Shown piece by piece: positions 1 through 64,000 of a DNA stretch of 64,000 bases. Origin of the DNA: Leptolyngbyaceae cyanobacterium (lineage in GTDB: Bacteria > Cyanobacteriota > Cyanobacteriia > Cyanobacteriales > Aerosakkonemataceae); contig DATNQN010000097.1 in NCBI GenBank assembly GCA_036703985.1, forward strand, positions 62,001-126,000, read 5' to 3'. The notes below the pieces were generated by a model, which was not told the DNA's origin, searched no databases, and was given only the letters and a program-made list of their open reading frames with translations. Both the position numbers and the translations under genes were made by a program. Within the stretch, counting starts at the first letter, position 1, and the number at the start of each line of letters is the position of its first letter.

Positions 1-1071
1 CATAAGTTCCCCTCCCCTTTTGCCCATTGCTTTTGCGGCTATGGGGTGGTCTAAAATCCCAGTCATGGCCTGAGAAAGTTCCTCCACATTGCCCAACTTA
101 ACGAGTAAACCGCAATCTCCTTCCAATAAATCCTTGATACCCCGAATCTCAGTACCGATAACTGGAACTTCCAAGCACAAAGACTCCATCACGCTCCTGG
201 GTAGCCCCTCCTGTTCCGAAACCAGTACCGTTGCTACCGAAGCCTTTATCAAAGTCGGAATGTCCCGCCGAAAACCTAAAAAATGGACTCTCTCTGCCAC
301 ACCCAGCGCAGCGGCTAACTGCTGCATTTCCGGCATCAGTGGGCCAGAGCCAGCAAAAGCTAGGTGGGCTTCAGGTCTAGCTACTTTCGCAAATGCCTGT
401 AAAACGTCGCGATGGCGCTTCCGGGGAATGAACTCCGCAATTGATAAAAACAGAGGCGTTTCCGGTGCCAGTCCCAGTTCTTTTAGTGCCTGCACTACGA
501 CAGCATCAGAAATAGCATTGCGGTTGTATTGTTGAAGATCTACGCCAATTCCCGGCATATAGCGGACTTTTTTGGCTGGAACGATACCGTAGTGCTTGGC
601 GGCAGCTTCATCCTCGTGATTTATCGTCACTATGTAATCAGTCCATCGCCCTGCTAACTTTTCCAGAGTTAAAAAGATCGCGTTTTTCAGGGGATTTTCC
701 CCATTGTAGAAGTTAAAGCCGTGAGCCGTGTAGATAATTTTTGGCTTTTGGTATTTTTTCAAATTTTTCAGGGCGTACCGAGTGACAAAACCTGCAACTG
801 CTATATGAACGTGAACGATATCATAGCCTTCCCGAAGTACGATTTCCCGGATTTTTGCCGGAGCAACTAAGAGATTTCGGGGATGATAAGGGCTGCGGGA
901 AAATTCTATATCCCAAAGACGATCGAAAACCTTTGCACATTCAGCACAAGCTGAAACACCGTGAGCCATTGCATCTACTCGCCATCCTCGTGTGCGAAAA
1001 CGATCGGCAAAAGGAAGCAAGAAAGCACTGAGGGCATTGGGAACAGCAGTCACGATTAACAGTTTTTTCAT
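1..1071 (-). CDS. GT4-type glycosyltransferase, C-terminus cut by window edge
   Basis: The reading frame opens at ATG 1071 and runs 357 codons to base 1 without a stop, so the 3' end lies outside the window. The N-terminus (MKKLLIVTAVPNALSAFLLP) begins a Rossmann fold. YDIVHVHIAVAGF and IYTAHGFNFYNGE are typical of the N-terminal half of GT-B enzymes. The C-terminal half has the E-x7-E nucleotide-sugar site in SEQEGLPRSVMESL. The family moves a sugar from an NDP-sugar to a lipid-linked acceptor on the cytoplasmic face of the membrane. It is the last gene visible in the leftward polysaccharide operon, 30 bp after the preceding glycosyltransferase. Family assignment is firm; donor and acceptor cannot be told. 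Confidence 0.85.
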   Translation of the reverse strand, partial: MKKLLIVTAVPNALSAFLLPFADRFRTRGWRVDAMAHGVSACAECAKVFDRLWDIEFSRSPYHPRNLLVAPAKIREIVLREGYDIVHVHIAVAGFVTRYALKNLKKYQKPKIIYTAHGFNFYNGENPLKNAIFLTLEKLAGRWTDYIVTINHEDEAAAKHYGIVPAKKVRYMPGIGVDLQQYNRNAISDAVVVQALKELGLAPETPLFLSIAEFIPRKRHRDVLQAFAKVARPEAHLAFAGSGPLMPEMQQLAAALGVAERVHFLGFRRDIPTLIKASVATVLVSEQEGLPRSVMESLCLEVPVIGTEIRGIKDLLEGDCGLLVKLGNVEELSQAMTGILDHPIAAKAMGKRGGELM

Positions 1072-1101
1072 TCAGATCTCCAGCAAAACTCATGAAAATT
1101 G

Positions 1102-2355
1102 CTAGTATCTTTGTTTGAGCCAAGCTTTGGTTGTATCGCGGACATAGCGGTAAAATGCCATTCTGCGATCGCGCAACACCTCCTCCCTGTAATCTTTTGC
1201 TTTTGATAAATTCCGAGCCGACATCCGAGCCATGCGTTCTGGGTGACTCGCTACCTCGCGAATTTTTTTCGCTAGAGCCGCCACATTACCAGGTGGCACC
1301 AGATCTTCCGGCGGTAACAATTCGGGAATACCTCCCACAGTCGAGCCAATGCAAGGAAGCGCCCGTGCCATCGCCTCAATCATCGCTCGCGGCAAGCCTT
1401 CTTGATGGGATGGCAGGACAAACAGATCTGCCCGATCCAACTGAGTTCGCACCGCCTCCCCCGCAGGCAAGTTACCCAGGAAAAAAACGCGATCGCTCAA
1501 ATTCAACTTTGCAGCTTGCGCTTCCAGTTCCTCTCGGTGTTTGCCATCTCCCACCAGCACTAACTGGAGGTCTAATCCCGCTTGTACGCAGACGGCAACA
1601 GCATCAATCAGCACATCTGGAGCCTTATAAAGTTGATCCAGCGTACCTACGGTAATTAAAGTTAGAGGGTGCATTACTTGCTTAAGCGAACGAGGAAAAG
1701 GCAAGAAAGCTAGATCCGGCAACTCCACGCTGGAATAGTGCGTTGAAAAAGCATCATTTGCTGGGGGATAGCGCTGTTGCAAGGCGCGTTCGGTAACGTA
1801 AGCAGCAGCACAAGCGCGATCGCACTGCTTTTGCAATCGATGGGTGAACATCCAGCGGAAGAAAGCTCTCAAAGGATGTTTCACAGAACCAGGGGCAAAA
1901 ACATCGTAGGGATCGGCTACAACTTCCACACCGTAGGGATGCTGAGTTTGACGCAGCACGGGTTCGAGATCGTTAGCCAATTGGGAACCAACGCGCAAAA
2001 TCACCGCATCAGTTCGATTTAAAGCATTTCTGACTGCCTGTTTTACTTGCCTTGCCCGGAAAAGATACTCAAGTGGCCCGGTGTAGTCCGGCACTGGCGC
2101 AAATGTTACCCCCTCGCCGTCAGCCCGTTTCCAGTCAGGAGGAATTTCCCTCACTTTGCCCATCCGCGCCACAACTTTTACCCGATCGAAAACATCCAGG
2201 TAACGCAACCAAAATGAATAGGGGAACATTGTCTGCGTCCACACTGCGCGATCGGGAGTCTGCAAAAAGTGATGCTCGAGTACAACGATTACATCCATTT
2301 TCGTTTTACTTTTTTGGAGACTTTTCTGCCTGTTAGCTGTTTCAGTTATTAGCAT
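1102..2355 (-). CDS. GT4-type glycosyltransferase of the polysaccharide operon
   Basis: This 417-residue GT-B fold enzyme has the C-terminal donor site HQEGLPRAMIEAMA (E-x7-E) and the usual LVGDGKHREELEAQA and VFFLGNLP segments that precede it. It probably adds one sugar of the exopolysaccharide repeat unit in the cytoplasm. The start at 2355 is supported by AAGGAAGG about five bases upstream; an internal Met at 2298 (MDVIVVLEHH) fits the beginning of the Rossmann fold but has no such ribosome site. It lies 11 bp after the CapK-like gene and 30 bp before the next glycosyltransferase, so one transcript is likely. Sugar specificity is unknown. Confidence 0.88.
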   Translation of the reverse strand: MLITETANRQKSLQKSKTKMDVIVVLEHHFLQTPDRAVWTQTMFPYSFWLRYLDVFDRVKVVARMGKVREIPPDWKRADGEGVTFAPVPDYTGPLEYLFRARQVKQAVRNALNRTDAVILRVGSQLANDLEPVLRQTQHPYGVEVVADPYDVFAPGSVKHPLRAFFRWMFTHRLQKQCDRACAAAYVTERALQQRYPPANDAFSTHYSSVELPDLAFLPFPRSLKQVMHPLTLITVGTLDQLYKAPDVLIDAVAVCVQAGLDLQLVLVGDGKHREELEAQAAKLNLSDRVFFLGNLPAGEAVRTQLDRADLFVLPSHQEGLPRAMIEAMARALPCIGSTVGGIPELLPPEDLVPPGNVAALAKKIREVASHPERMARMSARNLSKAKDYREEVLRDRRMAFYRYVRDTTKAWLKQRY

Positions 2356-2366
2356 TTTTACCTTCC

Positions 2367-3749
2367 TTAAAGCTTCATTGTGTTTGCAGAATCAGCAACA
2401 GGATCTTCAAAATCAACAATGACGGCGCTAAACTTAGCTCTCGAACCTTGACGAGGAATGGAGGAAAGATATTTAAATTCAATCTGAACGTTTGTCTGCA
2501 AACGTTTAATTAGCTGCTCGCGAATTAACCTTTCTAAATACTCGTTTTCAACTGAATCTGCTTCAAATTTGACAATATTACAGATAAATTTTTCGTAATC
2601 GATCTGGACGATCTGACTTTCTTTAACACCAGGAAGGTCTTTAAGAATACTGTAACCTAGCATTCCAATCCTACGCCCATCCCTAGTTTTCACTAGGTTC
2701 TCTAACCTTCCCTCAACTTGAGCAATAATCGGCCATTTCAACCCACAAGAACAGTTTGAGGCATAACCTGTAGATATTGCAGCATCTCCTAGTTCGTAAC
2801 GAATCAAAGGCATACTTTTTCGCAGCAGTCCAGTGACGACAACCCTTCCTAGCTTGCCTTCTTTTACGGGTCGATCGTATTTGTCTAGGATCTCGACAAT
2901 ACCCACTAGTGGATTGATGTGCATTTGTCCTTCTGGACACTCCACAGCTAAATGACAGCATTCTTGTGAAGAGTAATAGTTAAAAACTTTCCGGCAAATT
3001 GAATTTTCAATATCAGCACGCCAATCAGGTTGTAGGGTTTCGGAAGTGACAACAGCTACGCATCGATCTTTTGATAGAAAAGTGCGATCGCCTAACAGAA
3101 TAGCTAATTGATGAACCGCTGAAGCGTAACCCCTGATTAGTTGTGGTTTCAGGTTGTTAATTAACTGAATAATTCGGTCGCGATTGCAGGAGTTTAATGA
3201 GTAAATAGATAAAGCAACATTGCCAAATAAGAGATCGCGCCAGAATAGCTCTTCATTATTAGGTGAAGGGGTCATAAATCCGGTCAGGTAAAGCGAGCGC
3301 GGATAGCGAGTTCCACAAATGCGAAGAAAAAATTCTTCATTAATTGCTTGAAACAATCCTTTTTCCCCAAGAGTTTCTGACAAACGTAGCGGAGTTCCAC
3401 TCGTACCACTAGTCGTATGAAACATTGTTAATGGTAACAATGGAGAAGGCCAAAAATCACTATTGTTTGCTCGCAGCGTTTGTTTCAAAAGAACTGGAAA
3501 CTGAGAAAGAATTTCTAAAACATTGTCATATCTAGAAGAAAGCACGGGATAATCATTGAGATTTTTTTGGTAAAACGGAATTCGATTTCTGGCGAATTCG
3601 TAAAGTGATTTAAAAGCAGCCGCTTGGTAATTCCAAAATTCATCAGTAGACATCTGCCAAGCATTTCGCACCAGGGAACGATTTGGCAACCCTGCCAAAC
3701 TTTTAATTATGGTGTTAAGTTCAATTTTGGTGGCTTTCCAGTTACTCAT
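2367..3749 (-). CDS. CapK/phenylacetate-CoA ligase-like adenylate-forming enzyme
   Basis: The 460-residue protein carries the ATP-binding loop FHTTSGTSGTPLRLS at about residues 110-124 and the later adenylation motifs YYSSQECCHLA and PLIRYELGDA seen in the phenylacetate-CoA ligase/CapK family. Members adenylate a carboxylate. In capsule and exopolysaccharide clusters they are thought to activate a small acid that is then attached to the sugar chain, but substrates are rarely known. Cysteines near 316-318 (NCSCGLKWP) resemble the metal-binding CxC region of some relatives. It is embedded between the beta-helix gene and a glycosyltransferase, 11 bp from the latter. Family is clear; a role as a glycan decoration enzyme is inferred from position. 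Confidence 0.82.
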   Translation of the reverse strand: MSNWKATKIELNTIIKSLAGLPNRSLVRNAWQMSTDEFWNYQAAAFKSLYEFARNRIPFYQKNLNDYPVLSSRYDNVLEILSQFPVLLKQTLRANNSDFWPSPLLPLTMFHTTSGTSGTPLRLSETLGEKGLFQAINEEFFLRICGTRYPRSLYLTGFMTPSPNNEELFWRDLLFGNVALSIYSLNSCNRDRIIQLINNLKPQLIRGYASAVHQLAILLGDRTFLSKDRCVAVVTSETLQPDWRADIENSICRKVFNYYSSQECCHLAVECPEGQMHINPLVGIVEILDKYDRPVKEGKLGRVVVTGLLRKSMPLIRYELGDAAISTGYASNCSCGLKWPIIAQVEGRLENLVKTRDGRRIGMLGYSILKDLPGVKESQIVQIDYEKFICNIVKFEADSVENEYLERLIREQLIKRLQTNVQIEFKYLSSIPRQGSRAKFSAVIVDFEDPVADSANTMKL

Positions 3750-3794
3750 AAGCTTATCCAGGTCGATCGAGTTGCAAATAAAGTATCTAAGGTG

Positions 3795-5336
3795 CTAATC
3801 GAAAGCATTACGCATACCAGATTTAGGGCGAAAAATTTCAAGCACGGCACCGTTTGCTATCTGTAATGAATTTTCCTTAACTTCGCAGTTAGCAACACAA
3901 TCAGCATAGCTGACTATCCCAGCCGTCATCGTGTTGATTTTCTGGTTATCGATTAGAAAATTACTGTTAATTTGAACATCTTCAAATAATCCTCCTAGAA
4001 TAACGGCTGACCGATAATCTTTGTGGAAAGGTCTCTGACTTTGACCGGGATTTATAATAGTATTTTGTAAAATTCTACCTGCCTTGATTGGCATAACAAT
4101 ATACAAACCTGATGCTAAAGAATTTTCAATAGTATTATTGAAGATATAAATATTTTCACTATTTATCTTGGGAGCGGCATATCTCCAAAAACTTATTCCA
4201 CTGGCTAGATTGTCACTTGAACCACTCACACCACGGAAGTTAGTAAAACGGATTCTGTTACCAACAATATACAGATTTTTAATGGGAGCATCTGAATTAG
4301 ATTCCAATCCAATTCCTATACTAGGGCTATCTCCCCACAAATTACGCCATCCATTAATATCCAAACTAATTTCATTATTAATAATTCTGGAATCGCTCAG
4401 TCCTGGTTTTGATGTTTTTACCGGGTAAAAATATGACCATAATGTAATCCCAGTATAAGCATTTTTAATCAGATTATTCGTCACGATTTGTCGTTCCGAA
4501 CTCCTGGCATAACCAGTCACATATATCCCGTTAGTGTAACCGGAAATTGTATTCCCGGTGACAAGATAATCATCTCCGTGGGTTTCAATAGCTGTTCTTG
4601 CCCCCTTAGTTCCCGGTCCATTTCTTGAAGAAAAAGAGTTATTAGAGATTTGGATACGCTGACCCTGTGCGTAAACAGTGGAGTGATCGTAATCGATGAT
4701 ATCTCCGCCAATCAAATCAAAAATATTATTTTTGATTTGAATATCAGATACAGCTTCTCCATTAGTAGTAACGGTGTCTGTACTACTGTGGTTTGTAAAT
4801 CTACACCTCTCTATGTGAATTCCTGAACCCACATAAATCCGAAGTGCAAATCTTCTTTTTTCATTATCAAAGTCTGCTAGAGCTTTAATAGGATTTTTTT
4901 TGGCATTGCCATCAATTGCTAAATCGTACATAGCAAAACCAGATAAATCCGAAGCAAAGGCTTCTCCAGCCATTATAGCTGCATAATTTCCTTGATAATC
5001 AGCTAGCTTAATAATACTCTTTTGATACCCAGCCCCTTGCAGTTTGATTTTGCCGTAAATTGTAATCGCACGCGATGTAGAAGGGTCAATACTTACCTTA
5101 TAAGTACCGCTTGGCAAGAAAACTATTCCTCCTCCAGTACGCGAAACTTTATTAATAGCTGCTTGAATCGCTTTTGTATCATCTTTGTGACCATCTCCTA
5201 CCGCCCCAAAATCCTTGACTGAAGTCTTTTCAATTTCTTTATTTGGCAATGATTTTAAAACTATTGGCACAACAAAACAGGAAGTAACAGAGAATAATAG
5301 AAGGATTTTGATTGTTATGAATTCTAGTAAACTCAT
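3795..5336 (-). CDS. Secreted right-handed beta-helix protein, pectate-lyase-3 type
   Basis: The protein has 513 residues. Residues 8-30 form a hydrophobic signal or anchor. VKDFGAVGDGHKDDTKAIQ at about 40-58 is the hallmark start of the Pectate_lyase_3 superfamily. After GGGIVFLPSGTYKV come many short strands rich in N, G and I (NNIFDLIGGD, NNSFSSRNG, GNTISGYTNG, NNLIKNAY, NNTIENSLASG), the turns of a parallel beta-helix. Proteins of this kind in polysaccharide operons act as lyases, hydrolases or epimerases on the polymer outside the cytoplasm. The catalytic residues cannot be assigned by eye. A fair SD (GCGGGG) precedes ATG 5336. It may trim or release the exopolysaccharide made by this operon. 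Confidence 0.82.
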   Translation of the reverse strand: MSLLEFITIKILLLFSVTSCFVVPIVLKSLPNKEIEKTSVKDFGAVGDGHKDDTKAIQAAINKVSRTGGGIVFLPSGTYKVSIDPSTSRAITIYGKIKLQGAGYQKSIIKLADYQGNYAAIMAGEAFASDLSGFAMYDLAIDGNAKKNPIKALADFDNEKRRFALRIYVGSGIHIERCRFTNHSSTDTVTTNGEAVSDIQIKNNIFDLIGGDIIDYDHSTVYAQGQRIQISNNSFSSRNGPGTKGARTAIETHGDDYLVTGNTISGYTNGIYVTGYARSSERQIVTNNLIKNAYTGITLWSYFYPVKTSKPGLSDSRIINNEISLDINGWRNLWGDSPSIGIGLESNSDAPIKNLYIVGNRIRFTNFRGVSGSSDNLASGISFWRYAAPKINSENIYIFNNTIENSLASGLYIVMPIKAGRILQNTIINPGQSQRPFHKDYRSAVILGGLFEDVQINSNFLIDNQKINTMTAGIVSYADCVANCEVKENSLQIANGAVLEIFRPKSGMRNAFD

Positions 5337-5419
5337 TTATATAACCCCGCAATTTTTATAGATAAAAGTATTTGTTTTCAAAAAGGATAAGCCAGTAAAA
5401 GACATGGTTAAATTAAAAT

Positions 5420-6886
5420 TCATTTTGATGAAGTATTGTATTTAGAAAGTATGATTTGTACGCATAAATATGGCAACAGAGAAAACCAGACTAAAGGACG
5501 AATTTGAAGAGCGGAGTCAGCACGAGCATAAAAGAGAAAAAATGAGATGAAACTGGCAAGCATTGCCATTCTTTGTGGTTCCTTTGAACTCACTGCCCAT
5601 AACCTTAGCTTTCCTAATAGAAAACCAATAAGTCCCACAACAATTGGTGTTCCGAACCAACCAAAATTTAAATAAGCTTCGGCAATAAATGAAAACCCAT
5701 AACTGAATCCTCTGTCTGCTGCCCACGGATTGATTTGCTGAACTAACCAAGAAGTGGGAGTCCCGTGAGCAACAGTCGGGTGAATTTTCCAGAATAAATT
5801 GGGCATTAAGGTTAATAGCGCATATAAGTAATCAGATCCATTGTGGAAATTTATACTGCTAGGAACCAAATACATGGTATATGCGATCGTACTCATAGAA
5901 AAACCTGCTTCCGATATAAAAGTTACGAGAGGATTCTCCATAGTTGAAAACATATCGATTAGAAAATCGATCGAAAACCGGTCTTGCCCAGTTATATTTC
6001 TAGTCATTGCAATGATGGGAGAAACAATGGCCATCACGAACAGACCTACACTCAACAATATCAACATAGGGAGCCGAGCAATTTTGTAATGCCATAACCA
6101 GGCAAAGTTAATTAGTGGTATAATTGCTGCATTTCTTAAACCCAAGAAAAAATAAAAAGTTACATGGGTAGCGATAGCTCCTAATGCAAGAATTTTTCCG
6201 TAAAATCTTTTCTGACTTCCAGCTAGGAGAAAAAGAGATGCGGGAATAATAAAAATAGACAATATTCGAGCTGCTGCCGCTAAGCCTGTTGGAGTTTCTG
6301 TTTGATAAAGTCCAGCATAGCCAGAAGATATAACGATTGAAATGTAGTTTTTCATGTGAAGAAGAGTTGGAAAAAAAGATATTGCAAGCAAACTTAATCC
6401 AACCCAATAAGTAGCTTTGTCATTGTAAAAAATTGATTTTGTCTCCGAATCAGATGGTGAGGTAGTCGTTTTAGCTCCTCCGAAACTGAGCAAAGCACCG
6501 AGATGAAGCGCTGCTAAACTCAGCATAACGATAAACAGTGTCTCCAACAGTAGCTCGGAAGAAAATCTATCGTTTAAAAAGCCATCTTTGTTAAGGTTGA
6601 AAATTTCTAAAACGGCCTGTCCTGCGTTGAATAAGCAGGTTGCAATTAAGAAGAGAATATAAGGATCGAAAAGATTCTTAGCAACGATATACCAAGACCA
6701 AAACGACCAAATAATCAATCCCAATAGGCCGCAACAGACTGGATAAATTGCTAAGTTTGGTTGGAAATAAGATTGCTCATCATTTATATAGATAATTAAG
6801 CCAATGATGATATGAAATTGAATAATTGTGATGATGCTTGTTCTGTCCAGAGCAAAGCGCACAATCTTGGATTTATTGATTGGCAT
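5420..6886 (-). CDS. Wzy-like O-antigen/exopolysaccharide polymerase
   Basis: This is a 488-residue integral membrane protein with roughly ten or more hydrophobic helices, for example IITIIQFHIIIGLIIYI, AIYPVCCGLLGLIIWSF, LPMLILLSVGLFVMAIVSP and FGTPIVVGLIGFLLG. There is a longer extracytoplasmic loop near the C-terminal third (about 330-400). This topology and its place beside a Wzx flippase and glycosyltransferases fit the Wzy polymerases, which join flipped repeat units at the periplasmic face. Wzy proteins have little sequence identity, so the call rests on topology and context. Its start overlaps the end of the upstream glycosyltransferase by 14 bp, so translational coupling is likely. 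Confidence 0.75.
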   Translation of the reverse strand: MPINKSKIVRFALDRTSIITIIQFHIIIGLIIYINDEQSYFQPNLAIYPVCCGLLGLIIWSFWSWYIVAKNLFDPYILFLIATCLFNAGQAVLEIFNLNKDGFLNDRFSSELLLETLFIVMLSLAALHLGALLSFGGAKTTTSPSDSETKSIFYNDKATYWVGLSLLAISFFPTLLHMKNYISIVISSGYAGLYQTETPTGLAAAARILSIFIIPASLFLLAGSQKRFYGKILALGAIATHVTFYFFLGLRNAAIIPLINFAWLWHYKIARLPMLILLSVGLFVMAIVSPIIAMTRNITGQDRFSIDFLIDMFSTMENPLVTFISEAGFSMSTIAYTMYLVPSSINFHNGSDYLYALLTLMPNLFWKIHPTVAHGTPTSWLVQQINPWAADRGFSYGFSFIAEAYLNFGWFGTPIVVGLIGFLLGKLRLWAVSSKEPQRMAMLASFISFFLFYARADSALQIRPLVWFSLLPYLCVQIILSKYNTSSK

Positions 6887-8063
6887 AAGTTTTCGTCAGT
6901 AAATCTACACTGTGGGCTATGTTAAATTGGCTGTTTTCGATGACTGCTAGAGCATCAGATTGGCTGATGCTTGAGGGAATTTTTTTTGCTGCCAAAATTG
7001 CCTCTGCCCATACGGAAGCTGGTTGTGATAAGGATAACCACTGTACTAATGGTTTCACCAGAGCTACCTCCTGTGTAATGGTGTCAGATAAGATAAAGGG
7101 AAGACCTGCGGCTTGCGCTTCAATCCCGACGACTGGTAATCCTTCAAACAGTGATGGCAAAACGAATACATTCATAACGCCTCGCATCAGTCGTGGGATA
7201 TCAGGACGGCTCCCGGCGAAGATAACTCGATCGCCCAGATTCATCTGCAAGACTTTTTGCTCTATCTCCGATCGCAAAGATCCCTCACCTAGCAGTAACA
7301 AGCGTATGTTTGGTTCTCGTTTGGCAACTTCCACGGCAATTTCTAGCAGAAACTCATGATTCTTTTGTTTGGCAAATCTTCCAACGTGACCGATGACAAA
7401 GGCATCTGCTGGAATATCCAAATCGGCGCGAATGGCAATCGGATCGATCGGATCTCGAAAAGCTGTCAGGTCAATACCGTAGTAAAGTACTTGCCAACGA
7501 GGATCGCTTTCCCAGTTAGTACCAAACAAAGCTGCAACTGCTGAGCGAGAGCACCCCAAACCAAGGGTTGCATAATCATCAATCCAATGTTTGGTTACGG
7601 TAAAATACAAGCGCCGATAGAATCCGGCTTCCGCCTGGGACACAGAGCTATCGACGTGACTGTGGGCAATGCGGACAGGTACGCCAGCTTGCTTTGCCAA
7701 GCGCAGAACATAGCCGCTGAAGAGATGGGGGTGGCTGTGAACGATGTCGTATGGGCCATACTCCCGTAAGATTCGCTTGAAGTTGGCAGCATAACTCCAA
7801 GGATTCCAGCGATTCAGCGGACAGGGGATAATTTGACTACCCAAAGTGCGGATCTCTTCATCGTAATCTCCTGGTTTAGTTGTCAGAACCAGGAAGTCTA
7901 TGAGGAACCGATCGCGATCGATATGTCGCAAAACGTGCATTAACCAGGTTTCAATTCCACCCCGCACCATTCCTCCAATTACATGAAGAATGCGGATTGG
8001 GCGATCGGGTGATGAGTATTGCCGATCCGGTTTTAATATGGCTGTTGAGTTTGTGCCGTACAT
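6873..8063 (-). CDS. GT4-type glycosyltransferase
   Basis: The frame is open from a TTG at 8084, but ATG 8063 (MYGTNSTAIL) has GGGGAGA six bases upstream and is taken as the start, giving 396 residues. IRILHVIGGMVRGGIETWL is the classic N-terminal signature of GT4 enzymes of the EpsF/CapM kind. YDIVHSHPHLFSGYVL follows, and the donor site is LPSLFEGLPVVGIEAQA (E-x7-E). The enzyme should add a sugar to the lipid-linked repeat unit in the cytoplasm. It overlaps the downstream polymerase gene by 14 bp. The 171 bp between it and the flippase gene hold only a weak small ORF. Confidence 0.9.
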   Translation of the reverse strand: MYGTNSTAILKPDRQYSSPDRPIRILHVIGGMVRGGIETWLMHVLRHIDRDRFLIDFLVLTTKPGDYDEEIRTLGSQIIPCPLNRWNPWSYAANFKRILREYGPYDIVHSHPHLFSGYVLRLAKQAGVPVRIAHSHVDSSVSQAEAGFYRRLYFTVTKHWIDDYATLGLGCSRSAVAALFGTNWESDPRWQVLYYGIDLTAFRDPIDPIAIRADLDIPADAFVIGHVGRFAKQKNHEFLLEIAVEVAKREPNIRLLLLGEGSLRSEIEQKVLQMNLGDRVIFAGSRPDIPRLMRGVMNVFVLPSLFEGLPVVGIEAQAAGLPFILSDTITQEVALVKPLVQWLSLSQPASVWAEAILAAKKIPSSISQSDALAVIENSQFNIAHSVDLLTKTYANQ

Positions 8064-8234
8064 ATTTTCTCCCCACTCCATCAATCACGAATATTCACCG
8101 CTGCATGGAAATTCGGAGCGAGCATATATTTAGTGCTATTTGGCACGTTTTTTGGTGCGATACTGTTCTTAAATACCGCATTCAGCCTGACAGCAAAGAT
8201 CGTTGCTAAACCAGCTAGTGACAAATGGAACCAA

Positions 8235-9542
8235 TTAAGTTTCCATTTCCCCAGCTTGGGGAATTTTATGCAGGGCATAAAAGATCGCTCCTAAGCTAAA
8301 AACTGTTTGGACAATAGCGGCCAGAATCAGTGCTAGTGCCGCCCCAGATAATCCCAGAGAAGGAATTAACCAAAGACTGGCGATCGCAGAAGTAGCTGTC
8401 ACCCCAATAAACAAAGGAATTTGAATCAAGAAATACCGAGCGGCGGTGATTCCATAACCCAAGAAAGAAGCTACATAACCGATCCCAGCCGCCACCATCA
8501 CTTGAACAAACAAATCTTTTTGCTGGGCATACTCAGGTCGATAGATAATAGTCAATAATTCCCGACCTGCAACCTGTGCGATCGAAACAGCCACTACACC
8601 GATCGCTCCACCAATCCCCACTAACTCGATCAGCAGCGTGCGGAAAGCCTGACTATTTCCCATCGCGTAGTATTTCGCTAATCGCGGACTGGCTGACTGC
8701 CCTAAAGCAAGGATCACCATGTTCCCGGCTACCATTAGGTAAGCCAAGGCAGCAAAAATCCCCAGTTCCCTTTCCCCTAAATAGGATTGGATAAAGTATC
8801 GCGGGATGTTGCTGTTCAAAGAAATCAACATCATCACTACACCCAAAGGCAAGCTCAAGCAAGTGAGTTGACCCAAGATTTTTAGGTTCCAGCGCGGGTG
8901 TAACGGATTTCGGGAAATAGTAGTGCTTTTGTGCTGACTTGTTACCGAAGGGCTAGTTTTCAGCAACAAAGCACCACTACGAATGTCATAACTAAATAAG
9001 ACGATCGCCCACGCGATCGCTAATCCCACACTTCCCCACAGCACGCTCCCCCTACAGTAGACCCCAATACCTAATAGTAAAAGTGACAAAGGGCCTTTAA
9101 TCATCATCGAAATGGCGATGCGATCCATCCGTTCATGCTGCTGGATGAGTCCGTAAAATACATCGCTAATCGACTCAAATCCCTTAGCCAAACCGATAAT
9201 TAGAATCACCAGCGAAGTCTGCCAACGGTATCCAGATGCGATCGTAATTCCTACAATCACCAAAAACCCCAACATCGTTGCGATCGATCTCAAACCCAAA
9301 TAATCGCCAAACAGATACTTTTGTTTGGCATCAGTCGCCTGCACAGCACGTAATTGGAGATTGGTAAACATAATAACCGGTGCCGTCACTGCTAAACCCA
9401 GAGTAAACTGACCGACCATTTCAGGAGAGCCTAGTTTAGCTAGTACGACCAACATTCCCCATTGACAAGCTGCATAAACAGTATTGCCAATAAATGTCCA
9501 GGAGAAATTCCGGCGCAATGTTAGTGGTTCGATCTTTTCCAT
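8235..9542 (-). CDS. Wzx-type polysaccharide flippase
   Basis: The 435-residue protein has about 12 hydrophobic segments spread over its whole length, with the N-terminal pattern RRNFSWTFIGNTVYAACQW followed by GMLVVLAKLGSPEMVGQFTLGLAVTAPVIM, which is characteristic of the polysaccharide transporter (PST, MOP superfamily) group. Wzx proteins move undecaprenyl-linked repeat units across the cytoplasmic membrane for Wzy polymerisation. It follows the dehydratase-EAL gene after about 50 bp and precedes the glycosyltransferases. The long loop near residues 195-215 (HKSTTISRNPLHPRW) is polar and probably cytoplasmic. No clear SD is seen before ATG 9542. Confidence 0.87.
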   Translation of the reverse strand: MEKIEPLTLRRNFSWTFIGNTVYAACQWGMLVVLAKLGSPEMVGQFTLGLAVTAPVIMFTNLQLRAVQATDAKQKYLFGDYLGLRSIATMLGFLVIVGITIASGYRWQTSLVILIIGLAKGFESISDVFYGLIQQHERMDRIAISMMIKGPLSLLLLGIGVYCRGSVLWGSVGLAIAWAIVLFSYDIRSGALLLKTSPSVTSQHKSTTISRNPLHPRWNLKILGQLTCLSLPLGVVMMLISLNSNIPRYFIQSYLGERELGIFAALAYLMVAGNMVILALGQSASPRLAKYYAMGNSQAFRTLLIELVGIGGAIGVVAVSIAQVAGRELLTIIYRPEYAQQKDLFVQVMVAAGIGYVASFLGYGITAARYFLIQIPLFIGVTATSAIASLWLIPSLGLSGAALALILAAIVQTVFSLGAIFYALHKIPQAGEMET

Positions 9543-9590
9543 TGGTTAATTTGCTGATTAGAATCACTCGATGTAATGGCGTTTTTCCGA

Positions 9591-12308
9591 TCAATTTAAA
9601 ATTGCCTTAGCTTCAATTAATGTCTTTACTGCTTCACCTCCGATCGGTTTTGAGAAAAAATATCCTTGCCCATAAGGACACTTCAGGGATTTTAATTGAA
9701 CGATCTGACTTAATGTTTCTACACCAGTAGCGATTATACCCACACCTGATTTTTGACTAAAACTAACGATCTGCTCAAAACTTGGTGAGTTGGTTCGGGT
9801 AAAATCCAAATCTTGAATCGCCGAACAATCTACTTTTAAACTATCAATTTGACTGCGGTCTAGATTGTTTGAATTATAAAAATAATTCAATGATGAATCG
9901 GTTAATTCAAAGCGATCGATTTGTACTTGTACCCCCAAAGCCTTAAGTCTACAGAATATAGCACTGGCTAGCTCAGCATCTTGATTAATTACTGCTTCGG
10001 GAATTTCCAATCTCAAATTAAACGGATTAAGCTGAATTTTTTGTAAAATTTGGCTGAGTTCTTCAATTAAGTCGGATTGGAAAAACTGTCTGGGCGAAAG
10101 ATTAACCCCCATCGATAAACTTTCATCTAGGTGGTATTGTTGCTGCCAAGTATACATCTGATAGCAAGCTTCTTCGATCGCCCACCAACCGATGGGAATA
10201 ATTAAACCGGTTTCCTCTGCTATAGAAATAAAATTTGAGGGAGAAACTAAGCCGTGTTCTGGATGTCGCCAGCGCAATAGAGCTTCAAAACCAATTGTTT
10301 GCTCTGTTTCCAAACAGACGATCGGCTGATAGTATATTTGGAACTCATGGCATTGAATCGCCCTTTTTAATTCACTTTCTAAAGCGTGTAAATTAACGGT
10401 CGAATATCCAGGAGTGTATTCAGGGACTAACTGCTCTAGCAAAAAGACTATTAAGTTGGAATTGTTTTGCTCTGCTGCTTTACACAGAGAATCTACCTTT
10501 GGCTCTATCAACTCCGGAACGATGCGGCTGGCATTTTCGACCGTGAGGATCTTTTCATGTTTGGTGCGGTTATATTGTTCACCGGGAATAAATAATTCTT
10601 CATAAAGTTTTTCTCCAGGACGCAACCCCGTAAAGGTAATATCGATATCTTTACCAACTTCTAATCCTGAAAGACGAATTAAATCTTTTGCCAAATCTAC
10701 AATTTTGACTGGTTTGCCCATGTCAAGCATGAATACTTCACCGCCACGTCCGAGTACAGACGCTTGTAATACCAGTTGTACCGCTTCTGGAATTGTCATG
10801 AAATAACGACAGATTTCTGGATGGGTAATAGTAATTGGCCCACCTTTAGCTATTTGGTTTTTGAAAGTGGGAACCACGCTACCTCGACTACCGAGAACAT
10901 TGCCGAACCGAACTACTACGAATGGTTTGCCACTCTTTTGAGCAGCTTGCAGCACTAAAATTTCTGCTACTCGCTTGCTAGCTCCCATAATATTAGTGGG
11001 GTTAACTGCTTTATCTGTGGAAATCATCACAAAGTTCTGCACGTCATAATCCAATACCAGGTCTAGTAAATTTTTAGTTCCCCGCACGTTATTTGTAATT
11101 GCTTCTGGTGGGTTTAATTCCATCATGGGAACGTGCTTGTGAGCCGCCGCATGAAACACTACTTCCGGACGGAATTTGTCGAATACGTACTTCATCCTTG
11201 GTAGCATTCTTAGGTCAGCAATAAAGGCAGTAATTTGAGGTAAATTTTCTGGCTTTTCGCCATTTTTTTGCAATGATTTAATGATACTTTGCAGTTCTTG
11301 TTCAATGGTAAATACAGAATTTTCTCCATGTCCCAATATCACCATTTGAGCGGGTTTACATTTAAAGATTTGCCGACAAAGTTCGCTACCAATCGAACCG
11401 CCTGCACCTGTAACTAAAACTCTTTTACCTTGGAGAAGTTGAGAAACTTTTTGGATGTCAGTTTGGATAGGTTCGCGACGTAGCAAGTCTTCTATTTGTA
11501 TTTCTCTCACATTACCGTTGTGGGGACGAGAATAGATAATTTCGTGAATAGCCGGTAAAGTGCTAGTAGGAATTTGATGGGAATGGCAAATATCGACCAC
11601 TTCCCGAATCACGTTACCAGAAGCGCTAGGCATGGCAATAATTACCCGCTGAATATGGAGATACCGCGCGATTTGCGGAATTTGACCATGACCGCCAACT
11701 ACATTAATACCGCAGATTTGGAGATGGTGTTTTTTGGGATCGTCATCAATGAAAGCAACGGGATAAAGCCCTAATTGGGGATTCTGTTGTAAGTTTTTGA
11801 CTAAAGATACCCCAGCACTGCCAGCACCAACAATTAAAGCGCGATCGCGACGATGGAATTTTTTATGTTGTTTGCTGATTCTTTCTAAAACAGGCACGCT
11901 GAAACGAAGGCTACCAATTAATAAAAAGCTGAGCATTCCATCAAGCAAAGGAAGTGATTTAGGTACGGTGTGAACCAGCCAAAAATTATGCAAATAAAAG
12001 ATTTTAAAAATGATTACTTCTGCTAAAACAGTAATCATCATCGCATAACCTATCTGTTCGAGTTCGTTCAGCCCAGCGTAGCGCCAACAACGCTTGTAAA
12101 AACCCATATTATAAAGTACCGCGAATTTAACCAGGAAAAATAATATAGTTACTGCTATTAGTCCCGGTAGGTAAGGCGCGATCGCTACTCCATCATCTAA
12201 ACGAATTTTTAAAGCAATTAAGGGGGTAATTAAAAAAACACTTCCATCTAGCCATAAAAAGTGTCGGTTTCTTAATTGTCGAATAAATCTTGATAATTTA
12301 TTTTTCAT
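9591..12308 (-). CDS. Membrane UDP-sugar 4,6-dehydratase (FlaA1/WbpM type) fused to a degenerate EAL domain
   Basis: The start chosen is ATG 12308 (MKNKLSRFIRQL), with GGTGGTGA upstream, giving 905 residues; a GTG at 12362 would add 18. Four membrane helices occupy about 17-140. A CoA-binding-like Rossmann domain follows (ALIVGAGSAG). Then comes an SDR dehydratase with TGAGGSIGSE near 300 and the STDKAVNPTNIMGASK segment, in which Met 441 replaces the usual catalytic Tyr, as in WbpM-type enzymes. Standard relatives end near residue 640. Here an EAL domain occupies about 650-900: GFEALLRW (Glu 675), VNLSPRQF and LRLEIPEAVI are kept. The DDFG motif is DRFE (798-801), and the Glu of the AEGVE motif is Thr 861. 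It therefore probably binds rather than cleaves cyclic-di-GMP. It is the first gene of the polysaccharide operon. Confidence 0.9.
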   Translation of the reverse strand: MKNKLSRFIRQLRNRHFLWLDGSVFLITPLIALKIRLDDGVAIAPYLPGLIAVTILFFLVKFAVLYNMGFYKRCWRYAGLNELEQIGYAMMITVLAEVIIFKIFYLHNFWLVHTVPKSLPLLDGMLSFLLIGSLRFSVPVLERISKQHKKFHRRDRALIVGAGSAGVSLVKNLQQNPQLGLYPVAFIDDDPKKHHLQICGINVVGGHGQIPQIARYLHIQRVIIAMPSASGNVIREVVDICHSHQIPTSTLPAIHEIIYSRPHNGNVREIQIEDLLRREPIQTDIQKVSQLLQGKRVLVTGAGGSIGSELCRQIFKCKPAQMVILGHGENSVFTIEQELQSIIKSLQKNGEKPENLPQITAFIADLRMLPRMKYVFDKFRPEVVFHAAAHKHVPMMELNPPEAITNNVRGTKNLLDLVLDYDVQNFVMISTDKAVNPTNIMGASKRVAEILVLQAAQKSGKPFVVVRFGNVLGSRGSVVPTFKNQIAKGGPITITHPEICRYFMTIPEAVQLVLQASVLGRGGEVFMLDMGKPVKIVDLAKDLIRLSGLEVGKDIDITFTGLRPGEKLYEELFIPGEQYNRTKHEKILTVENASRIVPELIEPKVDSLCKAAEQNNSNLIVFLLEQLVPEYTPGYSTVNLHALESELKRAIQCHEFQIYYQPIVCLETEQTIGFEALLRWRHPEHGLVSPSNFISIAEETGLIIPIGWWAIEEACYQMYTWQQQYHLDESLSMGVNLSPRQFFQSDLIEELSQILQKIQLNPFNLRLEIPEAVINQDAELASAIFCRLKALGVQVQIDRFELTDSSLNYFYNSNNLDRSQIDSLKVDCSAIQDLDFTRTNSPSFEQIVSFSQKSGVGIIATGVETLSQIVQLKSLKCPYGQGYFFSKPIGGEAVKTLIEAKAILN

Positions 12309-13858
12309 GTATTCACCACCAGCTATTTGCGAGCAAACAACTACCCATTCCTGATTTGTCACTCTCGCTAAAAAATTTTTGGTAACTTAATATTTGCCAA
12401 GTTTTTACTTTGCAACACTGCAATTGATTACAAAGACCAGATTACGCAAGGCAAAAGCCTTTCTCTCCGCAGATATTGCACCTTTCTCAATAAGGCTAAA
12501 GAATCCGGATTTCTAAACGAAAAATATAGGCTTTCAGGTAAGGGCAGTTGCCAGAAACCCAGTTTCTAACTCTGGTGCAAGATGTGAGTCTGTCCAACGT
12601 GAAAGAAAGACTCGTTCAAATTCTCTGTGAAGATGCGCTTAATATTTTTTAATTACTGTCTCTGAAATCGTAGTAGTTTGTGCAAAAGGTATTAAGCACG
12701 CTGTTGCAGAGAAAAGGTATAACCCTGTTTTGTTAATTTGAGGACAAAAAAAATTTGCTTGCAAATCTTGAAATCAAGATATTGCATACATTTTAGGTTT
12801 GATTTTCTAACAAGATTTTGTCTTTTCTGTAAAAAAAAGGCAGGATCTTCGATCGCAAGAGTTCCAGAATGTCCTCTAGTGAGAGTGACTGCACGGGATA
12901 AGCTGACACGCATTTAAATTGGGATTTTGCCTAGACTCCTTACACCAATGGTTTCAAGCAAGAAATTTAAATGGTGAACAGTTTATAGAGAGGCGCTTAC
13001 TGAAACAATCCACAAGAAAAAATTTTTTTTATCTACTACATAAGTAACCCAGGATTCTGTATAACGCCAGTAGTTAAGGATCGACTTTACAGAATCTTTA
13101 AATTTTGGTGGCTTAGTTAAGTAGCTTCACGTAATTAAAATTACTTATAAGCAAGCATATTCGTACCAAAGCGGTTTCTTCTAGCTAACTTCTGATATAT
13201 TTTTAACTTATCTTATACGTAATAAACGAGCGTTTTTATATTTCCGTTAATCTAACTAAAACCATTGAAGGCGAACGCATTAAGTATCGGTAATAAAAAA
13301 TTGTATTTTTTATTACTTTAAAAAATCTTTTTTATAGCCGCCAAAACAAATTTTAAAAGGTAGTTTGGCTGGAAATTCTAATTTTAATATTTGTAAAACT
13401 TTTTTATTTTATAAATTAATTAGTTAAAAATTATGAAATAGAATATATTTTAAAAACAAAATAATTAAAACTTATTTTATCTAAATTTTAAAATTCATGG
13501 CTAGCTTCACATACTCTTTATAATTAATTTTTTACCTCGCACAGAGATATTTATTTAGTAATTTTACTGGCAGTTTTCGCCTAAATTTTTCCAGTTGTAA
13601 ACTATATTTACTATGGAAACTTAGTTGCTCGATCTACTAGAGCTAGCATAACATATACTAATGGGAAAAGCGAGTGCTTACTAACTTTATCGGAAAATAT
13701 AAACTAAAATTCTTCTCAGCTATCTAACTAGTTCTCAGGTTACTATTTATAAGATTAGGAATTTGCGATCGCACTACCCCAACCTAGCTGAGTAAGTTAC
13801 GATAAATCTATTAGTGAAAAGTTTTTTATACCCTGCATAAAACTGACTGGAGTTATAG
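12309..13858. other. Long AT-rich divergent intergenic region
   Basis: About 1.55 kb separates the start of the polysaccharide operon (minus strand) from the Wzc gene (plus strand). Apart from a repeat copy at 12474-12582 no coding sequence was recognised. The stretch 13300-13520 is extremely AT-rich with many A and T runs. The only ORF of note (12692-12913, minus) has no ribosome site and no recognisable protein features. The region should hold both divergent promoters and may carry regulator sites or a small RNA, but no specific site could be defended by eye. Confidence 0.5.
12474..12582 (+). repeat. Copy A of a foldable 108-bp intergenic repeat
   Basis: This copy runs from TATTGCACCTTTCTCAATAAG to CTCTGGTGCAAGA. 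Its ends are inverted repeats (TTGCACC and GGTGCAA). It shares about 100 positions, with scattered differences, with the copies at 16163-16271 (opposite orientation) and 16602-16709. The internal stretch TTTCTAAACGAAAAAT is kept. No open reading frame lies inside. Confidence 0.75.
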
Positions 13859-16084
13859 ATGGAAGCTACGGAAAATTCTATAGGATGGCAGAATTACTGG
13901 CTGATTTTTAAACGACGTTGGCAACCAGCATCTTCTGTATTTATGTTAGTCGTTGTCCTTTGCAGCCTAAGTACGTTTCTCGAAAAACCAGTATATGAAG
14001 CAGTAGGAAAACTTTCTTTTAAGAAAATCAGTCCTACTTCTTCTTTAACAGGCTTAGGAAAAGAAATCGGAGAAGTTTCTGCGATCGGAGAGCAAAGTAA
14101 TCCATTGAGTACGGAAATGGAAGTAATCCGCTCCGTACCGATGCTTCAAAAAATCATCAATCAGCTAAATTTAACGGATGACAAAGGAAAACGGCTAAAG
14201 ATTAAAGCTTTTTTAAATAAATTAAACGTAAGTAACATTAGGGGAACAGATGTACTCTCCGTTTCTTATAAAGATCGAAATCCTCAAATAGCCGCAGCAG
14301 TTGTGAATTCCTTAATTAAACTATATATAGAAAATAACCAAACTGTTAACCGAATGGAAGCGGTAGCCGCTCGCGATTTTCTGCAAAAACAATTACCTCA
14401 AGCAGAAGCATCTTTGCGACAAGCAGAAGTAGCTTTGCGAAAATTTAAAGAAAAAAATAAAGTAGTAGCTTTAGAGGAAGAATCGAAATCAGCCGTAGAA
14501 GTCATTGCTAAATTAGAAGAGCAAATTGCCGTAGCTAAGTCTCAATATGCAGATCTAAATGCTCAAAAGTATACTTTTGAAAAAGAGTTACAAATGACTT
14601 CTCAGCAGGCGTTAAAAGCAACTTCTCTCAGCCAATCTTCCGCAGTACAAGAAGCACTCCAAGAATATCAGAAAATAGAACGCCTGTTGGCAATGGAAGA
14701 AACGCGCTTTCTCAATACTCACCCGGTAATAGTCGATTTAAGGAATAAAAAAGAAACTTTGAAGGGTTTACTAGAAGAGCGAATCAAAACAGTTATCGGT
14801 CAAACAACAGAATTGCCTCAACAAAATTTACAAATTGGAGATTCAAAACCAAAACTCATTGAAGAATTTGTGTTAGTAGAAGCCAAACGCCAAGGTTTAG
14901 CCAATCAGATTGTTGCTTTATCAAACGTACAAATAGCATATAGGCAAAGAATGAATGTTTTGCCCAGATTAGAAAAAGAACAACGAGAACTCGAAAACAA
15001 ATTACAAATCTCACAATCTACCTATGCACTGCTATTTCAAAAACTTCAAGAAATCCGCATTACAGAAAATCAAAATGTAGGCAACGCACGCATTATTGAA
15101 GCGCCAGAAGTTCCCGAAGAACCTATAGCTTCTCGGAAAAAGTTATTTATTGCGACGGGTATTATGTTAGGTAGCTTGTTAGCGATGGCTACGGCGCTAT
15201 TTTTAGAATTGCAAGATAAATCTTTAAAAACGGTTGAAGAAGCCAAAGAATGTTTTGGGTTGACTTTGTTGGTGGTAATTCCCATGCTAAGAAAACCCGA
15301 CCAGATTACCAAGGGTAATTTTTTCTGGCGAGATAACTCAACTAACAAGTATTCAGGACAACCGATCCCACCAACACCAAAAATTGTCTTGCAAAACAAC
15401 CTGCATAATCCAGTTAGCGCTGCTTACCGAATGTTACAAGCAAATCTGCGATTTTTAAGTTCTGATAAAGAGCTAAATACTGTTGTGGTGAGTAGTTCGA
15501 TTCCCCAAGAAGGTAAGTCTACGGTGTCTGCTAATTTGGCGGTAGCGGTCGCGCAAGTGGGACGCAAGGTATTATTGGTAGATGCAGATATGCACCATCC
15601 AGTGCAGCATCGGATTTGGGATCTTACTAATCAAGTAGGTTTGAGTAATGTGATTGTCGGAGATACAGAACTGGGTACGGCAATTAGGGAAGTGATGCCT
15701 AATTTGGATGTATTGACTTGTGGGGTAATTCCACCTAATCCCATGACTTTACTCGATTCCCAAAGAGTATCTTCGTTAATAGATGAGTTTACAGAATTAT
15801 ATGATTTGGTGATTATCGATGCTCCCTCGTTAAATGTAGCTGCTGATGCACTGATTTTGGGTAAAAAAGCAGATGGTCTTTTATTCGTGGTGCGACCTGG
15901 CGTGGTAGATTATGCTAGTGCGATTTTTGCTAAAGAACTTATGGAAAAATCTAATCAGAATGTGCTTGGTTTGGTAGTAAATGGAGTGATTTCTAATCAC
16001 GAGCCTCATAGTTGTTATTATTTTGCTAATGAATCTTATTCAATTACAGATACAGAAAATATAAATAATGGCAAGGTAAGTTGA
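13859..16084 (+). CDS. Wzc-type polysaccharide co-polymerase and bacterial tyrosine kinase
   Basis: The protein has 741 residues. A Wzz domain begins with a membrane helix at about 22-40. The periplasmic part is a long coiled coil (about 160-400) ending in the GNVR-type region, and a second helix (IATGIMLGSLLAMATALFL) lies near 430. The cytoplasmic BY-kinase domain has Walker A SIPQEGKST near 550, Walker A' LLVDADMHHP near 575 and Walker B LVIIDAPS near 650. The C-terminal tail has a tyrosine cluster (SCYYFANESYSI) suited to autophosphorylation. Such proteins control chain length and export of Wzx/Wzy-dependent polymers. GGAG lies seven bases before ATG 13859. It is transcribed away from the polysaccharide operon. 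Neither a Wza-like outer membrane protein nor a phosphatase is visible in the window. Confidence 0.92.
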   Translation: MEATENSIGWQNYWLIFKRRWQPASSVFMLVVVLCSLSTFLEKPVYEAVGKLSFKKISPTSSLTGLGKEIGEVSAIGEQSNPLSTEMEVIRSVPMLQKIINQLNLTDDKGKRLKIKAFLNKLNVSNIRGTDVLSVSYKDRNPQIAAAVVNSLIKLYIENNQTVNRMEAVAARDFLQKQLPQAEASLRQAEVALRKFKEKNKVVALEEESKSAVEVIAKLEEQIAVAKSQYADLNAQKYTFEKELQMTSQQALKATSLSQSSAVQEALQEYQKIERLLAMEETRFLNTHPVIVDLRNKKETLKGLLEERIKTVIGQTTELPQQNLQIGDSKPKLIEEFVLVEAKRQGLANQIVALSNVQIAYRQRMNVLPRLEKEQRELENKLQISQSTYALLFQKLQEIRITENQNVGNARIIEAPEVPEEPIASRKKLFIATGIMLGSLLAMATALFLELQDKSLKTVEEAKECFGLTLLVVIPMLRKPDQITKGNFFWRDNSTNKYSGQPIPPTPKIVLQNNLHNPVSAAYRMLQANLRFLSSDKELNTVVVSSSIPQEGKSTVSANLAVAVAQVGRKVLLVDADMHHPVQHRIWDLTNQVGLSNVIVGDTELGTAIREVMPNLDVLTCGVIPPNPMTLLDSQRVSSLIDEFTELYDLVIIDAPSLNVAADALILGKKADGLLFVVRPGVVDYASAIFAKELMEKSNQNVLGLVVNGVISNHEPHSCYYFANESYSITDTENINNGKVS

Positions 16085-16162
16085 TTAGTGGTTTTACTGC
16101 TCTTGTGTCGCTCTGATGAAATAAAAATCAACTTTTAAATATGGAAATTAAGATAGCTCAGA

Positions 16163-16271
16163 TCTTGCACCGGTCTTATCACCTTAGTTCCTGGCAAATA
16201 GCTAAACTGGAAAACCTGTATTTTTCGTGAAGAAGCCAGGTTTCTTAGGTCTTGTTGAAAATGGTGCAAGA
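16163..16271 (-). repeat. Copy B (inverted) of the 108-bp repeat
   Basis: It starts with TCTTGCACCGG and ends with ATGGTGCAAGA. Read on the minus strand it matches copy C closely: TTATCACCTTAGTTCCTGGC and AACTGGAAAACCTG here correspond to the reverse complement of the same blocks at 16602-16709. Termini are perfect inverted repeats of TCTTGCACC. Confidence 0.8.
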
Positions 16272-16601
16272 TGGGAACCCGAATCTCTATCAATCTCGTT
16301 AAGAGATGAATTTTTATGACGAGTTGCAAACTTGTATGACAAATAATGCTCTAAGTAATAACACTGAAATATATTTAAGCAGTATAGTAAGACAAGAGGA
16401 AAAACTCGATCGTCAAGTTAAAACTCTATTTTGCTTATCAGCGATACATTTGCCAGTTTACGTGAACTTACCGAGATAAGAGGACAACGCCAATTTTCCT
16501 ACCCAACCATCTGAAAACTGCATAAAATTTGGTTCGATCTTTTAAAAACGATCGCAGAAGAAGGTAACTCAGAGCGATATTCATATATTCCTCATCTCAG
16601 G

Positions 16602-16709
16602 TCTTGCACCTTTCTCAATAAGGCTAAAGAAACCGGGTTTCTAAACGAAAAATCAGGTTTTCCAGTAAGAGTATTTGCCAGAAACTAAGGTGATAACTCT
16701 GATGCAAGA
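16602..16709 (+). repeat. Copy C of the 108-bp repeat
   Basis: It runs from TCTTGCACCTTTCTCAATA to CTCTGATGCAAGA. It contains the internal odd palindrome AGAAACCGGGTTTCT. Together with copy B it forms a large inverted pair just ahead of the CIS operon. It is nearly the same as copy A at 12474 in both orientation and content. Confidence 0.8.
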
Positions 16710-16909
16710 TGTGAGTCATTCTTCTAGCAAGGTAATGCCAACACCAAAGAGTGATTTGTCAAGGTGGATGGCTTGGTTCAGTTAAGCATTAACTGAAAAT
16801 TATTGCAGTGAATTTACTGGTGGTGATTACCATAGGAATTCCAGTTTTTTTTTAAAATTCCCAAATAATGAAAACTTCAAAAAAGTAACTATTAGGGAGA
16901 GCAAAACTC

Positions 16910-17308
16910 ATGTTAAAAGCAATTAATTGGATGTTAAACATTCAAACTTCGGAAGGATACAAGATCTCAGAAGCCAACAAAATTGAAGTTGATGCTTGCG
17001 ATGCGATCGGCATAATTCTCAAAGGTAATGCTCAAGCCGAAGACATTGAAATTCAACCAGGTGGGAGCGGGCAAGTAAAATTTTTACTAATTCAATCCGA
17101 CTGCTACGACCCCAAAATCAGTTACAGCGTCAATGAAGATAAGAGCAACGATCAAGAGCGGATTAAGCTAGATGCTTTGCAACTTATGATGGGGAATGGC
17201 GCAGAAAATTTACTTAAGAAATCCCCGAACAAACTCTTTTTCTACAACGGACTGACGCGAGACGTAACGCTGCACATTCTGGTTGGTAGAAAGGCAACCA
17301 CACCATAA
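16910..17308 (+). CDS. Uncharacterised 132-residue protein, first gene of the CIS operon
   Basis: I do not recognise a named family. It is acidic in the middle, has no signal peptide or membrane helix, and looks like a small mainly-beta cytoplasmic protein (IEVDACDAIGIILKGN, IEIQPGGSGQVKFLLIQ, VTLHILVGRK). GGGAG precedes ATG 16910. It is 52 bp upstream of the sheath gene in the same direction, so it is probably co-transcribed with the injection system. A structural, chaperone or regulatory part of that system is possible, but this is inferred only from position. Confidence 0.7.
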   Translation: MLKAINWMLNIQTSEGYKISEANKIEVDACDAIGIILKGNAQAEDIEIQPGGSGQVKFLLIQSDCYDPKISYSVNEDKSNDQERIKLDALQLMMGNGAENLLKKSPNKLFFYNGLTRDVTLHILVGRKATTP

Positions 17309-17360
17309 ATTATCAATCCCATCACTTTGCACATTTAATCCCTAACCCGGAGGATATTCC

Positions 17361-18932
17361 ATGCCAGTTACCCCAACTTATCCAGGTGTTTACATTGAAG
17401 AAATTCCCAGTGGAGTTCGCACGATCGCAGGTGTAGCCACCTCTATTACAGCGTTTATCGGACGATCGCGCAAAGGCCGCGTTAACGAACCGATTCGCAT
17501 TCAAAACTTTGGCGACTTTCAAAGACAATTCGGCGGTTTGTGGGTTCACAGTACCATGAGTTACGCCCTTCAGCACTACTTCCTCAATGGTGGCAGCGAT
17601 GCGATCGTCATTCGCATCGTTCACAACGACGCACGACAAGCTACAGTCTTGCTCGCAGGTTCCCCCGGTAATCCCCCCCTGGAACTGGAAGCGGTTAGCG
17701 AAGGCACTTGGGGCAACAATTTGCGAGCGCGAGTAGATTACAGCACCCGTCCACCCGAACCAGGAGAAGACGCAAACAGCTTATTCAACCTCAGTATTAA
17801 AGACATCAGCACGGGCGATGTCGAAAGTTTTCGCAACCTTTCCACCGACTCCAATCATCGCCGCTACGTTACTCGCGTGCTGGCAGAAGAATCTCACTTT
17901 GTCAGGGTTGTCGGTACAGTACCCACTATTAGACCAAACAACCATCCCGATCTTAACCCTGGTAAAGACCCCTTTGTAGAAGTTGGTTACTACACCAATT
18001 TCAACAATGATGGCAGCGATGGTTCTGCGATCGTCGATGATGACATCTGCAATCCCGATCTAGAAGGGCTCAAGCAAGGCATCTGGGCGCTAGAAAAAAC
18101 CGATCTCTTCAACCTGCTGTGCATCCCTCCGCTAACGCGAGACACCGATATCGGCTCGATAACTCTGAGTTCAGCCTTAGCTTACTGCAAAAAACGGCGG
18201 GCGATGTTGCTGGTAGACGCCCCATCTACGTGGGGGGACAAAGACCGCGCGATCGCAGAAATTACTTCTCTCGGTATTAACGATAAAAACGCAGCCATTT
18301 TCTTTCCTCGCCTGAAAGTACCCGATCCGCTCAAAGAAAATCGCTTAGAAGAGTTTGCGCCTTGCGGTGCAGTCGCGGGAATTTTCGCTCGCACAGATGC
18401 CGCGCGCGGAGTTTGGAAAGCACCAGCCGGAATCGAAGCCACCCTCATCGGAGTGCGAGAACTCTCGGTTAAACTCACCGACGAAGAAAACGGTCAGTTA
18501 AATCCTTGGGGTATCAACTGTTTGCGAAGCTTTCCCGCGATCGGCAATGTAGTTTGGGGAGCGAGAACGCGAGAAGGAGACGATCGCCTAGCTTCCGAGT
18601 GGAAATACATACCCGTCCGCCGCATAGCCTTATTTATTGAAGAAAGCCTTTATCGGGGGACTCAGTGGGTAGTTTTTGAACCTAACGACGAGCCATTATG
18701 GGCGCAAATTCGCCTCAATATCGGGGCATTTATGCAAAACCTGTTTCGTCAAGGAGCTTTTCAAGGAACGACACCCCGCGAAGCTTACTTCGTGAAATGC
18801 GATCGAGAAACCACCACCCAAACCGATATTAATCTGGGAATTGTCAACATTTTGGTAGGTTTTGCACCGCTCAAACCCGCTGAATTCGTGATTATTAAAA
18901 TTCAGCAAATGGCAGGTCAAATAACAACCTAA
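17361..18932 (+). CDS. CIS contractile sheath protein
   Basis: The 523-residue protein begins MPVTPTYPGVYIEEIPSGVR and continues TIAGVATSITAFIGRSRKG, the hallmark N-terminus of phage-tail sheath proteins (T4 gp18/Afp2-4 type). The C-terminal domain is typical: INCLRSFPAIGNVVWGARTR, YIPVRRIALFIEESLYRG, and VFEPNDEPLWAQIRLNIGAFM. The sheath polymerises around the tube in an extended state and contracts to drive it forward. Only one sheath gene is present here, whereas Afp and PVC clusters have several. GGAGGAT lies seven bases upstream of the ATG. It is a cytoplasmic structural protein. Confidence 0.97.
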   Translation: MPVTPTYPGVYIEEIPSGVRTIAGVATSITAFIGRSRKGRVNEPIRIQNFGDFQRQFGGLWVHSTMSYALQHYFLNGGSDAIVIRIVHNDARQATVLLAGSPGNPPLELEAVSEGTWGNNLRARVDYSTRPPEPGEDANSLFNLSIKDISTGDVESFRNLSTDSNHRRYVTRVLAEESHFVRVVGTVPTIRPNNHPDLNPGKDPFVEVGYYTNFNNDGSDGSAIVDDDICNPDLEGLKQGIWALEKTDLFNLLCIPPLTRDTDIGSITLSSALAYCKKRRAMLLVDAPSTWGDKDRAIAEITSLGINDKNAAIFFPRLKVPDPLKENRLEEFAPCGAVAGIFARTDAARGVWKAPAGIEATLIGVRELSVKLTDEENGQLNPWGINCLRSFPAIGNVVWGARTREGDDRLASEWKYIPVRRIALFIEESLYRGTQWVVFEPNDEPLWAQIRLNIGAFMQNLFRQGAFQGTTPREAYFVKCDRETTTQTDINLGIVNILVGFAPLKPAEFVIIKIQQMAGQITT

Positions 18933-18969
18933 TTTAAGCTGCCACGCATTTAATTTTAATACTCAGGCT

Positions 18970-19006
18970 GATGGGGAGATGGGGGGATGGGGTGATGGGG
19001 AGAGGG
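18970..19006 (+). repeat. Short GATGGGG-type tandem repeat
   Basis: Four to five imperfect units of GATGGGG (GATGGGGA, GATGGGGG, GATGGGGT) sit in the 148 bp between the sheath and tube genes. Such short G-rich heptamer arrays are common between cyanobacterial genes. The array is long enough to space the two genes but has no stem-loop of its own. Confidence 0.7.
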
Positions 19007-19080
19007 ATTTACGGTTTTTGCCTAGCACCAGCAATATACAATTTAAATGCGATGCAAGCTTAGTAAATCAGGAGGTTTAG

Positions 19081-19605
19081 ATGGCTCAATTTAGTGTCAA
19101 TCCCCTGCGTTTTGACCCTTATAAAAATTTCAAATTTCGCGTCAAATGGGATGGGCGTTACGTCGCAGGTATCAGTAAGGTAAGCGCCCTGAAACGAACC
19201 ACCGAAGTAGTCAAACATCGCGAAGGTGGCGACCCCAGTAGCAGCCGCAAATCACCCGGTCGTACCGAGTACGAAGCAATTACTTTAGAACGAGGCGTTA
19301 CCCACGATAAAGATTTTGAGCAGTGGGCGAATAAAGTTTGGAACTACGGTTCTGGTTTGGGTTCGGAAACTTCGCTAAAAGATTATCGCAAAGATATCAT
19401 CATCGAAGTTTATAACGAAGCCGGTCAACTTGCTTTAACTTATAAAGTTTATCGTTGTTGGGTATCGGAATTTCAAGCGCTTCCCGATCTTGATGCTAAT
19501 GCCAATGCAGTAGCGATCCAACACATCAAGTTAGAAAACGAAGGATGGGAACGGGACTACGACGTAACCGAACCAACAGAACCTAGCTTTCTCGAACCTG
19601 CTTAA
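19081..19605 (+). CDS. CIS inner tube protein (T4 gp19-like)
   Basis: The 174-residue protein starts MAQFSVNPLRFDPYKNFKFRVKWDGRYVAGISKVSALKRTTEVVKHREGG with the pattern of gp19/Afp1-type tube proteins. Typical for the family are the REGGDPSSSRKSPGRTEYEAITLERG block and a C-terminal VYRCWVSEFQALPDLDANANAV strand pair. Hexameric rings of it stack to form the tube that carries cargo and is driven out by sheath contraction. A strong AGGAGG stands before ATG 19081, fitting a highly expressed subunit. Only this one gp19-like gene is evident; the separate CIS_tube gene at 26901 probably makes the first tube ring. Confidence 0.95.
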   Translation: MAQFSVNPLRFDPYKNFKFRVKWDGRYVAGISKVSALKRTTEVVKHREGGDPSSSRKSPGRTEYEAITLERGVTHDKDFEQWANKVWNYGSGLGSETSLKDYRKDIIIEVYNEAGQLALTYKVYRCWVSEFQALPDLDANANAVAIQHIKLENEGWERDYDVTEPTEPSFLEPA

Positions 19606-19633
19606 TTAATCTAAAATCGGTTGACCTAAGCTT

Positions 19634-20365
19634 ATGCGTCCCCTTAGCAATAGCGAAATTATCCAAATTTGGGAACGGGGATTCTCGCAACATCCCTTGA
19701 GACAAGCGATGATTCTGTTAGTAGCTGCTTGTCCGGAGATGAAAGCTGAGGAACTGACGGCTTTAACCCTCGGGCAACGAGATGAGTATTTGTTGCGGTT
19801 GAGAGAATTGACGTTTGGATCGAGGCTTAATGGTTTTGTGCAATGTCCGTCTTGTGGCGATCGCTTAGAGCTTTCCCTCAATACAGCCGATATTCGCGTT
19901 TCCGATCGATCTATCCAACCAGAATATTTTCTGGATCTCGGAGAAATTGAGTTAAGGTTTCGCTTGCTCAATAGTCAAGACTTAGCAGCGATCGCAGGCG
20001 ATCGCGAACCGCTGAAAGCTCGACAAAAACTAGTGCAACGCTGTATCCTGCAAGCGAAACTTAACGGGAAATCGATCGAGCCTGACGAGTTACCGGAAAT
20101 TGCGATCGTCGCACTTGCCCAACACTTGGCAGAATGCGACCCCAATGCAGAAGTATTGCTGAATTTAACTTGTCCGGGTTGCAAACATCAATGGCAAACT
20201 TTATTTGATATTGCCACATTTTTTATTAGCGAAATAGCAGCTTTATCCAAGCGCTTGTTGCGCGAAGTGCATACCTTAGCTAGTGCCTACGGTTGGAGTG
20301 AAGCGGATATTTTAGCGATGACTCACCCGCGCCGACAGTTTTATCTGGAGATGGTGGGAATATGA
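19634..20365 (+). CDS. CIS baseplate/assembly protein, T4 gp26-like with two CxxC pairs
   Basis: The 243-residue protein has two Cys-x2-Cys pairs, VQCPSCGDRLEL near 75-83 and LTCPGCKHQW near 178-184, which together look like a metal-binding ribbon split across the chain. The C-terminal stretch LREVHTLASAYGWSEADILAM is typical of gp26-like small baseplate proteins encoded beside tube genes in injection-system clusters. The family is thought to help nucleate the baseplate around the hub. It is 28 bp downstream of the tube gene, and its stop overlaps the next ATG. The gp26 relation is from pattern memory; the zinc role is inferred. Confidence 0.7.
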   Translation: MRPLSNSEIIQIWERGFSQHPLRQAMILLVAACPEMKAEELTALTLGQRDEYLLRLRELTFGSRLNGFVQCPSCGDRLELSLNTADIRVSDRSIQPEYFLDLGEIELRFRLLNSQDLAAIAGDREPLKARQKLVQRCILQAKLNGKSIEPDELPEIAIVALAQHLAECDPNAEVLLNLTCPGCKHQWQTLFDIATFFISEIAALSKRLLREVHTLASAYGWSEADILAMTHPRRQFYLEMVGI

Positions 20366-21357
20366 CAGACTTCCTGATGCGATTAGCGGAACGTACCTTA
20401 AACACTTTTCCGTTAGTGCAACCTGCGATCGCTTCTCTGTACGATCCTTTGCCTGTAATACCGAGTTTCAATAACCGCCCAGACGCAGAGAACGCGGAGA
20501 AGAGAACGCACAGAAGTAATTTAGATGCTAATGGATTCGATATCAATACTGAGTTATTAGAACCACAGGGAGAAAGAGAAAAAGAGCCTGGTTTTGCGAT
20601 GGAAATGCGGGAGTTAAATCAGTCAGCAACCACAGATTTTTCTGGTGCAAAAAATGAAAGTTTTCGCGGATCTGTTTCTACTAACAGCGTTCCCGAAAAA
20701 CTTGAAGTTGCGGGTGAATCCGATCGATTAATTGAATCAGCGATCGCTTTAACTCCAGAGGCAGTTAAATCTGACTCGGTTAGTTTTTCGTCGAGTTTAT
20801 CTGCTTTGGCTTCGGAAATCCCTACCCCTTCCGCAAATCCGATGTTGTCCGAATCCAAAACAGTGAATCTGAAAGTCAGCAAGGAAAATGTTCGATCGGT
20901 TTTGGAGGAAGCGGAAACTAAAGTCGATCGCGCAAATCAGCATTTAACAGCTAAGACACTGACCCCTTCCCAACCCCCCTTTTTAAGGGAGGCAGGGGGG
21001 TTAGGTTTTCCGAATTCGCCAACAGTATCAGCTAAAGAAACACCAGAAAAGTATTCATCAGCACCGCTCACCGATGTTGCCTCTGACTTAGCATCGCCGC
21101 TGCCGCTACGATCGGAGATTTTCCCGAAAAACTTTGAAATTCCTAACGATCGGGCTTTAGTAGCTTCTCCATCCGCCTTAGAAGTCAAGATCCAACCTGC
21201 ACCTCGCCCCGTTCCGCCAACGGTGCGAGTCAATATCGGTCGGATTGAAGTCCGGGCAATACCCGCTCCCGCAAAACCACCGAAAGAAAGTCGATCGCCA
21301 CCCACTCCTAAATTATCGCTGGCTGAATATTTACGATCGCAGGGAGGGCAATCATGA
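20362..21357 (+). CDS. Low-complexity CIS-cluster protein with conserved C-terminal motif
   Basis: This 331-residue protein starts in an ATGA overlap with the gene before and ends in another with the gene after, so it belongs to the core operon. Most of it is polar, Ser/Glu/Pro-rich and probably disordered. The last 60 residues are different: PTVRVNIGRIEVRAIP followed by a proline linker and LSLAEYLRSQGG, a motif pair I associate with small proteins of many injection-system clusters. Two stretches look like translated intergenic repeats: RPDAENAEKRTHRSN (about 35-50) and TPSQPPFLREAGGLGF (about 201-216). Function is unknown; it may connect the sheath/terminator end of the particle or act as a spacer. 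Confidence 0.75.
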   Translation: MTDFLMRLAERTLNTFPLVQPAIASLYDPLPVIPSFNNRPDAENAEKRTHRSNLDANGFDINTELLEPQGEREKEPGFAMEMRELNQSATTDFSGAKNESFRGSVSTNSVPEKLEVAGESDRLIESAIALTPEAVKSDSVSFSSSLSALASEIPTPSANPMLSESKTVNLKVSKENVRSVLEEAETKVDRANQHLTAKTLTPSQPPFLREAGGLGFPNSPTVSAKETPEKYSSAPLTDVASDLASPLPLRSEIFPKNFEIPNDRALVASPSALEVKIQPAPRPVPPTVRVNIGRIEVRAIPAPAKPPKESRSPPTPKLSLAEYLRSQGGQS

Positions 21358-22691
21358 GCAATGCTTTAGCGATCGCATCGGTATCTGCCGTCTTAAAAGA
21401 CTTGCTCAACAACGGCTTGATCGATCGCAACATCACCGGAACTCTGGGCGGCAACGTCAACGTCACTGCCTTGCCACCCGATCGCATCTCCACGGGTAAT
21501 AATAACGAACCCGACCAATTAAATCTCTTTTTATATCAGGTGACGCCGAATCAAGGGTGGCGCAATGTCGGCTTACCCTCCCGCAATAGCAGTGGCGATC
21601 GCATCGATAACCCTCCCCTCGCCCTTGACTTGCACTACTTGCTCACCGCCTACGGTGCTGAGGAATTCCACAGCGAAATCCTCTTGGGCTATGCCATGCA
21701 ACTGCTGCACGAAACGCCTGTTTTGCCCCGCGACGCGATTCGCAAAGCCTTAGCCATTCCCTCACCCGTGACAGGCGGCATCTTACCGGCAGCGTTGCAA
21801 TCTCTGTCTGCTTCTGATTTAGCCGAGCAAGTCGAGCAAATTAAAATCTCTCCAGAGGCACTAAATCCAGAAGAAATTTCCAAACTGTGGTCGGCATTGT
21901 ACCAAACTCATTATCGACCGACGGCAGCTTATCAAGTATCGGTAGTGTTGATTGAAAGCGATCGCGCGATTCCATCCGCGTTACCGGTACGCGATCGCCG
22001 CATCTACGCGATGCCTTTCCACCAACCCAAAATCGAATCCGTTCGCTCATCCGCCGGTGCCAATGTCCCGATCTTGGCAGATAGCACCCTCTCCATTTTG
22101 GGCCAACAGCTGAAAGGCGATCGCGCGATCGCGATCGTCAGCGGTATTGAAGTAACTCTTTCTGCGGAAAACATCCACTCGACCAAGATCGAATTACCCC
22201 TATTGCCCCTACCTTTAAAAGCTGGCGTACAAGCCGTGCAAGTGGTACATCTCATTGCGTTCGGCATCGCCGCTTCCGATCCCCATCGCGGTATAGCGTC
22301 CAACGTGGCAGCCTTCGTATTACACCCGAAAATTACCGTTTCTGTAAATCCTGGTTCTGTTAATTGCCAGACTGAAAACGGGATCACCCGTTGCTCAGCC
22401 GAAATTGCAGTCAATTTTACGCCCCAGGTAGGGAAGCGGCAAAGGGTAATACTGCTGCTCAACGAGTATCAGCCTGTAGCGGCTGATTCGGCGCGAGCTT
22501 ATAGTTTCAGCGCTCCCCCGAATAACGGAATTACCGATCCAGATCGAGAAGAAACTGCCGCGATCGCAATTCCGATTCAAGGTGTAATCGCAGGTAGCTA
22601 TCTGGTGCGGGTGCAAGTTGATGGTGCCGAAAGCCAACTGAGTAGAAACTCTGACGGAATGTTCTTTTCGCCGCAGGTGTCCCTCCCATGA
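21354..22691 (+). CDS. CIS tail terminator, DUF4255/Afp16-like
   Basis: The 445-residue protein has at its N-terminus (about 1-190) the DUF4255 (Pvc16 N-terminal) pattern: ALAIASVSAVLKDLLNNGL, NNEPDQLNLFLYQVTPN, and LALDLHYLLTAYG with LLGYAMQLLHETPVL. Proteins of this family cap the distal end of tube and sheath and set tail length. The C-terminal half (about 210-440) is a beta-rich extension of Ig-like strands (ILADSTLSILGQQL, IQGVIAGSYLVRVQVDG), longer than in the smallest members. It overlaps both neighbours by 4 bp, consistent with tightly coupled translation. Confidence 0.92.
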   Translation: MSNALAIASVSAVLKDLLNNGLIDRNITGTLGGNVNVTALPPDRISTGNNNEPDQLNLFLYQVTPNQGWRNVGLPSRNSSGDRIDNPPLALDLHYLLTAYGAEEFHSEILLGYAMQLLHETPVLPRDAIRKALAIPSPVTGGILPAALQSLSASDLAEQVEQIKISPEALNPEEISKLWSALYQTHYRPTAAYQVSVVLIESDRAIPSALPVRDRRIYAMPFHQPKIESVRSSAGANVPILADSTLSILGQQLKGDRAIAIVSGIEVTLSAENIHSTKIELPLLPLPLKAGVQAVQVVHLIAFGIAASDPHRGIASNVAAFVLHPKITVSVNPGSVNCQTENGITRCSAEIAVNFTPQVGKRQRVILLLNEYQPVAADSARAYSFSAPPNNGITDPDREETAAIAIPIQGVIAGSYLVRVQVDGAESQLSRNSDGMFFSPQVSLP

Positions 22692-24670
22692 ACGCCAACC
22701 AAACGGTTAACTGGCAAGTTGCAAACCAACGTTATCTGGAGATGGCGATCGGGCAAACCCGCGCGGCTTTACAACAATATATCGCTCGTTCTCAAGGTCA
22801 AGAAACGGTAGAAGTTACCACTACTTCAAAGGAATTGGATGCGATCGCCGCTACTATGTCCAGTCCTCCCGCCGTGGAAACTCTGTGCGATGCCTTCAAC
22901 CTGACCCCGTTCGAGCGTTACATCCTACTTATGTGCGCTGGGGTAGAACTAAGCTACAGTTTCGCTCAACTGTGCGCCACTGCCCAAGGTAATTCTCAAC
23001 TCGCTTACCCGACGTTTAGTTTAGCGCTGGCTGCTTTTCCCGATGCTCACTGGAGCGCTTTAACACCCGCTGCGCCCCTGCGCCGTTGGCGATCGATCGA
23101 AGTCGCTACCAATGAAAGCCTCATCCAAAGTCGGTTGCGAATTGACGAGCGCGTTCTGCACTATCTGACGGGGATATCGTACTTAGACGATCGCTTACAG
23201 GGAATGGTACAACCTTTAACCGCGATCGGCGAACTACCGCCATCCCATCAAGCGATCGCCGAGCAAATCGCAGCTAATTGGTCGCAAACGCCCAAAGATC
23301 GGATTTTACCCGTCATTCAGCTTTGCGGTGAAGGAGCGGCTACTAGCAAAATCGCGATCGCCGCTGCTGCTTGCACCGCACTGGGGGTGATTTTGCAAGT
23401 GATGAACGCTGCCGATATTCCCGTTACAGTTGCCGAAAGAGAAGCATTAGCTCGTTTGTGGGAACGGGAAGCAGCATTAAGCGATCGCGTCCTCCTGATC
23501 GATTGCGAGGATGGAGATAGCGCCACGATCCGAGTAGTTTTATCGTTACTCGAACAATTGCAAAGCTTATTAATCGTTGCCACTCGCGAACCCCTAACCC
23601 CTCGCCATCGCCCAACCATCCGCATAGACGTGAATAAACCCAGCAGTAACGAACAAAAGTTGCTGTGGAAAAGTGCTTTGGGTTCGTTGGCTACCCAACT
23701 CAACGGACAACTTGCCACCGTTGCCACTCAGTTTAACCTGAGTCCACCAGCGATTCATTCCGTCAGTCTGGAAATCTTGAACGAGTGGGAACGAGAACCT
23801 ACCCCGCACTCATTGTCTCAAAGGCTGTGGAATGCCTGTCGGGTGCAAGCGCGATCGCGTTTGGAAAATCTGGCACAGCGCATCGAATCCACCGCCACTT
23901 GGGAAGATTTGGTATTACCAGAACCGCAACGTCAACTCTTGCAAGATATGGCGGCTAGTGTCCGTCAACGAGCTAAAGTTTACGAAAATTGGGGATTTGC
24001 CCGCAAAGATCGGCGGGGATTGGGTATTAGTGCCTTGTTTAGTGGAGCCAGCGGAACGGGAAAAACGATGGCAGCAGAAGTGTTGGCGAACGAGTTGCAG
24101 TTAGAGCTATATCGCATCGATTTGAGTGCGGTAGTTAGTAAATATATCGGTGAAACGGAAAAGAACTTGCGGCGAGTGTTCGATGCAGCGGAAACAGGCG
24201 GGGCAATTCTGTTATTTGACGAAGCCGATGCTTTATTTGGCAAGCGTTCTGAGGTGAAAGACAGTCACGATCGCTACGCCAATATCGAAGTCAGTTACTT
24301 ATTGCAACGCATGGAAGCTTATCGAGGTTTGGCAATTCTGACTACTAATTTAAAAAGCGCCTTGGATACTGCTTTTTTGCGGCGGATTCGCTTTGTGGTG
24401 CAGTTTCCCTTTCCCGATGTAGCTCAACGTCAGGAAATCTGGCGGCGAATTTTTCCGATCGATACCCCAACAGAAGGACTCGATCTCGATAAGTTGGCAC
24501 GACTGAACGTGGCGGGGGGCAATATTCGCAATATCGCTTTAAATGCTGCTTTTTTGGCTGCTGATACCGGAAAGCCCGTCCAAATGCGGCATTTATTAAG
24601 GGCTGCCCGTTGCGAATACGCCAAGTTAGAAAAACAGCTGGCTGATGCGGAAATTGTCGGTTGGATTTGA
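22688..24670 (+). CDS. CIS-associated AAA+ ATPase (Afp15/CDC48-like)
   Basis: The 660-residue protein has a long N-terminal region (about 1-400) without a clear motif and a C-terminal AAA+ module. Walker A is SGASGTGKTMAAE (about 453-465) and Walker B AILLFDEADALFG (about 506-518). Sensor 1 is AILTTNLKSALD, followed by FLRRIRFVVQFPFP, which contains the arginine finger. This arrangement is that of the ATPase found in almost every extracellular CIS cluster, whose exact role (assembly, cargo loading or recycling) is unsettled. It is cytoplasmic. Its ATG overlaps the terminator gene's stop, and the next small gene starts 11 bp downstream of its own stop. Confidence 0.93.
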   Translation: MNANQTVNWQVANQRYLEMAIGQTRAALQQYIARSQGQETVEVTTTSKELDAIAATMSSPPAVETLCDAFNLTPFERYILLMCAGVELSYSFAQLCATAQGNSQLAYPTFSLALAAFPDAHWSALTPAAPLRRWRSIEVATNESLIQSRLRIDERVLHYLTGISYLDDRLQGMVQPLTAIGELPPSHQAIAEQIAANWSQTPKDRILPVIQLCGEGAATSKIAIAAAACTALGVILQVMNAADIPVTVAEREALARLWEREAALSDRVLLIDCEDGDSATIRVVLSLLEQLQSLLIVATREPLTPRHRPTIRIDVNKPSSNEQKLLWKSALGSLATQLNGQLATVATQFNLSPPAIHSVSLEILNEWEREPTPHSLSQRLWNACRVQARSRLENLAQRIESTATWEDLVLPEPQRQLLQDMAASVRQRAKVYENWGFARKDRRGLGISALFSGASGTGKTMAAEVLANELQLELYRIDLSAVVSKYIGETEKNLRRVFDAAETGGAILLFDEADALFGKRSEVKDSHDRYANIEVSYLLQRMEAYRGLAILTTNLKSALDTAFLRRIRFVVQFPFPDVAQRQEIWRRIFPIDTPTEGLDLDKLARLNVAGGNIRNIALNAAFLAADTGKPVQMRHLLRAARCEYAKLEKQLADAEIVGWI

Positions 24671-24681
24671 ACGGGGAATTA

Positions 24682-24942
24682 ATGATGACAAAAAATATCG
24701 AATTACAAATTGAAGAGTTAGTTTTGTTTGGGTTTGCAGCACGCGATCGCGATTTAATCGGCGCAGCAATGCAAGAGGAATTAACGCGATTGTTGATGGA
24801 AAAAGGGTTATCGCCAACATTAGGTCAAGGTGCAGAAATTCCCCGTTTAGATGGGGGTTTATTGGCAGTGCAATCGGGTGCAAAACCCGAAGCAATCGGC
24901 ATTCAAATAGCTCAAAACATTTATGGAGGTTTAAGCAGATGA
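24682..24942 (+). CDS. Small conserved CIS-cluster protein
   Basis: The start at ATG 24682 is chosen because GGGGA stands just upstream; a TTG at 24661 would add seven residues and overlap the ATPase gene. The 86-residue product has two short helical or strand parts: IELQIEELVLFGFAARDRDLIG with EELTRLLMEKGL, then a C-terminal AIGIQIAQNIYGGL. Small proteins with this pattern recur next to the ATPase and DUF4157 genes in injection-system loci, and their function is unknown. Its stop overlaps the next ATG, so translation is coupled to the first DUF4157 gene; a chaperone or loading adaptor is a guess. Confidence 0.75.
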   Translation: MMTKNIELQIEELVLFGFAARDRDLIGAAMQEELTRLLMEKGLSPTLGQGAEIPRLDGGLLAVQSGAKPEAIGIQIAQNIYGGLSR

Positions 24943-25928
24943 GTAAGTGTTTGCGAAGTGCGAATGAAGCCCGATCGCTAAATCAAACCCTACCCTCTGC
25001 TACACCTATTCGCAGCGGATTATTACAACGCAAATGTGCTTGTGGAAATTCGACTAGTTTGACGGGAAAGTGTAGTGAATGCGAGAAAAAACGACTGCCT
25101 TTGCAGCGTCGTCCTACCGATCGAGCCGAAGGTTCTCCAGTAGCGCCGATCGTCCATGAAGTGTTGAATTCGCCAGGTCAACCATTAGACCCAGATACGC
25201 GCATATTCATGGAATCCCGCTTCGGACATGATTTTAGTCAGGTGCGGGTGCATACAGATGCGAAGGCAGCACGATCGGCACAGACAATTCAAGCGTTAGC
25301 ATATACAGTCAAGCCGGATATCGTGTTTGGTTTAGGACAATATGCACCACAGACAATAGAGGGAAGCCGACTGTTAGCACATGAATTAGTACATATAGTG
25401 CAGCAAACAGCCAATTCTCATGCCAATACACCTCAGCCAAAAGAATTTTTTATTAGCAATTCTTCCGATAATTCCGAACGAGTAGCCGACCAAGTTGCTA
25501 ATGAAATCACCCAACCAAAAACTACATCCTACAATCTGCCTTTACGATTACTTCAGACAGGTTTTTCCCCCTATCAAATCCAGCGACAACCGACAGGTAT
25601 AGAAAACAGCAATTCTCTGAATGAAACAGCAGAATCTATTGATAATGAAGGGATGGAAATTGCAGGCGAAGAACTGGGCAAGGGAGATATGGATTTGTCT
25701 TGTCACTATCGTTTAGGTTGTCCTATTTCTGTAGATTGCGAGGGTAAGAGAGCTTGTGGTGTAGCTTCTTGCGGAACGGGAGAATGTAGAAGCTCTTTAT
25801 GTCCGCCAAATTTTAAAAATGTCATTTTCAAAGCATGGTGTCAATATGATTGTCTGCCATCTGGAGCCGCTTTTCTTTTTATTACTAGGTTTGGCAATGT
25901 TATTGTCGGCCCGTTCTGTTTGGATTAG
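24939..25928 (+). CDS. DUF4157 (eCIS core) protein with Cys-rich C-terminus
   Basis: The protein has 329 residues. An N-terminal arm has the pattern LLQRKCACGNSTSLTGKC with CSEC (about 28-48), a probable metal site found in many relatives. The DUF4157 domain (about 65-160) contains SRFGHDFSQVRVHTDAKAA and the metallopeptidase-like HExxH in LLAHELVHIVQQ (His 148, His 152). The last 75 residues hold ten cysteines in a compact domain (CEGKRACGVASCGTGECRS) that I do not recognise. DUF4157 domains mark effectors or cargo-processing factors of contractile injection systems. It probably acts inside or is carried by the particle. It overlaps the preceding gene by 4 bp. Confidence 0.88.
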   Translation: MSKCLRSANEARSLNQTLPSATPIRSGLLQRKCACGNSTSLTGKCSECEKKRLPLQRRPTDRAEGSPVAPIVHEVLNSPGQPLDPDTRIFMESRFGHDFSQVRVHTDAKAARSAQTIQALAYTVKPDIVFGLGQYAPQTIEGSRLLAHELVHIVQQTANSHANTPQPKEFFISNSSDNSERVADQVANEITQPKTTSYNLPLRLLQTGFSPYQIQRQPTGIENSNSLNETAESIDNEGMEIAGEELGKGDMDLSCHYRLGCPISVDCEGKRACGVASCGTGECRSSLCPPNFKNVIFKAWCQYDCLPSGAAFLFITRFGNVIVGPFCLD

Positions 25929-25962
25929 TAATCATTTGTGATTAAGAGGGGGTATTAAGTCA

Positions 25963-26889
25963 ATGAAAACGCGATCGCAATTTCCAATTAAACCCATATC
26001 TAAACCATCTTTAACACCTGGAAAACCCGGATTTATACAACGCAAATGTGCCTGTGGAAATTCAGCTAATTTAACGGGAAAGTGTAACAAATGCCAGAAC
26101 AAAAGGCTGAGTTTGCAGCGTTATTCTACCAATCAAACTAAACCTGATGAAATACCGCCGATCGTGCAGGAAGTTTTGCGATCGTCCGGGCAACCTTTAG
26201 ATGAAAATACCCGTACTTTCATGGAAACGCGCTTTGACTACAATTTTAGACCAGTGCGAGTGCATACAGATTTAAGAGCAGCAGAATCAGCACGAGCAGT
26301 AAATGCACTAGCTTATACAGTCGGAAAAAATATCGTGTTTGCACCAAGGCAATATCAACCAGAGACAAGTTCAGGAAAGCGGCTGTTAGCACACGAATTA
26401 ACACATACCATACAGCAACAGATGGGAAATGTAACCCTTCTCCAGAAGTTCTCTATGACTGATGAGGATGAAGATAGCCTTGAAAAAGAAGCCGAACAAC
26501 TAGCAGATGAAACAGAGATAACAGAATTAAAAGAAAAGCAACCAACATCAAAAATAATTTTGCCCCGAAAAATCTTTACCGATAATTCACGGCGTTGGGT
26601 ATCGCCCAGTCCTGGCTTCCGCGTAAAGAGTGGAAGCGTGGTTGTTGATACGCTACTCAAATACAAGAAATATTATGCAGATAGAACTGCTACTCGCTAC
26701 TATGTGGGAATTTACGGTACTGCCAAAAATGGTGAGGAAATAAATGGCCAAAAAGAATGGGATGTCGGTAAAGAAGGAAAGTCAATATTTAATGTTCCGG
26801 CTGGTCAGTATCAGATAGAAGTTGGTGTTTACAACGGCATAATAGACGATCCTTTTTATTTGGAAGTATCCATTACTTGGCGTTCTTAA
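25963..26889 (+). CDS. Second DUF4157 (eCIS core) protein with beta-rich C-terminus
   Basis: The 308-residue paralogue lies 34 bp after the first. The N-terminal arm is closely similar (IQRKCACGNSANLTGKCNKC), and the DUF4157 domain has ETRFDYNFRPVRVHTD and the HExxH motif in LLAHELTHTIQQ (His 144, His 148). The C-terminal third is unrelated to its neighbour: a strand-rich domain without cysteines (GFRVKSGSVVVDTLLKYKK, GQYQIEVGVYNG, LEVSITW). Shared head and different tails suggest that the head is the system-recognition part and the tails are different activities. ATG 25963 has GGGGG upstream. Target and enzymatic activity are unknown. Confidence 0.86.
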   Translation: MKTRSQFPIKPISKPSLTPGKPGFIQRKCACGNSANLTGKCNKCQNKRLSLQRYSTNQTKPDEIPPIVQEVLRSSGQPLDENTRTFMETRFDYNFRPVRVHTDLRAAESARAVNALAYTVGKNIVFAPRQYQPETSSGKRLLAHELTHTIQQQMGNVTLLQKFSMTDEDEDSLEKEAEQLADETEITELKEKQPTSKIILPRKIFTDNSRRWVSPSPGFRVKSGSVVVDTLLKYKKYYADRTATRYYVGIYGTAKNGEEINGQKEWDVGKEGKSIFNVPAGQYQIEVGVYNGIIDDPFYLEVSITWRS

Positions 26890-26900
26890 AAATATAATTT

Positions 26901-27581
26901 ATGACAACATTTCCCAATTCTCCCCGTTTACTCAAAGGCGCGATCGTCGGAGTTGACCTTTACAACCCCTTAGCCAGCGTCATCGTTTTTCAATACAATC
27001 CCGACACGCTCACCCGCACCCTAATTGCTCAAACCACAGCCAGTGAAAATGCCGACAAAGGTGAGGCTTTGCGCTTGAAAGGGCCACCCAAAGAATCGAT
27101 TAAACTTGATGTGGAAATTGATGCTGCCGACCAATTAGAACAAGCGAAATTTCCGGCTACTTCAATGGGCATTTATCCCACTTTGTCGGCTTTAGAAATG
27201 CTGCTATATCCCAAATCTTTTAAGGTGATTGCTGATGAAATTTTGCTCAATGTCGGCATTGTGGAAATTATCCCTCCCGAAGCGCCGTTAACTTTATTTA
27301 TTTGGGGGGCAAAACGGATCTTGCCCGTGCGGTTAACGCAATTTTCCATTACAGAAGAAGCTTTCGATACCGATCTAAATCCGATTCGCGCCAAAGTAAA
27401 TTTAGATTTGCAAGTTTTGAATTATCAAGATTTCGGATTGCTGAGTTTTGGCGGCTCGCTATTTATGGTGCATCAAATTGTTAAAGAAGTGATGGCAACT
27501 ATTAATAGTGTGGGTAATTTACCATCAGTATCGGCTTCAGCTTCCTTTTCTTTTAGCGCTAATATGAGTATAGGAACTTAA
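26901..27581 (+). CDS. CIS_tube domain protein (tube initiator/hub adaptor, Afp7 N-domain-like)
   Basis: The 226-residue protein has the CIS_tube pattern at its N-terminus: KGAIVGVDLYNPLASVIVFQYNPDTLTRTL, then LKGPPKESIKLDVEIDA and ALEMLLYPK. The domain resembles the tube fold and is placed at the junction between spike hub and first tube ring. In Afp/PVC it is joined to a LysM domain; here the LysM part is a separate gene five bases downstream. There is no clear SD before ATG 26901, only an AT-rich leader of 11 bp after the preceding stop. Confidence 0.9.
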   Translation: MTTFPNSPRLLKGAIVGVDLYNPLASVIVFQYNPDTLTRTLIAQTTASENADKGEALRLKGPPKESIKLDVEIDAADQLEQAKFPATSMGIYPTLSALEMLLYPKSFKVIADEILLNVGIVEIIPPEAPLTLFIWGAKRILPVRLTQFSITEEAFDTDLNPIRAKVNLDLQVLNYQDFGLLSFGGSLFMVHQIVKEVMATINSVGNLPSVSASASFSFSANMSIGT

Positions 27582-27585
27582 AACA

Positions 27586-27888
27586 ATGTTTGCTCCTAAC
27601 AGTCGTTATTACAACATTCCTACTACAACTTTAAAAGTAACGGATAGCGCCGGAATCAATCGGGAAATTCGCTACTTGCGACGACGATTTATTCCTGAAT
27701 CTGAATCGGCTATAACTTTAGTCGAACATTCGGTGATTCAGGGCGATCGCTTAGATAATATCACCGCACGTTATTTAGGCGATCCGACACAATTCTGGCG
27801 GTTATGCGATACCAATAAGGTGTTAAATTCCCAGGAATTAACTGAAGAAATTGGTCGCATAATTAAGATTGCTTTGCCTTTTTCATAA
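27586..27888 (+). CDS. Small LysM-domain CIS hub protein
   Basis: The 100-residue protein contains a LysM-like fold: EHSVIQGDRLDNITARYLGDPTQFWRLCDTN, about residues 47-77. In this context the module is a structural clamp between hub and baseplate, as in T4 gp53 and Afp7, rather than a wall-binding domain, since no signal peptide is present. The N-terminal YLRRRFIPESE segment is typical of the same small proteins in other clusters. AGGAAC lies upstream, and the gene starts five bases after the CIS_tube gene. Confidence 0.85.
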   Translation: MFAPNSRYYNIPTTTLKVTDSAGINREIRYLRRRFIPESESAITLVEHSVIQGDRLDNITARYLGDPTQFWRLCDTNKVLNSQELTEEIGRIIKIALPFS

Positions 27889-27936
27889 CCGAAAATAGCA
27901 TTTTTAAATTCAAAATAAATCCCTATTTTCAACTGC

Positions 27937-29073
27937 ATGGCTATGTTAACCAGCCAACTTGGTATCCGGCTAATTTTATGGATGGGCAAAACTGTGGCGA
28001 CACCTGCCCCTTACGAAGTGATGACTTCTATTACTAACGTTGAGGTCACAAACGACTCGGAAAATAGTGATGGTTTTCAGATATCATTCACTTTAGGTAA
28101 AGATAAAGCCAGAGATTACAGTTTATTGCAAAGTGGTATCCTAAACCCGTTTACGCGAGTAATAATTGGCGTATTGTTAGGGGCAATACCAGAAGTATTA
28201 ATTGATGGAGTAATTACCCACCATCAAATTATGCCTAGCAACGAACCGGGGATGTCTATTCTCGCGGTGATGGGAAGAGATATCGGCTTAATGTTGGACT
28301 TGGAAGATAATAACGAACAATTTAAAAATCAACCTGATTTTTTGATTGTTACTCGGCTGCTTTCCCAACCTAAATACGTTCAATACGGTTTAATTCCTCC
28401 GTTCCAAATTACACCGACAACAGATGTTCCGATTGAGTTGCAGCGGGTGCCGCGTCAGTGGGAAAGCGATCGCAAATTCATTGAAAGGTTAGCTAACCGT
28501 AATGGGTTTGTTTTCTACATAGAACCGCTGACTTTTAACGTTAATACAGCTTATTGGGGGCCAGAAAATCGCTTGGGAATTCCCCAACCAGCTTTAACTA
28601 CGAACATGGGATCTCATACCAACGTCACATCTTTGGACTTTTCCCATGATGCCCTAGCACCCGTAAGTACTGAAGGTAGCTTTGTCGAACCGATAACCAA
28701 ACTCAGTATTCCCATTCCCTCTCTACCTTCGTTACGCATCCCGCCTTTAGCAGCAACAGCAACACCAGCCAAGCGCAAAGTTCAACTACGGAACACGGCT
28801 AATCAAAATCCCGCCCAAGCTGCCCAAACTGCGGTATCAACAGTTACTAAAACTGCCGAACCTGTCAAAGCTGAAGGCGAACTGGATACGGTTCGCTACG
28901 GTGCAATTTTACGGGCGCGGAAATTAGTCGGGGTGAGGGGTGTGGGGCTAACTTATGACGGCAACTACTATGTGCGTCGGGTGACTCACAAAATCAAACC
29001 GGGTGAATACAAGCAGCAATTTACACTCAGTAGGGAAGGTACGGGTACGCTTTTGCCAGTGGTACGACCATGA
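27937..29073 (+). CDS. CIS spike hub protein, phage late control gpD-like
   Basis: The 378-residue protein resembles the gpD/VgrG hub. The N-terminal barrel begins with TNVEVTNDSENSDGFQISFT; FTRVIIGVLLGAIPEVLIDG, a second barrel and RQWESDRKFIERLANRNGF follow, all typical of the family. It should trimerise to connect the tube to the spike. A polar Ala/Thr/Pro linker (about 285-315) separates the core from a C-terminal part (VRYGAILRARKLVGVRGVG). In Afp8/VgrG hub and spike are one chain; here the spike (gpV-like) is the next gene, overlapping by 4 bp. The start at ATG 27937 lacks a clear SD. Confidence 0.88.
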   Translation: MAMLTSQLGIRLILWMGKTVATPAPYEVMTSITNVEVTNDSENSDGFQISFTLGKDKARDYSLLQSGILNPFTRVIIGVLLGAIPEVLIDGVITHHQIMPSNEPGMSILAVMGRDIGLMLDLEDNNEQFKNQPDFLIVTRLLSQPKYVQYGLIPPFQITPTTDVPIELQRVPRQWESDRKFIERLANRNGFVFYIEPLTFNVNTAYWGPENRLGIPQPALTTNMGSHTNVTSLDFSHDALAPVSTEGSFVEPITKLSIPIPSLPSLRIPPLAATATPAKRKVQLRNTANQNPAQAAQTAVSTVTKTAEPVKAEGELDTVRYGAILRARKLVGVRGVGLTYDGNYYVRRVTHKIKPGEYKQQFTLSREGTGTLLPVVRP

Positions 29074-29576
29074 ACAACAATGGTACTTTTTACGGAAAAT
29101 ATCGCGGCACTGTCACCGACAACAAAGACCCGTTGATGATGGGGCGAATTAAAGCAAAAGTCCCTGACGTGATGGGTGACTTGGAAAGTGGTTGGGCGAT
29201 GCCTTGTGCGCCTTTTGGCGGTAACGGGATGGGCTTCTTTGCCTTGCCAGGAGAGGGGGCGGGAGTTTGGATTGAATTTGAACGCGGCGATCCTGATTAT
29301 CCAATTTGGTCGGGATGCTGGTGGGGTTCTGTGGCAGAAGTGCCGCCCGTGTTGCTGGCACCTCCTTATAAGAAGTTGATGTTGAAAACGGAAGGCGGTC
29401 ATACGATCGTCCTCGATGATACGCCGGGAGTTGGAGGCATCACCATCGAAACTTCTACGGGACAAAAGATTTCACTGAAAGCAACGGGTATCGAAATTGA
29501 CAACGGACTAGGAGGCAGCATTAAACTAACTGGGCCGCAAGTATCGATTAATAATGGGGCGCTGGAGGTAACTTAA
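29070..29576 (+). CDS. CIS central spike protein, gpV/gp5-like
   Basis: The 168-residue protein has an N-terminal OB-fold (YGKYRGTVTDNKDPLMMGRIKAKVPD, then GVWIEFERGDPDYPIWSGCWWG), the standard start of baseplate assembly protein V. A repetitive beta region follows (GHTIVLDDTPG, GITIETSTGQKISLKATGIEIDNG), which should form the triangular needle. Trimers puncture the target membrane and carry the PAAR tip. It overlaps the hub gene by 4 bp, and the PAAR-like gene starts one base after its stop. Its short length fits a needle without effector extension. Confidence 0.92.
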   Translation: MNNNGTFYGKYRGTVTDNKDPLMMGRIKAKVPDVMGDLESGWAMPCAPFGGNGMGFFALPGEGAGVWIEFERGDPDYPIWSGCWWGSVAEVPPVLLAPPYKKLMLKTEGGHTIVLDDTPGVGGITIETSTGQKISLKATGIEIDNGLGGSIKLTGPQVSINNGALEVT

Positions 29577-29577
29577 A

Positions 29578-29901
29578 ATGCCTGGATTTCTCCTGCATCA
29601 AGGGGCAACGGTGTTGTGCAGTCATGGGGGACAAGCCCAACCAGTTGTACCAAATCCTAGAGTAAAAGTGAGCGGACAACCGATCGTAACGCAAGCTGGT
29701 ATTTATACGGTGGCGGGTTGTAGCTTTCCGCCACCTCCGGCAGCAAATGGCCCTTGCGTAACCGCTCAGTGGGTGATGGGGGCGACGCGAGTTCGGGCTG
29801 GGGGAGTGCCTGTTTTATTGCAAGATTCGCAAGCTATTTGTGCGCCTACGGGTACTCCTTTAACGATCGCTTTAACTCAGGTGCGCGTTCGGGGAATGTA
29901 A
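29578..29901 (+). CDS. PAAR-like spike tip protein
   Basis: The 107-residue protein belongs by pattern to the PAAR-like/DUF4280 group: FLLHQGATVLCSHGGQAQ at the N-terminus, VKVSGQPIVTQAG, and a C-terminal RVRAGGVPVLLQDSQAI. One His and three Cys in LCSHGG, AGCSF and NGPC could bind a metal at the tip, as in known PAAR cones. It should cap the spike trimer made by the gene immediately upstream. It has no toxin extension. Confidence 0.85.
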   Translation: MPGFLLHQGATVLCSHGGQAQPVVPNPRVKVSGQPIVTQAGIYTVAGCSFPPPPAANGPCVTAQWVMGATRVRAGGVPVLLQDSQAICAPTGTPLTIALTQVRVRGM

Positions 29902-29990
29902 ATATTTCTTCTTTGTGGTTCAAATTATTAAAACGCAAAGGATGAGAAGAAATAAAAAGAGGATACAGCTATTATTAAGGGGTTTAAAAA

Positions 29991-30350
29991 ATGAATATAG
30001 ATTATCCTTTTCATTTTGATATTCGCGGGCGAACTGCCGATACTAATGGGGATGAACATATTCGGGATTTAATCGAGCAAGTGCTCTTTACTTCTCCCGG
30101 AGAAAGGGTAAATCGTCCTACGTTTGGTAGTGGGGTTTTGCAGTTAATTTTTGCTCCGAATAATGATGCTTTGGCGGCGGCTGGTCAACTCACGATTCAA
30201 GGGGCTTTGCAACAGTGGTTGGGAGATTTGATTTTAGTGGAAGCGGTGAATGTTCAAAGTGAGGATGCAGCGTTGCGGGTGGTCGTTCAATACATTGTTC
30301 GGAAGTCTCAACAACGACAAGTGGCAAGTTTTTCTAGGGGTGGGTTTTAG
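29991..30350 (+). CDS. Baseplate wedge protein gp25
   Basis: The 119-residue protein shows the gp25/GPW pattern: FHFDIRGRTADTNGDEHIRD, the hallmark VLFTSPGERVNRPTFGSGV, and QGALQQWLGDLILVEAV. The family contacts the first sheath ring and triggers contraction. AGGGG lies upstream of ATG 29991. It is 89 bp after the PAAR-like gene, the largest gap in this part of the operon, with no stem-loop noticed, and 4 bp before the start of the first baseplate-J gene. Confidence 0.95.
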   Translation: MNIDYPFHFDIRGRTADTNGDEHIRDLIEQVLFTSPGERVNRPTFGSGVLQLIFAPNNDALAAAGQLTIQGALQQWLGDLILVEAVNVQSEDAALRVVVQYIVRKSQQRQVASFSRGGF

Positions 30351-30354
30351 ATAT

Positions 30355-32883
30355 ATGAATAACGATCGGTTATCAATTCCCAAAATAGTTTATTTTTGTA
30401 GTGATGATATTCATCGTCGGCAATTAGTAGAGAATCATCCGACTTTGAATGGTATTGATTTTTTAGAAGTCGATTCATCTCAGACTAAACTAGAGGTTCA
30501 TTTTCTGAAAAGTTTAGATTTGGATAAATTAACGGCGGCGAATTTGCGAATTGAAGGGGGCGATCGCATTCGGGAGATTACCGTCAATGCCGAACCTATT
30601 GTTAACGATAAGGTGCTTACGGTGTCGGTGAATAAATCGGGGGATTTTTCTATTTATACGTTGCGTTTAGTTACTGATGAAATAGATTTGCACCGTTTAG
30701 ATAATTTTGATTTAATTTTAAGAGCAGTCGATTTTTCTTTTAAAGTTAATTGCCCGACTGACTTGGATTGTTGCTCGGAAAATCTCTGTCCGCCGGAACC
30801 GCAACCCCAACCAGAAATTAATTATTTGGCAAAAGATTATGCGAGTTTTCGGCAATTAATTCTCGATCGCCTTGCCTTAATTATGCCGCAGTGGAAAGAG
30901 CGCAATCCCGCAGATTTGGGGATAACTTTGGTGGAACTGTTGGCTTATGTGGGGGATTATTTAAGTTATCAACAAGATGCGATCGCAACTGAAGCTTATT
31001 TAAGTACCGCCCGTCGTCGCATCTCGGTACGCCGTCACGCACGATTGGTAGATTATTGGATGCACAACGGTTGCACTGCAAGAGTTTGGGTACAATTCCA
31101 AGTTAATGCTGAGGTTGTATTGCTGAAACGAGGAACGAAGTTATTAACACCGATTCCGAAACAAGTTTCTCCAATTCTGTCTGATTTTGTTTACCAAGAA
31201 GCATTATCAGTGCAACCAGAAGTATTTGAAACGATGCACGACAGTTTGCTGTTTTCCGCACACAATGACTTACACTTTTACACTTGGGAAAATCGAGAAT
31301 GCTGTCTGCCAAAAGGGGCGATTCGCGCCACTTTATGCGACTCGACAAATAACCGCTTGCGTTTGTGTGTTGGCGATATTTTAATTTTAGAAGAACGTTA
31401 CGATCCGAAAACTGGAATTGATATTAATGCAAATTTAACCCATCGTCATGCGGTGCGGCTGACTAAGGTGTATCCAGAAGCAACGCGCTTGCTGCAAGAG
31501 GGTCGAGAAATTGGCAGAACGGCTGCACCTTCGGTATTCGATCCGCTGACGGGTCAACCGATCGTTCAAATTGAATGGGATACAGAAGACGCGCTTCCCT
31601 TTCCCTTGTGCATTTCGGCTGAGAAAGAAAATGGGGAATATTTCGAGGTTAGCTTGGCTTTGGGGAATATCGTCCTAGCAGATCGGGGGCGAACCCTGGA
31701 AACAGCGGAAATATTGGGTAAAGTTCCCGAATCTCAACTTTTGCGAGTTGCTACAGTCAGCCAAAAAAGTTGCTGTGAGGATGTTTCGCCAAAACGAGTT
31801 CCGCCCCGCTTTTACCCGCACTTAAAAGAAGCACCTTTAACTTACGCCGATCCTTATCAACCGACGGCTTCAGCCTTTCGCACGATGCAGCCATCTCCGC
31901 AAAGGGCGTTACCCGCGATCGCATTGACGAGTCAACTGAACGGCAAAACCTTTTCTTGGACACCCCAGCGAGATTTACTCAATAGTAGACCGGATAGCCT
32001 TGATTTTGTGGTGGAAGTGGAAGCGGATGGTCGGGCTTACTTGCGTTTTGGCAATGGGGAACAGGGTTATCGTCCGCCGTCAGACACCGAATTTCGGGCG
32101 GTTTATCGAGTTGGCAATGGTGGGGCGGGGCAAATTGGGGCTGATGCGATCGCGCACGCTGTCAGTAACGATCCGAACATCGTGGCTGCGGTTCTCCGAG
32201 TGCGTAACCCGCTACCTGCTTTTGGGGGAGTGGAACCGGAAACGATGGAAGATGTGCGGCAAAAAGCACCTGCGGCTTTTCGCACTCAGGAACGGGCGGT
32301 TACGCCGGAAGATTATGCCACCGTTGCACAACGCTATCCCCAAATTCAAAAAGCGGCGGCGACGTTTCGCTGGACGGGTAGCTGGTACACGGTTTTCGTC
32401 ACGGCGGATCGGTTGGGTGGTTTGCCAGTGGATGCAACGTTTGAAAATAATTTGCGATCGCATTTAGAAAAATATCGCATGGCAGGTCATGACTTAGAAA
32501 TTGATGCGCCGCGTTTCGTTTCTTTAGCTGTGGAAATGCAGGTTTGTGTCAAATCTAATTATTTCCGCAGTCATGTTAAATCTGCTTTGTTAGAACTGTT
32601 TAGTAATCGCTTACTTGCTGACGGACGCAAAGGTGTATTTCATCCCGATAATTTTACTTTCGGACAGCCTGTTTATCTCAGTCGATTGTATGAAGCAGCG
32701 CTGACAGTTGCCGGGGTAAAATTTGTGACGATTACTCAATTTGAACGCCAGGGAACGCCCAGTCAAGAAGCTTTGGAAAAGGGATTTTTGCAGTTAGGGC
32801 GGTTAGAAATTGCTCGGTTAGATAACGATCCGAATTTTCCAGAACGCGGTATTTTTCAGTTAAGAATGGAGGGGGGAAAATGA
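30355..32883 (+). CDS. Baseplate J-like wedge protein 1 (Afp11/gp6-like)
   Basis: The start is set at ATG 30355 (MNNDRLSIPK), giving 842 residues; the open frame continues upstream into the gp25 gene without a better site. The region near EINYLAKDYASFRQLILDRL and ADLGITLVELLAYVGDYLSYQQD (about 155-210) is the typical N-terminal part of large CIS baseplate proteins. YLRFGNGEQGYRPP and RTQERAVTPEDYATVAQRYP (about 560-670) are the baseplate-J core. Dimers of such proteins form the wedges around the hub. The first 150 residues are an extra beta-rich domain (VHFLKSLDLDKLTAANLRI). Its stop overlaps the second J gene's start. Confidence 0.92.
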   Translation: MNNDRLSIPKIVYFCSDDIHRRQLVENHPTLNGIDFLEVDSSQTKLEVHFLKSLDLDKLTAANLRIEGGDRIREITVNAEPIVNDKVLTVSVNKSGDFSIYTLRLVTDEIDLHRLDNFDLILRAVDFSFKVNCPTDLDCCSENLCPPEPQPQPEINYLAKDYASFRQLILDRLALIMPQWKERNPADLGITLVELLAYVGDYLSYQQDAIATEAYLSTARRRISVRRHARLVDYWMHNGCTARVWVQFQVNAEVVLLKRGTKLLTPIPKQVSPILSDFVYQEALSVQPEVFETMHDSLLFSAHNDLHFYTWENRECCLPKGAIRATLCDSTNNRLRLCVGDILILEERYDPKTGIDINANLTHRHAVRLTKVYPEATRLLQEGREIGRTAAPSVFDPLTGQPIVQIEWDTEDALPFPLCISAEKENGEYFEVSLALGNIVLADRGRTLETAEILGKVPESQLLRVATVSQKSCCEDVSPKRVPPRFYPHLKEAPLTYADPYQPTASAFRTMQPSPQRALPAIALTSQLNGKTFSWTPQRDLLNSRPDSLDFVVEVEADGRAYLRFGNGEQGYRPPSDTEFRAVYRVGNGGAGQIGADAIAHAVSNDPNIVAAVLRVRNPLPAFGGVEPETMEDVRQKAPAAFRTQERAVTPEDYATVAQRYPQIQKAAATFRWTGSWYTVFVTADRLGGLPVDATFENNLRSHLEKYRMAGHDLEIDAPRFVSLAVEMQVCVKSNYFRSHVKSALLELFSNRLLADGRKGVFHPDNFTFGQPVYLSRLYEAALTVAGVKFVTITQFERQGTPSQEALEKGFLQLGRLEIARLDNDPNFPERGIFQLRMEGGK

Positions 32884-35594
32884 GTTTACCGCTCGATTCT
32901 AGTTTGGGGAAATTAAATGATTGTGGTTGTTGTACGGGACTGACAGCGATGACTCCGCTAGAGGTGGAAAATCGCCCCGGTCAAAATGCGATCGCTTATC
33001 GAGTTGGCACTCATTCCCAATTCAAACAAAGCTTACTTAGCCATTTATCAAACAGCCAATTTCCTCAATTACAAAACTTGCGAACTAGAGAAGATGACGA
33101 TTTTACGATCGCGCTTTTCGATGGGTGGGCAACGGTGGCTGATGTGCTGACTTTTTATCAAGAAAGAATCGCCAATGAAAGTTATTTACGCACGGCAACG
33201 GAGAGGGTTTCGCTGCTGAATTTAGCGCGATTAATTGGCTACGAATTGCGATCGGGTGTGGCTGCTAATGCTTATTTAGCTTTTGAGTTAGAAACTGCCC
33301 CAGGTACGCCGGAACAAGTAACGATCGATCTTGGTACGAAAGTCCAAAGTCTGCCGCTTCCCGGCGAACAAGTGCAGATATTTGAAACAGTGGAAAAGAT
33401 TGCCGCCAAGCCGGAATGGAATGGGATTAAACCTCGGTTGACTAAACGGCATCCGCTTCCAAAAGATGTGAATTGGCTTTTTTTGGCTGGAATATCCACC
33501 GGATTAAAACCGGGCGATCCGTTATTAATTCAACCCGATCCAGATAGTGAAGGAGAAAGTCAACCTGTTTTCTGTGAAGTTTTGGCGGTGATTCCGCAAC
33601 CGGAAAACAATCGAACCAAGGTTGAATTAAACCGCTTTTCGGAAATTGCGCTCTACCCGGTAAAAGTAAGCGTAATTCCGCCTAAAATCTTATTGCCTCG
33701 CAGTCAGTTAGCACGAACTTTTGATCGCCAAAAAGTTAGCGCCGCCGAATTGCGTGCTTTGGCGCGAAAATGGCATTTTCATCTACCCTCAATTGCTAAC
33801 AATTTTGCCGCAACCGAACCGCCATCTCCTGGGGTGCTAACATTTCGAGTGCGAGCTTCTATCTTCGGTCATAATGCTCCTAAATGGCAGAATTTACCTT
33901 ATATTCAGCGGGTTGGGGAAAAAGTTTCGATTAAAGCTGCAAATGGCACGATTAAAGATGATGTAGTACCGGGAATTTATAAAGATCGCCAATATTCTTG
34001 GGCAGAAAATACCCTCGATAAGTATCACGAAGCAGAAGATAATACTATATATCTCGACAATGTTTATTCCAGCATTGTCAAAGATAGTTATGTGGTTTTC
34101 AAAGCCGGGAGTAAATGGAAATTACATCAAGTTGCCGCAGCTACAGATGTTTCTCGATCGGATTTCACCTTAACAGCTAAAGTAACTAGTTTAACGCTGA
34201 AAAATGCTGAGGCTTTCTCTCAATTTTCCATTCGCAAAACTACAGTTTTTGCTCAAAATGAAGAATTGAAATTAGCACCAATGCCGATCGAGACAGAAGT
34301 ATCGGGCGCACAAATTGACTTGCACGATGTTATAGAAACTTTATGGAAAGGACAACCAATTATTATCTGCGGTGAATTGAATGAAAATCGCGGTAATCAG
34401 GGATGCGAATTCGCCAAAATTATTGATGTTATACACAATTTTGGGGAGGAAAGTTACACGCAAATTATCTTAGAGAACAATCTCGATCGGAGTTACGTTC
34501 GCGACACGGTAACAATTTATGCCAATGTTGCTCTGGCTACACACGGCGAAACTAAAACCGAGGTGTTAGGTAATGGCGATGGAAGTCAAAGTTATCAGCG
34601 TTTTATGTTGCGTCAATCGCCTTTAACTTACGTGAGTGCGGCAAATTCTAGCGGTGCAACCTCAACTTTACAGGTGCGGGTTAACGATATTTTATGGCAT
34701 GAGGTAGCAACTCTGTACGGACATCGCCCAAGCGATCGCATTTACGTTACCCGCACTGACGACGATGGCAAAACTACCATTCAGTTTGGCGATGGGGAAA
34801 TCGGCGCACGTCTTCCCAGCGGACAGGAAAATATCAAAGCTACCTATCGTCAAGGTATTGGTTTGTCGGGAATGGTGCAAGCGGGACAATTAAATTTGCT
34901 GATGACTCGTCCTTTGGGAGTGAAAGGGGTGAAAAATCCCCTACCAGCTACCCTGGCGCAAAATCCAGAATCCTCTGAGGAAGCGCGACGCAACGCCACT
35001 TTGAACATTATGACGCTCGATCGCATTGTTTCGCTGTCAGATTACGAAGATTTTGCCCGGGCATTTTCTGGTATTGCAAAGGCGTTGGCTACTTGGGTTT
35101 GGATCGGTGAAAAAAGAGGCATTTTTGTTACCCTTGCGGGATATAACGGGGAAATCGTGCCAGAGGATAGTCTTGTTTCTCAAAATCTGCTGGAAGCGAT
35201 GCGAAAAGCTGGCGATCCTTTTATTCCGTTAGTGGTGAAATCTTTTGTACCGATATCTTTCGGAATTGCTGCGAAAGTAAAGGTGGATTCAGATTACATT
35301 CGAGAAAAAGTGTTAGCGGATGTTCGGACTTCTTTATTGTCTTATTTTTCCTTTGAAAATCGAGATTTGGGTCAACCTGTAACGAAGAGTGAAGCGATCG
35401 CATTTATCCAGTCTATACCGGGAGTGGTAGCTGTGGATTTAGATAAGCTTTATCGCTTCGATCGATCTGAAATTTTAAATGATTTTTTGCTGGCTACCGT
35501 ACCGGAAATGGGGGCGGGGGGTGCGTTAATTCCTGCTGATTTGTTAACGCTGGATGATGATTTTTTGAGTTTGGGTGAGTTGGCGGAGTTTTGA
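32880..35594 (+). CDS. Baseplate J-like wedge protein 2 (Afp12-like)
   Basis: The 904-residue paralogue starts in ATGA overlap with the first J protein. It carries CCTGLTAMTPLEVENRPGQNA near the start, IALFDGWATVADVLTFYQERIANESYL near 75-100, and the J-core signatures IQFGDGEIGARLPSGQENI and IVSLSDYEDFARAFSGIAKA near 640-735. The middle (300-600) is a long strand-rich insertion. It should pair with the first J protein in each wedge. The gene is followed by a short T-run and a tandem 10-bp repeat, so this may be the end of one co-translated block. Confidence 0.93.
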   Translation: MSLPLDSSLGKLNDCGCCTGLTAMTPLEVENRPGQNAIAYRVGTHSQFKQSLLSHLSNSQFPQLQNLRTREDDDFTIALFDGWATVADVLTFYQERIANESYLRTATERVSLLNLARLIGYELRSGVAANAYLAFELETAPGTPEQVTIDLGTKVQSLPLPGEQVQIFETVEKIAAKPEWNGIKPRLTKRHPLPKDVNWLFLAGISTGLKPGDPLLIQPDPDSEGESQPVFCEVLAVIPQPENNRTKVELNRFSEIALYPVKVSVIPPKILLPRSQLARTFDRQKVSAAELRALARKWHFHLPSIANNFAATEPPSPGVLTFRVRASIFGHNAPKWQNLPYIQRVGEKVSIKAANGTIKDDVVPGIYKDRQYSWAENTLDKYHEAEDNTIYLDNVYSSIVKDSYVVFKAGSKWKLHQVAAATDVSRSDFTLTAKVTSLTLKNAEAFSQFSIRKTTVFAQNEELKLAPMPIETEVSGAQIDLHDVIETLWKGQPIIICGELNENRGNQGCEFAKIIDVIHNFGEESYTQIILENNLDRSYVRDTVTIYANVALATHGETKTEVLGNGDGSQSYQRFMLRQSPLTYVSAANSSGATSTLQVRVNDILWHEVATLYGHRPSDRIYVTRTDDDGKTTIQFGDGEIGARLPSGQENIKATYRQGIGLSGMVQAGQLNLLMTRPLGVKGVKNPLPATLAQNPESSEEARRNATLNIMTLDRIVSLSDYEDFARAFSGIAKALATWVWIGEKRGIFVTLAGYNGEIVPEDSLVSQNLLEAMRKAGDPFIPLVVKSFVPISFGIAAKVKVDSDYIREKVLADVRTSLLSYFSFENRDLGQPVTKSEAIAFIQSIPGVVAVDLDKLYRFDRSEILNDFLLATVPEMGAGGALIPADLLTLDDDFLSLGELAEF

Positions 35595-35604
35595 GTTTTT
35601 TTTT

Positions 35605-35643
35605 ACCACAGATATCCACAGATAAACACAGATAAACACAGAT
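35605..35643 (+). repeat. Tandem CACAGATAAA-type repeat
   Basis: Between the second J gene and the tail-I gene lie four 10-bp units of the form CCACAGATAT, CCACAGATAA, ACACAGATAA, ACACAGATGT. A run of nine T residues precedes them. Such arrays are frequent between cyanobacterial genes; no protein is encoded. Confidence 0.8.
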
Positions 35644-35679
35644 GTAAGAGATGGTTTTATTGTGGGGGACGCAAATTAT

Positions 35680-37734
35680 ATGAGTTTTGATGCGGAAACG
35701 TTGTACAATTTGTTGCCAGCGATTTACCGAATTAGAGATGGAGAACGGGGTAAACCGCTGTTTGATTTAATTTCTGCGATCGCTAGAGAAGTGGGAGTTT
35801 TGGAAGAGGATTTAGCCCAACTTTACGATGATTTGTTTATTGAAACTTGTGCTGATTGGGTGATTCCTTATATTGGGGATTTAGTTGGCGATCGCGCTTT
35901 GTACAAAATTGCTAATTCCTCGACTACAACTGCAAATCGCACTACTCCCCGCGCTGTGGTTGCGAATACGATCGCCTATCGACGGCGTAAAGGTACTGCT
36001 TCTATTTTGGAACAGTTAGCGCGAGATGTTACGGGATGGGATGCGCGAGTTGTGGAGTTTTTCCAACTCCTCGCAACTACACAATATATGAATCATTTAC
36101 GTCCCGATCGTCGCCCTTGGTTGGATTTGCGAAATCGGGAATATTTAGAAAATTTAAATACGGCTTTTGAAAGAATTCCTCATACAATTGATGTCCGGCG
36201 CATTGCCAGTCAAAGAGGGAAATATAACATTCCTAATATCGGCATATTTCTTTGGCGTTTGGGTAGTTATTCGCTGACCAATTCTCAGGCTTTTAAGTTA
36301 AGCGATCGGCGATATTTATTTAATACTTTGGGTCATAATACGCAGCTATTTAATAAACCGGAAACCGAACCAGAAATTACCCACATTGCCGAACCAATAA
36401 ATATTGCTATGCCGATTAATCGTTACTTATTAAATCGGTATTTATCCGACTATTACGGCAAAGATAAAAGTATCTTAATTATTCGAGATTGTTTAGAAAT
36501 TCCCCTTGATGAAATCATCGTTTGCGATTTGTCTGACAAAAACAATAGCGAATGGAAACACCAACCTCAAAATAAAGTAGCGATCGATCCCGTATTAGGA
36601 AGAATTGCCTTTCCCGAAACTCAACCGCCGCCCCAAATTGTTTACGTTATCTATCACTATGGATTCAGCGCCCCAATGGGCGGAGGCGAGTATAGTAGAG
36701 TTCATACATTCAATGAAAAATTGCCTTTAATTGTCAAAGTTCCTTTCCAATTTGGAACAGTTCAACTAGCCCTTGATGAACTAAATAGAAATATCCAAAT
36801 TGCCGAAAATGATTCGGGAATTGTGGAAATTGGCAATAGCGATACTTACCCAGAAACTCCAGTAATTAATATTCCCGATCGTAAACAGATTGAAATTCGC
36901 GCCGCTGATAAATGCCGTCCTCATTTAATTTTAAACAGCGACTTGCTCATCTTCGGTAAAGAGGAATCAGAATTAACTATTAACGGTTTATTAATTAGCG
37001 GTGGCAGCTTAAAAATCCCGCAAAAAGACCTTGAAAATAACATTAATCAACTAAAGCGTTTGCGGTTAGTTCACTGTACTTTAGTTCCCGGCTTAACCGT
37101 AACTACTGACGGTACGCCACAACATCCAGAATCGCCAAGTTTAATTATCGATCGCGCTGATATCATTGTCGAAATTGAATCTTGTATTTTAGGCGGTTTG
37201 CGAGTAGATAAAAATGCAGAAGTCAAAATTAGTAATAGTATTGTAGACGCAACTTCTGACAGCGAATTTGCTTATACTGCCCTTGACAAAACAGCCGCAG
37301 GTGGTTCTTTAACTATCAAAAATTCTACTATTATCGGTCAAGTGCATACAGTGGAGATGCCTTTAGCTTCTAACACTATTTTTGGCTCGGAATTAGCTAA
37401 ACCTGTTTTAGTAGAAAAACAACAATTAGGATGCGTGCGCTTTTGTTATTTGAACTTAAATTATTTAGTTCCTCCCCGCTATAATTGTCAGCCTAAAACT
37501 ACAGAAGATGCCGCACTTATCTATCCCCAATTTACCTCTACTCGTTATGGCGATGCGGCTTATTACCAGTTAAGTCAACGTTGTGCGATCGAGATTCGTC
37601 AGGGCGCAGACGATCGATCGGAAATGGGAGCATTTCATGATTTATATCAAGCTCAAAGAGAAACTAATTTGCGCGTCCGCTTAGATGAGTATTTGCGCTT
37701 TGGTTTAGAAGCGGGAATTTTGTATGTAACTTAA
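35680..37734 (+). CDS. CIS tail protein I-like with beta-helix-like C-terminal half
   Basis: ATG 35680 (MSFDAETLYNLLPAIYRIRD) has GGGGGA about ten bases upstream and is preferred to a GTG at 35662; the product has 684 residues. The first 170 residues match the tail-I/baseplate group: LFDLISAIAREVGVLEEDL, DWVIPYIGDLVGD, and AYRRRKGTASILEQLARDVTGW. The rest is unlike a small phage tail protein. From about 370 on there is a ladder of strands (IEIRAADKCRPHLILNSDLLI, ELTINGLLISGGSL, SCILGGLRVDKNAEVKISNS, GGSLTIKNSTIIGQV) that suggests a right-handed beta-helix, which could serve as fibre or attachment surface. Confidence 0.85.
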   Translation: MSFDAETLYNLLPAIYRIRDGERGKPLFDLISAIAREVGVLEEDLAQLYDDLFIETCADWVIPYIGDLVGDRALYKIANSSTTTANRTTPRAVVANTIAYRRRKGTASILEQLARDVTGWDARVVEFFQLLATTQYMNHLRPDRRPWLDLRNREYLENLNTAFERIPHTIDVRRIASQRGKYNIPNIGIFLWRLGSYSLTNSQAFKLSDRRYLFNTLGHNTQLFNKPETEPEITHIAEPINIAMPINRYLLNRYLSDYYGKDKSILIIRDCLEIPLDEIIVCDLSDKNNSEWKHQPQNKVAIDPVLGRIAFPETQPPPQIVYVIYHYGFSAPMGGGEYSRVHTFNEKLPLIVKVPFQFGTVQLALDELNRNIQIAENDSGIVEIGNSDTYPETPVINIPDRKQIEIRAADKCRPHLILNSDLLIFGKEESELTINGLLISGGSLKIPQKDLENNINQLKRLRLVHCTLVPGLTVTTDGTPQHPESPSLIIDRADIIVEIESCILGGLRVDKNAEVKISNSIVDATSDSEFAYTALDKTAAGGSLTIKNSTIIGQVHTVEMPLASNTIFGSELAKPVLVEKQQLGCVRFCYLNLNYLVPPRYNCQPKTTEDAALIYPQFTSTRYGDAAYYQLSQRCAIEIRQGADDRSEMGAFHDLYQAQRETNLRVRLDEYLRFGLEAGILYVT

Positions 37735-37758
37735 TTTTAATAAAGGGAGTTTTCAACC

Positions 37759-39894
37759 ATGAAAGGCGATTTTAGCAGACAAACTTTCGATTCTAAAAAA
37801 CATTACACTGCTGTACTCATGCAGCAAGGAAGAGTACAAGTAGATGCTGATTGGAACGAACAACAAGCGATTAATCAGTACCAAATTACCACCGAAACTA
37901 AAGATTTAATTGGTAAATGTGGAGTTCCCCAAACTAGCGACGGTTTCCAAATCACCCTTAACGACGATAAAAGCGATTTAATCATTTCCCCCGGACGGAT
38001 TTACGTAGATGGAATATTGACTGAACTAGAAACATCTAGCTTAATTTCGATTACTTTTCCACCCAATACCACCAATGAAGTAAAAGTAGAAAGCTTAATT
38101 GTCGATCATCGAGAATTGCAGCCTTATCAATGGGTGCAACTTTCAGCGAATGAAATTGATTGGCACAGTTTTCGGATTAGTGAAGTAAAGCCAGAGCAAC
38201 AAACTATCATTTTAAATGCTGATTTGTCTAGTTACAATACTGCAACCAAATTGCGCCGCTTTATAACTTATACAACACAGCCCGATTATCCAAATCCTGA
38301 ATTTATTACCGAAACTAATCCACCTCAACTAAAGTTAGAAAATGCCAATTATCTGATTTATCTTGATGTTTGGCAACGACACATTACTGCGATCGACGAT
38401 CGCCATATCCGAGAAACAGTATTAGGCGATGCCGATACTGCTACTCGTTCTCAAACCGTTTGGCAGGTGAAAATTGCCAAAAAAGAAGGAGAAATAACTT
38501 GCGATACGCCGCTAGATTTCCCGGTGAGTACGGGAAGTTTGAACGTGCGAACAAAACCTGCCAAAAAACCAACCGACCTTTGCAAAATTACCCCTAATAA
38601 TGGTTATCAAGGATCGGAAAATCAACTTTACCGTGTAGAAATTCACGATTCGGGAATCCTGGGAACGGCTACTTTTAAATGGTCGAAAGATAATGGTTCT
38701 ATTGTTACCAAAATTGAGAAGTTTGATAATAAACAATTGACTGTTAATTCAGTGGGTCGCGATGAAGTTCTGGGATTTGCTGATAAACAGTGGGTGGAAA
38801 TTGTTAGCGATCGCACGGAGTTGCACAATAAAATCGGAGAATTCACTCAGATCGATCGCGTTAATCCCACCACCCGCTTAATTACCCTAACTACAACACC
38901 GACACCGATCGACCCGCAATGGAATCCTCAACTGCGACGGTGGGATAACTCAGGCTTAATCAAAGTCGAACAACCAAGCGAAAATGACGGTTGGATTATT
39001 CTAGAAAATGACATCGAAATTAAATTTTCTCCAGGTAATTATCAAACAGGCGATTACTGGCTGATTCCCGCCCGCGCTACCGCAGTCGGGGACATCGAAT
39101 GGTCGCGCGATCGAGCTAATAATTCGCAACCTCAACCCCCATATACTATTCAACATCACTATTGCTGCCTAGCCTTACTTAATTGGCAAACCAAAAAGGT
39201 GAAAGATTGCCGACATCTTTTCTCACCAATGACTCAGTTAATTAGCTTCTTTTTCCTGGGTGGAGATGGTCAGGAAACAATGCCCGGTGAAGAATTGCCT
39301 CAACCACTCCAAGTCGGTGTTGCTAATGGTTTGTCTCCAATTAAAGCCGCAACTATTAGATTCAAAATTAAACTGGGCAACGGTTCTTTATCCACTCAAA
39401 AAGGTGTTTTTACTTCTAATTTATCAGAAGTTTCTGTTCAAACTGATGACAACGGAGTAGCTACTTGCTACTGGAAATTAGATGGCGATAAGCCCAGCCA
39501 ACAAGTAATTGCCGAATTAGTCGATGAAAAAGATCGGCGGCTACACTTACCGATTTACTTTACTGCCAATCTCAGTTATCCATACCCCACGCCATCGAAT
39601 GAATTAAATCATAATGCTTTGGGATTAGCTTTGGGCGGAGTGTTAGGTTTATATATGTTTTTCAGTTGTTTATTATGGGTGTGGTGTAGTTCGATCGGTG
39701 AGCGATCGACTTTTTTACGAAACATTTTCTGTTGTAGTGTTTGTACGCCGAATTTGAGAGTTTGCGATGTTAACTTATTGACTTGCTTCTGGCGATTTTT
39801 CCTTGGTTTGTTCCTCGGTTACTTAACTGGTTGGTTAATCGCAACTCTGTACAACAGTTATATTAGAAATTTCCAAAAACAAGCCACTTTCTAA
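37759..39894 (+). CDS. DUF6519 CIS protein ending in two transmembrane helices
   Basis: The 711-residue protein opens with MKGDFSRQTFDSKKHYTAVL and QGRVQVDADWNEQQAI, the DUF6519 start known from injection-system clusters. A long strand-rich body follows, including an Ig-like domain at about 505-605 (ATIRFKIKLGNGSLS, VQTDDNGVATCYWKLDG). The C-terminal 95 residues are strikingly hydrophobic. One helix lies at about 620-645 (LALGGVLGLYMFFSCLLWVW). A Cys-rich loop follows (NIFCCSVCTPNLRVCD), then a second helix at about 676-699 (WRFFLGLFLGYLTGWLIATL). It is the last gene of the operon, with AAGGGAG before the ATG. Extracellular CIS proteins do not normally carry membrane helices, so this is a good candidate for the membrane anchor. 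Confidence 0.87.
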   Translation: MKGDFSRQTFDSKKHYTAVLMQQGRVQVDADWNEQQAINQYQITTETKDLIGKCGVPQTSDGFQITLNDDKSDLIISPGRIYVDGILTELETSSLISITFPPNTTNEVKVESLIVDHRELQPYQWVQLSANEIDWHSFRISEVKPEQQTIILNADLSSYNTATKLRRFITYTTQPDYPNPEFITETNPPQLKLENANYLIYLDVWQRHITAIDDRHIRETVLGDADTATRSQTVWQVKIAKKEGEITCDTPLDFPVSTGSLNVRTKPAKKPTDLCKITPNNGYQGSENQLYRVEIHDSGILGTATFKWSKDNGSIVTKIEKFDNKQLTVNSVGRDEVLGFADKQWVEIVSDRTELHNKIGEFTQIDRVNPTTRLITLTTTPTPIDPQWNPQLRRWDNSGLIKVEQPSENDGWIILENDIEIKFSPGNYQTGDYWLIPARATAVGDIEWSRDRANNSQPQPPYTIQHHYCCLALLNWQTKKVKDCRHLFSPMTQLISFFFLGGDGQETMPGEELPQPLQVGVANGLSPIKAATIRFKIKLGNGSLSTQKGVFTSNLSEVSVQTDDNGVATCYWKLDGDKPSQQVIAELVDEKDRRLHLPIYFTANLSYPYPTPSNELNHNALGLALGGVLGLYMFFSCLLWVWCSSIGERSTFLRNIFCCSVCTPNLRVCDVNLLTCFWRFFLGLFLGYLTGWLIATLYNSYIRNFQKQATF

Positions 39895-40041
39895 TGACGA
39901 AAATCAAATCTTTTCCCTGGCGCTGACTCGACTGAGCGTTGGCGCCGAAGTCGCTCGCCGAACGTTCTGGCAAAATAGTAAATATGACAGTGTTTAACTT
40001 CGAGCAGCAGCCTTGCTACCTTCTCACGAAATGGCTGAAAC

Positions 40042-40145
40042 TATAGCAATCCTAAATGAATTGCGAACAACTAGACCCCTCCCAACCCTCCCCTTGGTAA
40101 GGGGAGGGCTAGGGTGGGGTTCATTACTCAAATAGGATGGCTATA
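40042..40145. mobile_element. Candidate MITE-like palindromic element
   Basis: Imperfect terminal inverted repeats bound about 104 bp: TATAGCAATCCTAAATGA on the left and, read on the other strand, TATAGCCATCCTATTTGAG on the right. The centre is a second palindrome, ACCCTCCCCTT and AAGGGGAGGGCTAGGGT, around TGGT. It ends about 25 bp before the first AAA-WD40 gene. No open reading frame is present. The upstream bases 39920-39965 hold another imperfect GC-rich stem (AGCGTTGGCG/CGCCGAACGTT). Confidence 0.6.
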
Positions 40146-40171
40146 TATTTAAATAAAGGTTTACAGTTTCG

Positions 40172-43100
40172 ATGATTACTTCTTTTAGTTCTCAGCCTAA
40201 CTATCAAGTTGGTGGCTCTCTGCCAATTAATGCCACTACATACGTTAAACGACAGGCAGATGAAGAGTTATTTCAAGGATTGCTCAGGGGGGAATTTTGC
40301 TATGTTTTTAATGCGCGACAAATGGGCAAATCGAGTTTGCGAGTCCAAACCACTTATCGCTTGCAAGCTCAAGGAATTCGTTGTGGAGTAATTGATATCA
40401 CTACCATCGGTACTCAAGAAATCGTACCAGAACAATGGTATGGTTCGATGGTGGGATTGTTAACAAAAACATTTCAACTTAATGTGAATTTGCGTCTGTG
40501 GTGGAGCGAACGCGCTCACCTTTCTTTTGTCAATCGTTTGAGTGAATTCTTCGATACCGTTTTACTACCACAAGTTCCGGAAAAAATCGTGATTTTTATT
40601 GATGAAATTGATAGCGTTTTAAGTTTGAATTTTTCCACTGATGACTTCTTTGCCCTGATTCGGGCTTGCTACAATCGTCGAGCCGAACAACCAGAATATT
40701 GCCGTTTGACGTTTGCCTTATTCGGGGTAGCGACTCCGGCTGACTTAATTTCCGATACCAGTCGTACTCCGTTTAATATCGGAAAGGCGATCGAATTAAG
40801 GGGCTTTGAACTGTCGGAAGCAAAACCCCTACTTTCAGGCGGGCTAACCGAGATAATTCCCGATGCTCAAACAGCTTTGCAAAGCATTCTTTATTGGACG
40901 GGAGGACAGCCATTTCTCACCCAGAAGTTATGCAACTTGGTAGTTCAAAATAGTCAAGAAAATTTTCACTCGGTTCTTTATTTAAATTCAAAAAATCAAC
41001 ATATAAAACTGAAAAATCAAAAATTAATTGAGGGTATCGTTCAATCTAAGATTATCTATGATTGGGAAGAGCAAGACGAACCAGAGCATTTGAAAACTGT
41101 ACGCGATCGCATTTTGTATAACGAACAACGAGCGGGGAGATTGCTAGGCATTTACCAGCAGATCTTACAAGGTGTGGAAGTGGCAACCGATGACAGCAGC
41201 GAACAAATCGAACTGATTTTATCGGGGTTAGTTGTCAAACAGCAGGGATATTTGCAGGTTAAAAATCCGATTTATCGAGAAGTATTCAATCTCGAATGGG
41301 TAGAGAAACAATTAAGGGAACTGCGCCCCTACTCTCAACTATTCGATGCTTGGTTGGCATCAAAACAAACAGATTCTTCGCGACTTTTGCGAGGACAAGC
41401 TTTAAAAGATGCTCAAATTTGGTCGCAGGGAAAAAGCTTAAGTGATTTGGATTATCAGTATATCGCTGCTAGCCAAGAACTCGATCGCCAGGAAGTTCAA
41501 CTCGCTTTAGAGGCAGAACGCACCAAAGAAGTGGAAGCGCGACTAAAAGAAGAACAAAGACGATTAATTCAAGAAAAACAAGCTGCCAAACGACAAAGAA
41601 TCTTGCTGTTTGGAGTCAGCATAGCATTTTTTATTGCTTGCGGATTAGGAGTAATAACTTATTTTCAGTATCGCCGCGCAACAGAAAGCGAACGTCAAGC
41701 CAGAATTAGTGAAATTCGAGCGTTAGTATCATCTTCTGAGGGATTGTTTGCCTCAAACCAAAAATTAGATGCTTTGATAGAAGCCATCAAAGCTAAACGA
41801 AAATTACAAAAATTAGGATTGGCAGATGCCAGGATCGATCGCACAGTTGAAAATGCCCTCAGGCAAGCCGTTTATCAAGCAGATGAATACAATCGTTTTT
41901 CCGGGCATCAAGCAGCTGTGATGGCGGTAGATATCAGTCCTGATAGTAAATTAATTGCCTCGGCAAGCGTAGATAAAACAATTAAACTTTGGCGACGAGA
42001 TGGAACGGAAATTGCCACCCTCAAAGGTCATCAAGCACTCGTTCGCCGAGTCAAATTTAGCCCAGACAGTCAGCTAATTGCTTCTGGCAGTGACGATAAT
42101 ACGGTTAAACTCTGGAAGTTAGATGGCACTTTGCTGAAAACTTTTCCGGGTCACAGTCTTGCGGTGTGGGGAGTTGCTTTTAGTCCGCAAGGTAATACAA
42201 TTGCCTCTGCAAGTCAAGATAACACCGTGAAACTCTGGAAGTTAGACGGCACTTTATTAAAAACTTTTCCGGCTCGTACTGCTGGTGCCTTAACTTCAGT
42301 GGCATTTAGTCCCGATGGTGAAATAATTGCATCAACAAGTGGAGATAAAACTGTCAAACTCTGGAAGCTTGACGGTACTTTTCTGAGATCGCTTGTAGGC
42401 CATACTGCGATCGTATCTTCAGTAGCGTTTAGTCCCGACGGTAAAACAATTGTTTCGGCAAGTGGAGATAAAACTGTCAAACTTTGGCAGCTTGACGGTA
42501 CTTTGCTGAGGACGCTTGTAGGTCATACTGCTGTCATATCTTCAGCGGAGTTTAGTCCCGACGGCCAAAAAATCGTCTCTGGAAGTCGGGATAAAACTGT
42601 CAAAATTTGGCAGATTGACGGTACAGAACTGGCTACCTTTAGAGGTCACGGCGCGTCGATTTGGGATGTAGCTTGGAGTCGTGACGGCAGCTATATTGCT
42701 TCGGCGGGTGCAGAAAACACCGTCAGATTGTGGGAAAGTCAAAATCCCTTACAGACAACTATTACTGCCCATAAAGGTGCAATTTGGGGAATCGATATCA
42801 GTGCCGATAGTTCGACGATCGCTACTTGTAGCGAAGACGGTACAGTTAAACTTTGGAGTCGGGAAGGCAAATTGTTGGCGACTTTCACTGGAGGAAACGC
42901 GGCAATTTATGGTGTTGGTGTTGCTAGCGGTGCGAATGGCAAGTTAATTGCTGCTACCAGAAACGATAATAAGGTGAGTATTTGGGAGCGAAATGGGAAC
43001 GCGATCGCAATTTTAACAGGTCATCAAGCTACCGTCTTTACAGTCGCTTTCAGTCCAGATACTCAAATTATTGCTACCGGAAGTCTAGATAACACAATTA

Positions 43101-43759
43101 AGCTTTGGCGGCGCGACGGTACATTATTGCATACCATGACCGGACATCACGCTCCTGTTTGGCAGGTAGCATTTAGTCCCGACGGTCAGTTTCTTACCTC
43201 CGCCGGGGGAGACGGTACTGTAAAGTTGTGGAAGCTTGACGGTAGTTTGGTGAGAACTTTCCGAGGTCACACTGCGGCAGTTTGGAGAGTTGCTTTTAAC
43301 CGTCAAGATAATCTCATCGCTTCTGGCAGTGGAGATAATACAGTTAAGCTTTGGACAGTTGACGGTAAATTAGTCAGAACGCTTTCAGGTCACGCAGCAG
43401 CAGTGTGGGGAGTGGCGTTTAGTCCCGACAGTAAAATTATCGCTTCTGGCGGTGTAGACAACACGGTGAAGTTGTGGAAACTCGATGGTACGGAACTAAC
43501 TACGCTTAGGGGTCACGCGGCGGCGATTAGGGGAGTGGGGTACAGTGCTGACGGAAAGTTTGTCGCTTCCGTCGGTGAGGATAACACGCTGATTCTGTGG
43601 AATGTAGAGCGAATTCTCCATCTGGATTTGTTAAGTTATGGTTGCGATCGCCTGCGTGATTACCTGCGAACAAATGCCGAAGTGAAGGAGGAGGATAAAC
43701 ATTTGTGCGATGGAATCGGCCATAATCCTGAAAACAAAAAGAGAAAATTATTTAACTGA
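40172..43759 (+). CDS. AAA_35 ATPase-transmembrane-WD40 protein (paralogue 1)
   Basis: The 1195-residue protein has an AAA-like domain at about 10-330 with the P-loop [13 protein letters not shown] (about 47-60) and Walker [12 protein letters not shown] (about 141-151). A charged coiled coil (430-475) leads to one hydrophobic helix, [19 protein letters not shown] (about 477-497). From about 576 to 1155 fourteen WD40 repeats follow, enough for two seven-bladed propellers; most have the form GHxxxVxxVAFSPDGxxIASxSxDxTVKLW. The C-terminal tail ([20 protein letters not shown]) is shared with the next gene. Such proteins are thought to be nucleotide-switched sensors at a membrane. It lies 277 bp after the CIS operon. 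Function is unproven. Confidence 0.92.
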
Positions 43760-44027
43760 ATAACTCAAGCTTCTCGATCTAAAAATTATTATTACCCTGA
43801 TTGAAAAATTTGAGATAATCGATCGCATTTAACCCTGAAAACCATATCGAGCGCCCTCCGATCGAATGGAGGAAAGCGATCGCTACCTCTGTAAAGAGAT
43901 CGGCACTCTTGGAACTAAGATGGAAACGCGCTAAAGAGGCAAAGGTAAGAAATGATTCCTTGACCTTTTCTTATTCTTGCAAGAAGGTTAGTAATTTGAT
44001 TCGTCCTGAATTTTCGCACTTCGCCTG

Positions 44028-47000
44028 ATGCTAAATAAATCAAGTCCTTTTGATGAGTATCAAGTTGGTGGTTCTCTGCCGATTAACGCAGCAACTTACG
44101 TTAAACGACAGGCAGATGAAGAGTTATTTCAAGGATTGCTCAGAGGAGAATTTTGCTATGTTTTTAACGCCCGACAAATGGGCAAATCGAGTTTGCGGGT
44201 ACAAACTACTTATCGCCTGCAAGCACAAGGAATTCGTTGTGGAGTAATTGATATCACTACCATCGGCAGCCAAGAAATTACCCCGGAACAGTGGTATGGC
44301 TCGATGGTGGGATTGTTGACAAAAACGTTTCAACTGAATGTGAATTTGCGGCTGTGGTGGAGCGAACGCGCTCACCTTTCTTTTGTCAATCGATTGAGCG
44401 ATTTCTTCGATACGGTGCTGTTAGTACAAGTTCCAGATCGGCTTGTCATTTTCATTGATGAAATTGACAGCGTTCTGAGTTTAAAATTTTCTACTGATGA
44501 TTTTTTTGCCTTGATTCGCGCTTGCTATAATCGACGGGCCGAACAACCGGAATATCGCCGTCTAACGTTTGCTTTATTCGGGGTGGCAACTCCCAGAGAT
44601 TTAATTTCCGATACCAGTCGCACTCCGTTTAATATTGGAAAAGCGATCGAACTTCGCGGTTTCCAGATTGCCGACGCCAAACCCCTATTGGCTGGTGGGC
44701 TGGCACGCATCATTCCCGTAGCGGAAATAGTGCTGGAACGCATTCTCTATTGGACGGGGGGACAGCCATTTCTCACCCAAAAGTTATGTCAATTGGCAGC
44801 GCGATCGGACATTCAAAAAGAATTCCCAACTTATGGTCTTTCTGCTGTGAGTTTCGTAGATTATCTCGTGCAAACCTACATTTTAGATAATTGGGAAATT
44901 CAAGACGAACCGGAGCATTTGAAGACCATTCGCGATCGCTTACTTTTTAACGAACAACGTGCCGGACGATTGCTAGGTATTTATCAGCAAATCTTGCAAG
45001 AAATGTTGGTTTATAGCGATGACAGCCGCGAACAAATGGAATTAATTTTAAGTGGATTAGTTGAAAAGAAACAAAATTTATTGTTTGCAAAAAACCAAAT
45101 CTATCAAGAAATATTCGACTTAAACTGGGTAAAAAAACAATTAGACTTTCTCCGTCCTTATTCGCAAAACTTCGATGCGTGGGTAGCTGCCAACAAAGAA
45201 GATAAATCCCGTTTACTGCGCGGACAAGCTTTGAAAGATGCCCAAAATTGGGCGCAGGGAAAAAGTTTGAGCGATGTAGATTATCAATTTTTAGCAGCCA
45301 GTCAAGAGTACGATCGCCAAGAAGTTCAACTGGTTCTAGAAGCAGAACGCGCCAAAGAAAATGCCGCGCGACTGGCAGAGGAACGCAAGCGCTTAGTTTT
45401 AGAGCAGAAGACAGCAAAGCAACTGCGGCAGTTTGTCGGAGCCCTCAGCGCAGCGCTGATACTCGCGATCGCATCCACCATTCTCGCCCTCTGGCAATAT
45501 CACTACGCCGCACACAGCGAAATCCAGGCTCTGATCGCTTCCTCCACGGGACAATTTGCCTCCCAACAGCGATTAGACTCCCTCGTAACCGCCATCAAAG
45601 CCAGACGCAGGCTTGACAGTCTCGGTGATGCTGACCCTCAGTTGCAATCGCAAGTTCGACAAGTGCTACAAAAAGCCATCTACGGAACGGCAGAATTCGA
45701 TCGCCTGGTGGGGCATTCCAGCCCGATTTTGGGCGTTGATGTCAGCCCAGACGGGCAGCTAATCGCCACTGGCGGCGGCGATCGGGCGGTGAAGCTTTGG
45801 AAACCCGATGGCACCTTGCTACATACACTCTCAGCAGCCCTTAGCAGCGTCTACGCCCTCCGCTTTACTCCCGATAACCAGCGCCTCGTTACATCCAGCG
45901 TGGACGGCAAAATTTATCTGTGGAGTCGGGAAGGCCAACTGCTCAAAACCTTTCAAGCACACAACGAAGCGATCTGGGCGATTGCCGTCAGTCCCGACAA
46001 TCAGCGGATCGCCTCTGCCAGTGACGACAGCACGATTCGCCTGTGGAACCTGGATGGTAAACTGCTCGAAACCCTGAGCGGACATCACGGTGGAGTATGG
46101 GGCGTTGCCTTCAGTCCGGATGGCAATACGATCGCTTCTGGGAGTATGGACGGTACGGTTAAGCTGTGGACGAAGGACGGCAAGCCAGTCAGAACTCTGG
46201 AAGGACACGGCGCGGTGGTTTGGGATGTTAAGTTCGCATTACTGGCAGACCAAGACGGTGCGAAACATCCCGCGATCGTTTCTGCCAGCGCTGACAACAC
46301 GGTGAAAATCTGGCAACCTGACGGCACGCTGCTGAGAACGTTAAGCGGTCACGGTTCGGAAGTTTTTGAAGTTGCTGTCAGCACGGCAGGCGATGTGATT
46401 GCTTCCGCCAGCGCCGACCAAACCATCAACCTGTGGAAGCCAGACGGGACGCTTTTGAAAGTCCTCAAAGGACATCAATCTGGCATTCGCGGCATTACCT
46501 TTATGCCAAACACGCAAATCGTTGTCTCCGCCAGCGACGACAATACCGCCCGACTCTGGAACTCGACAACTCCTTTCTCGAAAGTGCTTTACGGACATAA
46601 CGGCACGATTTGGGATGTGGATTTCAGCCCGGACGGTAAGATGCTTACCTCTGCCAGTTCGGATGGTAGCTTCAAACTGTGGGCGCGAGACGGTACGTTG
46701 CTGAAGTCTTTTCCCTCTGGCAAGGCTGGGGTTTACGCTGCTACTTTCCTCTCTGGGAGCAGCCAGGGCAAAGACGCGATCGCATCGATACTCGCTTCTG
46801 CCAGTGGAGATAAAACGATTAAATTCTGGCAGTTTGACGGAACGCTGCTGAAAAGCATGACCGGGCATGGCGGGGCAGTTTGGGATCTCGCTGCCAGCCC
46901 AGACGGTCGGCTACTTGCTTCTGCGAGCGACGATAAAACCGTGAAATTGTGGAACAAAGACGGCACGAGCTTGAGAACTTTTACCGGACATCGAGCTAGG

Positions 47001-47579
47001 GTTTACGACGTGGATTTTACCCCTGACGGACAAAGGCTGGTTTCAACCAGTAGCGACGGCACGGCTCGGTTGTGGAGTGTTGACGGTCGGTTTTCCAAGA
47101 CTCTAGAGGCTCATCTGACCCCGATTTGGGAAGTTGCCATCAGTCCAGACGGTAGCACCTTGGCAACTGCCAGCCGGGATGACACGATGAAACTCTGGAC
47201 GAATGATGGGGTGTTGCTCAAAACTATCAAGGGAAATATGAGAGGTATCATGGGGGTTGATTTCAGTCCAGACGGTCAAATGCTAGTGGGGGGAGGCTCA
47301 AATGGTGAAGTCAAACTCTGGAAAACTGACGGCACGGAAATCATGACTCTAACCGGACATGAGGGGAATGTTTGGAAGGTGAGGTTTAGCCCTGATGGGA
47401 AATCGATCGCTTCTGCCGGGGACGATCGCACGATCGTTTTATGGGATGTGGAGCGCATTCTCACATTAGATGAATTGGCTTATGCTTGCGATCGCGTGCG
47501 CGATTATTTGCGAACAAATCCTCAACAGAATAAGGAAAATAGACATCTGTGCGATGGAATTAGTATTAAACCTCTGTGA
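44028..47579 (+). CDS. AAA_35 ATPase-transmembrane-WD40 protein (paralogue 2)
   Basis: The 1183-residue paralogue is a tandem duplicate of the preceding gene. Residues 9-215 are almost the same (P-loop [13 protein letters not shown], Walker [12 protein letters not shown]). The second half of the ATPase module is less similar, and the fourteen WD40 repeats (about 560-1145) have diverged widely, with a longer unit 5 ([18 protein letters not shown]) and unit 9 ([14 protein letters not shown]). A helix [20 protein letters not shown] lies near 469-488. The WD40-encoding DNA (45.4-47.4 kb) looks richer in G and C than the first copy. The tail [12 protein letters not shown] with HLCDGI is kept. No SD is obvious before ATG 44028. 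Confidence 0.92.
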
Positions 47580-47656
47580 CTCCCACTCCTACTCCCCCTT
47601 TCCCCCAAACATAACGGCGGTAATTAAACCTGATTTGGTATTAATTAAACTGGTGT

Positions 47657-49732
47657 TTGAAACCGATATTTAATTTCAATAAAGCGAAAAAAGATAAGCT
47701 ATTTAAGTTGTTCGATTTAATTGATGGTTTTGCTTTGAGTAAGTTAATTTTTGCCGAATATCAGCCGCTAGCTGCGATCGCGACTACTCCCACCGCCGCC
47801 AAACGCCTGTTACCCCTCACTCAAGCGACGGGTGCAATTCTCTGGGTACCGGAATCTGTAAGGGAAATCGCGGGAACGCAAACCTACAGCGGTTCTCTGA
47901 AAGAACATTTGAGTAAGATTTGGCATCAATATCGGGGATTTATTTTTTGTTTGGCTGCTGGTGCGGTGGTGCGACTTATCGCGCCTTTGTTAGAAGATAA
48001 ATCTCGCGATCCGGCGGTGGTTGTAGTTGATGAAGCTGGTAAATTTGCGATTAGTTTATGTAGCGGACATCAAGGCGGGGCGGATCGGTTGGCAAATGCG
48101 ATCGCGCTTCAACTCAATGCTACACCAATTATTACTGGTGCTTCTGCCGGATTGGGATTACCTGCTGTCGATACTTTGGGAATTCCTTTCGGTTGGCAAA
48201 AAGGTGAGGGAAATTGGACGAAAGTAGCGGCGGCAATTGCTAGAGGAGAAACCGCTCAAGTAATACAAGAAGTTGGTTCTACTCTTTGGCAATCTCATCT
48301 TCCCCCAGGACATTCATTTTATTTTGGATTTCCAGAAGTTAGTAGTAAGGACTTTAGTCCTTTAGAGAGGACTGAAGTCCTCACTACGAACAACTTATCT
48401 GAGGTTAGTAGTAAGGACTTTAGTCCTTCCGAGAGGACTGAAGTCCTCACTACGAACGTATCTCCTCAAGCCCGAATTTGGATTAGCTTTACTCAACGCA
48501 AATTTGCCACAGATTCGGATTTACCGAAGGTGCAATGGCATCCTAGAGTGTTATGGGTTGGGATAGGTTGCGAGAGAGGAACGCCGAAAGAATTGATTGA
48601 AAATGCTATAGAAAAAGTGTTTCGAGCTAATCATTTAGCGCTGGATGCGATCGCAGGTGTTGCCACCATCGATATTAAAGCCGATGAAGTAGGTTTAGTG
48701 GAACTTTGTAAGGAAAAAAATTGGCTTTTTAAAACCTTCCCTGCGGATCTATTACGCACGGTTAACGTACCGACTCCTTCGGCAATTGTCGAAGCAGAAG
48801 TTGGCACTCCCAGCGTAGCAGAAGCCGCCGCTATTTCGGCAGCGGAAAATCTAAATTTGTTAGTTAGCAAGCAGATATTTAAATTAGAAAATACTCCTGC
48901 TACGGAGAACGATGAAAAGTTAGGGAAAGCCGTCACTATTGCCGTTGGATTATCAGAAAAAGAATATATTGGCCGTACCGGAAAATTATTTTTAGTCGGC
49001 ACTGGGCCAGGAGCTTTAAATCAGATTACGCCAGCCGCCCAAACCGCCATTTCTCAAGCTGATGCTGTCATCGGTTATGCTCTTTATATTGATTTGATTT
49101 CTCCTCTTTTACATCCCGGTCAAATTGTGGAAGCTTTACCAATTACTCAAGAAGTACAAAGGGCAAAAAGAGCGATCGAATTGGCGAATTGGGGATTGAC
49201 TGTAGCGGTGGTTTCTTCGGGAGATTGCGGGATATATGCAATGGCTGGTTTAGTTTTAGAAGAACTGCAAGCAGGAGGTTGGGATGGTAAAACACCAGCA
49301 GTTCAAGTATTTCCGGGAATCACGGCACTGCAAGCGGCTGCTTCTCGCGTTGGTGCGCCTTTGATGCACGATTTCTGCGCGATTAGTTTAAGCGATTTAC
49401 TGACACCTTGGGGGGTAATTGAAAAGCGGCTAATGGCAGCAGCAATGGCAGATTTCGTGACGGCTTTATATAATCCCAAGTCTCGCACCCGTATCGACCA
49501 AATTGCGATCGCGCAACGGATTTTCTTACAATATCGCGACCCGAATACCCCAGTTGCACTAGTAAAAGATGCCTATCGCCCTTCCGAGCAAATTACTCTG
49601 ACTACTTTGGCTAAAATGTTGTCAGAGTCGATCGATATGCTAACCACGGTTTTAATTGGCAACTCCAACACTCGTACCCACGCGGAATGGATGATTACCC
49701 CACGAGGTTATAAAGTTGGTGGAGATGGTTAG
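47657..49732 (+). CDS. cbiGH: CbiG-CbiH fusion, cobalamin biosynthesis (precorrin-3B C17-methyltransferase)
   Basis: The open frame begins at TTG 47657; no ATG lies near the expected N-terminus, so the start is uncertain. Residues about 30-400 are CbiG-like: PLAAIATTPTAAKRLLPL, VVVDEAGKFAISLCSGHQGGADRLAN, and VGIGCERGTPKELIENAI. From about 440, GKLFLVGTGPGALNQITPAA starts the SAM-dependent CbiH/CobJ methyltransferase; VAVVSSGDCGIYAMAG and VFPGITALQAAASRVGAP follow. CbiG opens the lactone ring after C17 methylation in the cobalt-early pathway, so the two steps are on one chain. Residues about 228-267 are a duplicated 22-residue unit (EVSSKDFSP, RTEVLTTN) encoded by two palindromic DNA repeats. 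It is cytoplasmic. Confidence 0.9.
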   Translation: MKPIFNFNKAKKDKLFKLFDLIDGFALSKLIFAEYQPLAAIATTPTAAKRLLPLTQATGAILWVPESVREIAGTQTYSGSLKEHLSKIWHQYRGFIFCLAAGAVVRLIAPLLEDKSRDPAVVVVDEAGKFAISLCSGHQGGADRLANAIALQLNATPIITGASAGLGLPAVDTLGIPFGWQKGEGNWTKVAAAIARGETAQVIQEVGSTLWQSHLPPGHSFYFGFPEVSSKDFSPLERTEVLTTNNLSEVSSKDFSPSERTEVLTTNVSPQARIWISFTQRKFATDSDLPKVQWHPRVLWVGIGCERGTPKELIENAIEKVFRANHLALDAIAGVATIDIKADEVGLVELCKEKNWLFKTFPADLLRTVNVPTPSAIVEAEVGTPSVAEAAAISAAENLNLLVSKQIFKLENTPATENDEKLGKAVTIAVGLSEKEYIGRTGKLFLVGTGPGALNQITPAAQTAISQADAVIGYALYIDLISPLLHPGQIVEALPITQEVQRAKRAIELANWGLTVAVVSSGDCGIYAMAGLVLEELQAGGWDGKTPAVQVFPGITALQAAASRVGAPLMHDFCAISLSDLLTPWGVIEKRLMAAAMADFVTALYNPKSRTRIDQIAIAQRIFLQYRDPNTPVALVKDAYRPSEQITLTTLAKMLSESIDMLTTVLIGNSNTRTHAEWMITPRGYKVGGDG
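48338..48457 (+). repeat. Two 54-bp palindromic repeats inside the cbiGH coding sequence
   Basis: Copies at 48338-48391 and 48404-48457 are separated by 12 bp, a 66-bp period that keeps the reading frame. Each has arms GTAGTAAGGACTTTAGTCCT and, as reverse complement, GTAGTGAGGACTTCAGTCCT around a 6-base loop, with 18 of 20 positions paired. The copies differ at only a few positions in the loop. They fall in the linker ahead of the CbiG C-terminal domain. Confidence 0.9.
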
Positions 49733-49849
49733 TACCACTTCCAATACTGCTCGGTATTTGCATAAAATTGTGGTTTTCGTAGGTTGGGTTCTTGCAATAG
49801 CGAAACCCAACCTACAATTCCAAAACCCGTGCAGTATTGATACCACTTC
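49733..49849. mobile_element. MITE-like element with inverted termini and 9-bp flanking direct repeats
   Basis: Bases 49742-49840 begin with CAATACTGC and end with GCAGTATTG plus one A. Inside is a hairpin, GTAGGTTGGGTT and AACCCAACCTAC. On both sides stands TACCACTTC (49733-49741 and 49841-49849), as expected for a target-site duplication. The left duplicate starts directly after the cbiGH stop codon. It may also serve as transcription terminator of cbiGH. No protein is encoded. Confidence 0.75.
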
Positions 49850-50020
49850 ACTTAAGCATTGTCACTTTTACTATTCACAATATTAGTAATACTAAATCCG
49901 GGTTGAATACCCCCTTTACGATTTAGGAGAGTCTGTGTAGTTGCGATTTTATCACCATAATCTTAAGATTTTCTAAAAAAATATCTGTCATCAATTTCTT
50001 TAAATCAGGTGTAACCCCTT

Positions 50021-50050
50021 CTTAATCTAACGTTAATCGTTATCAGATAA
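50021..50050 (+). promoter_or_regulatory. Candidate Pho box upstream of the PhnD-like gene
   Basis: Two 8-bp units, CTTAATCT (50021-50028) and GTTAATCG (50032-50039), are separated by three bases; a weaker third unit, TCAGATAA (50043-50050), keeps the same 11-bp period. This matches the layout of the cyanobacterial SphR/PhoB site, CTTAACCT repeats with 3-bp spacers. It lies 37-66 bp before the gene for a phosphate/phosphonate-type binding protein. The unit sequence is not perfect, so the call is tentative. Confidence 0.4.
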
Positions 50051-50086
50051 TTTTAGATTAAATAATAAAATATTTAATCTAAAATT
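50049..50086. promoter_or_regulatory. Perfect 16-bp inverted repeat abutting the start codon
   Basis: AATTTTAGATTAAATA (50049-50064) and TATTTAATCTAAAATT (50071-50086) are exact reverse complements around the 6-base spacer ATAAAA. The right arm ends at the base before ATG 50087, so the usual ribosome-site position is inside the stem and no SD is present. It could be an operator for a dimeric repressor or an RNA hairpin controlling translation. Confidence 0.7.
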
Positions 50087-50977
50087 ATGAAACGCCGTCA
50101 GTTGATCGGATACTCTTTTTTACTAGTAACAGGTTGTACTGTAGCAACCAGTTACCCTCAAGGTAAACCTTCTAATTCTTCTCTAGGTAATTTGCCCGAT
50201 AAAATCAGATTTACTGTGACAGAAGTTTCTAGTTTGGCACAATTGCAGCGCGATTACGAAGCATTTCGCACAGCCTTAGAAGAAGTATTAGAGAAAAAAG
50301 TTGAGTTTGTCCCGGTTGAAAGTTATATAGCAGCAGCCGCCGCTTTACAGTTAGATCAATTGGACTTCGTACTGACGGGGCCATCAGAATATGTAGTGAT
50401 ACGTGCCAGAACAAATGCCGTTCCCGCGATCGGTATTACCAGACCTAATTATTATACGATTATTTGTGTTTCTGCTAACAGTAAAATTAACTCGTTAGCA
50501 GATTTAAAAGGAAAAAAAATAGCGCTGTGGAAGGTAGGCTCGACTAGCGGTTACTTGGGGCCTACAAAAATTTTAATTGATGGTAAATTAGACCCCAAAT
50601 CAGATTTGCAAGTTTTAATGTTGGGAAATCAAGGATTGCCTGCTTTGAAAAAAGGTGAAGTTGATGCCTGGGGAGGCTCGGCTATCAAGTATGAAAAATT
50701 TCTCCACGATGAAGGTTTATCTAAGCGAGATTTTCCAGCGATCGCTAAAGGGCCATTACTTCCTAATGATTTATTTGTTGTCAGCAGTAAACTTGATTCA
50801 AATTGGGTGAAAGAAATAAATTCACGTATGGTCAAACATCAAGAAAAATTATTGCAAAGTTTGTTATTTGTGGAAGAAGGTAAATATCGAGGCTCTCGCT
50901 TGGTTAGCGCCAATGATTCTGATTACAATATGATTCGTGAAGTTTATAAAACAATCGGTCAAGGCAATTTTATTTAA
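50087..50977 (+). CDS. PhnD-like phosphate/phosphonate-binding lipoprotein
   Basis: The 296-residue protein has a lipoprotein signal with lipobox LVTGC (Cys 17). The mature part has the PhnD-family pattern: IRFTVTEVSSLAQLQRDYEAFRTALEEVLEKKVEFVPVESYIAAAAALQLDQLDFVLTGP in condensed form, then SKINSLADLKGKKIALWKVGSTSGYLGPTKIL and VDAWGGSAIKYEKFL. It should bind a small anion in the periplasm. No permease or ATPase gene is nearby. Instead a membrane histidine kinase follows 94 bp later, so this protein may be a sensory binding protein rather than an importer subunit. A candidate Pho box and a perfect palindrome precede it. Confidence 0.88.
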   Translation: MKRRQLIGYSFLLVTGCTVATSYPQGKPSNSSLGNLPDKIRFTVTEVSSLAQLQRDYEAFRTALEEVLEKKVEFVPVESYIAAAAALQLDQLDFVLTGPSEYVVIRARTNAVPAIGITRPNYYTIICVSANSKINSLADLKGKKIALWKVGSTSGYLGPTKILIDGKLDPKSDLQVLMLGNQGLPALKKGEVDAWGGSAIKYEKFLHDEGLSKRDFPAIAKGPLLPNDLFVVSSKLDSNWVKEINSRMVKHQEKLLQSLLFVEEGKYRGSRLVSANDSDYNMIREVYKTIGQGNFI

Positions 50978-51071
50978 TTAATATGAGACAGATAATTTTT
51001 CTGAAAAATTTCAAAATGCCAAACATAGGGGATTTATTGTCAGCAAAATCAGTAGTAGTGAGGTGTTTGTT

Positions 51072-52952
51072 ATGCAATTTCAAGAGTCTGGATTTTCGAT
51101 CGGAAATGTAGAAGATAATATTGTTGGAAATCCGCTCGATCGCGATCGGTCTAACACGTTAAATTTTCCGAAAAATACCCTGAAAACAGCATTCGATCGC
51201 TTAAGTATTGCGAAAAAGATTAGATACGGGTATTCTTTAGCAATTGCGATCGCAGTTTTCGGAACCAGCATAGGATTAGCGATCGGAGATTTTTACCGCA
51301 AACAGGCTTACCAACAATTAATCATTGCCGACGGTCAACAACAACTTTTAAGTGAGTTAAAAAATGGCGTGAATGAAATGCGATCGCATCCCCAACGCCT
51401 GGTTACTACTTTAGGAGAATCTATCTGGTTTGATTACGAAAATGCTAAGTTTAATCGAGATGTCAATCGCGTCTACTCTATTTTAAGCGACCTGAAAAAC
51501 TTTATAGAAAATTATTCCAGTGGTTTGTTAATAAATGACAAAAGTTTAACCGATTTATTATACAGTTATCAGACTACTACAGAAGCATACGATCGGCAAG
51601 TTAAGTTGCTGTGGCAAGCATTAGACCCCCCCAACTTAAAACCGGAACAAATCCCGGCTGCTCAACAGGAGTTGTTAACTTTTATTAAAAGTAAAACGGC
51701 CACCAATTTAAGTGTTAAGTTTGAGCGATTATCAGAAACTTTAAATTTAATCGAACAACTAGCTAATTCCCAAAAAAAGCAAGCAGACGAAAGACTTTTA
51801 GAAGCAGAAGCAATTAGGTTACAAATTATTGTTGGGAGTATGGTGTTGTCTGTGGTATTCGCTACGATATTGGGATTTTATACCAGCCGTCAAATTGCTC
51901 GTCCTATAGAATGGGTAAATCACGTAGCTTTGCGAGTTACTCAGCAATCGAATTTTAAATTGATCGCCCCCGTTTTTAGCAATGATGAAGTCGGTTCTTT
52001 AGCTAATTCGATCAATCAATTAGTGAAATGGGTAGGATCGTATACTCAAGAACTAGAATTAGCGCGTCAAACTTTGGAACAAAGAGTAGAAGAACGTACC
52101 AAGGAACTTCAACAAACACTTCAAGAACTTAAACAAACACAATCTCAATTAATTCAAAGTGAAAAAATGTCCAGTTTGGGACAGTTAGTGGCGGGAATCG
52201 CTCATGAAATTAACAATCCCGTCAATTTTATTTACGGCAATCTTGAATATACGAAAACTTATACTGAGGGTTTGATTGAGTTAGTCAATCTATATCAACA
52301 ATCCTATCCATGTCCGATTTTAGCAATTGAAGAGAAAATAGAAGAAATCGATCTTCCTTTTTTAGAAGAAGATTTACCTAAAATAGTTTCTTCTATGAAA
52401 ATGGGTACTGAACGTATCCGGCAAATTGTCTTATCTCTCAGAAATTTCTCCCGTTTGGATGAAGCTGAAATGAAAGCTGTAGATATCCACGAAGGAATTG
52501 AAAATACCTTGTTGATTCTCAATAACCGTCTCAAGCGGGGTATTGGCGTAATGAGAGAATATGGAGATTTACCTCTGGTTGAATGTTATCCCGCTCAACT
52601 AAACCAAGTATTTATGAATATTATTGCTAATGCGATCGATGCTTTTGAACAAGTTAAGAATACTGATGCGACTGAAAAATGTAGCCGATCGCCTAAAATT
52701 GTTATTAGCACGAAAAAAGTAGAAGGTAATCATATTCGCGTATCCATTCGCGATAACGGATCTGGAATTTCGCCTGAGATTAAAAATAAACTGTTCGATC
52801 CGTTTTTTACAACTAAGCCTATGGGGAAAGGTACTGGTTTAGGATTATCGATTTCTTATCAAATTGTCGAAAAGCATCAGGGAAAAATCGATGTTATTTC
52901 CGAATTGGGTGAGGGAACGGAGTTTATTATCAAGTTACCATCGAAACAGTGA
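51072..52952 (+). CDS. Membrane-bound sensor histidine kinase
   Basis: ATG 51072 is preferred to GTG 51063 because GAGGTG lies about seven bases before it; the product has 626 residues. A first membrane helix (SLAIAIAVFGTSIGLAIG, about 53-70) and a second (IIVGSMVLSVVFATILGF, about 251-268) enclose a 180-residue mainly helical sensor region without known domain. HAMP (about 270-325) and a coiled coil follow. The kinase part has [16 protein letters not shown] (His 378), the N box IIANAIDAF, the G boxes DNGSGI and [10 protein letters not shown], and ends at EFIIKLPSK. No response regulator is adjacent. With the PhnD-like gene upstream it may form a periplasmic-ligand sensing pair. Confidence 0.92.
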   Translation: MQFQESGFSIGNVEDNIVGNPLDRDRSNTLNFPKNTLKTAFDRLSIAKKIRYGYSLAIAIAVFGTSIGLAIGDFYRKQAYQQLIIADGQQQLLSELKNGVNEMRSHPQRLVTTLGESIWFDYENAKFNRDVNRVYSILSDLKNFIENYSSGLLINDKSLTDLLYSYQTTTEAYDRQVKLLWQALDPPNLKPEQIPAAQQELLTFIKSKTATNLSVKFERLSETLNLIEQLANSQKKQADERLLEAEAIRLQIIVGSMVLSVVFATILGFYTSRQIARPIEWVNHVALRVTQQSNFKLIAPVFSNDEVGSLANSINQLVKWVGSYTQELELARQTLEQRVEERTKELQQTLQELKQTQSQLIQSEKMSSLGQLVAGIAHEINNPVNFIYGNLEYTKTYTEGLIELVNLYQQSYPCPILAIEEKIEEIDLPFLEEDLPKIVSSMKMGTERIRQIVLSLRNFSRLDEAEMKAVDIHEGIENTLLILNNRLKRGIGVMREYGDLPLVECYPAQLNQVFMNIIANAIDAFEQVKNTDATEKCSRSPKIVISTKKVEGNHIRVSIRDNGSGISPEIKNKLFDPFFTTKPMGKGTGLGLSISYQIVEKHQGKIDVISELGEGTEFIIKLPSKQ

Positions 52953-52972
52953 AGCCCTATGTCAATGAAAAA

Positions 52973-53004
52973 TCCTTGCTAGTGGTAGCAAGGACGATAT
53001 TTTT
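52973..53004 (+). terminator. Likely intrinsic terminator after the histidine kinase gene
   Basis: A perfect 9-bp stem, TCCTTGCTA and TAGCAAGGA, around the loop GTGG is followed by CGATATTTTT. It stands 20 bp after the kinase stop and between converging genes. Confidence 0.65.
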
Positions 53005-53030
53005 AAGCTATGGCAGCTTTTCGATCGGTC

Positions 53031-53348
53031 TTAGGCGCTACCTATAAATGCCACTTCTGGGAATTTAGCTTGAGCTTCAGACATCGGGCGATTTTTGCCT
53101 TCTTCTTGCCAGTAGTTAATAACTTCTGTAGCTTTATTGAGTAGATCGACACGCTCGATCTCGGAAATCCAGTGCTTGGCTTCCATCTCGTTTTTTAACT
53201 CTTCCCAAGCATCGTTTCGAGGCCAGAAAAAGTACTTTGTTAAAGGACTGGTGCCTTTACCTACCACTTGGTCAACGGCGATCGCTACATCCTTATCAAG
53301 CCAGAGAACCTTTAAAATGAACCTCGACAAATACACCTCCGAGTTCAT
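53031..53348 (-). CDS. Ribosomal protein PSRP-3/Ycf65 (cS23)
   Basis: ATG 53348 gives 105 residues; a TTG at 53372 would add eight. [21 protein letters not shown], then [20 protein letters not shown] and [17 protein letters not shown], match the plastid-specific ribosomal protein 3/Ycf65 family almost along its whole length. It is a small-subunit protein found in cyanobacteria and plastids and is good evidence for the cyanobacterial origin of the window. The C-terminal extension [15 protein letters not shown] is short. It is a single gene, divergent from the HAD hydrolase gene. Confidence 0.93.
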
Positions 53349-53436
53349 CCCAGACGAATTGAAACTATACAACCTTACTATGATAGCGTATTGTTTTGGC
53401 TATTAACTAAATTCGATCGAAAAAAAGGTAAAAAAA

Positions 53437-54255
53437 TTGAATCGGGAACCCAATCTACCAAACCAATCAACCTCTGCCATTGTGGTGTTCGATATTGACG
53501 GCGTGATCCGGGACGTGGGGGGGTCGTATCGGAGAGCGATCGCAGATACGGTCGAGCATTTCACGGGTAATGCTTATCGTCCTTCGCAAATCGATCTGGA
53601 TAACCTCAAATCAGAAGGAATTTGGAATAACGACTGGGAAGCCTCACAAGAGCTAGTATATCGGTATTTTGAAAGCCAGGGGCGGGCTAGAAACCAAATT
53701 TCTCTCGATTACCAAACTTTAATCGATTTTTTTCAATCTCGCTATCGGGGAACAGACCCGCAAACTTGGACGGGTTATATTTGTAGCGAACCCTTATTAT
53801 TAGAGTCAGATTATCTGAAAAGCTTAACGGAAGCGGGAATTGCTTGGGGTTTTTTTAGCGGTGCGCCTCGTGCGGAAGCAGCTTATGTTTTAGAAGGACG
53901 CCTAAATTTAAAATCCCCAGTGCTGATTGCAATGGAAGATGCACCGGGAAAACCCGATCCTACAGGTTTATTTGCATCGGTGAATCAGTTGGAAAAACTG
54001 TCATCGTTGGATAGTTCTACCCCAGTTGTCTACGTGGGAGACACGGTAGCCGATATGTTAACCGTCCAAAAGGCGCGGGTACTCCAACCTAATCGTCGTT
54101 GGATCGGGGTGGGAATTTTGCCTCCCCATTTTATTAATATGCCCGAATATCGTGACAGCTATGCTGCCAATCTCACTCAAGCGGGTGCAGAGGTAATTTT
54201 TAGCAACGTGCAAGAGTTAAGTTGCGATCGAATTGGGGAATTATTAAGTAGGTAA
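53437..54255 (+). CDS. HAD superfamily subfamily IA hydrolase (TIGR01548-like)
   Basis: The start is TTG 53437 with AAGGT upstream; the protein has 272 residues. Motif I is VVFDIDGVIRDVGGSYR (nucleophile Asp in DIDG), the Lys of motif III is in APGKPDPTG, and motif IV is VVYVGDTVADM. The sequence around DGVIRDVGGSYRRAIADTVEHFTG is typical of the TIGR01548 group, sometimes linked with histidine biosynthesis enzymes. It should be a small-molecule phosphatase in the cytoplasm; substrate unknown. The cap region (about 45-110) is helical. It is divergent from the PSRP-3 gene, sharing about 90 bp of upstream DNA. Confidence 0.85.
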   Translation: MNREPNLPNQSTSAIVVFDIDGVIRDVGGSYRRAIADTVEHFTGNAYRPSQIDLDNLKSEGIWNNDWEASQELVYRYFESQGRARNQISLDYQTLIDFFQSRYRGTDPQTWTGYICSEPLLLESDYLKSLTEAGIAWGFFSGAPRAEAAYVLEGRLNLKSPVLIAMEDAPGKPDPTGLFASVNQLEKLSSLDSSTPVVYVGDTVADMLTVQKARVLQPNRRWIGVGILPPHFINMPEYRDSYAANLTQAGAEVIFSNVQELSCDRIGELLSR

Positions 54256-54459
54256 GCAAGAGGCAGGAAGATGAAAGCTTAAGTTAACTTTTCGTGACTG
54301 GCTCTGTTTATTTTCACCTTTTGTACTTAGTTTTTTTTATACTGATTTTCAGATCGGTGTTAGCGATCGCGATTTTTTCATGGCCTTTTAAAAAAAGTGC
54401 CGTTAAAATTCAGTAAGCCCTAGCTTGACGCATAACTTGTATATTTTTACAAATATATT

Positions 54460-57400
54460 ATGCTTAATATTCCAGGATATCAAATTTTTAACCTCATTTA
54501 CGAAAGTACTAATTCTCTCGTTTATCGAGGGCTGAGAAACGAAGATAAGCTACCAATTATTCTCAAATTTTTGAAAGAAGAATATCCCACCCAAGAAGAA
54601 CTCACCAGATATAAACAAGAATATGAAATTACGCGCAACTTGAACATCCCAGGAGTTGTTAAAGCCTATGAATCGATTAAATATCATAACACTCCGGTCA
54701 TTATCTTAGAAGATTTTGGCGGGGAATCAATTAAAAATTTATTAGTTAATCAAAAATTTGATTTAGCACGATTTTTGCGATTCGCCATCCAAATCACCGA
54801 TAGTCTCGGCCAAATTCATCAGCATAACATTATCCACAAAGACATCAATCCTTTCAATATTGTAATTAACCCCCAAACCGAACAAGTAAAAATTATTGAT
54901 TTTGGGATTTCCTCGATCTTAACCCGTGAAAATCCCACCATCAAAAATCCCAACTGCTTAGAAGGAACTCTACCCTATATGTCACCAGAACAAACGGGTA
55001 GAATGAATCGTTCCCTTGATTATCGTACAGACCTTTACTCTCTAGGAGCCACCTTTTATGAAATGATTACCAATCGGCTACCTTTTGAAATGACTGACGC
55101 AATGGAAGTCGTTTATTGTCACATTGCCAAACAACCAATTCCTCCCCAACAAATCAATCCGGAAATACCTCAAACAGTTTCAAATATCATCATGAAACTG
55201 TTAGCAAAAAATGCCGAAGACAGATATCAAAGTGCCTGGGGAATTAAAGCTGATTTAGAAGAATGCCTCAAGCAATTAAAACAACAAGGTAAAGTAACGG
55301 AATTTTCCCTCGGTAAGCAAGATATTGCCGATAAATTTCAAATTCCTCAAAAATTATATGGCAGAAAAAGAGAAATTGATACTTTATTAACAGCGTTTGA
55401 AAGAGTTAGCGAAGGCGCAATTGAAATGATGTTGGTATCGGGTTATTCCGGTATCGGTAAATCAGCCTTAGTACAAGAAATTCACAAACCGATTACCAAG
55501 CGACGCGGTTATTTTATTACAGGTAAATTCGAGCAATTTCAACGCAATGTTCCTTACAGTGGCGTCATCAACGCTTTAAAAGAATTAGTCGGTCAACTGC
55601 TAACAGAAAGCGAATCCCAACTAGAAGATTGGCGGCAAAAAATCAGCGCCGCTTTAGGAATCAACGGTCGATTAATCATCGATGTAATACCGGAAATAGA
55701 ACTGATTATTGGGTCACAACCACCACTTATCGAATTAGGGCCAACCGAATCGCAAAACCGCTTTAATTTAGTTTTTCAAAACTTTATTCGCGTATTTAGC
55801 CAATTGCATCGTCCATTTGCGATCTTTTTGGATGATTTGCAATGGGCTGACTCTGCTAGTCTGAAATTAATCGAGTTAATTATGGCGGATACGAAGACGC
55901 ATTCTCTATTTTTAATTGGTGCGTATCGAGATAATGAAGTTGACTCCCATCACTCATTAACGATAACTCTCGAAAATCTGATTTCTCAAGGCACGACTAT
56001 CAATCATATTAACTTATATCCTTTGCAAATTCCTCAGATCGTCGATTTAATTGCCGATACTTTACAAAGCGATGAAAGAGCAGTAAGAGATTTGGCAATC
56101 TTAGTATTTCATAAAACAGAAGGTAATCCATTTTTTATAAATCAATTTATCACTACTTTGTACCAAGAAAACTTACTATCTTTTGATTTAATTTCTAGAA
56201 AATGGCATTGGAATGTAGCGGAAATCGAAGCAGTCGGCATCACCGACAATGTAGTAGAGTTGATGACAGAAAAGTTGCAAAAATTGCCAAAAGCAACACA
56301 ACAAGTGCTTCGTTTGGCAGCTTGTGTAGGTAATCAATTTGATTTAACTACCCTAGCGATTATAGATGAAAAATCGAATACAGAAACTTTTGCCGAACTT
56401 CTGCCAGCTATTCAAGAAGGCTTAATTCTTGCTAATTCCCATTTACAGACCACGGAAGACAACAGCGTTAATGGTGAATTGGTAATTCTGCATTATCAAT
56501 TTCTGCACGATCGCGTGCAACAAGCAGCTTATCAATCGATCGCCGAACGAGATAAAAAAGCCACTCATTTGAAAATCGGAAAACTGTTGTTGTCAAATAT
56601 TCCGCCAGAAGAACGGTCAGAAAAAATCTTCGATTTAGTAGATCATTTGAATTTTGGCCGAAAATTAATAGGCAAAAAGTCAGAAAAATTTGAATTAGCT
56701 AAATTAAACCTCGAAGCTGGTAAAAAAGCCAAAAATGCTACTGCTTATGCCGCTGCTAGAGAATATTTAAAAGTAGGGATGGAGGTAGTTGGAGATATTT
56801 GGAAAGAAGGATATGAGTTAGCTTTTGAACTTTCTAAAGAAAGAGCAGAAGCCGAGTATTTAAGCGGCAATTTTGAAGATGCGAAAGCTATTATTTACCA
56901 AGCATTATCAAAAGCTAATTCAGTTTACGAACAAGTCGAACTATACACGATCTTAATTTTACAGCATTGCACGGTTGGCGAATATCAAGAAGCGGTCAAA
57001 GCTGGTCGAAATGCAGTGAGTTTACTAGGAGTTGATTTACCAAAAGATGATTTTCAAACAGCAATTGATTTAGAATTCGCACAAGTAAAGCAAAATTTGG
57101 AAAATCGAGAAATTGCCTCGTTAATAGATGCCAAAGAAATGGAAGACCCTGCCCAAAGGGTTTTGTTAAATTTACTAGCAACTATGCTAGCACCGTTGCA
57201 TTTTTATGATTTTAATTTGTTTAATTTTATTATCGTAAAAATATTAAATCTTTCTCTCAAATATGGTAATGCGGCTGAGTCGCCGTTTAGTTATTCCACT
57301 TATGGAGTAATGATTGCTTCGATGTTAGGCGATTATCAATCCTGTTATCAATTTGGCTTATTGAGCTTGAAACTGAGCGATCGCTTAAATAATTTACAAC

Positions 57401-59856
57401 AAAAATGTAAAAATTCTTTTTTGTTCGTTGAATGTATCAATCACTGGGTTAAGCATTTAAAAGAAGGTCAACGAATTGCCAATGAAGGACATCAAGCTGG
57501 TTTGGAATCGGGAGAGTTAATTTTTGCTGCTTATCTACTGGAATCTAAACTTTGTCATTCATTTTATTTAGGAAAAAATTTAGAACAGCTTTTTATAGAG
57601 TCTAAATCTTACTTTAAGTTTGCTCGCAAAATAAAAAACCTTTATGCAGCCGATTTAATTTATTCAATTCAAATAAATATCAAATTATTATTAGAAGACG
57701 ACCCTCATTTATTTTTAGATTACGAAGAAGTTAGCGAACGGGATTTTTTGGAGAGATGTTATGCACATCAAAGCTTTACAGCTATAGGTTTTTGTCACTT
57801 GATTAAATCTCAAATTTTATATTTATCCGGAGATTACAACGAAGCATTGAGGCACAATTTAGAAGTTAAAAAATTTATGGCTAATTTGTTTACGAATTAC
57901 GCAGTTAGCCAATATAACTTTTCTAATTCACTAATTTTATTAGCTCTTTATCCAGAAGTTTCTGAGGAAGTACAAAAAGAATATTGGCAACAACTAGTTG
58001 AGAATCAAAAGCAGATGAAAATATGGGCAGACAATTGCCCGGAAAATTTCTTAAATATCTATCTATTAGTAGATGCGGAAATGGCTCGCATTGCTGGGAA
58101 ATATCTAGAGGCGATCGATCTATACGATCGCGCAATTCGATCCGCTCAAGAAAATGAGTTTATTCCCAATCAAGCTTTAGCCAACGAACTAGCAGCCAAA
58201 TTTTGGTTAAGTCAAGGAAAAGAAAAATATGCCAAAGTTCACATGACAGAAGCTTACGCTAACTATCAACTTTGGGGTGCAAAACAAAAACTGAAAGATT
58301 TGGAAGCAAAATATTCTCATTTACTGACTAGAATAGCCAGAAGCACTCCATTTACAGCTACTTTAAATGCTGCTACCTATACCTCTAATGGTAATCACGC
58401 TAGTTTCTTAGATTTAGATACTGTCATTAAAGCTTCACAAGCGATTTCTGGGGAAATCGTGCTAGATAAATTGCTAGACAAGTTAATGAAAATTTTACTA
58501 GAAAATGCTGGAGCAGAAAAAGGTATTTTAATTTTAAATCAACCTAATAGCAAAATGGTAATTGAAGCTACGCCGGAAGAGTTTCTAGTAAAGAAAAATA
58601 TTGATACTTTAGATACAAAATATTTGCCCTTAACAGCCCTTAATTACGTTGAAAGGACTCGCGCTGATGTAGTTTTAAATTATGCCAGCCGTGAAGGAAA
58701 ATTTACTGAAGATCCTTATATTGCACAACAGCAAGTAAAATCACTTTTATGTACTCCGATCGTTAACCAAGGTCAACTGATAGGCATTCTTTATTTGGAA
58801 AACAACTTAGCTGTTAGCGCGTTCACTCCAGAAAGGTTAAAAATATTAAGATTACTTTCTGCTCAAGCCGCTATTTCTTTAGAAAACGCCTTACTTTATG
58901 CTTCCGTAGAACAAAAAGTAGCAGAAAGAACGCACCAATTGAATGAAAAAAACGAGCGTCTCGAACAAACTCTAAATGAATTGCAACGTACTCAAATTCA
59001 GCTTATTCACAGTGAAAAAATGTCTAGTTTGGGTGAGATGGTGGCAGGGATTGCTCATGAAATTAACAATCCAGTTAATTTTGTCTATGGAAACGTAGAT
59101 TTTGCCAAAGACTACGTTAAAAATTTAATAAAATTAATTAATTTGTACCAAAATACTTATCCTACTTTCACCGAAGAAATCAGAGAGTTAACTAAAGAGA
59201 TAGATTTGGAATTCATGTTAGAAGATTTGCAAAAAGCTTTCGCTTCCATGAAATTGGGATCTGAACGCATCCGCAATATAGTGCTTGGTTTGCGAAACTT
59301 CTCTCGGTTAGATGAAGCTGACATGAAACCCGTCGATATTCACGAAGGGATCGATAGTACATTGCTGATTTTGCAGTATCGTTTAAATTATCAAGGAGAT
59401 GAAAGTAAAGATAATTTGACCAACGGTATTGAAGTGATTAAAAATTATGGTAATTTGCCTAAAGTTATTTGTTATGCAAGTCAATTAAATCAAGTGTTTA
59501 TGAATATTTTAACTAATGCGATCGATGGAATAGAACAGTCATTTATGACCAGTAGTTTGTCCTTGCAAAAAAGAAAAGGGGAAATTCATATTTATACAGA
59601 AATTACTAGTTCCGATCGCGTCAAAATTAGGATTTTTGATAATGGGTGTGGCATCCCAGAAGATGTGAAAAGTAAAATTTTCGATCCCTTTTTTACGACT
59701 AAGCCAGTAGGTAGGGGTACTGGCTTAGGGTTATCTATTAGCTATCAGATAGTTGTGGAAAAACACGGTGGAAAAATAAGTTGTCTTTCTACGTTAGGAG
59801 AAGGAACGGAGTTTGCGATCGAACTTCCGATTAAACCGAATCAGAAAGCTTTATAG
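54460..59856 (+). CDS. Giant Ser/Thr kinase-AAA ATPase-GAF-histidine kinase
   Basis: The protein has 1798 residues. A eukaryotic-type kinase domain occupies about 7-280: catalytic loop [17 protein letters not shown] in IIDFGISS, and [29 protein letters not shown] in part. An AAA_16-type ATPase follows (about 295-600) with [12 protein letters not shown] and Walker [14 protein letters not shown] long helical, TPR-like region covers 600-1290. GAF lies at about 1315-1480. The histidine kinase has [16 protein letters not shown] (His 1533), ITNAIDGI-type N box, DNGCGI and [10 protein letters not shown]. This trifunctional layout is known from filamentous cyanobacteria. There is no membrane helix. 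Its kinase end closely resembles that of the histidine kinase at 51 kb. Signal and partners are unknown. Confidence 0.94.
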
Positions 59857-59892
59857 CGTATTGCGCGAAAGGAAGCCTAGTACCATTCATTG

Positions 59893-59926
59893 ATTGTAGA
59901 GACGTTTTATGAATCGTCTCTACAAT
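59893..59926. terminator. Hairpin between converging genes, likely bidirectional terminator
   Basis: A perfect 12-bp stem, ATTGTAGAGACG and CGTCTCTACAAT, around a 10-base loop lies in the 86 bp between the kinase and TPR genes. The GTAGAGACG arm is also a common cyanobacterial intergenic repeat; half of it recurs at 62531. Confidence 0.6.
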
Positions 59927-59942
59927 GTGTTTGGGAAGTTGT

Positions 59943-60938
59943 TTATTGAATGTGGAGAAACTTATCCAATGCTGCCACTATCATAGGAGGCCAACGACGT
60001 ACATTTTTCACCCATTCAATATCTTTATAACGGGGATCTAGTCCTACAGTTGCTACCCAGTTACTTTCCGCTTCTCCGTGTTGTCCTTGTACCCAAAGTG
60101 CGGCGGTTAAAGCTGCTCTCACGTCGGGAAATTGGGGATATTTGCGAATGATATTTCGCATGGTGCGAATGGCAACTTCTGTTTGTCCGGTTTCGTAAAG
60201 AGCGAGGGCGTAATTGGCACGCGCAAAGGCAAAGTTAGGCTCTAATTGAAAGGCTTTTTGGAAATCTGCGATCGCTTTTTGCCAATCTCCCAATCTACCA
60301 AAAGCATTGCCCCGATTATTGTAAGCCATCGGATCGTTAGGGCTGATTTCTAGTAGATGATTGTAATCGGCAATCGCGCGATCGAATTCTCCCATTGCTT
60401 CCAAAACCATGCCGCGATTTAAATATGGGTCGGGTGCAGTGGGAGCGAGTTCCATTGCTTTATCGTAATCTGCGATCGCCTCTGCTAACTTATTTTGACT
60501 GGCCTTAGAATTACCCCGATTACTCCAAAGCGCTGGATTATCTGGCAATAATTCTATTAGCTGAGTCCAGTAACCTTCCGCATCAGCAAACTCACCTTGT
60601 TCAGTAGCATCGATCGCTTTTTGTCCCAGTTCGTTTATCTTAGCTTCTAACTCTTTTCGCTCGTTACTGGGTTGATTTTCTGATTTGCTAACCGTTACTT
60701 CCGGTTCATTACTAATCACATTTGCCGATTCGTTACTAATGATATTTGCCGATTCGGTAGCAGTTGGTTCCGATTCGTTACTAATGATATTTTCTGGTTG
60801 ATTAGCAGTAGATGTCGATTCGGTTTCGGTAATACTGGGCTGAGTTTCCGTTTGCGCCATCACGGGCGAAATACTAATTAAGAGAGTGGAAACCGCCAAT
60901 AGCAGTACGCACAGTAAATGCAAAGTCCAGCGAATCAT
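59943..60938 (-). CDS. Secreted or lipid-facing TPR protein
   Basis: The start is set at ATG 60938 (MIRWTLHLLCVLLLAVSTLL), which begins a clear signal peptide ending near VMAQ. The 13 extra residues possible from 60977 are only translated GGGGAAT-type repeat. The mature protein (about 300 residues) has a polar Ser/Asn/Glu spacer containing several copies of ISNES, followed by at least five TPR units (PALWSNRGNSKASQNKLAEAIADYDKA, then PDPYLNRGMVLEAMGEFDRAI, and PMAYNNRGNAFGRLGDWQKAI). TPR arrays serve protein-protein contacts; the location is periplasm or thylakoid lumen. A partner cannot be named. Confidence 0.88.
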   Translation of the reverse strand: MIRWTLHLLCVLLLAVSTLLISISPVMAQTETQPSITETESTSTANQPENIISNESEPTATESANIISNESANVISNEPEVTVSKSENQPSNERKELEAKINELGQKAIDATEQGEFADAEGYWTQLIELLPDNPALWSNRGNSKASQNKLAEAIADYDKAMELAPTAPDPYLNRGMVLEAMGEFDRAIADYNHLLEISPNDPMAYNNRGNAFGRLGDWQKAIADFQKAFQLEPNFAFARANYALALYETGQTEVAIRTMRNIIRKYPQFPDVRAALTAALWVQGQHGEAESNWVATVGLDPRYKDIEWVKNVRRWPPMIVAALDKFLHIQ

Positions 60939-60947
60939 AATTTGGAA

Positions 60948-60987
60948 ATGGGGAATAGGGAATGGGGAATTGGGCATCGGGCATCGG
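60948..60987. repeat. GGGGAAT/GGGCATC short tandem repeat
   Basis: The DNA just upstream of the TPR gene reads as near-repeats GGGGAATA, GGGAATG, GGGGAATT, GGGCATC, GGGCATC. It extends the reading frame without encoding real protein, which is why the downstream Met is chosen as the start. Confidence 0.65.
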
Positions 60988-61029
60988 ACATTGCAATCGA
61001 TCGATAAGTATTAACTCAAGTTGCTAGTT

Positions 61030-61114
61030 ACAACCGATCCCCCCTAACCCCCCTTAAAAAGAGGGGTATCGGATTTTAATGTCCCCCTTAAAAAGGGGGA
61101 TTTAGGGGACTCTA
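61030..61114. repeat. Palindromic CCCCCTTAAAAAGGGGG-type repeat pair
   Basis: Two adjoining units, CCCCCCTTAAAAAGAGGGG and CCCCCTTAAAAAGGGGG, lie downstream of ruvB, with flanking CCCCCCTAACC and GGATTTAGGGGA that pair with each other. The same family occurs in coding sequence near 20960-21010 and, with a different core, near 40074-40120. Confidence 0.7.
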
Positions 61115-61160
61115 AAATACCTAACTTCATAACTAACAACTTAGGTTATTAACAAATAAC

Positions 61161-61195
61161 CAATGACTAATGACTGATGACTAATGACCAATGAC
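61161..61195. repeat. Heptameric short tandem repeat (AATGAC-type, five units)
   Basis: Five 7-bp units follow each other exactly: CAATGAC, TAATGAC, TGATGAC, TAATGAC, CAATGAC. This is a classic cyanobacterial STRR array. It ends four bases before the ruvB stop codon. Confidence 0.85.
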
Positions 61196-61198
61196 AAA

Positions 61199-62305
61199 TC
61201 ATTTATCATAACCTAAATGTTGCCAAGCAGCTGGGGTGACCATGCGACCGCGAGGAGTCCGCAGCATAAATCCGATTTGCATCAGATACGGTTCGTAAAC
61301 TTCCTCGATCGTTTGAACATCTTCTCCAGTTGCCGATGCAATAGTTTCAATGCCTACTGGCCCACCTTTAAAATGTTCGATCATTGCCTTTAACACGGTG
61401 CGGTCTGTCCAATCTAAACCAAGGGGGTCAACATTGAACGCTTCCAATGCTTTGGCGGCGATCGCTTGATTAATTTCCCCCAATTTCTTAACCTGAGCGT
61501 AGTCTCGCACTCGTTTGAGCAAGCGGTTGGCAATGCGGGGCGTACCGCGAGAACGACGGGCAACTTCTTCGCTTCCTTCGCGAGTGATGGGAGTTTTCAG
61601 GATTTCGGCAGTCCGCAAGACGATTTCGGTGAGTTCTTCCGGCTCGTAAAAGCGTAACCTTTGAATTAAGCCAAAGCGATCGCGCAACGGAGAAGTCAGC
61701 GCCCCCACGCGAGTAGTCGCCCCTACTAAGGTAAACGGCGATAAAGGTAAACTGCGAGTTTTTGCGGCTTGACCTTTGCCGATCGTAATATCGATCCGAA
61801 AATCTTCCATCGCTGAATAGAGAAGTTCCTCCGCCATCCGCGTCAAGCGATGAATTTCATCAATAAATAAGATTTCTCCCGGCTTGAGACTCACCAGTAA
61901 CCCGACAATATCTCTAGGACGTTCTAACGCTGGGGCAGACGTGATTTTGCAACTAGTACCCATTTCCGTTGCCAAAATCAGCGCCATCGTAGTTTTACCC
62001 AAACCGGGAGGGCCATATAGTAGCAGGTGATCCATTGTTTCACCGCGACCTTTGGCCGCTTGGATGGCAATCTCCAAAACAGTTTTTAGTTCTTGTTGGC
62101 CGATATAATCAGCTAGTCGCTGGGGTCTGATTCCTTCTTCTAGCTTGTCGCTTTCATCTTCTACCAGTGTTGGCTGTAATAATTCCGACCTGGTAGCAGA
62201 TGGAGGAGTTTTGGTTTTGGTTTTGCGATCGCTATTTGACTCCCGACTCCGCTGCGGTTTCGGTTCTGAGTCGCTGGGCTGTTGTTTGGAGGAAATGATT
62301 GCCAT
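61199..62305 (-). CDS. ruvB: Holliday junction branch-migration helicase RuvB
   Basis: ATG 62305 ([12 protein letters not shown]) with AGGGAT upstream gives 368 residues; the open frame reaches 62332. After a polar N-terminal tail of about 50 residues come [16 protein letters not shown], Walker [13 protein letters not shown], Walker [11 protein letters not shown], sensor 1 GATTRVGAL and the arginine finger TSPLRDRFG. The C-terminal winged helix has [19 protein letters not shown] and [14 protein letters not shown]. With RuvA it forms the motor that moves Holliday junctions in recombination repair. No ruvA or ruvC is in view, as usual for dispersed cyanobacterial ruv genes. The long polar N-terminal tail is typical of cyanobacterial forms. 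Confidence 0.97.
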
Positions 62306-62506
62306 AATACGATCCCTAATCGGGACTTTCAAAATTTATACCAAATTCAAAAAATTATCCAATATATCGGAGTTCTCCCCGGCTATCTTCATTTACCACG
62401 TCACTTTTACTATTGTGGCAGGGAACTCTCGGACAACAGAAAAGATTTGTGACGCCCAAGCAAGTGAATTGGTAAGCGTCAACCGATTTTTTAACAAAAA
62501 TGGAGC

Positions 62507-62562
62507 AATAGACCTCTCCTTTCAAACTCCGTAGAGACGTTGCATGAAAGGAGAGGTCTATT
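62507..62562 (-). terminator. Long perfect hairpin at the end of the J-domain gene
   Basis: An 18-bp perfect inverted repeat (62507-62524 and 62545-62562; arm AATAGACCTCTCCTTTCA) surrounds a 20-base loop that contains GTAGAGACGTTGCA. The right arm overlaps the stop codon of the J-domain gene. On the minus strand a T-run follows after a few bases, so it can act as terminator. Confidence 0.65.
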
Positions 62563-62965
62563 AATCCAGCCAAGCTTGGATATCTTTACGATTGAAGTTA
62601 ACGAAAGGGATGCGATCGCAACTATGGTAACTGTGGTGCGTATGGGGTTCGGCTTTTGCTTTGCTGGGGGCTTGTTGGTAAAATTGCTGTCCGGGCGATC
62701 GCGAATTTTGTGGTTGAGTTCGTTTCGCTTCACATGGCGGCGGGCAACTCTTGGGGACGGCAATTCGCAAAGACGATCGCAACTTATCATGAGCTTCGTT
62801 AATTTCCTGAAATTTGGTCTGAGCTTTCTGTTGCAATCGGGGATGATTGGGAAAACGATCTGGATGCCATACCAGCGCTAAATCTCTGTAGCCTTGATGA
62901 ACTTCCTCCAATGAGGCTCCCGGTTCTAGCTCTAATACTTTATAGTAATGCTCCACATTATTCAT
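62561..62965 (-). CDS. Small J-domain (DnaJ-like) protein
   Basis: The 134-residue protein has an N-terminal J domain (about 5-65): NVEHYYKVLELEPGASLEEV, the HPD signature in LVWHPDRFPNHP, and QKAQTKFQEINEAHDKLRS. There is no G/F region, zinc-finger or substrate-binding domain. The rest is polar and Pro/Gln-rich with an ending FVNFNRKDIQAWLD that is kept hydrophobic. Such small proteins recruit Hsp70 (DnaK) to special substrates or sites. It is cytoplasmic, and alone in its transcription unit as far as can be seen. Confidence 0.88.
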   Translation of the reverse strand: MNNVEHYYKVLELEPGASLEEVHQGYRDLALVWHPDRFPNHPRLQQKAQTKFQEINEAHDKLRSSLRIAVPKSCPPPCEAKRTQPQNSRSPGQQFYQQAPSKAKAEPHTHHSYHSCDRIPFVNFNRKDIQAWLD

Positions 62966-63192
62966 TTACCACCCCCGATCGTCCCTACCAAACCAGGAAG
63001 AAAAATATTATTTTCCAGTTTGAAGCGACTTAGGCATCATGTGGCGTTTTTGAACACATCATTTGAAGAACAATACCTGAAGATATCTTTCTTAAATTAA
63101 CTTCATCTTCTCTAACGTAAACACTTCATTTTTTCCCCGCTCTTTCCTCTCCAGATTCATCCTTATATTCGTTACTTTAGTTACCGAATCTG

Positions 63193-63498
63193 TTAATAAC
63201 TACCCCTTTTGATAGAGAAATCTTCAATGCCTTCTAGCGATTCGTACTCAACAGCCACATCTTTAACCACCGCAGCGGGACTACCTTTCTCGCACCAGCT
63301 AATCATCGCTGCCACCTCTGCCTGACTTCCCTCAAAAACAGCTTCCACTCGCCCATCGTCTAGATTGCGTACCCAACCATTTATACCGATCGATCGGGCT
63401 TGATTAAAAGTAGAGTAACGATAACCAACTCCCTGCACGATACCGGAAATCAAAACACGAACGCGGATCTTTTCTGATGGTAGTGATTGTTCTTGCAT
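63193..63498 (-). CDS. Acylphosphatase
   Basis: The 101-residue protein has the acylphosphatase signature VLISGIVQGVGYRYSTFNQA, with the catalytic Arg in GVGYRYS, and GWVRNLDDGRVEAVFEG, with the catalytic Asn in VRNLDDG. The enzyme hydrolyses acyl phosphates in the cytoplasm. The N-terminal eight residues are an extra polar tail. ATG 63498 lies eight bases after the stop of the upstream hydrolase-like gene, so the two are probably transcribed together, though no functional link is known. Confidence 0.95.
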   Translation of the reverse strand: MQEQSLPSEKIRVRVLISGIVQGVGYRYSTFNQARSIGINGWVRNLDDGRVEAVFEGSQAEVAAMISWCEKGSPAAVVKDVAVEYESLEGIEDFSIKRGSY

Positions 63499-63505
63499 CT
63501 TTCAA

Positions 63506-64000
63506 CTAACTCACAACTCTTCTATTCAAAAGTTCGGCTACTTGTTCGTGAATCGTTTCATTTCGCCAATAACTCACGTGCGTTTTCAACCCATCCGCCA
63601 CATCTACTTGAATATCCTGAATTCCCGGATAATCGCCAAATAAAGGACGCACCGGAAACGCCAATACATCATCGATATCGTAGAAAATTTTCCAAATAAT
63701 TTCTTTCGTATCTGGCGGAATACCAATTTCATCAGCCGGCAAAGTTTCCCCATTCGCAAACGCATCGACTACTCGCTGAGAACGCAATAGCAGAACGGGA
63801 ATTTGAGAAGCCATCGTGACGATCGAACCTACTTCTAAACGTCTTTTTTGAGCAGCCAATCGCCAAAATTGATAACGCTCAACTGTTTGTTGCTTCTCCT
63901 CTTCTAAAACATCACTAGTCACTATTTTCGGTTCTTTAGCTTGTTCCGGATGCACTTTGATCCGGTATCCCGTGTTTGAGAACAAACCATGCAAAAAGTC
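63506..64000 (-). CDS. C-terminal part of a probable alpha/beta hydrolase
   Basis: The frame is open to the right edge of the window (DFLHGLFSNTGYRIKVH at the edge), so at least 164 residues of a longer protein are seen; the TTG at 63994 is not taken as a true start. The last 70 residues, FYDIDDVLAFPVRPLFGDYP with VDVADGLKTHVSYWRNETI, have the spacing of the acid (Asp) and His of the lipase-like alpha/beta-hydrolase triad; the nucleophile would lie outside the window. I do not recognise a named family, so the call is tentative. It ends seven bases before the acylphosphatase gene. Confidence 0.55.
   Translation of the reverse strand, partial: DFLHGLFSNTGYRIKVHPEQAKEPKIVTSDVLEEEKQQTVERYQFWRLAAQKRRLEVGSIVTMASQIPVLLLRSQRVVDAFANGETLPADEIGIPPDTKEIIWKIFYDIDDVLAFPVRPLFGDYPGIQDIQVDVADGLKTHVSYWRNETIHEQVAELLNRRVVS

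What the first reader, a model, noticed from the sequence alone, without database searches (positions are those of the whole stretch)
39595..39894. Baseplate-side DUF6519 protein ends in two membrane helices with a Cys-rich loop
The last 95 residues contain two strongly hydrophobic stretches separated by a loop with CCSVC and CDV. The body is a normal soluble CIS protein with an Ig-like domain. This is a direct candidate for the part that fixes the machine in a membrane, and the cysteines could form disulphides or bind metal to lock or release it.
Basis: partly seen in the sequence, partly recalled or inferred. Interest (0 to 1): 0.8.

Follow-up and report, generated by a model that had tools for sequence, protein, structure and literature searches.

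The report
Injection-machine fibre with membrane hairpin tail
In one cyanobacterium, a fibre protein of a phage-tail-like injection machine ends in two membrane-spanning helices where related fibres carry other tips, which suggests that this machine is held in a membrane of its own cell.

Summary
Observation confirmed. The gene 37759-39894 (711 aa) encodes a DUF6519 (eBAP5) fibre protein, an intimin-like Ig domain, and a 99-residue tail: two very hydrophobic helices (619-647, 673-702) around a Cys-rich loop. Octanol scores are 13.5 and 13.6; the best in 18 other cluster proteins is 6.85. The tail keeps the operon's codon usage, and each helix carries GxxxGxxxG.

The tail is an orphan: only the own genome matches convincingly among 388 of the order, and 1 of 57 complete DUF6519 frames (its own) has such an end. 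Microseira wollei, same family, has the same operon (54-90% identity over 17 matched genes), but its 1190-aa fibre has a beta-helix and no membrane segment. The sheath resembles haloarchaeal and Streptomyces CIS more than the Anabaena thylakoid CIS.

Best reading: the fibre tip was exchanged for a membrane hairpin that fixes the baseplate in a membrane of the producing cell. That would work like Anabaena Cis13, on another scaffold and machine lineage. Localisation, topology and the role of the cysteines are untested, and the tail is known from one genome. A second CIS in this genome carries a CisA-like protein instead.

The parts
37759..39894 (+). DUF6519 (eBAP5) fibre gene, 711 aa
   Evidence: PF20129 E 5.6e-66; last gene of the CIS cluster
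37759..39249 (+). DUF6519 domain, about residues 1-497
   Evidence: Pfam stretches up to residue 497; alignment A1 of 36 sequences
39232..39582 (+). intimin-like Ig domain, residues 492-608
   Evidence: VIA-align Z 11.8 to intimin; related stretches in other DUF6519 proteins, 27-45% identity
39613..39699 (+). first membrane helix, residues 619-647, GxxxGxxxG at G622/G626/G630
39700..39774 (+). Cys-rich loop, residues 648-672, with CCSVC and CDV
39775..39864 (+). second membrane helix, residues 673-702 (model helix runs to 710), GxxxGxxxG at G683/G687/G691
35662..37734 (+). 690-aa protein at the place of a fibre adaptor, upstream neighbour of the fibre gene
   Evidence: position only; no Pfam, NCBIfam or PHROGs family; orthologue in Microseira 66%
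30250..35594 (+). two baseplate J-type proteins (877 and 904 aa)
   Evidence: TIGR02243; the second matches Streptomyces 9GTP, E 5e-5
17361..30350 (+). rest of the CIS cluster: sheath, tube, T4_baseplate-type protein, Pvc16, AAA ATPase, two eCIS_core proteins, CIS_tube, VgrG-related protein (weak), base V, DUF4280, gp25
   Evidence: Pfam and NCBIfam; sheath compared with solved structures

Best explanation
The protein is a DUF6519 (eBAP5) fibre of a contractile injection system related to the Streptomyces and haloarchaeal ones. In place of a receptor-binding tip it carries a two-helix membrane hairpin, so that the fibre holds the baseplate against a membrane of the producing cell (thylakoid or cytoplasmic). 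Shown: domain order, two strong hydrophobic helices, coding character of the tail, place at the end of the baseplate genes, absence of the tail from the relatives examined. Inferred: the N-terminal domain binds the baseplate; the hairpin inserts from the cytoplasm with both ends inside and the Cys loop in the lumen or periplasm; the glycine motifs pack the helices; several fibres per baseplate make a ring of anchors; firing goes through that membrane or after the cell is disrupted, as proposed for the Anabaena machine.
For: Octanol scores twice those of any other cluster protein. Model with two long helices. Coding statistics of the tail. GxxxGxxxG in both helices, shuffle P 0.028 and 0.009. 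Same operon in Microseira with a beta-helix fibre and no segment >=7.5 from sheath to fibre. No CisA-like gene in this cluster, while the second CIS of the genome has one. Precedent: Cis13 of Anabaena, 9 of 14 machines free-floating without its membrane helix (PMC8894136). [quoted passage not shown]
Against: The tail is known from one genome and has no homologue, so no conservation can be tested. The closest relative does without it. Charges give no clear topology: N flank -1, loop +1, C-terminal end +2. Helices are modelled at moderate confidence, as a monomer. The tail DNA is T-rich, which favours hydrophobic residues. No localisation data.
Confidence: 0.58

Rival explanations
1. Target-side tip: the particle is released on lysis and the hairpin inserts into the membrane of a target cell or vesicle, as the receptor-binding part.
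For: DUF6519 fibres are described as target-binding (PMC12923769); the Microseira relative has a beta-helix end of that kind.
Against: Two strongly hydrophobic helices would be expected to enter a membrane of the producing cell when they are made; this is inference from general knowledge of membrane proteins.
Confidence: 0.15
2. Accident or decay: the fibre gene lost its tip and reads into unrelated T-rich DNA that happens to encode hydrophobic residues, without function.
For: Orphan tail in one genome; T-rich DNA; fibre ends vary greatly among relatives.
Against: 99 codons without stop (81 of 40000 shuffles) and operon-like synonymous codons (133 of 40000 shuffles reach the score); no sign of a continued Microseira-like frame behind the junction.
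Confidence: 0.17
3. The helices are not membrane-spanning but pack against each other or against another part of the fibre trimer or baseplate as a buried hydrophobic bundle.
For: Model confidence of the helices is moderate and comes from a monomer.
Against: Stretches almost free of charge, twice as hydrophobic as the best segment in 18 other proteins of the same machine.
Confidence: 0.1

Closest known systems
Cis13 of the Anabaena PCC 7120 thylakoid CIS (PMC8894136, passages)
   Same: Fibre-type protein bound to the baseplate by its N-terminal part, with a C-terminal membrane segment instead of a binding tip; cyanobacterium
   Different: Cis13 has one predicted membrane helix (residues 122-154) in a short trimeric protein; here a two-helix hairpin on a DUF6519 and Ig scaffold. 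The sheath of the window scores 144 bits with the Anabaena one and 250-263 with Streptomyces and haloarchaeal ones. No sequence comparison with Cis13 itself was made.
eBAP5 (DUF6519) tail fibres of eCIS (PMC12923769, passages)
   Same: Same N-terminal domain, same Ig/macroglobulin-like shaft type
   Different: Described ends are beta-helix, lectin or hemagglutinin folds; the passages seen mention no membrane hairpin
CisA of Streptomyces coelicolor (PMC12237407, passages)
   Same: Membrane protein gene just downstream of the baseplate genes of a CIS with a related sheath
   Different: Separate bitopic protein with unstructured N-terminus and PBP-like C-terminus, not found in purified particles; the window protein is a fibre scaffold with a hairpin. 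A CisA-like architecture occurs in the other CIS of this genome
Hbor_38620 of the haloarchaeal T6SS-like CIS (PMC11566945, passages)
   Same: Putative membrane anchor of a CIS whose sheath (9EZM) is the top match of the window's sheath
   Different: Separate protein with six predicted helices and a cytoplasmic domain, encoded upstream of the core cluster

Membership tests
DUF6519 / eBAP5 tail-fibre proteins | DUF6519 domain at the N-terminus | tested here: met
   PF20129, 223.8 bits against a cut-off of 22.4
DUF6519 / eBAP5 tail-fibre proteins | Encoded next to the baseplate genes of a CIS cluster | tested here: met
   Follows gp25, two TIGR02243 proteins and the 690-aa protein
DUF6519 / eBAP5 tail-fibre proteins | Ig/macroglobulin-like shaft (frequent) | tested here: met
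   Residues 492-608, Z 11.8 to intimin; relatives in other DUF6519 proteins
DUF6519 / eBAP5 tail-fibre proteins | Receptor-binding C-terminal region (beta-helix, lectin and the like) | tested here: not met
   Behind the Ig domain only the hairpin follows; no Pfam family over its cut-off
DUF6519 / eBAP5 tail-fibre proteins | Binds the baseplate as a trimer | not testable with these tools
   Only monomer models can be made here
Anabaena-type thylakoid CIS | Core proteins closest to the Anabaena machine | tested here: not met
   Sheath 144 bits with 7B5H against 250-263 with 8BL4, 8BKY and 9EZM; the 904-aa protein matches only 9GTP at E <= 0.1
Anabaena-type thylakoid CIS | Cis19 crown and Cis12 extension | tested here: inconclusive
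   No 7B5H chain appears for the fibre or the 904-aa protein by sequence or in the rows listed by fold, which does not exclude a distant relation
Anabaena-type thylakoid CIS | Position in the thylakoid membrane | not testable with these tools
   Needs cryoET
Streptomyces-type cytoplasmic CIS (type IId) | Sheath and baseplate proteins related to the Streptomyces ones | tested here: met
   8BKY 260 bits, 8BL4 250 bits; 9GTP for the 904-aa protein. The haloarchaeal 9EZM scores as high (263 bits)
Streptomyces-type cytoplasmic CIS (type IId) | CisA-like membrane protein in the cluster | tested here: not met
   A search with the C-terminal half of the CisA-like protein finds contigs 67 and 29 of the genome, not contig 97. 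CisA itself was found in 75 of 120 actinomycete genomes, so it is not universal
Integral membrane protein | Two hydrophobic helices long enough to span a membrane | tested here: met
   Octanol 13.5 and 13.6; model helices of 29 and 38 residues
Integral membrane protein | Localises to a membrane | not testable with these tools
   Needs an experiment

The most novel reading that the evidence does not exclude
A target-binding fibre was turned into the machine's own membrane anchor by a tip swap, and the Cys loop on the far side of the membrane (CCSVC and CDV, with further Cys at both helix ends) acts as a redox latch: disulphides made or broken under light or oxidative stress change the hold on the baseplate and set off firing, which would give a phototroph a self-directed, redox-triggered injection machine.
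Probability: 0.08. Interest if true: 0.82.

Novelty: new variant of a known kind. Interest (0 to 1): 0.5.

Why it matters
How contractile injection systems change between free, released and membrane-fixed modes is open. Here two related operons of one family differ conspicuously at the fibre end: beta-helix in Microseira, membrane hairpin in the window. If the hairpin anchors, it is one more independent answer to the anchoring problem beside Cis13, CisA and Hbor_38620, and it would show that exchanging a fibre end can change the mode of a whole machine. A single deletion would test it.

Tried and rejected
Tail from another gene: no convincing protein match in 60 relatives or 388 genomes of the order, none in plasmids; only one Pfam match far under its cut-off (ATP-synt_I, E 0.07) and no PHROGs match. 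In one search there were 12 weak matches besides the own genome (E 1.5e-4 to 0.0095); 10 of these 12 contain stops. The best (G229, L065) is a charged, non-hydrophobic frame; the other stop-free one (G510, E 0.0095, 58 aligned residues) was not inspected. DNA search of the own genome gave only short matches (18-31 bases) besides the tail itself.

A separate two-helix gene as source: Microseira has a 106-aa protein with two hydrophobic stretches about 1.1 kb behind the fibre gene, but tblastn of the tail gave no match in that locus. Frameshift out of a Microseira-like fibre: tblastn of the Microseira protein on the window stops at its residue 498; behind that, only two short matches (E 2.2 and 7.5) appear, neither of them in the tail. 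Viral contigs: 33 pattern matches, none confirmed. The 21 plasmid records with a DUF6519 match were listed, but their C-termini were not examined.

Fold search of the whole model: Foldseek hits with TM-scores of the query at most 0.14 in the rows listed; by VIA the listed rows are mostly the Ig domain. The tail alone was not folded. The tree is the quick one; the careful search did not finish.

A single strong hydrophobic segment (13.6-14.8) also occurs in 3 of the 57 complete DUF6519 frames (L166, L167, L169) and in L168, which fell outside that count by E-value, but in the middle of 1232-1259-aa proteins, inside a beta-helix-like region. The 57 are distinct by their last 60 residues; they include the window's own and three short broken frames (148, 184, 287 aa). 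28 open-ended frames were left out of the count.

Full report
What is there. The ORF 37759-39894 encodes 711 aa. PF20129 (DUF6519) matches it in three stretches up to residue 497, E 5.6e-66. Residues 492-608 form an Ig-like domain close to intimin (Z 11.8, rmsd 2.2, 99 aligned residues). The last 99 residues hold two hydrophobic helices and a Cys-rich loop. The gene closes a CIS cluster that runs from the sheath (17361) to the fibre (39894) and contains tube, T4_baseplate-type, Pvc16, AAA, two eCIS_core, CIS_tube, base V, DUF4280, gp25 and two TIGR02243 proteins. The own genome has 7.68 Mb in 151 contigs. The same-family genome G386 is Microseira wollei NIES-4236 or identical there: its contig 61 has the length of NZ_BLAY01000061.1 (51684) and the fibre gene at the same position.

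Is it more than chance. The octanol scores of the two segments, 13.6 and 13.5, are twice the best 19-mer of the other 18 proteins of the cluster, 6.85. On the Kyte-Doolittle scale the contrast is weaker; one other cluster protein reaches 2.25. Two segments >=13 occur in 3 of 10000 whole-protein shuffles, two >=10 in 58 of 4000, and two >=13 in 123 of 20000 shuffles of the tail residues. Because the tail DNA is T-rich, which favours hydrophobic residues, I tested it against 40000 dinucleotide shuffles: 81 lack stops, 5 lack stops and have two segments >=10, 159 reach two >=13 once stops are removed, and 133 reach the synonymous-codon score. The tail's codon score is above that of 47 of 62 windows of the operon. 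Both helices carry GxxxGxxxG (shuffle P 0.028 and 0.009). The tail is most likely a real coding segment.

How common. PF20129 was found in 8 of 386 genomes of the phylum (7 over the cut-off) and in 33 of 388 of the order; the sets overlap. 47 named loci came from the GTDB contigs. Among 57 complete distinct DUF6519 frames the window's alone has two strong segments at the C-terminus; the best segment in the last 120 residues of any other scores 7.4. The tail matches, at E below 1e-5, only its own genome among 388 of the order and among 60 relatives, and no plasmid record.

The natural comparison. Of the 19 window genes from 16910 to 39894, 17 have a match in the Microseira cluster, in the same order, at 54-90% identity. 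The two DUF6519 bodies are sisters with SH-aLRT 100 in a quick tree of 61 rows. The Microseira fibre has 1190 aa, a right-handed beta-helix and no membrane segment, and no protein from sheath to fibre there has a segment of 7.5 or more. Identity ends at residue 498. The window has instead an Ig domain of a kind found in the same place in Chloroflexia, Rhodothermaceae, another cyanobacterium (G382), a Methanothrix MAG, actinomycetes and proteobacteria (27-45% identity), then the orphan hairpin. Which state is older cannot be said.

What machine. The sheath scores 263 bits with the haloarchaeal 9EZM, 260 and 250 with 8BKY and 8BL4 of Streptomyces, 144 with All3325 of Anabaena. The 904-aa protein matches only 9GTP of Streptomyces at E <= 0.1. 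The entries were tied to their papers by passages. This is therefore not the Anabaena lineage, although it may act in a similar way.

Mechanism. In the passages read of PMC12923769 DUF6519 is a likely baseplate-attachment domain of fibres, perhaps held by the Tail_P2_I-type protein; the 690-aa gene stands at that place here, but no family names it. In Anabaena the fibre-like Cis13 carries a C-terminal membrane helix, and without it 9 of 14 machines float free (PMC8894136). I infer that the hairpin does this job here. Charges give no clear topology. If the N-terminus is inside, the Cys loop lies in the lumen or periplasm; disulphides or metal binding remain speculation.

Rivals. A target-side membrane tip, an accidental tail and a buried helix bundle are not excluded. 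The first is less likely because such a hairpin should enter a membrane of its producer, the second because of the coding statistics, the third because of the extreme hydrophobicity. Occurrence in one genome is the main weakness.

A contrast in the same genome. A second CIS cluster, on contig 67, has a sheath closer still to Streptomyces (408 bits) and encodes an 822-aa protein with one membrane segment (422-440) and a C-terminal PBP-like domain (PF12849, 27.2 bits at a cut-off of 27; a relative in G008 reaches 42.9). This is the order described for CisA (membrane segment, then substrate-binding-like domain), except that its N-terminal part looks weakly kinase-like (Pkinase E 0.0024). With a threshold chosen after seeing the list (E <= 1e-18), 16 of 60 relatives have a homologue, all 16 among the 22 of 60 with Pvc16_N; in 9 of the 16 it lies within 25 kb of a Pvc16_N match. 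The frames retrieved for all 16, some cut at the locus start, have a segment of Kyte-Doolittle 1.83 or more. No CisA sequence was compared, so the likeness is one of architecture. The window cluster has no such gene. The two machines of one cell thus seem to use different membrane parts.

Literature. Searches with membrane-anchor and related terms and for DUF6519 listed no paper that, in what I saw, describes a hairpin on a DUF6519 fibre. I saw passages, not whole texts, of PMC8894136, PMC12923769, PMC12237407, PMC10066040, PMC11566945 and PMC12998442 (the first also in outline); other papers only as listings. Only the open library was searched.

Noticed in passing
L125:9877-12345 (-), contig 67 of the same genome, outside the window: Second CIS cluster with an 822-aa protein: weakly kinase-like N-terminal part, one membrane segment, C-terminal PBP-like domain, an architecture like CisA of Streptomyces. 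Homologues at E <= 1e-18 in 16 of 60 relatives, all among the 22 with Pvc16_N.
   Followed up: partly
L166, L167, L168, L169 (DUF6519 proteins of 1232-1259 aa, near residue 634-663): One conserved, very hydrophobic stretch (octanol 13.6-14.8 in the three that were scored) inside a beta-helix-like region of four cyanobacterial DUF6519 proteins; possibly a membrane-inserting finger.
   Followed up: partly
40172-43759 and 44028-47579: Two WD40 proteins directly behind the CIS cluster, each with one membrane segment between the N-terminal part (AAA_35 in the second) and the WD40 repeats.
   Followed up: no
24939-25928: eCIS_core protein with 10 Cys in a 75-residue window and a moderately hydrophobic C-terminus.
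   Followed up: no
L127:12091-15285 (-), genome G416: Patatin/DUF3376 protein of 1064 aa that ends in two strong hydrophobic segments, a few kb from a DUF6519-type CIS cluster; possibly unrelated to it.
   Followed up: no
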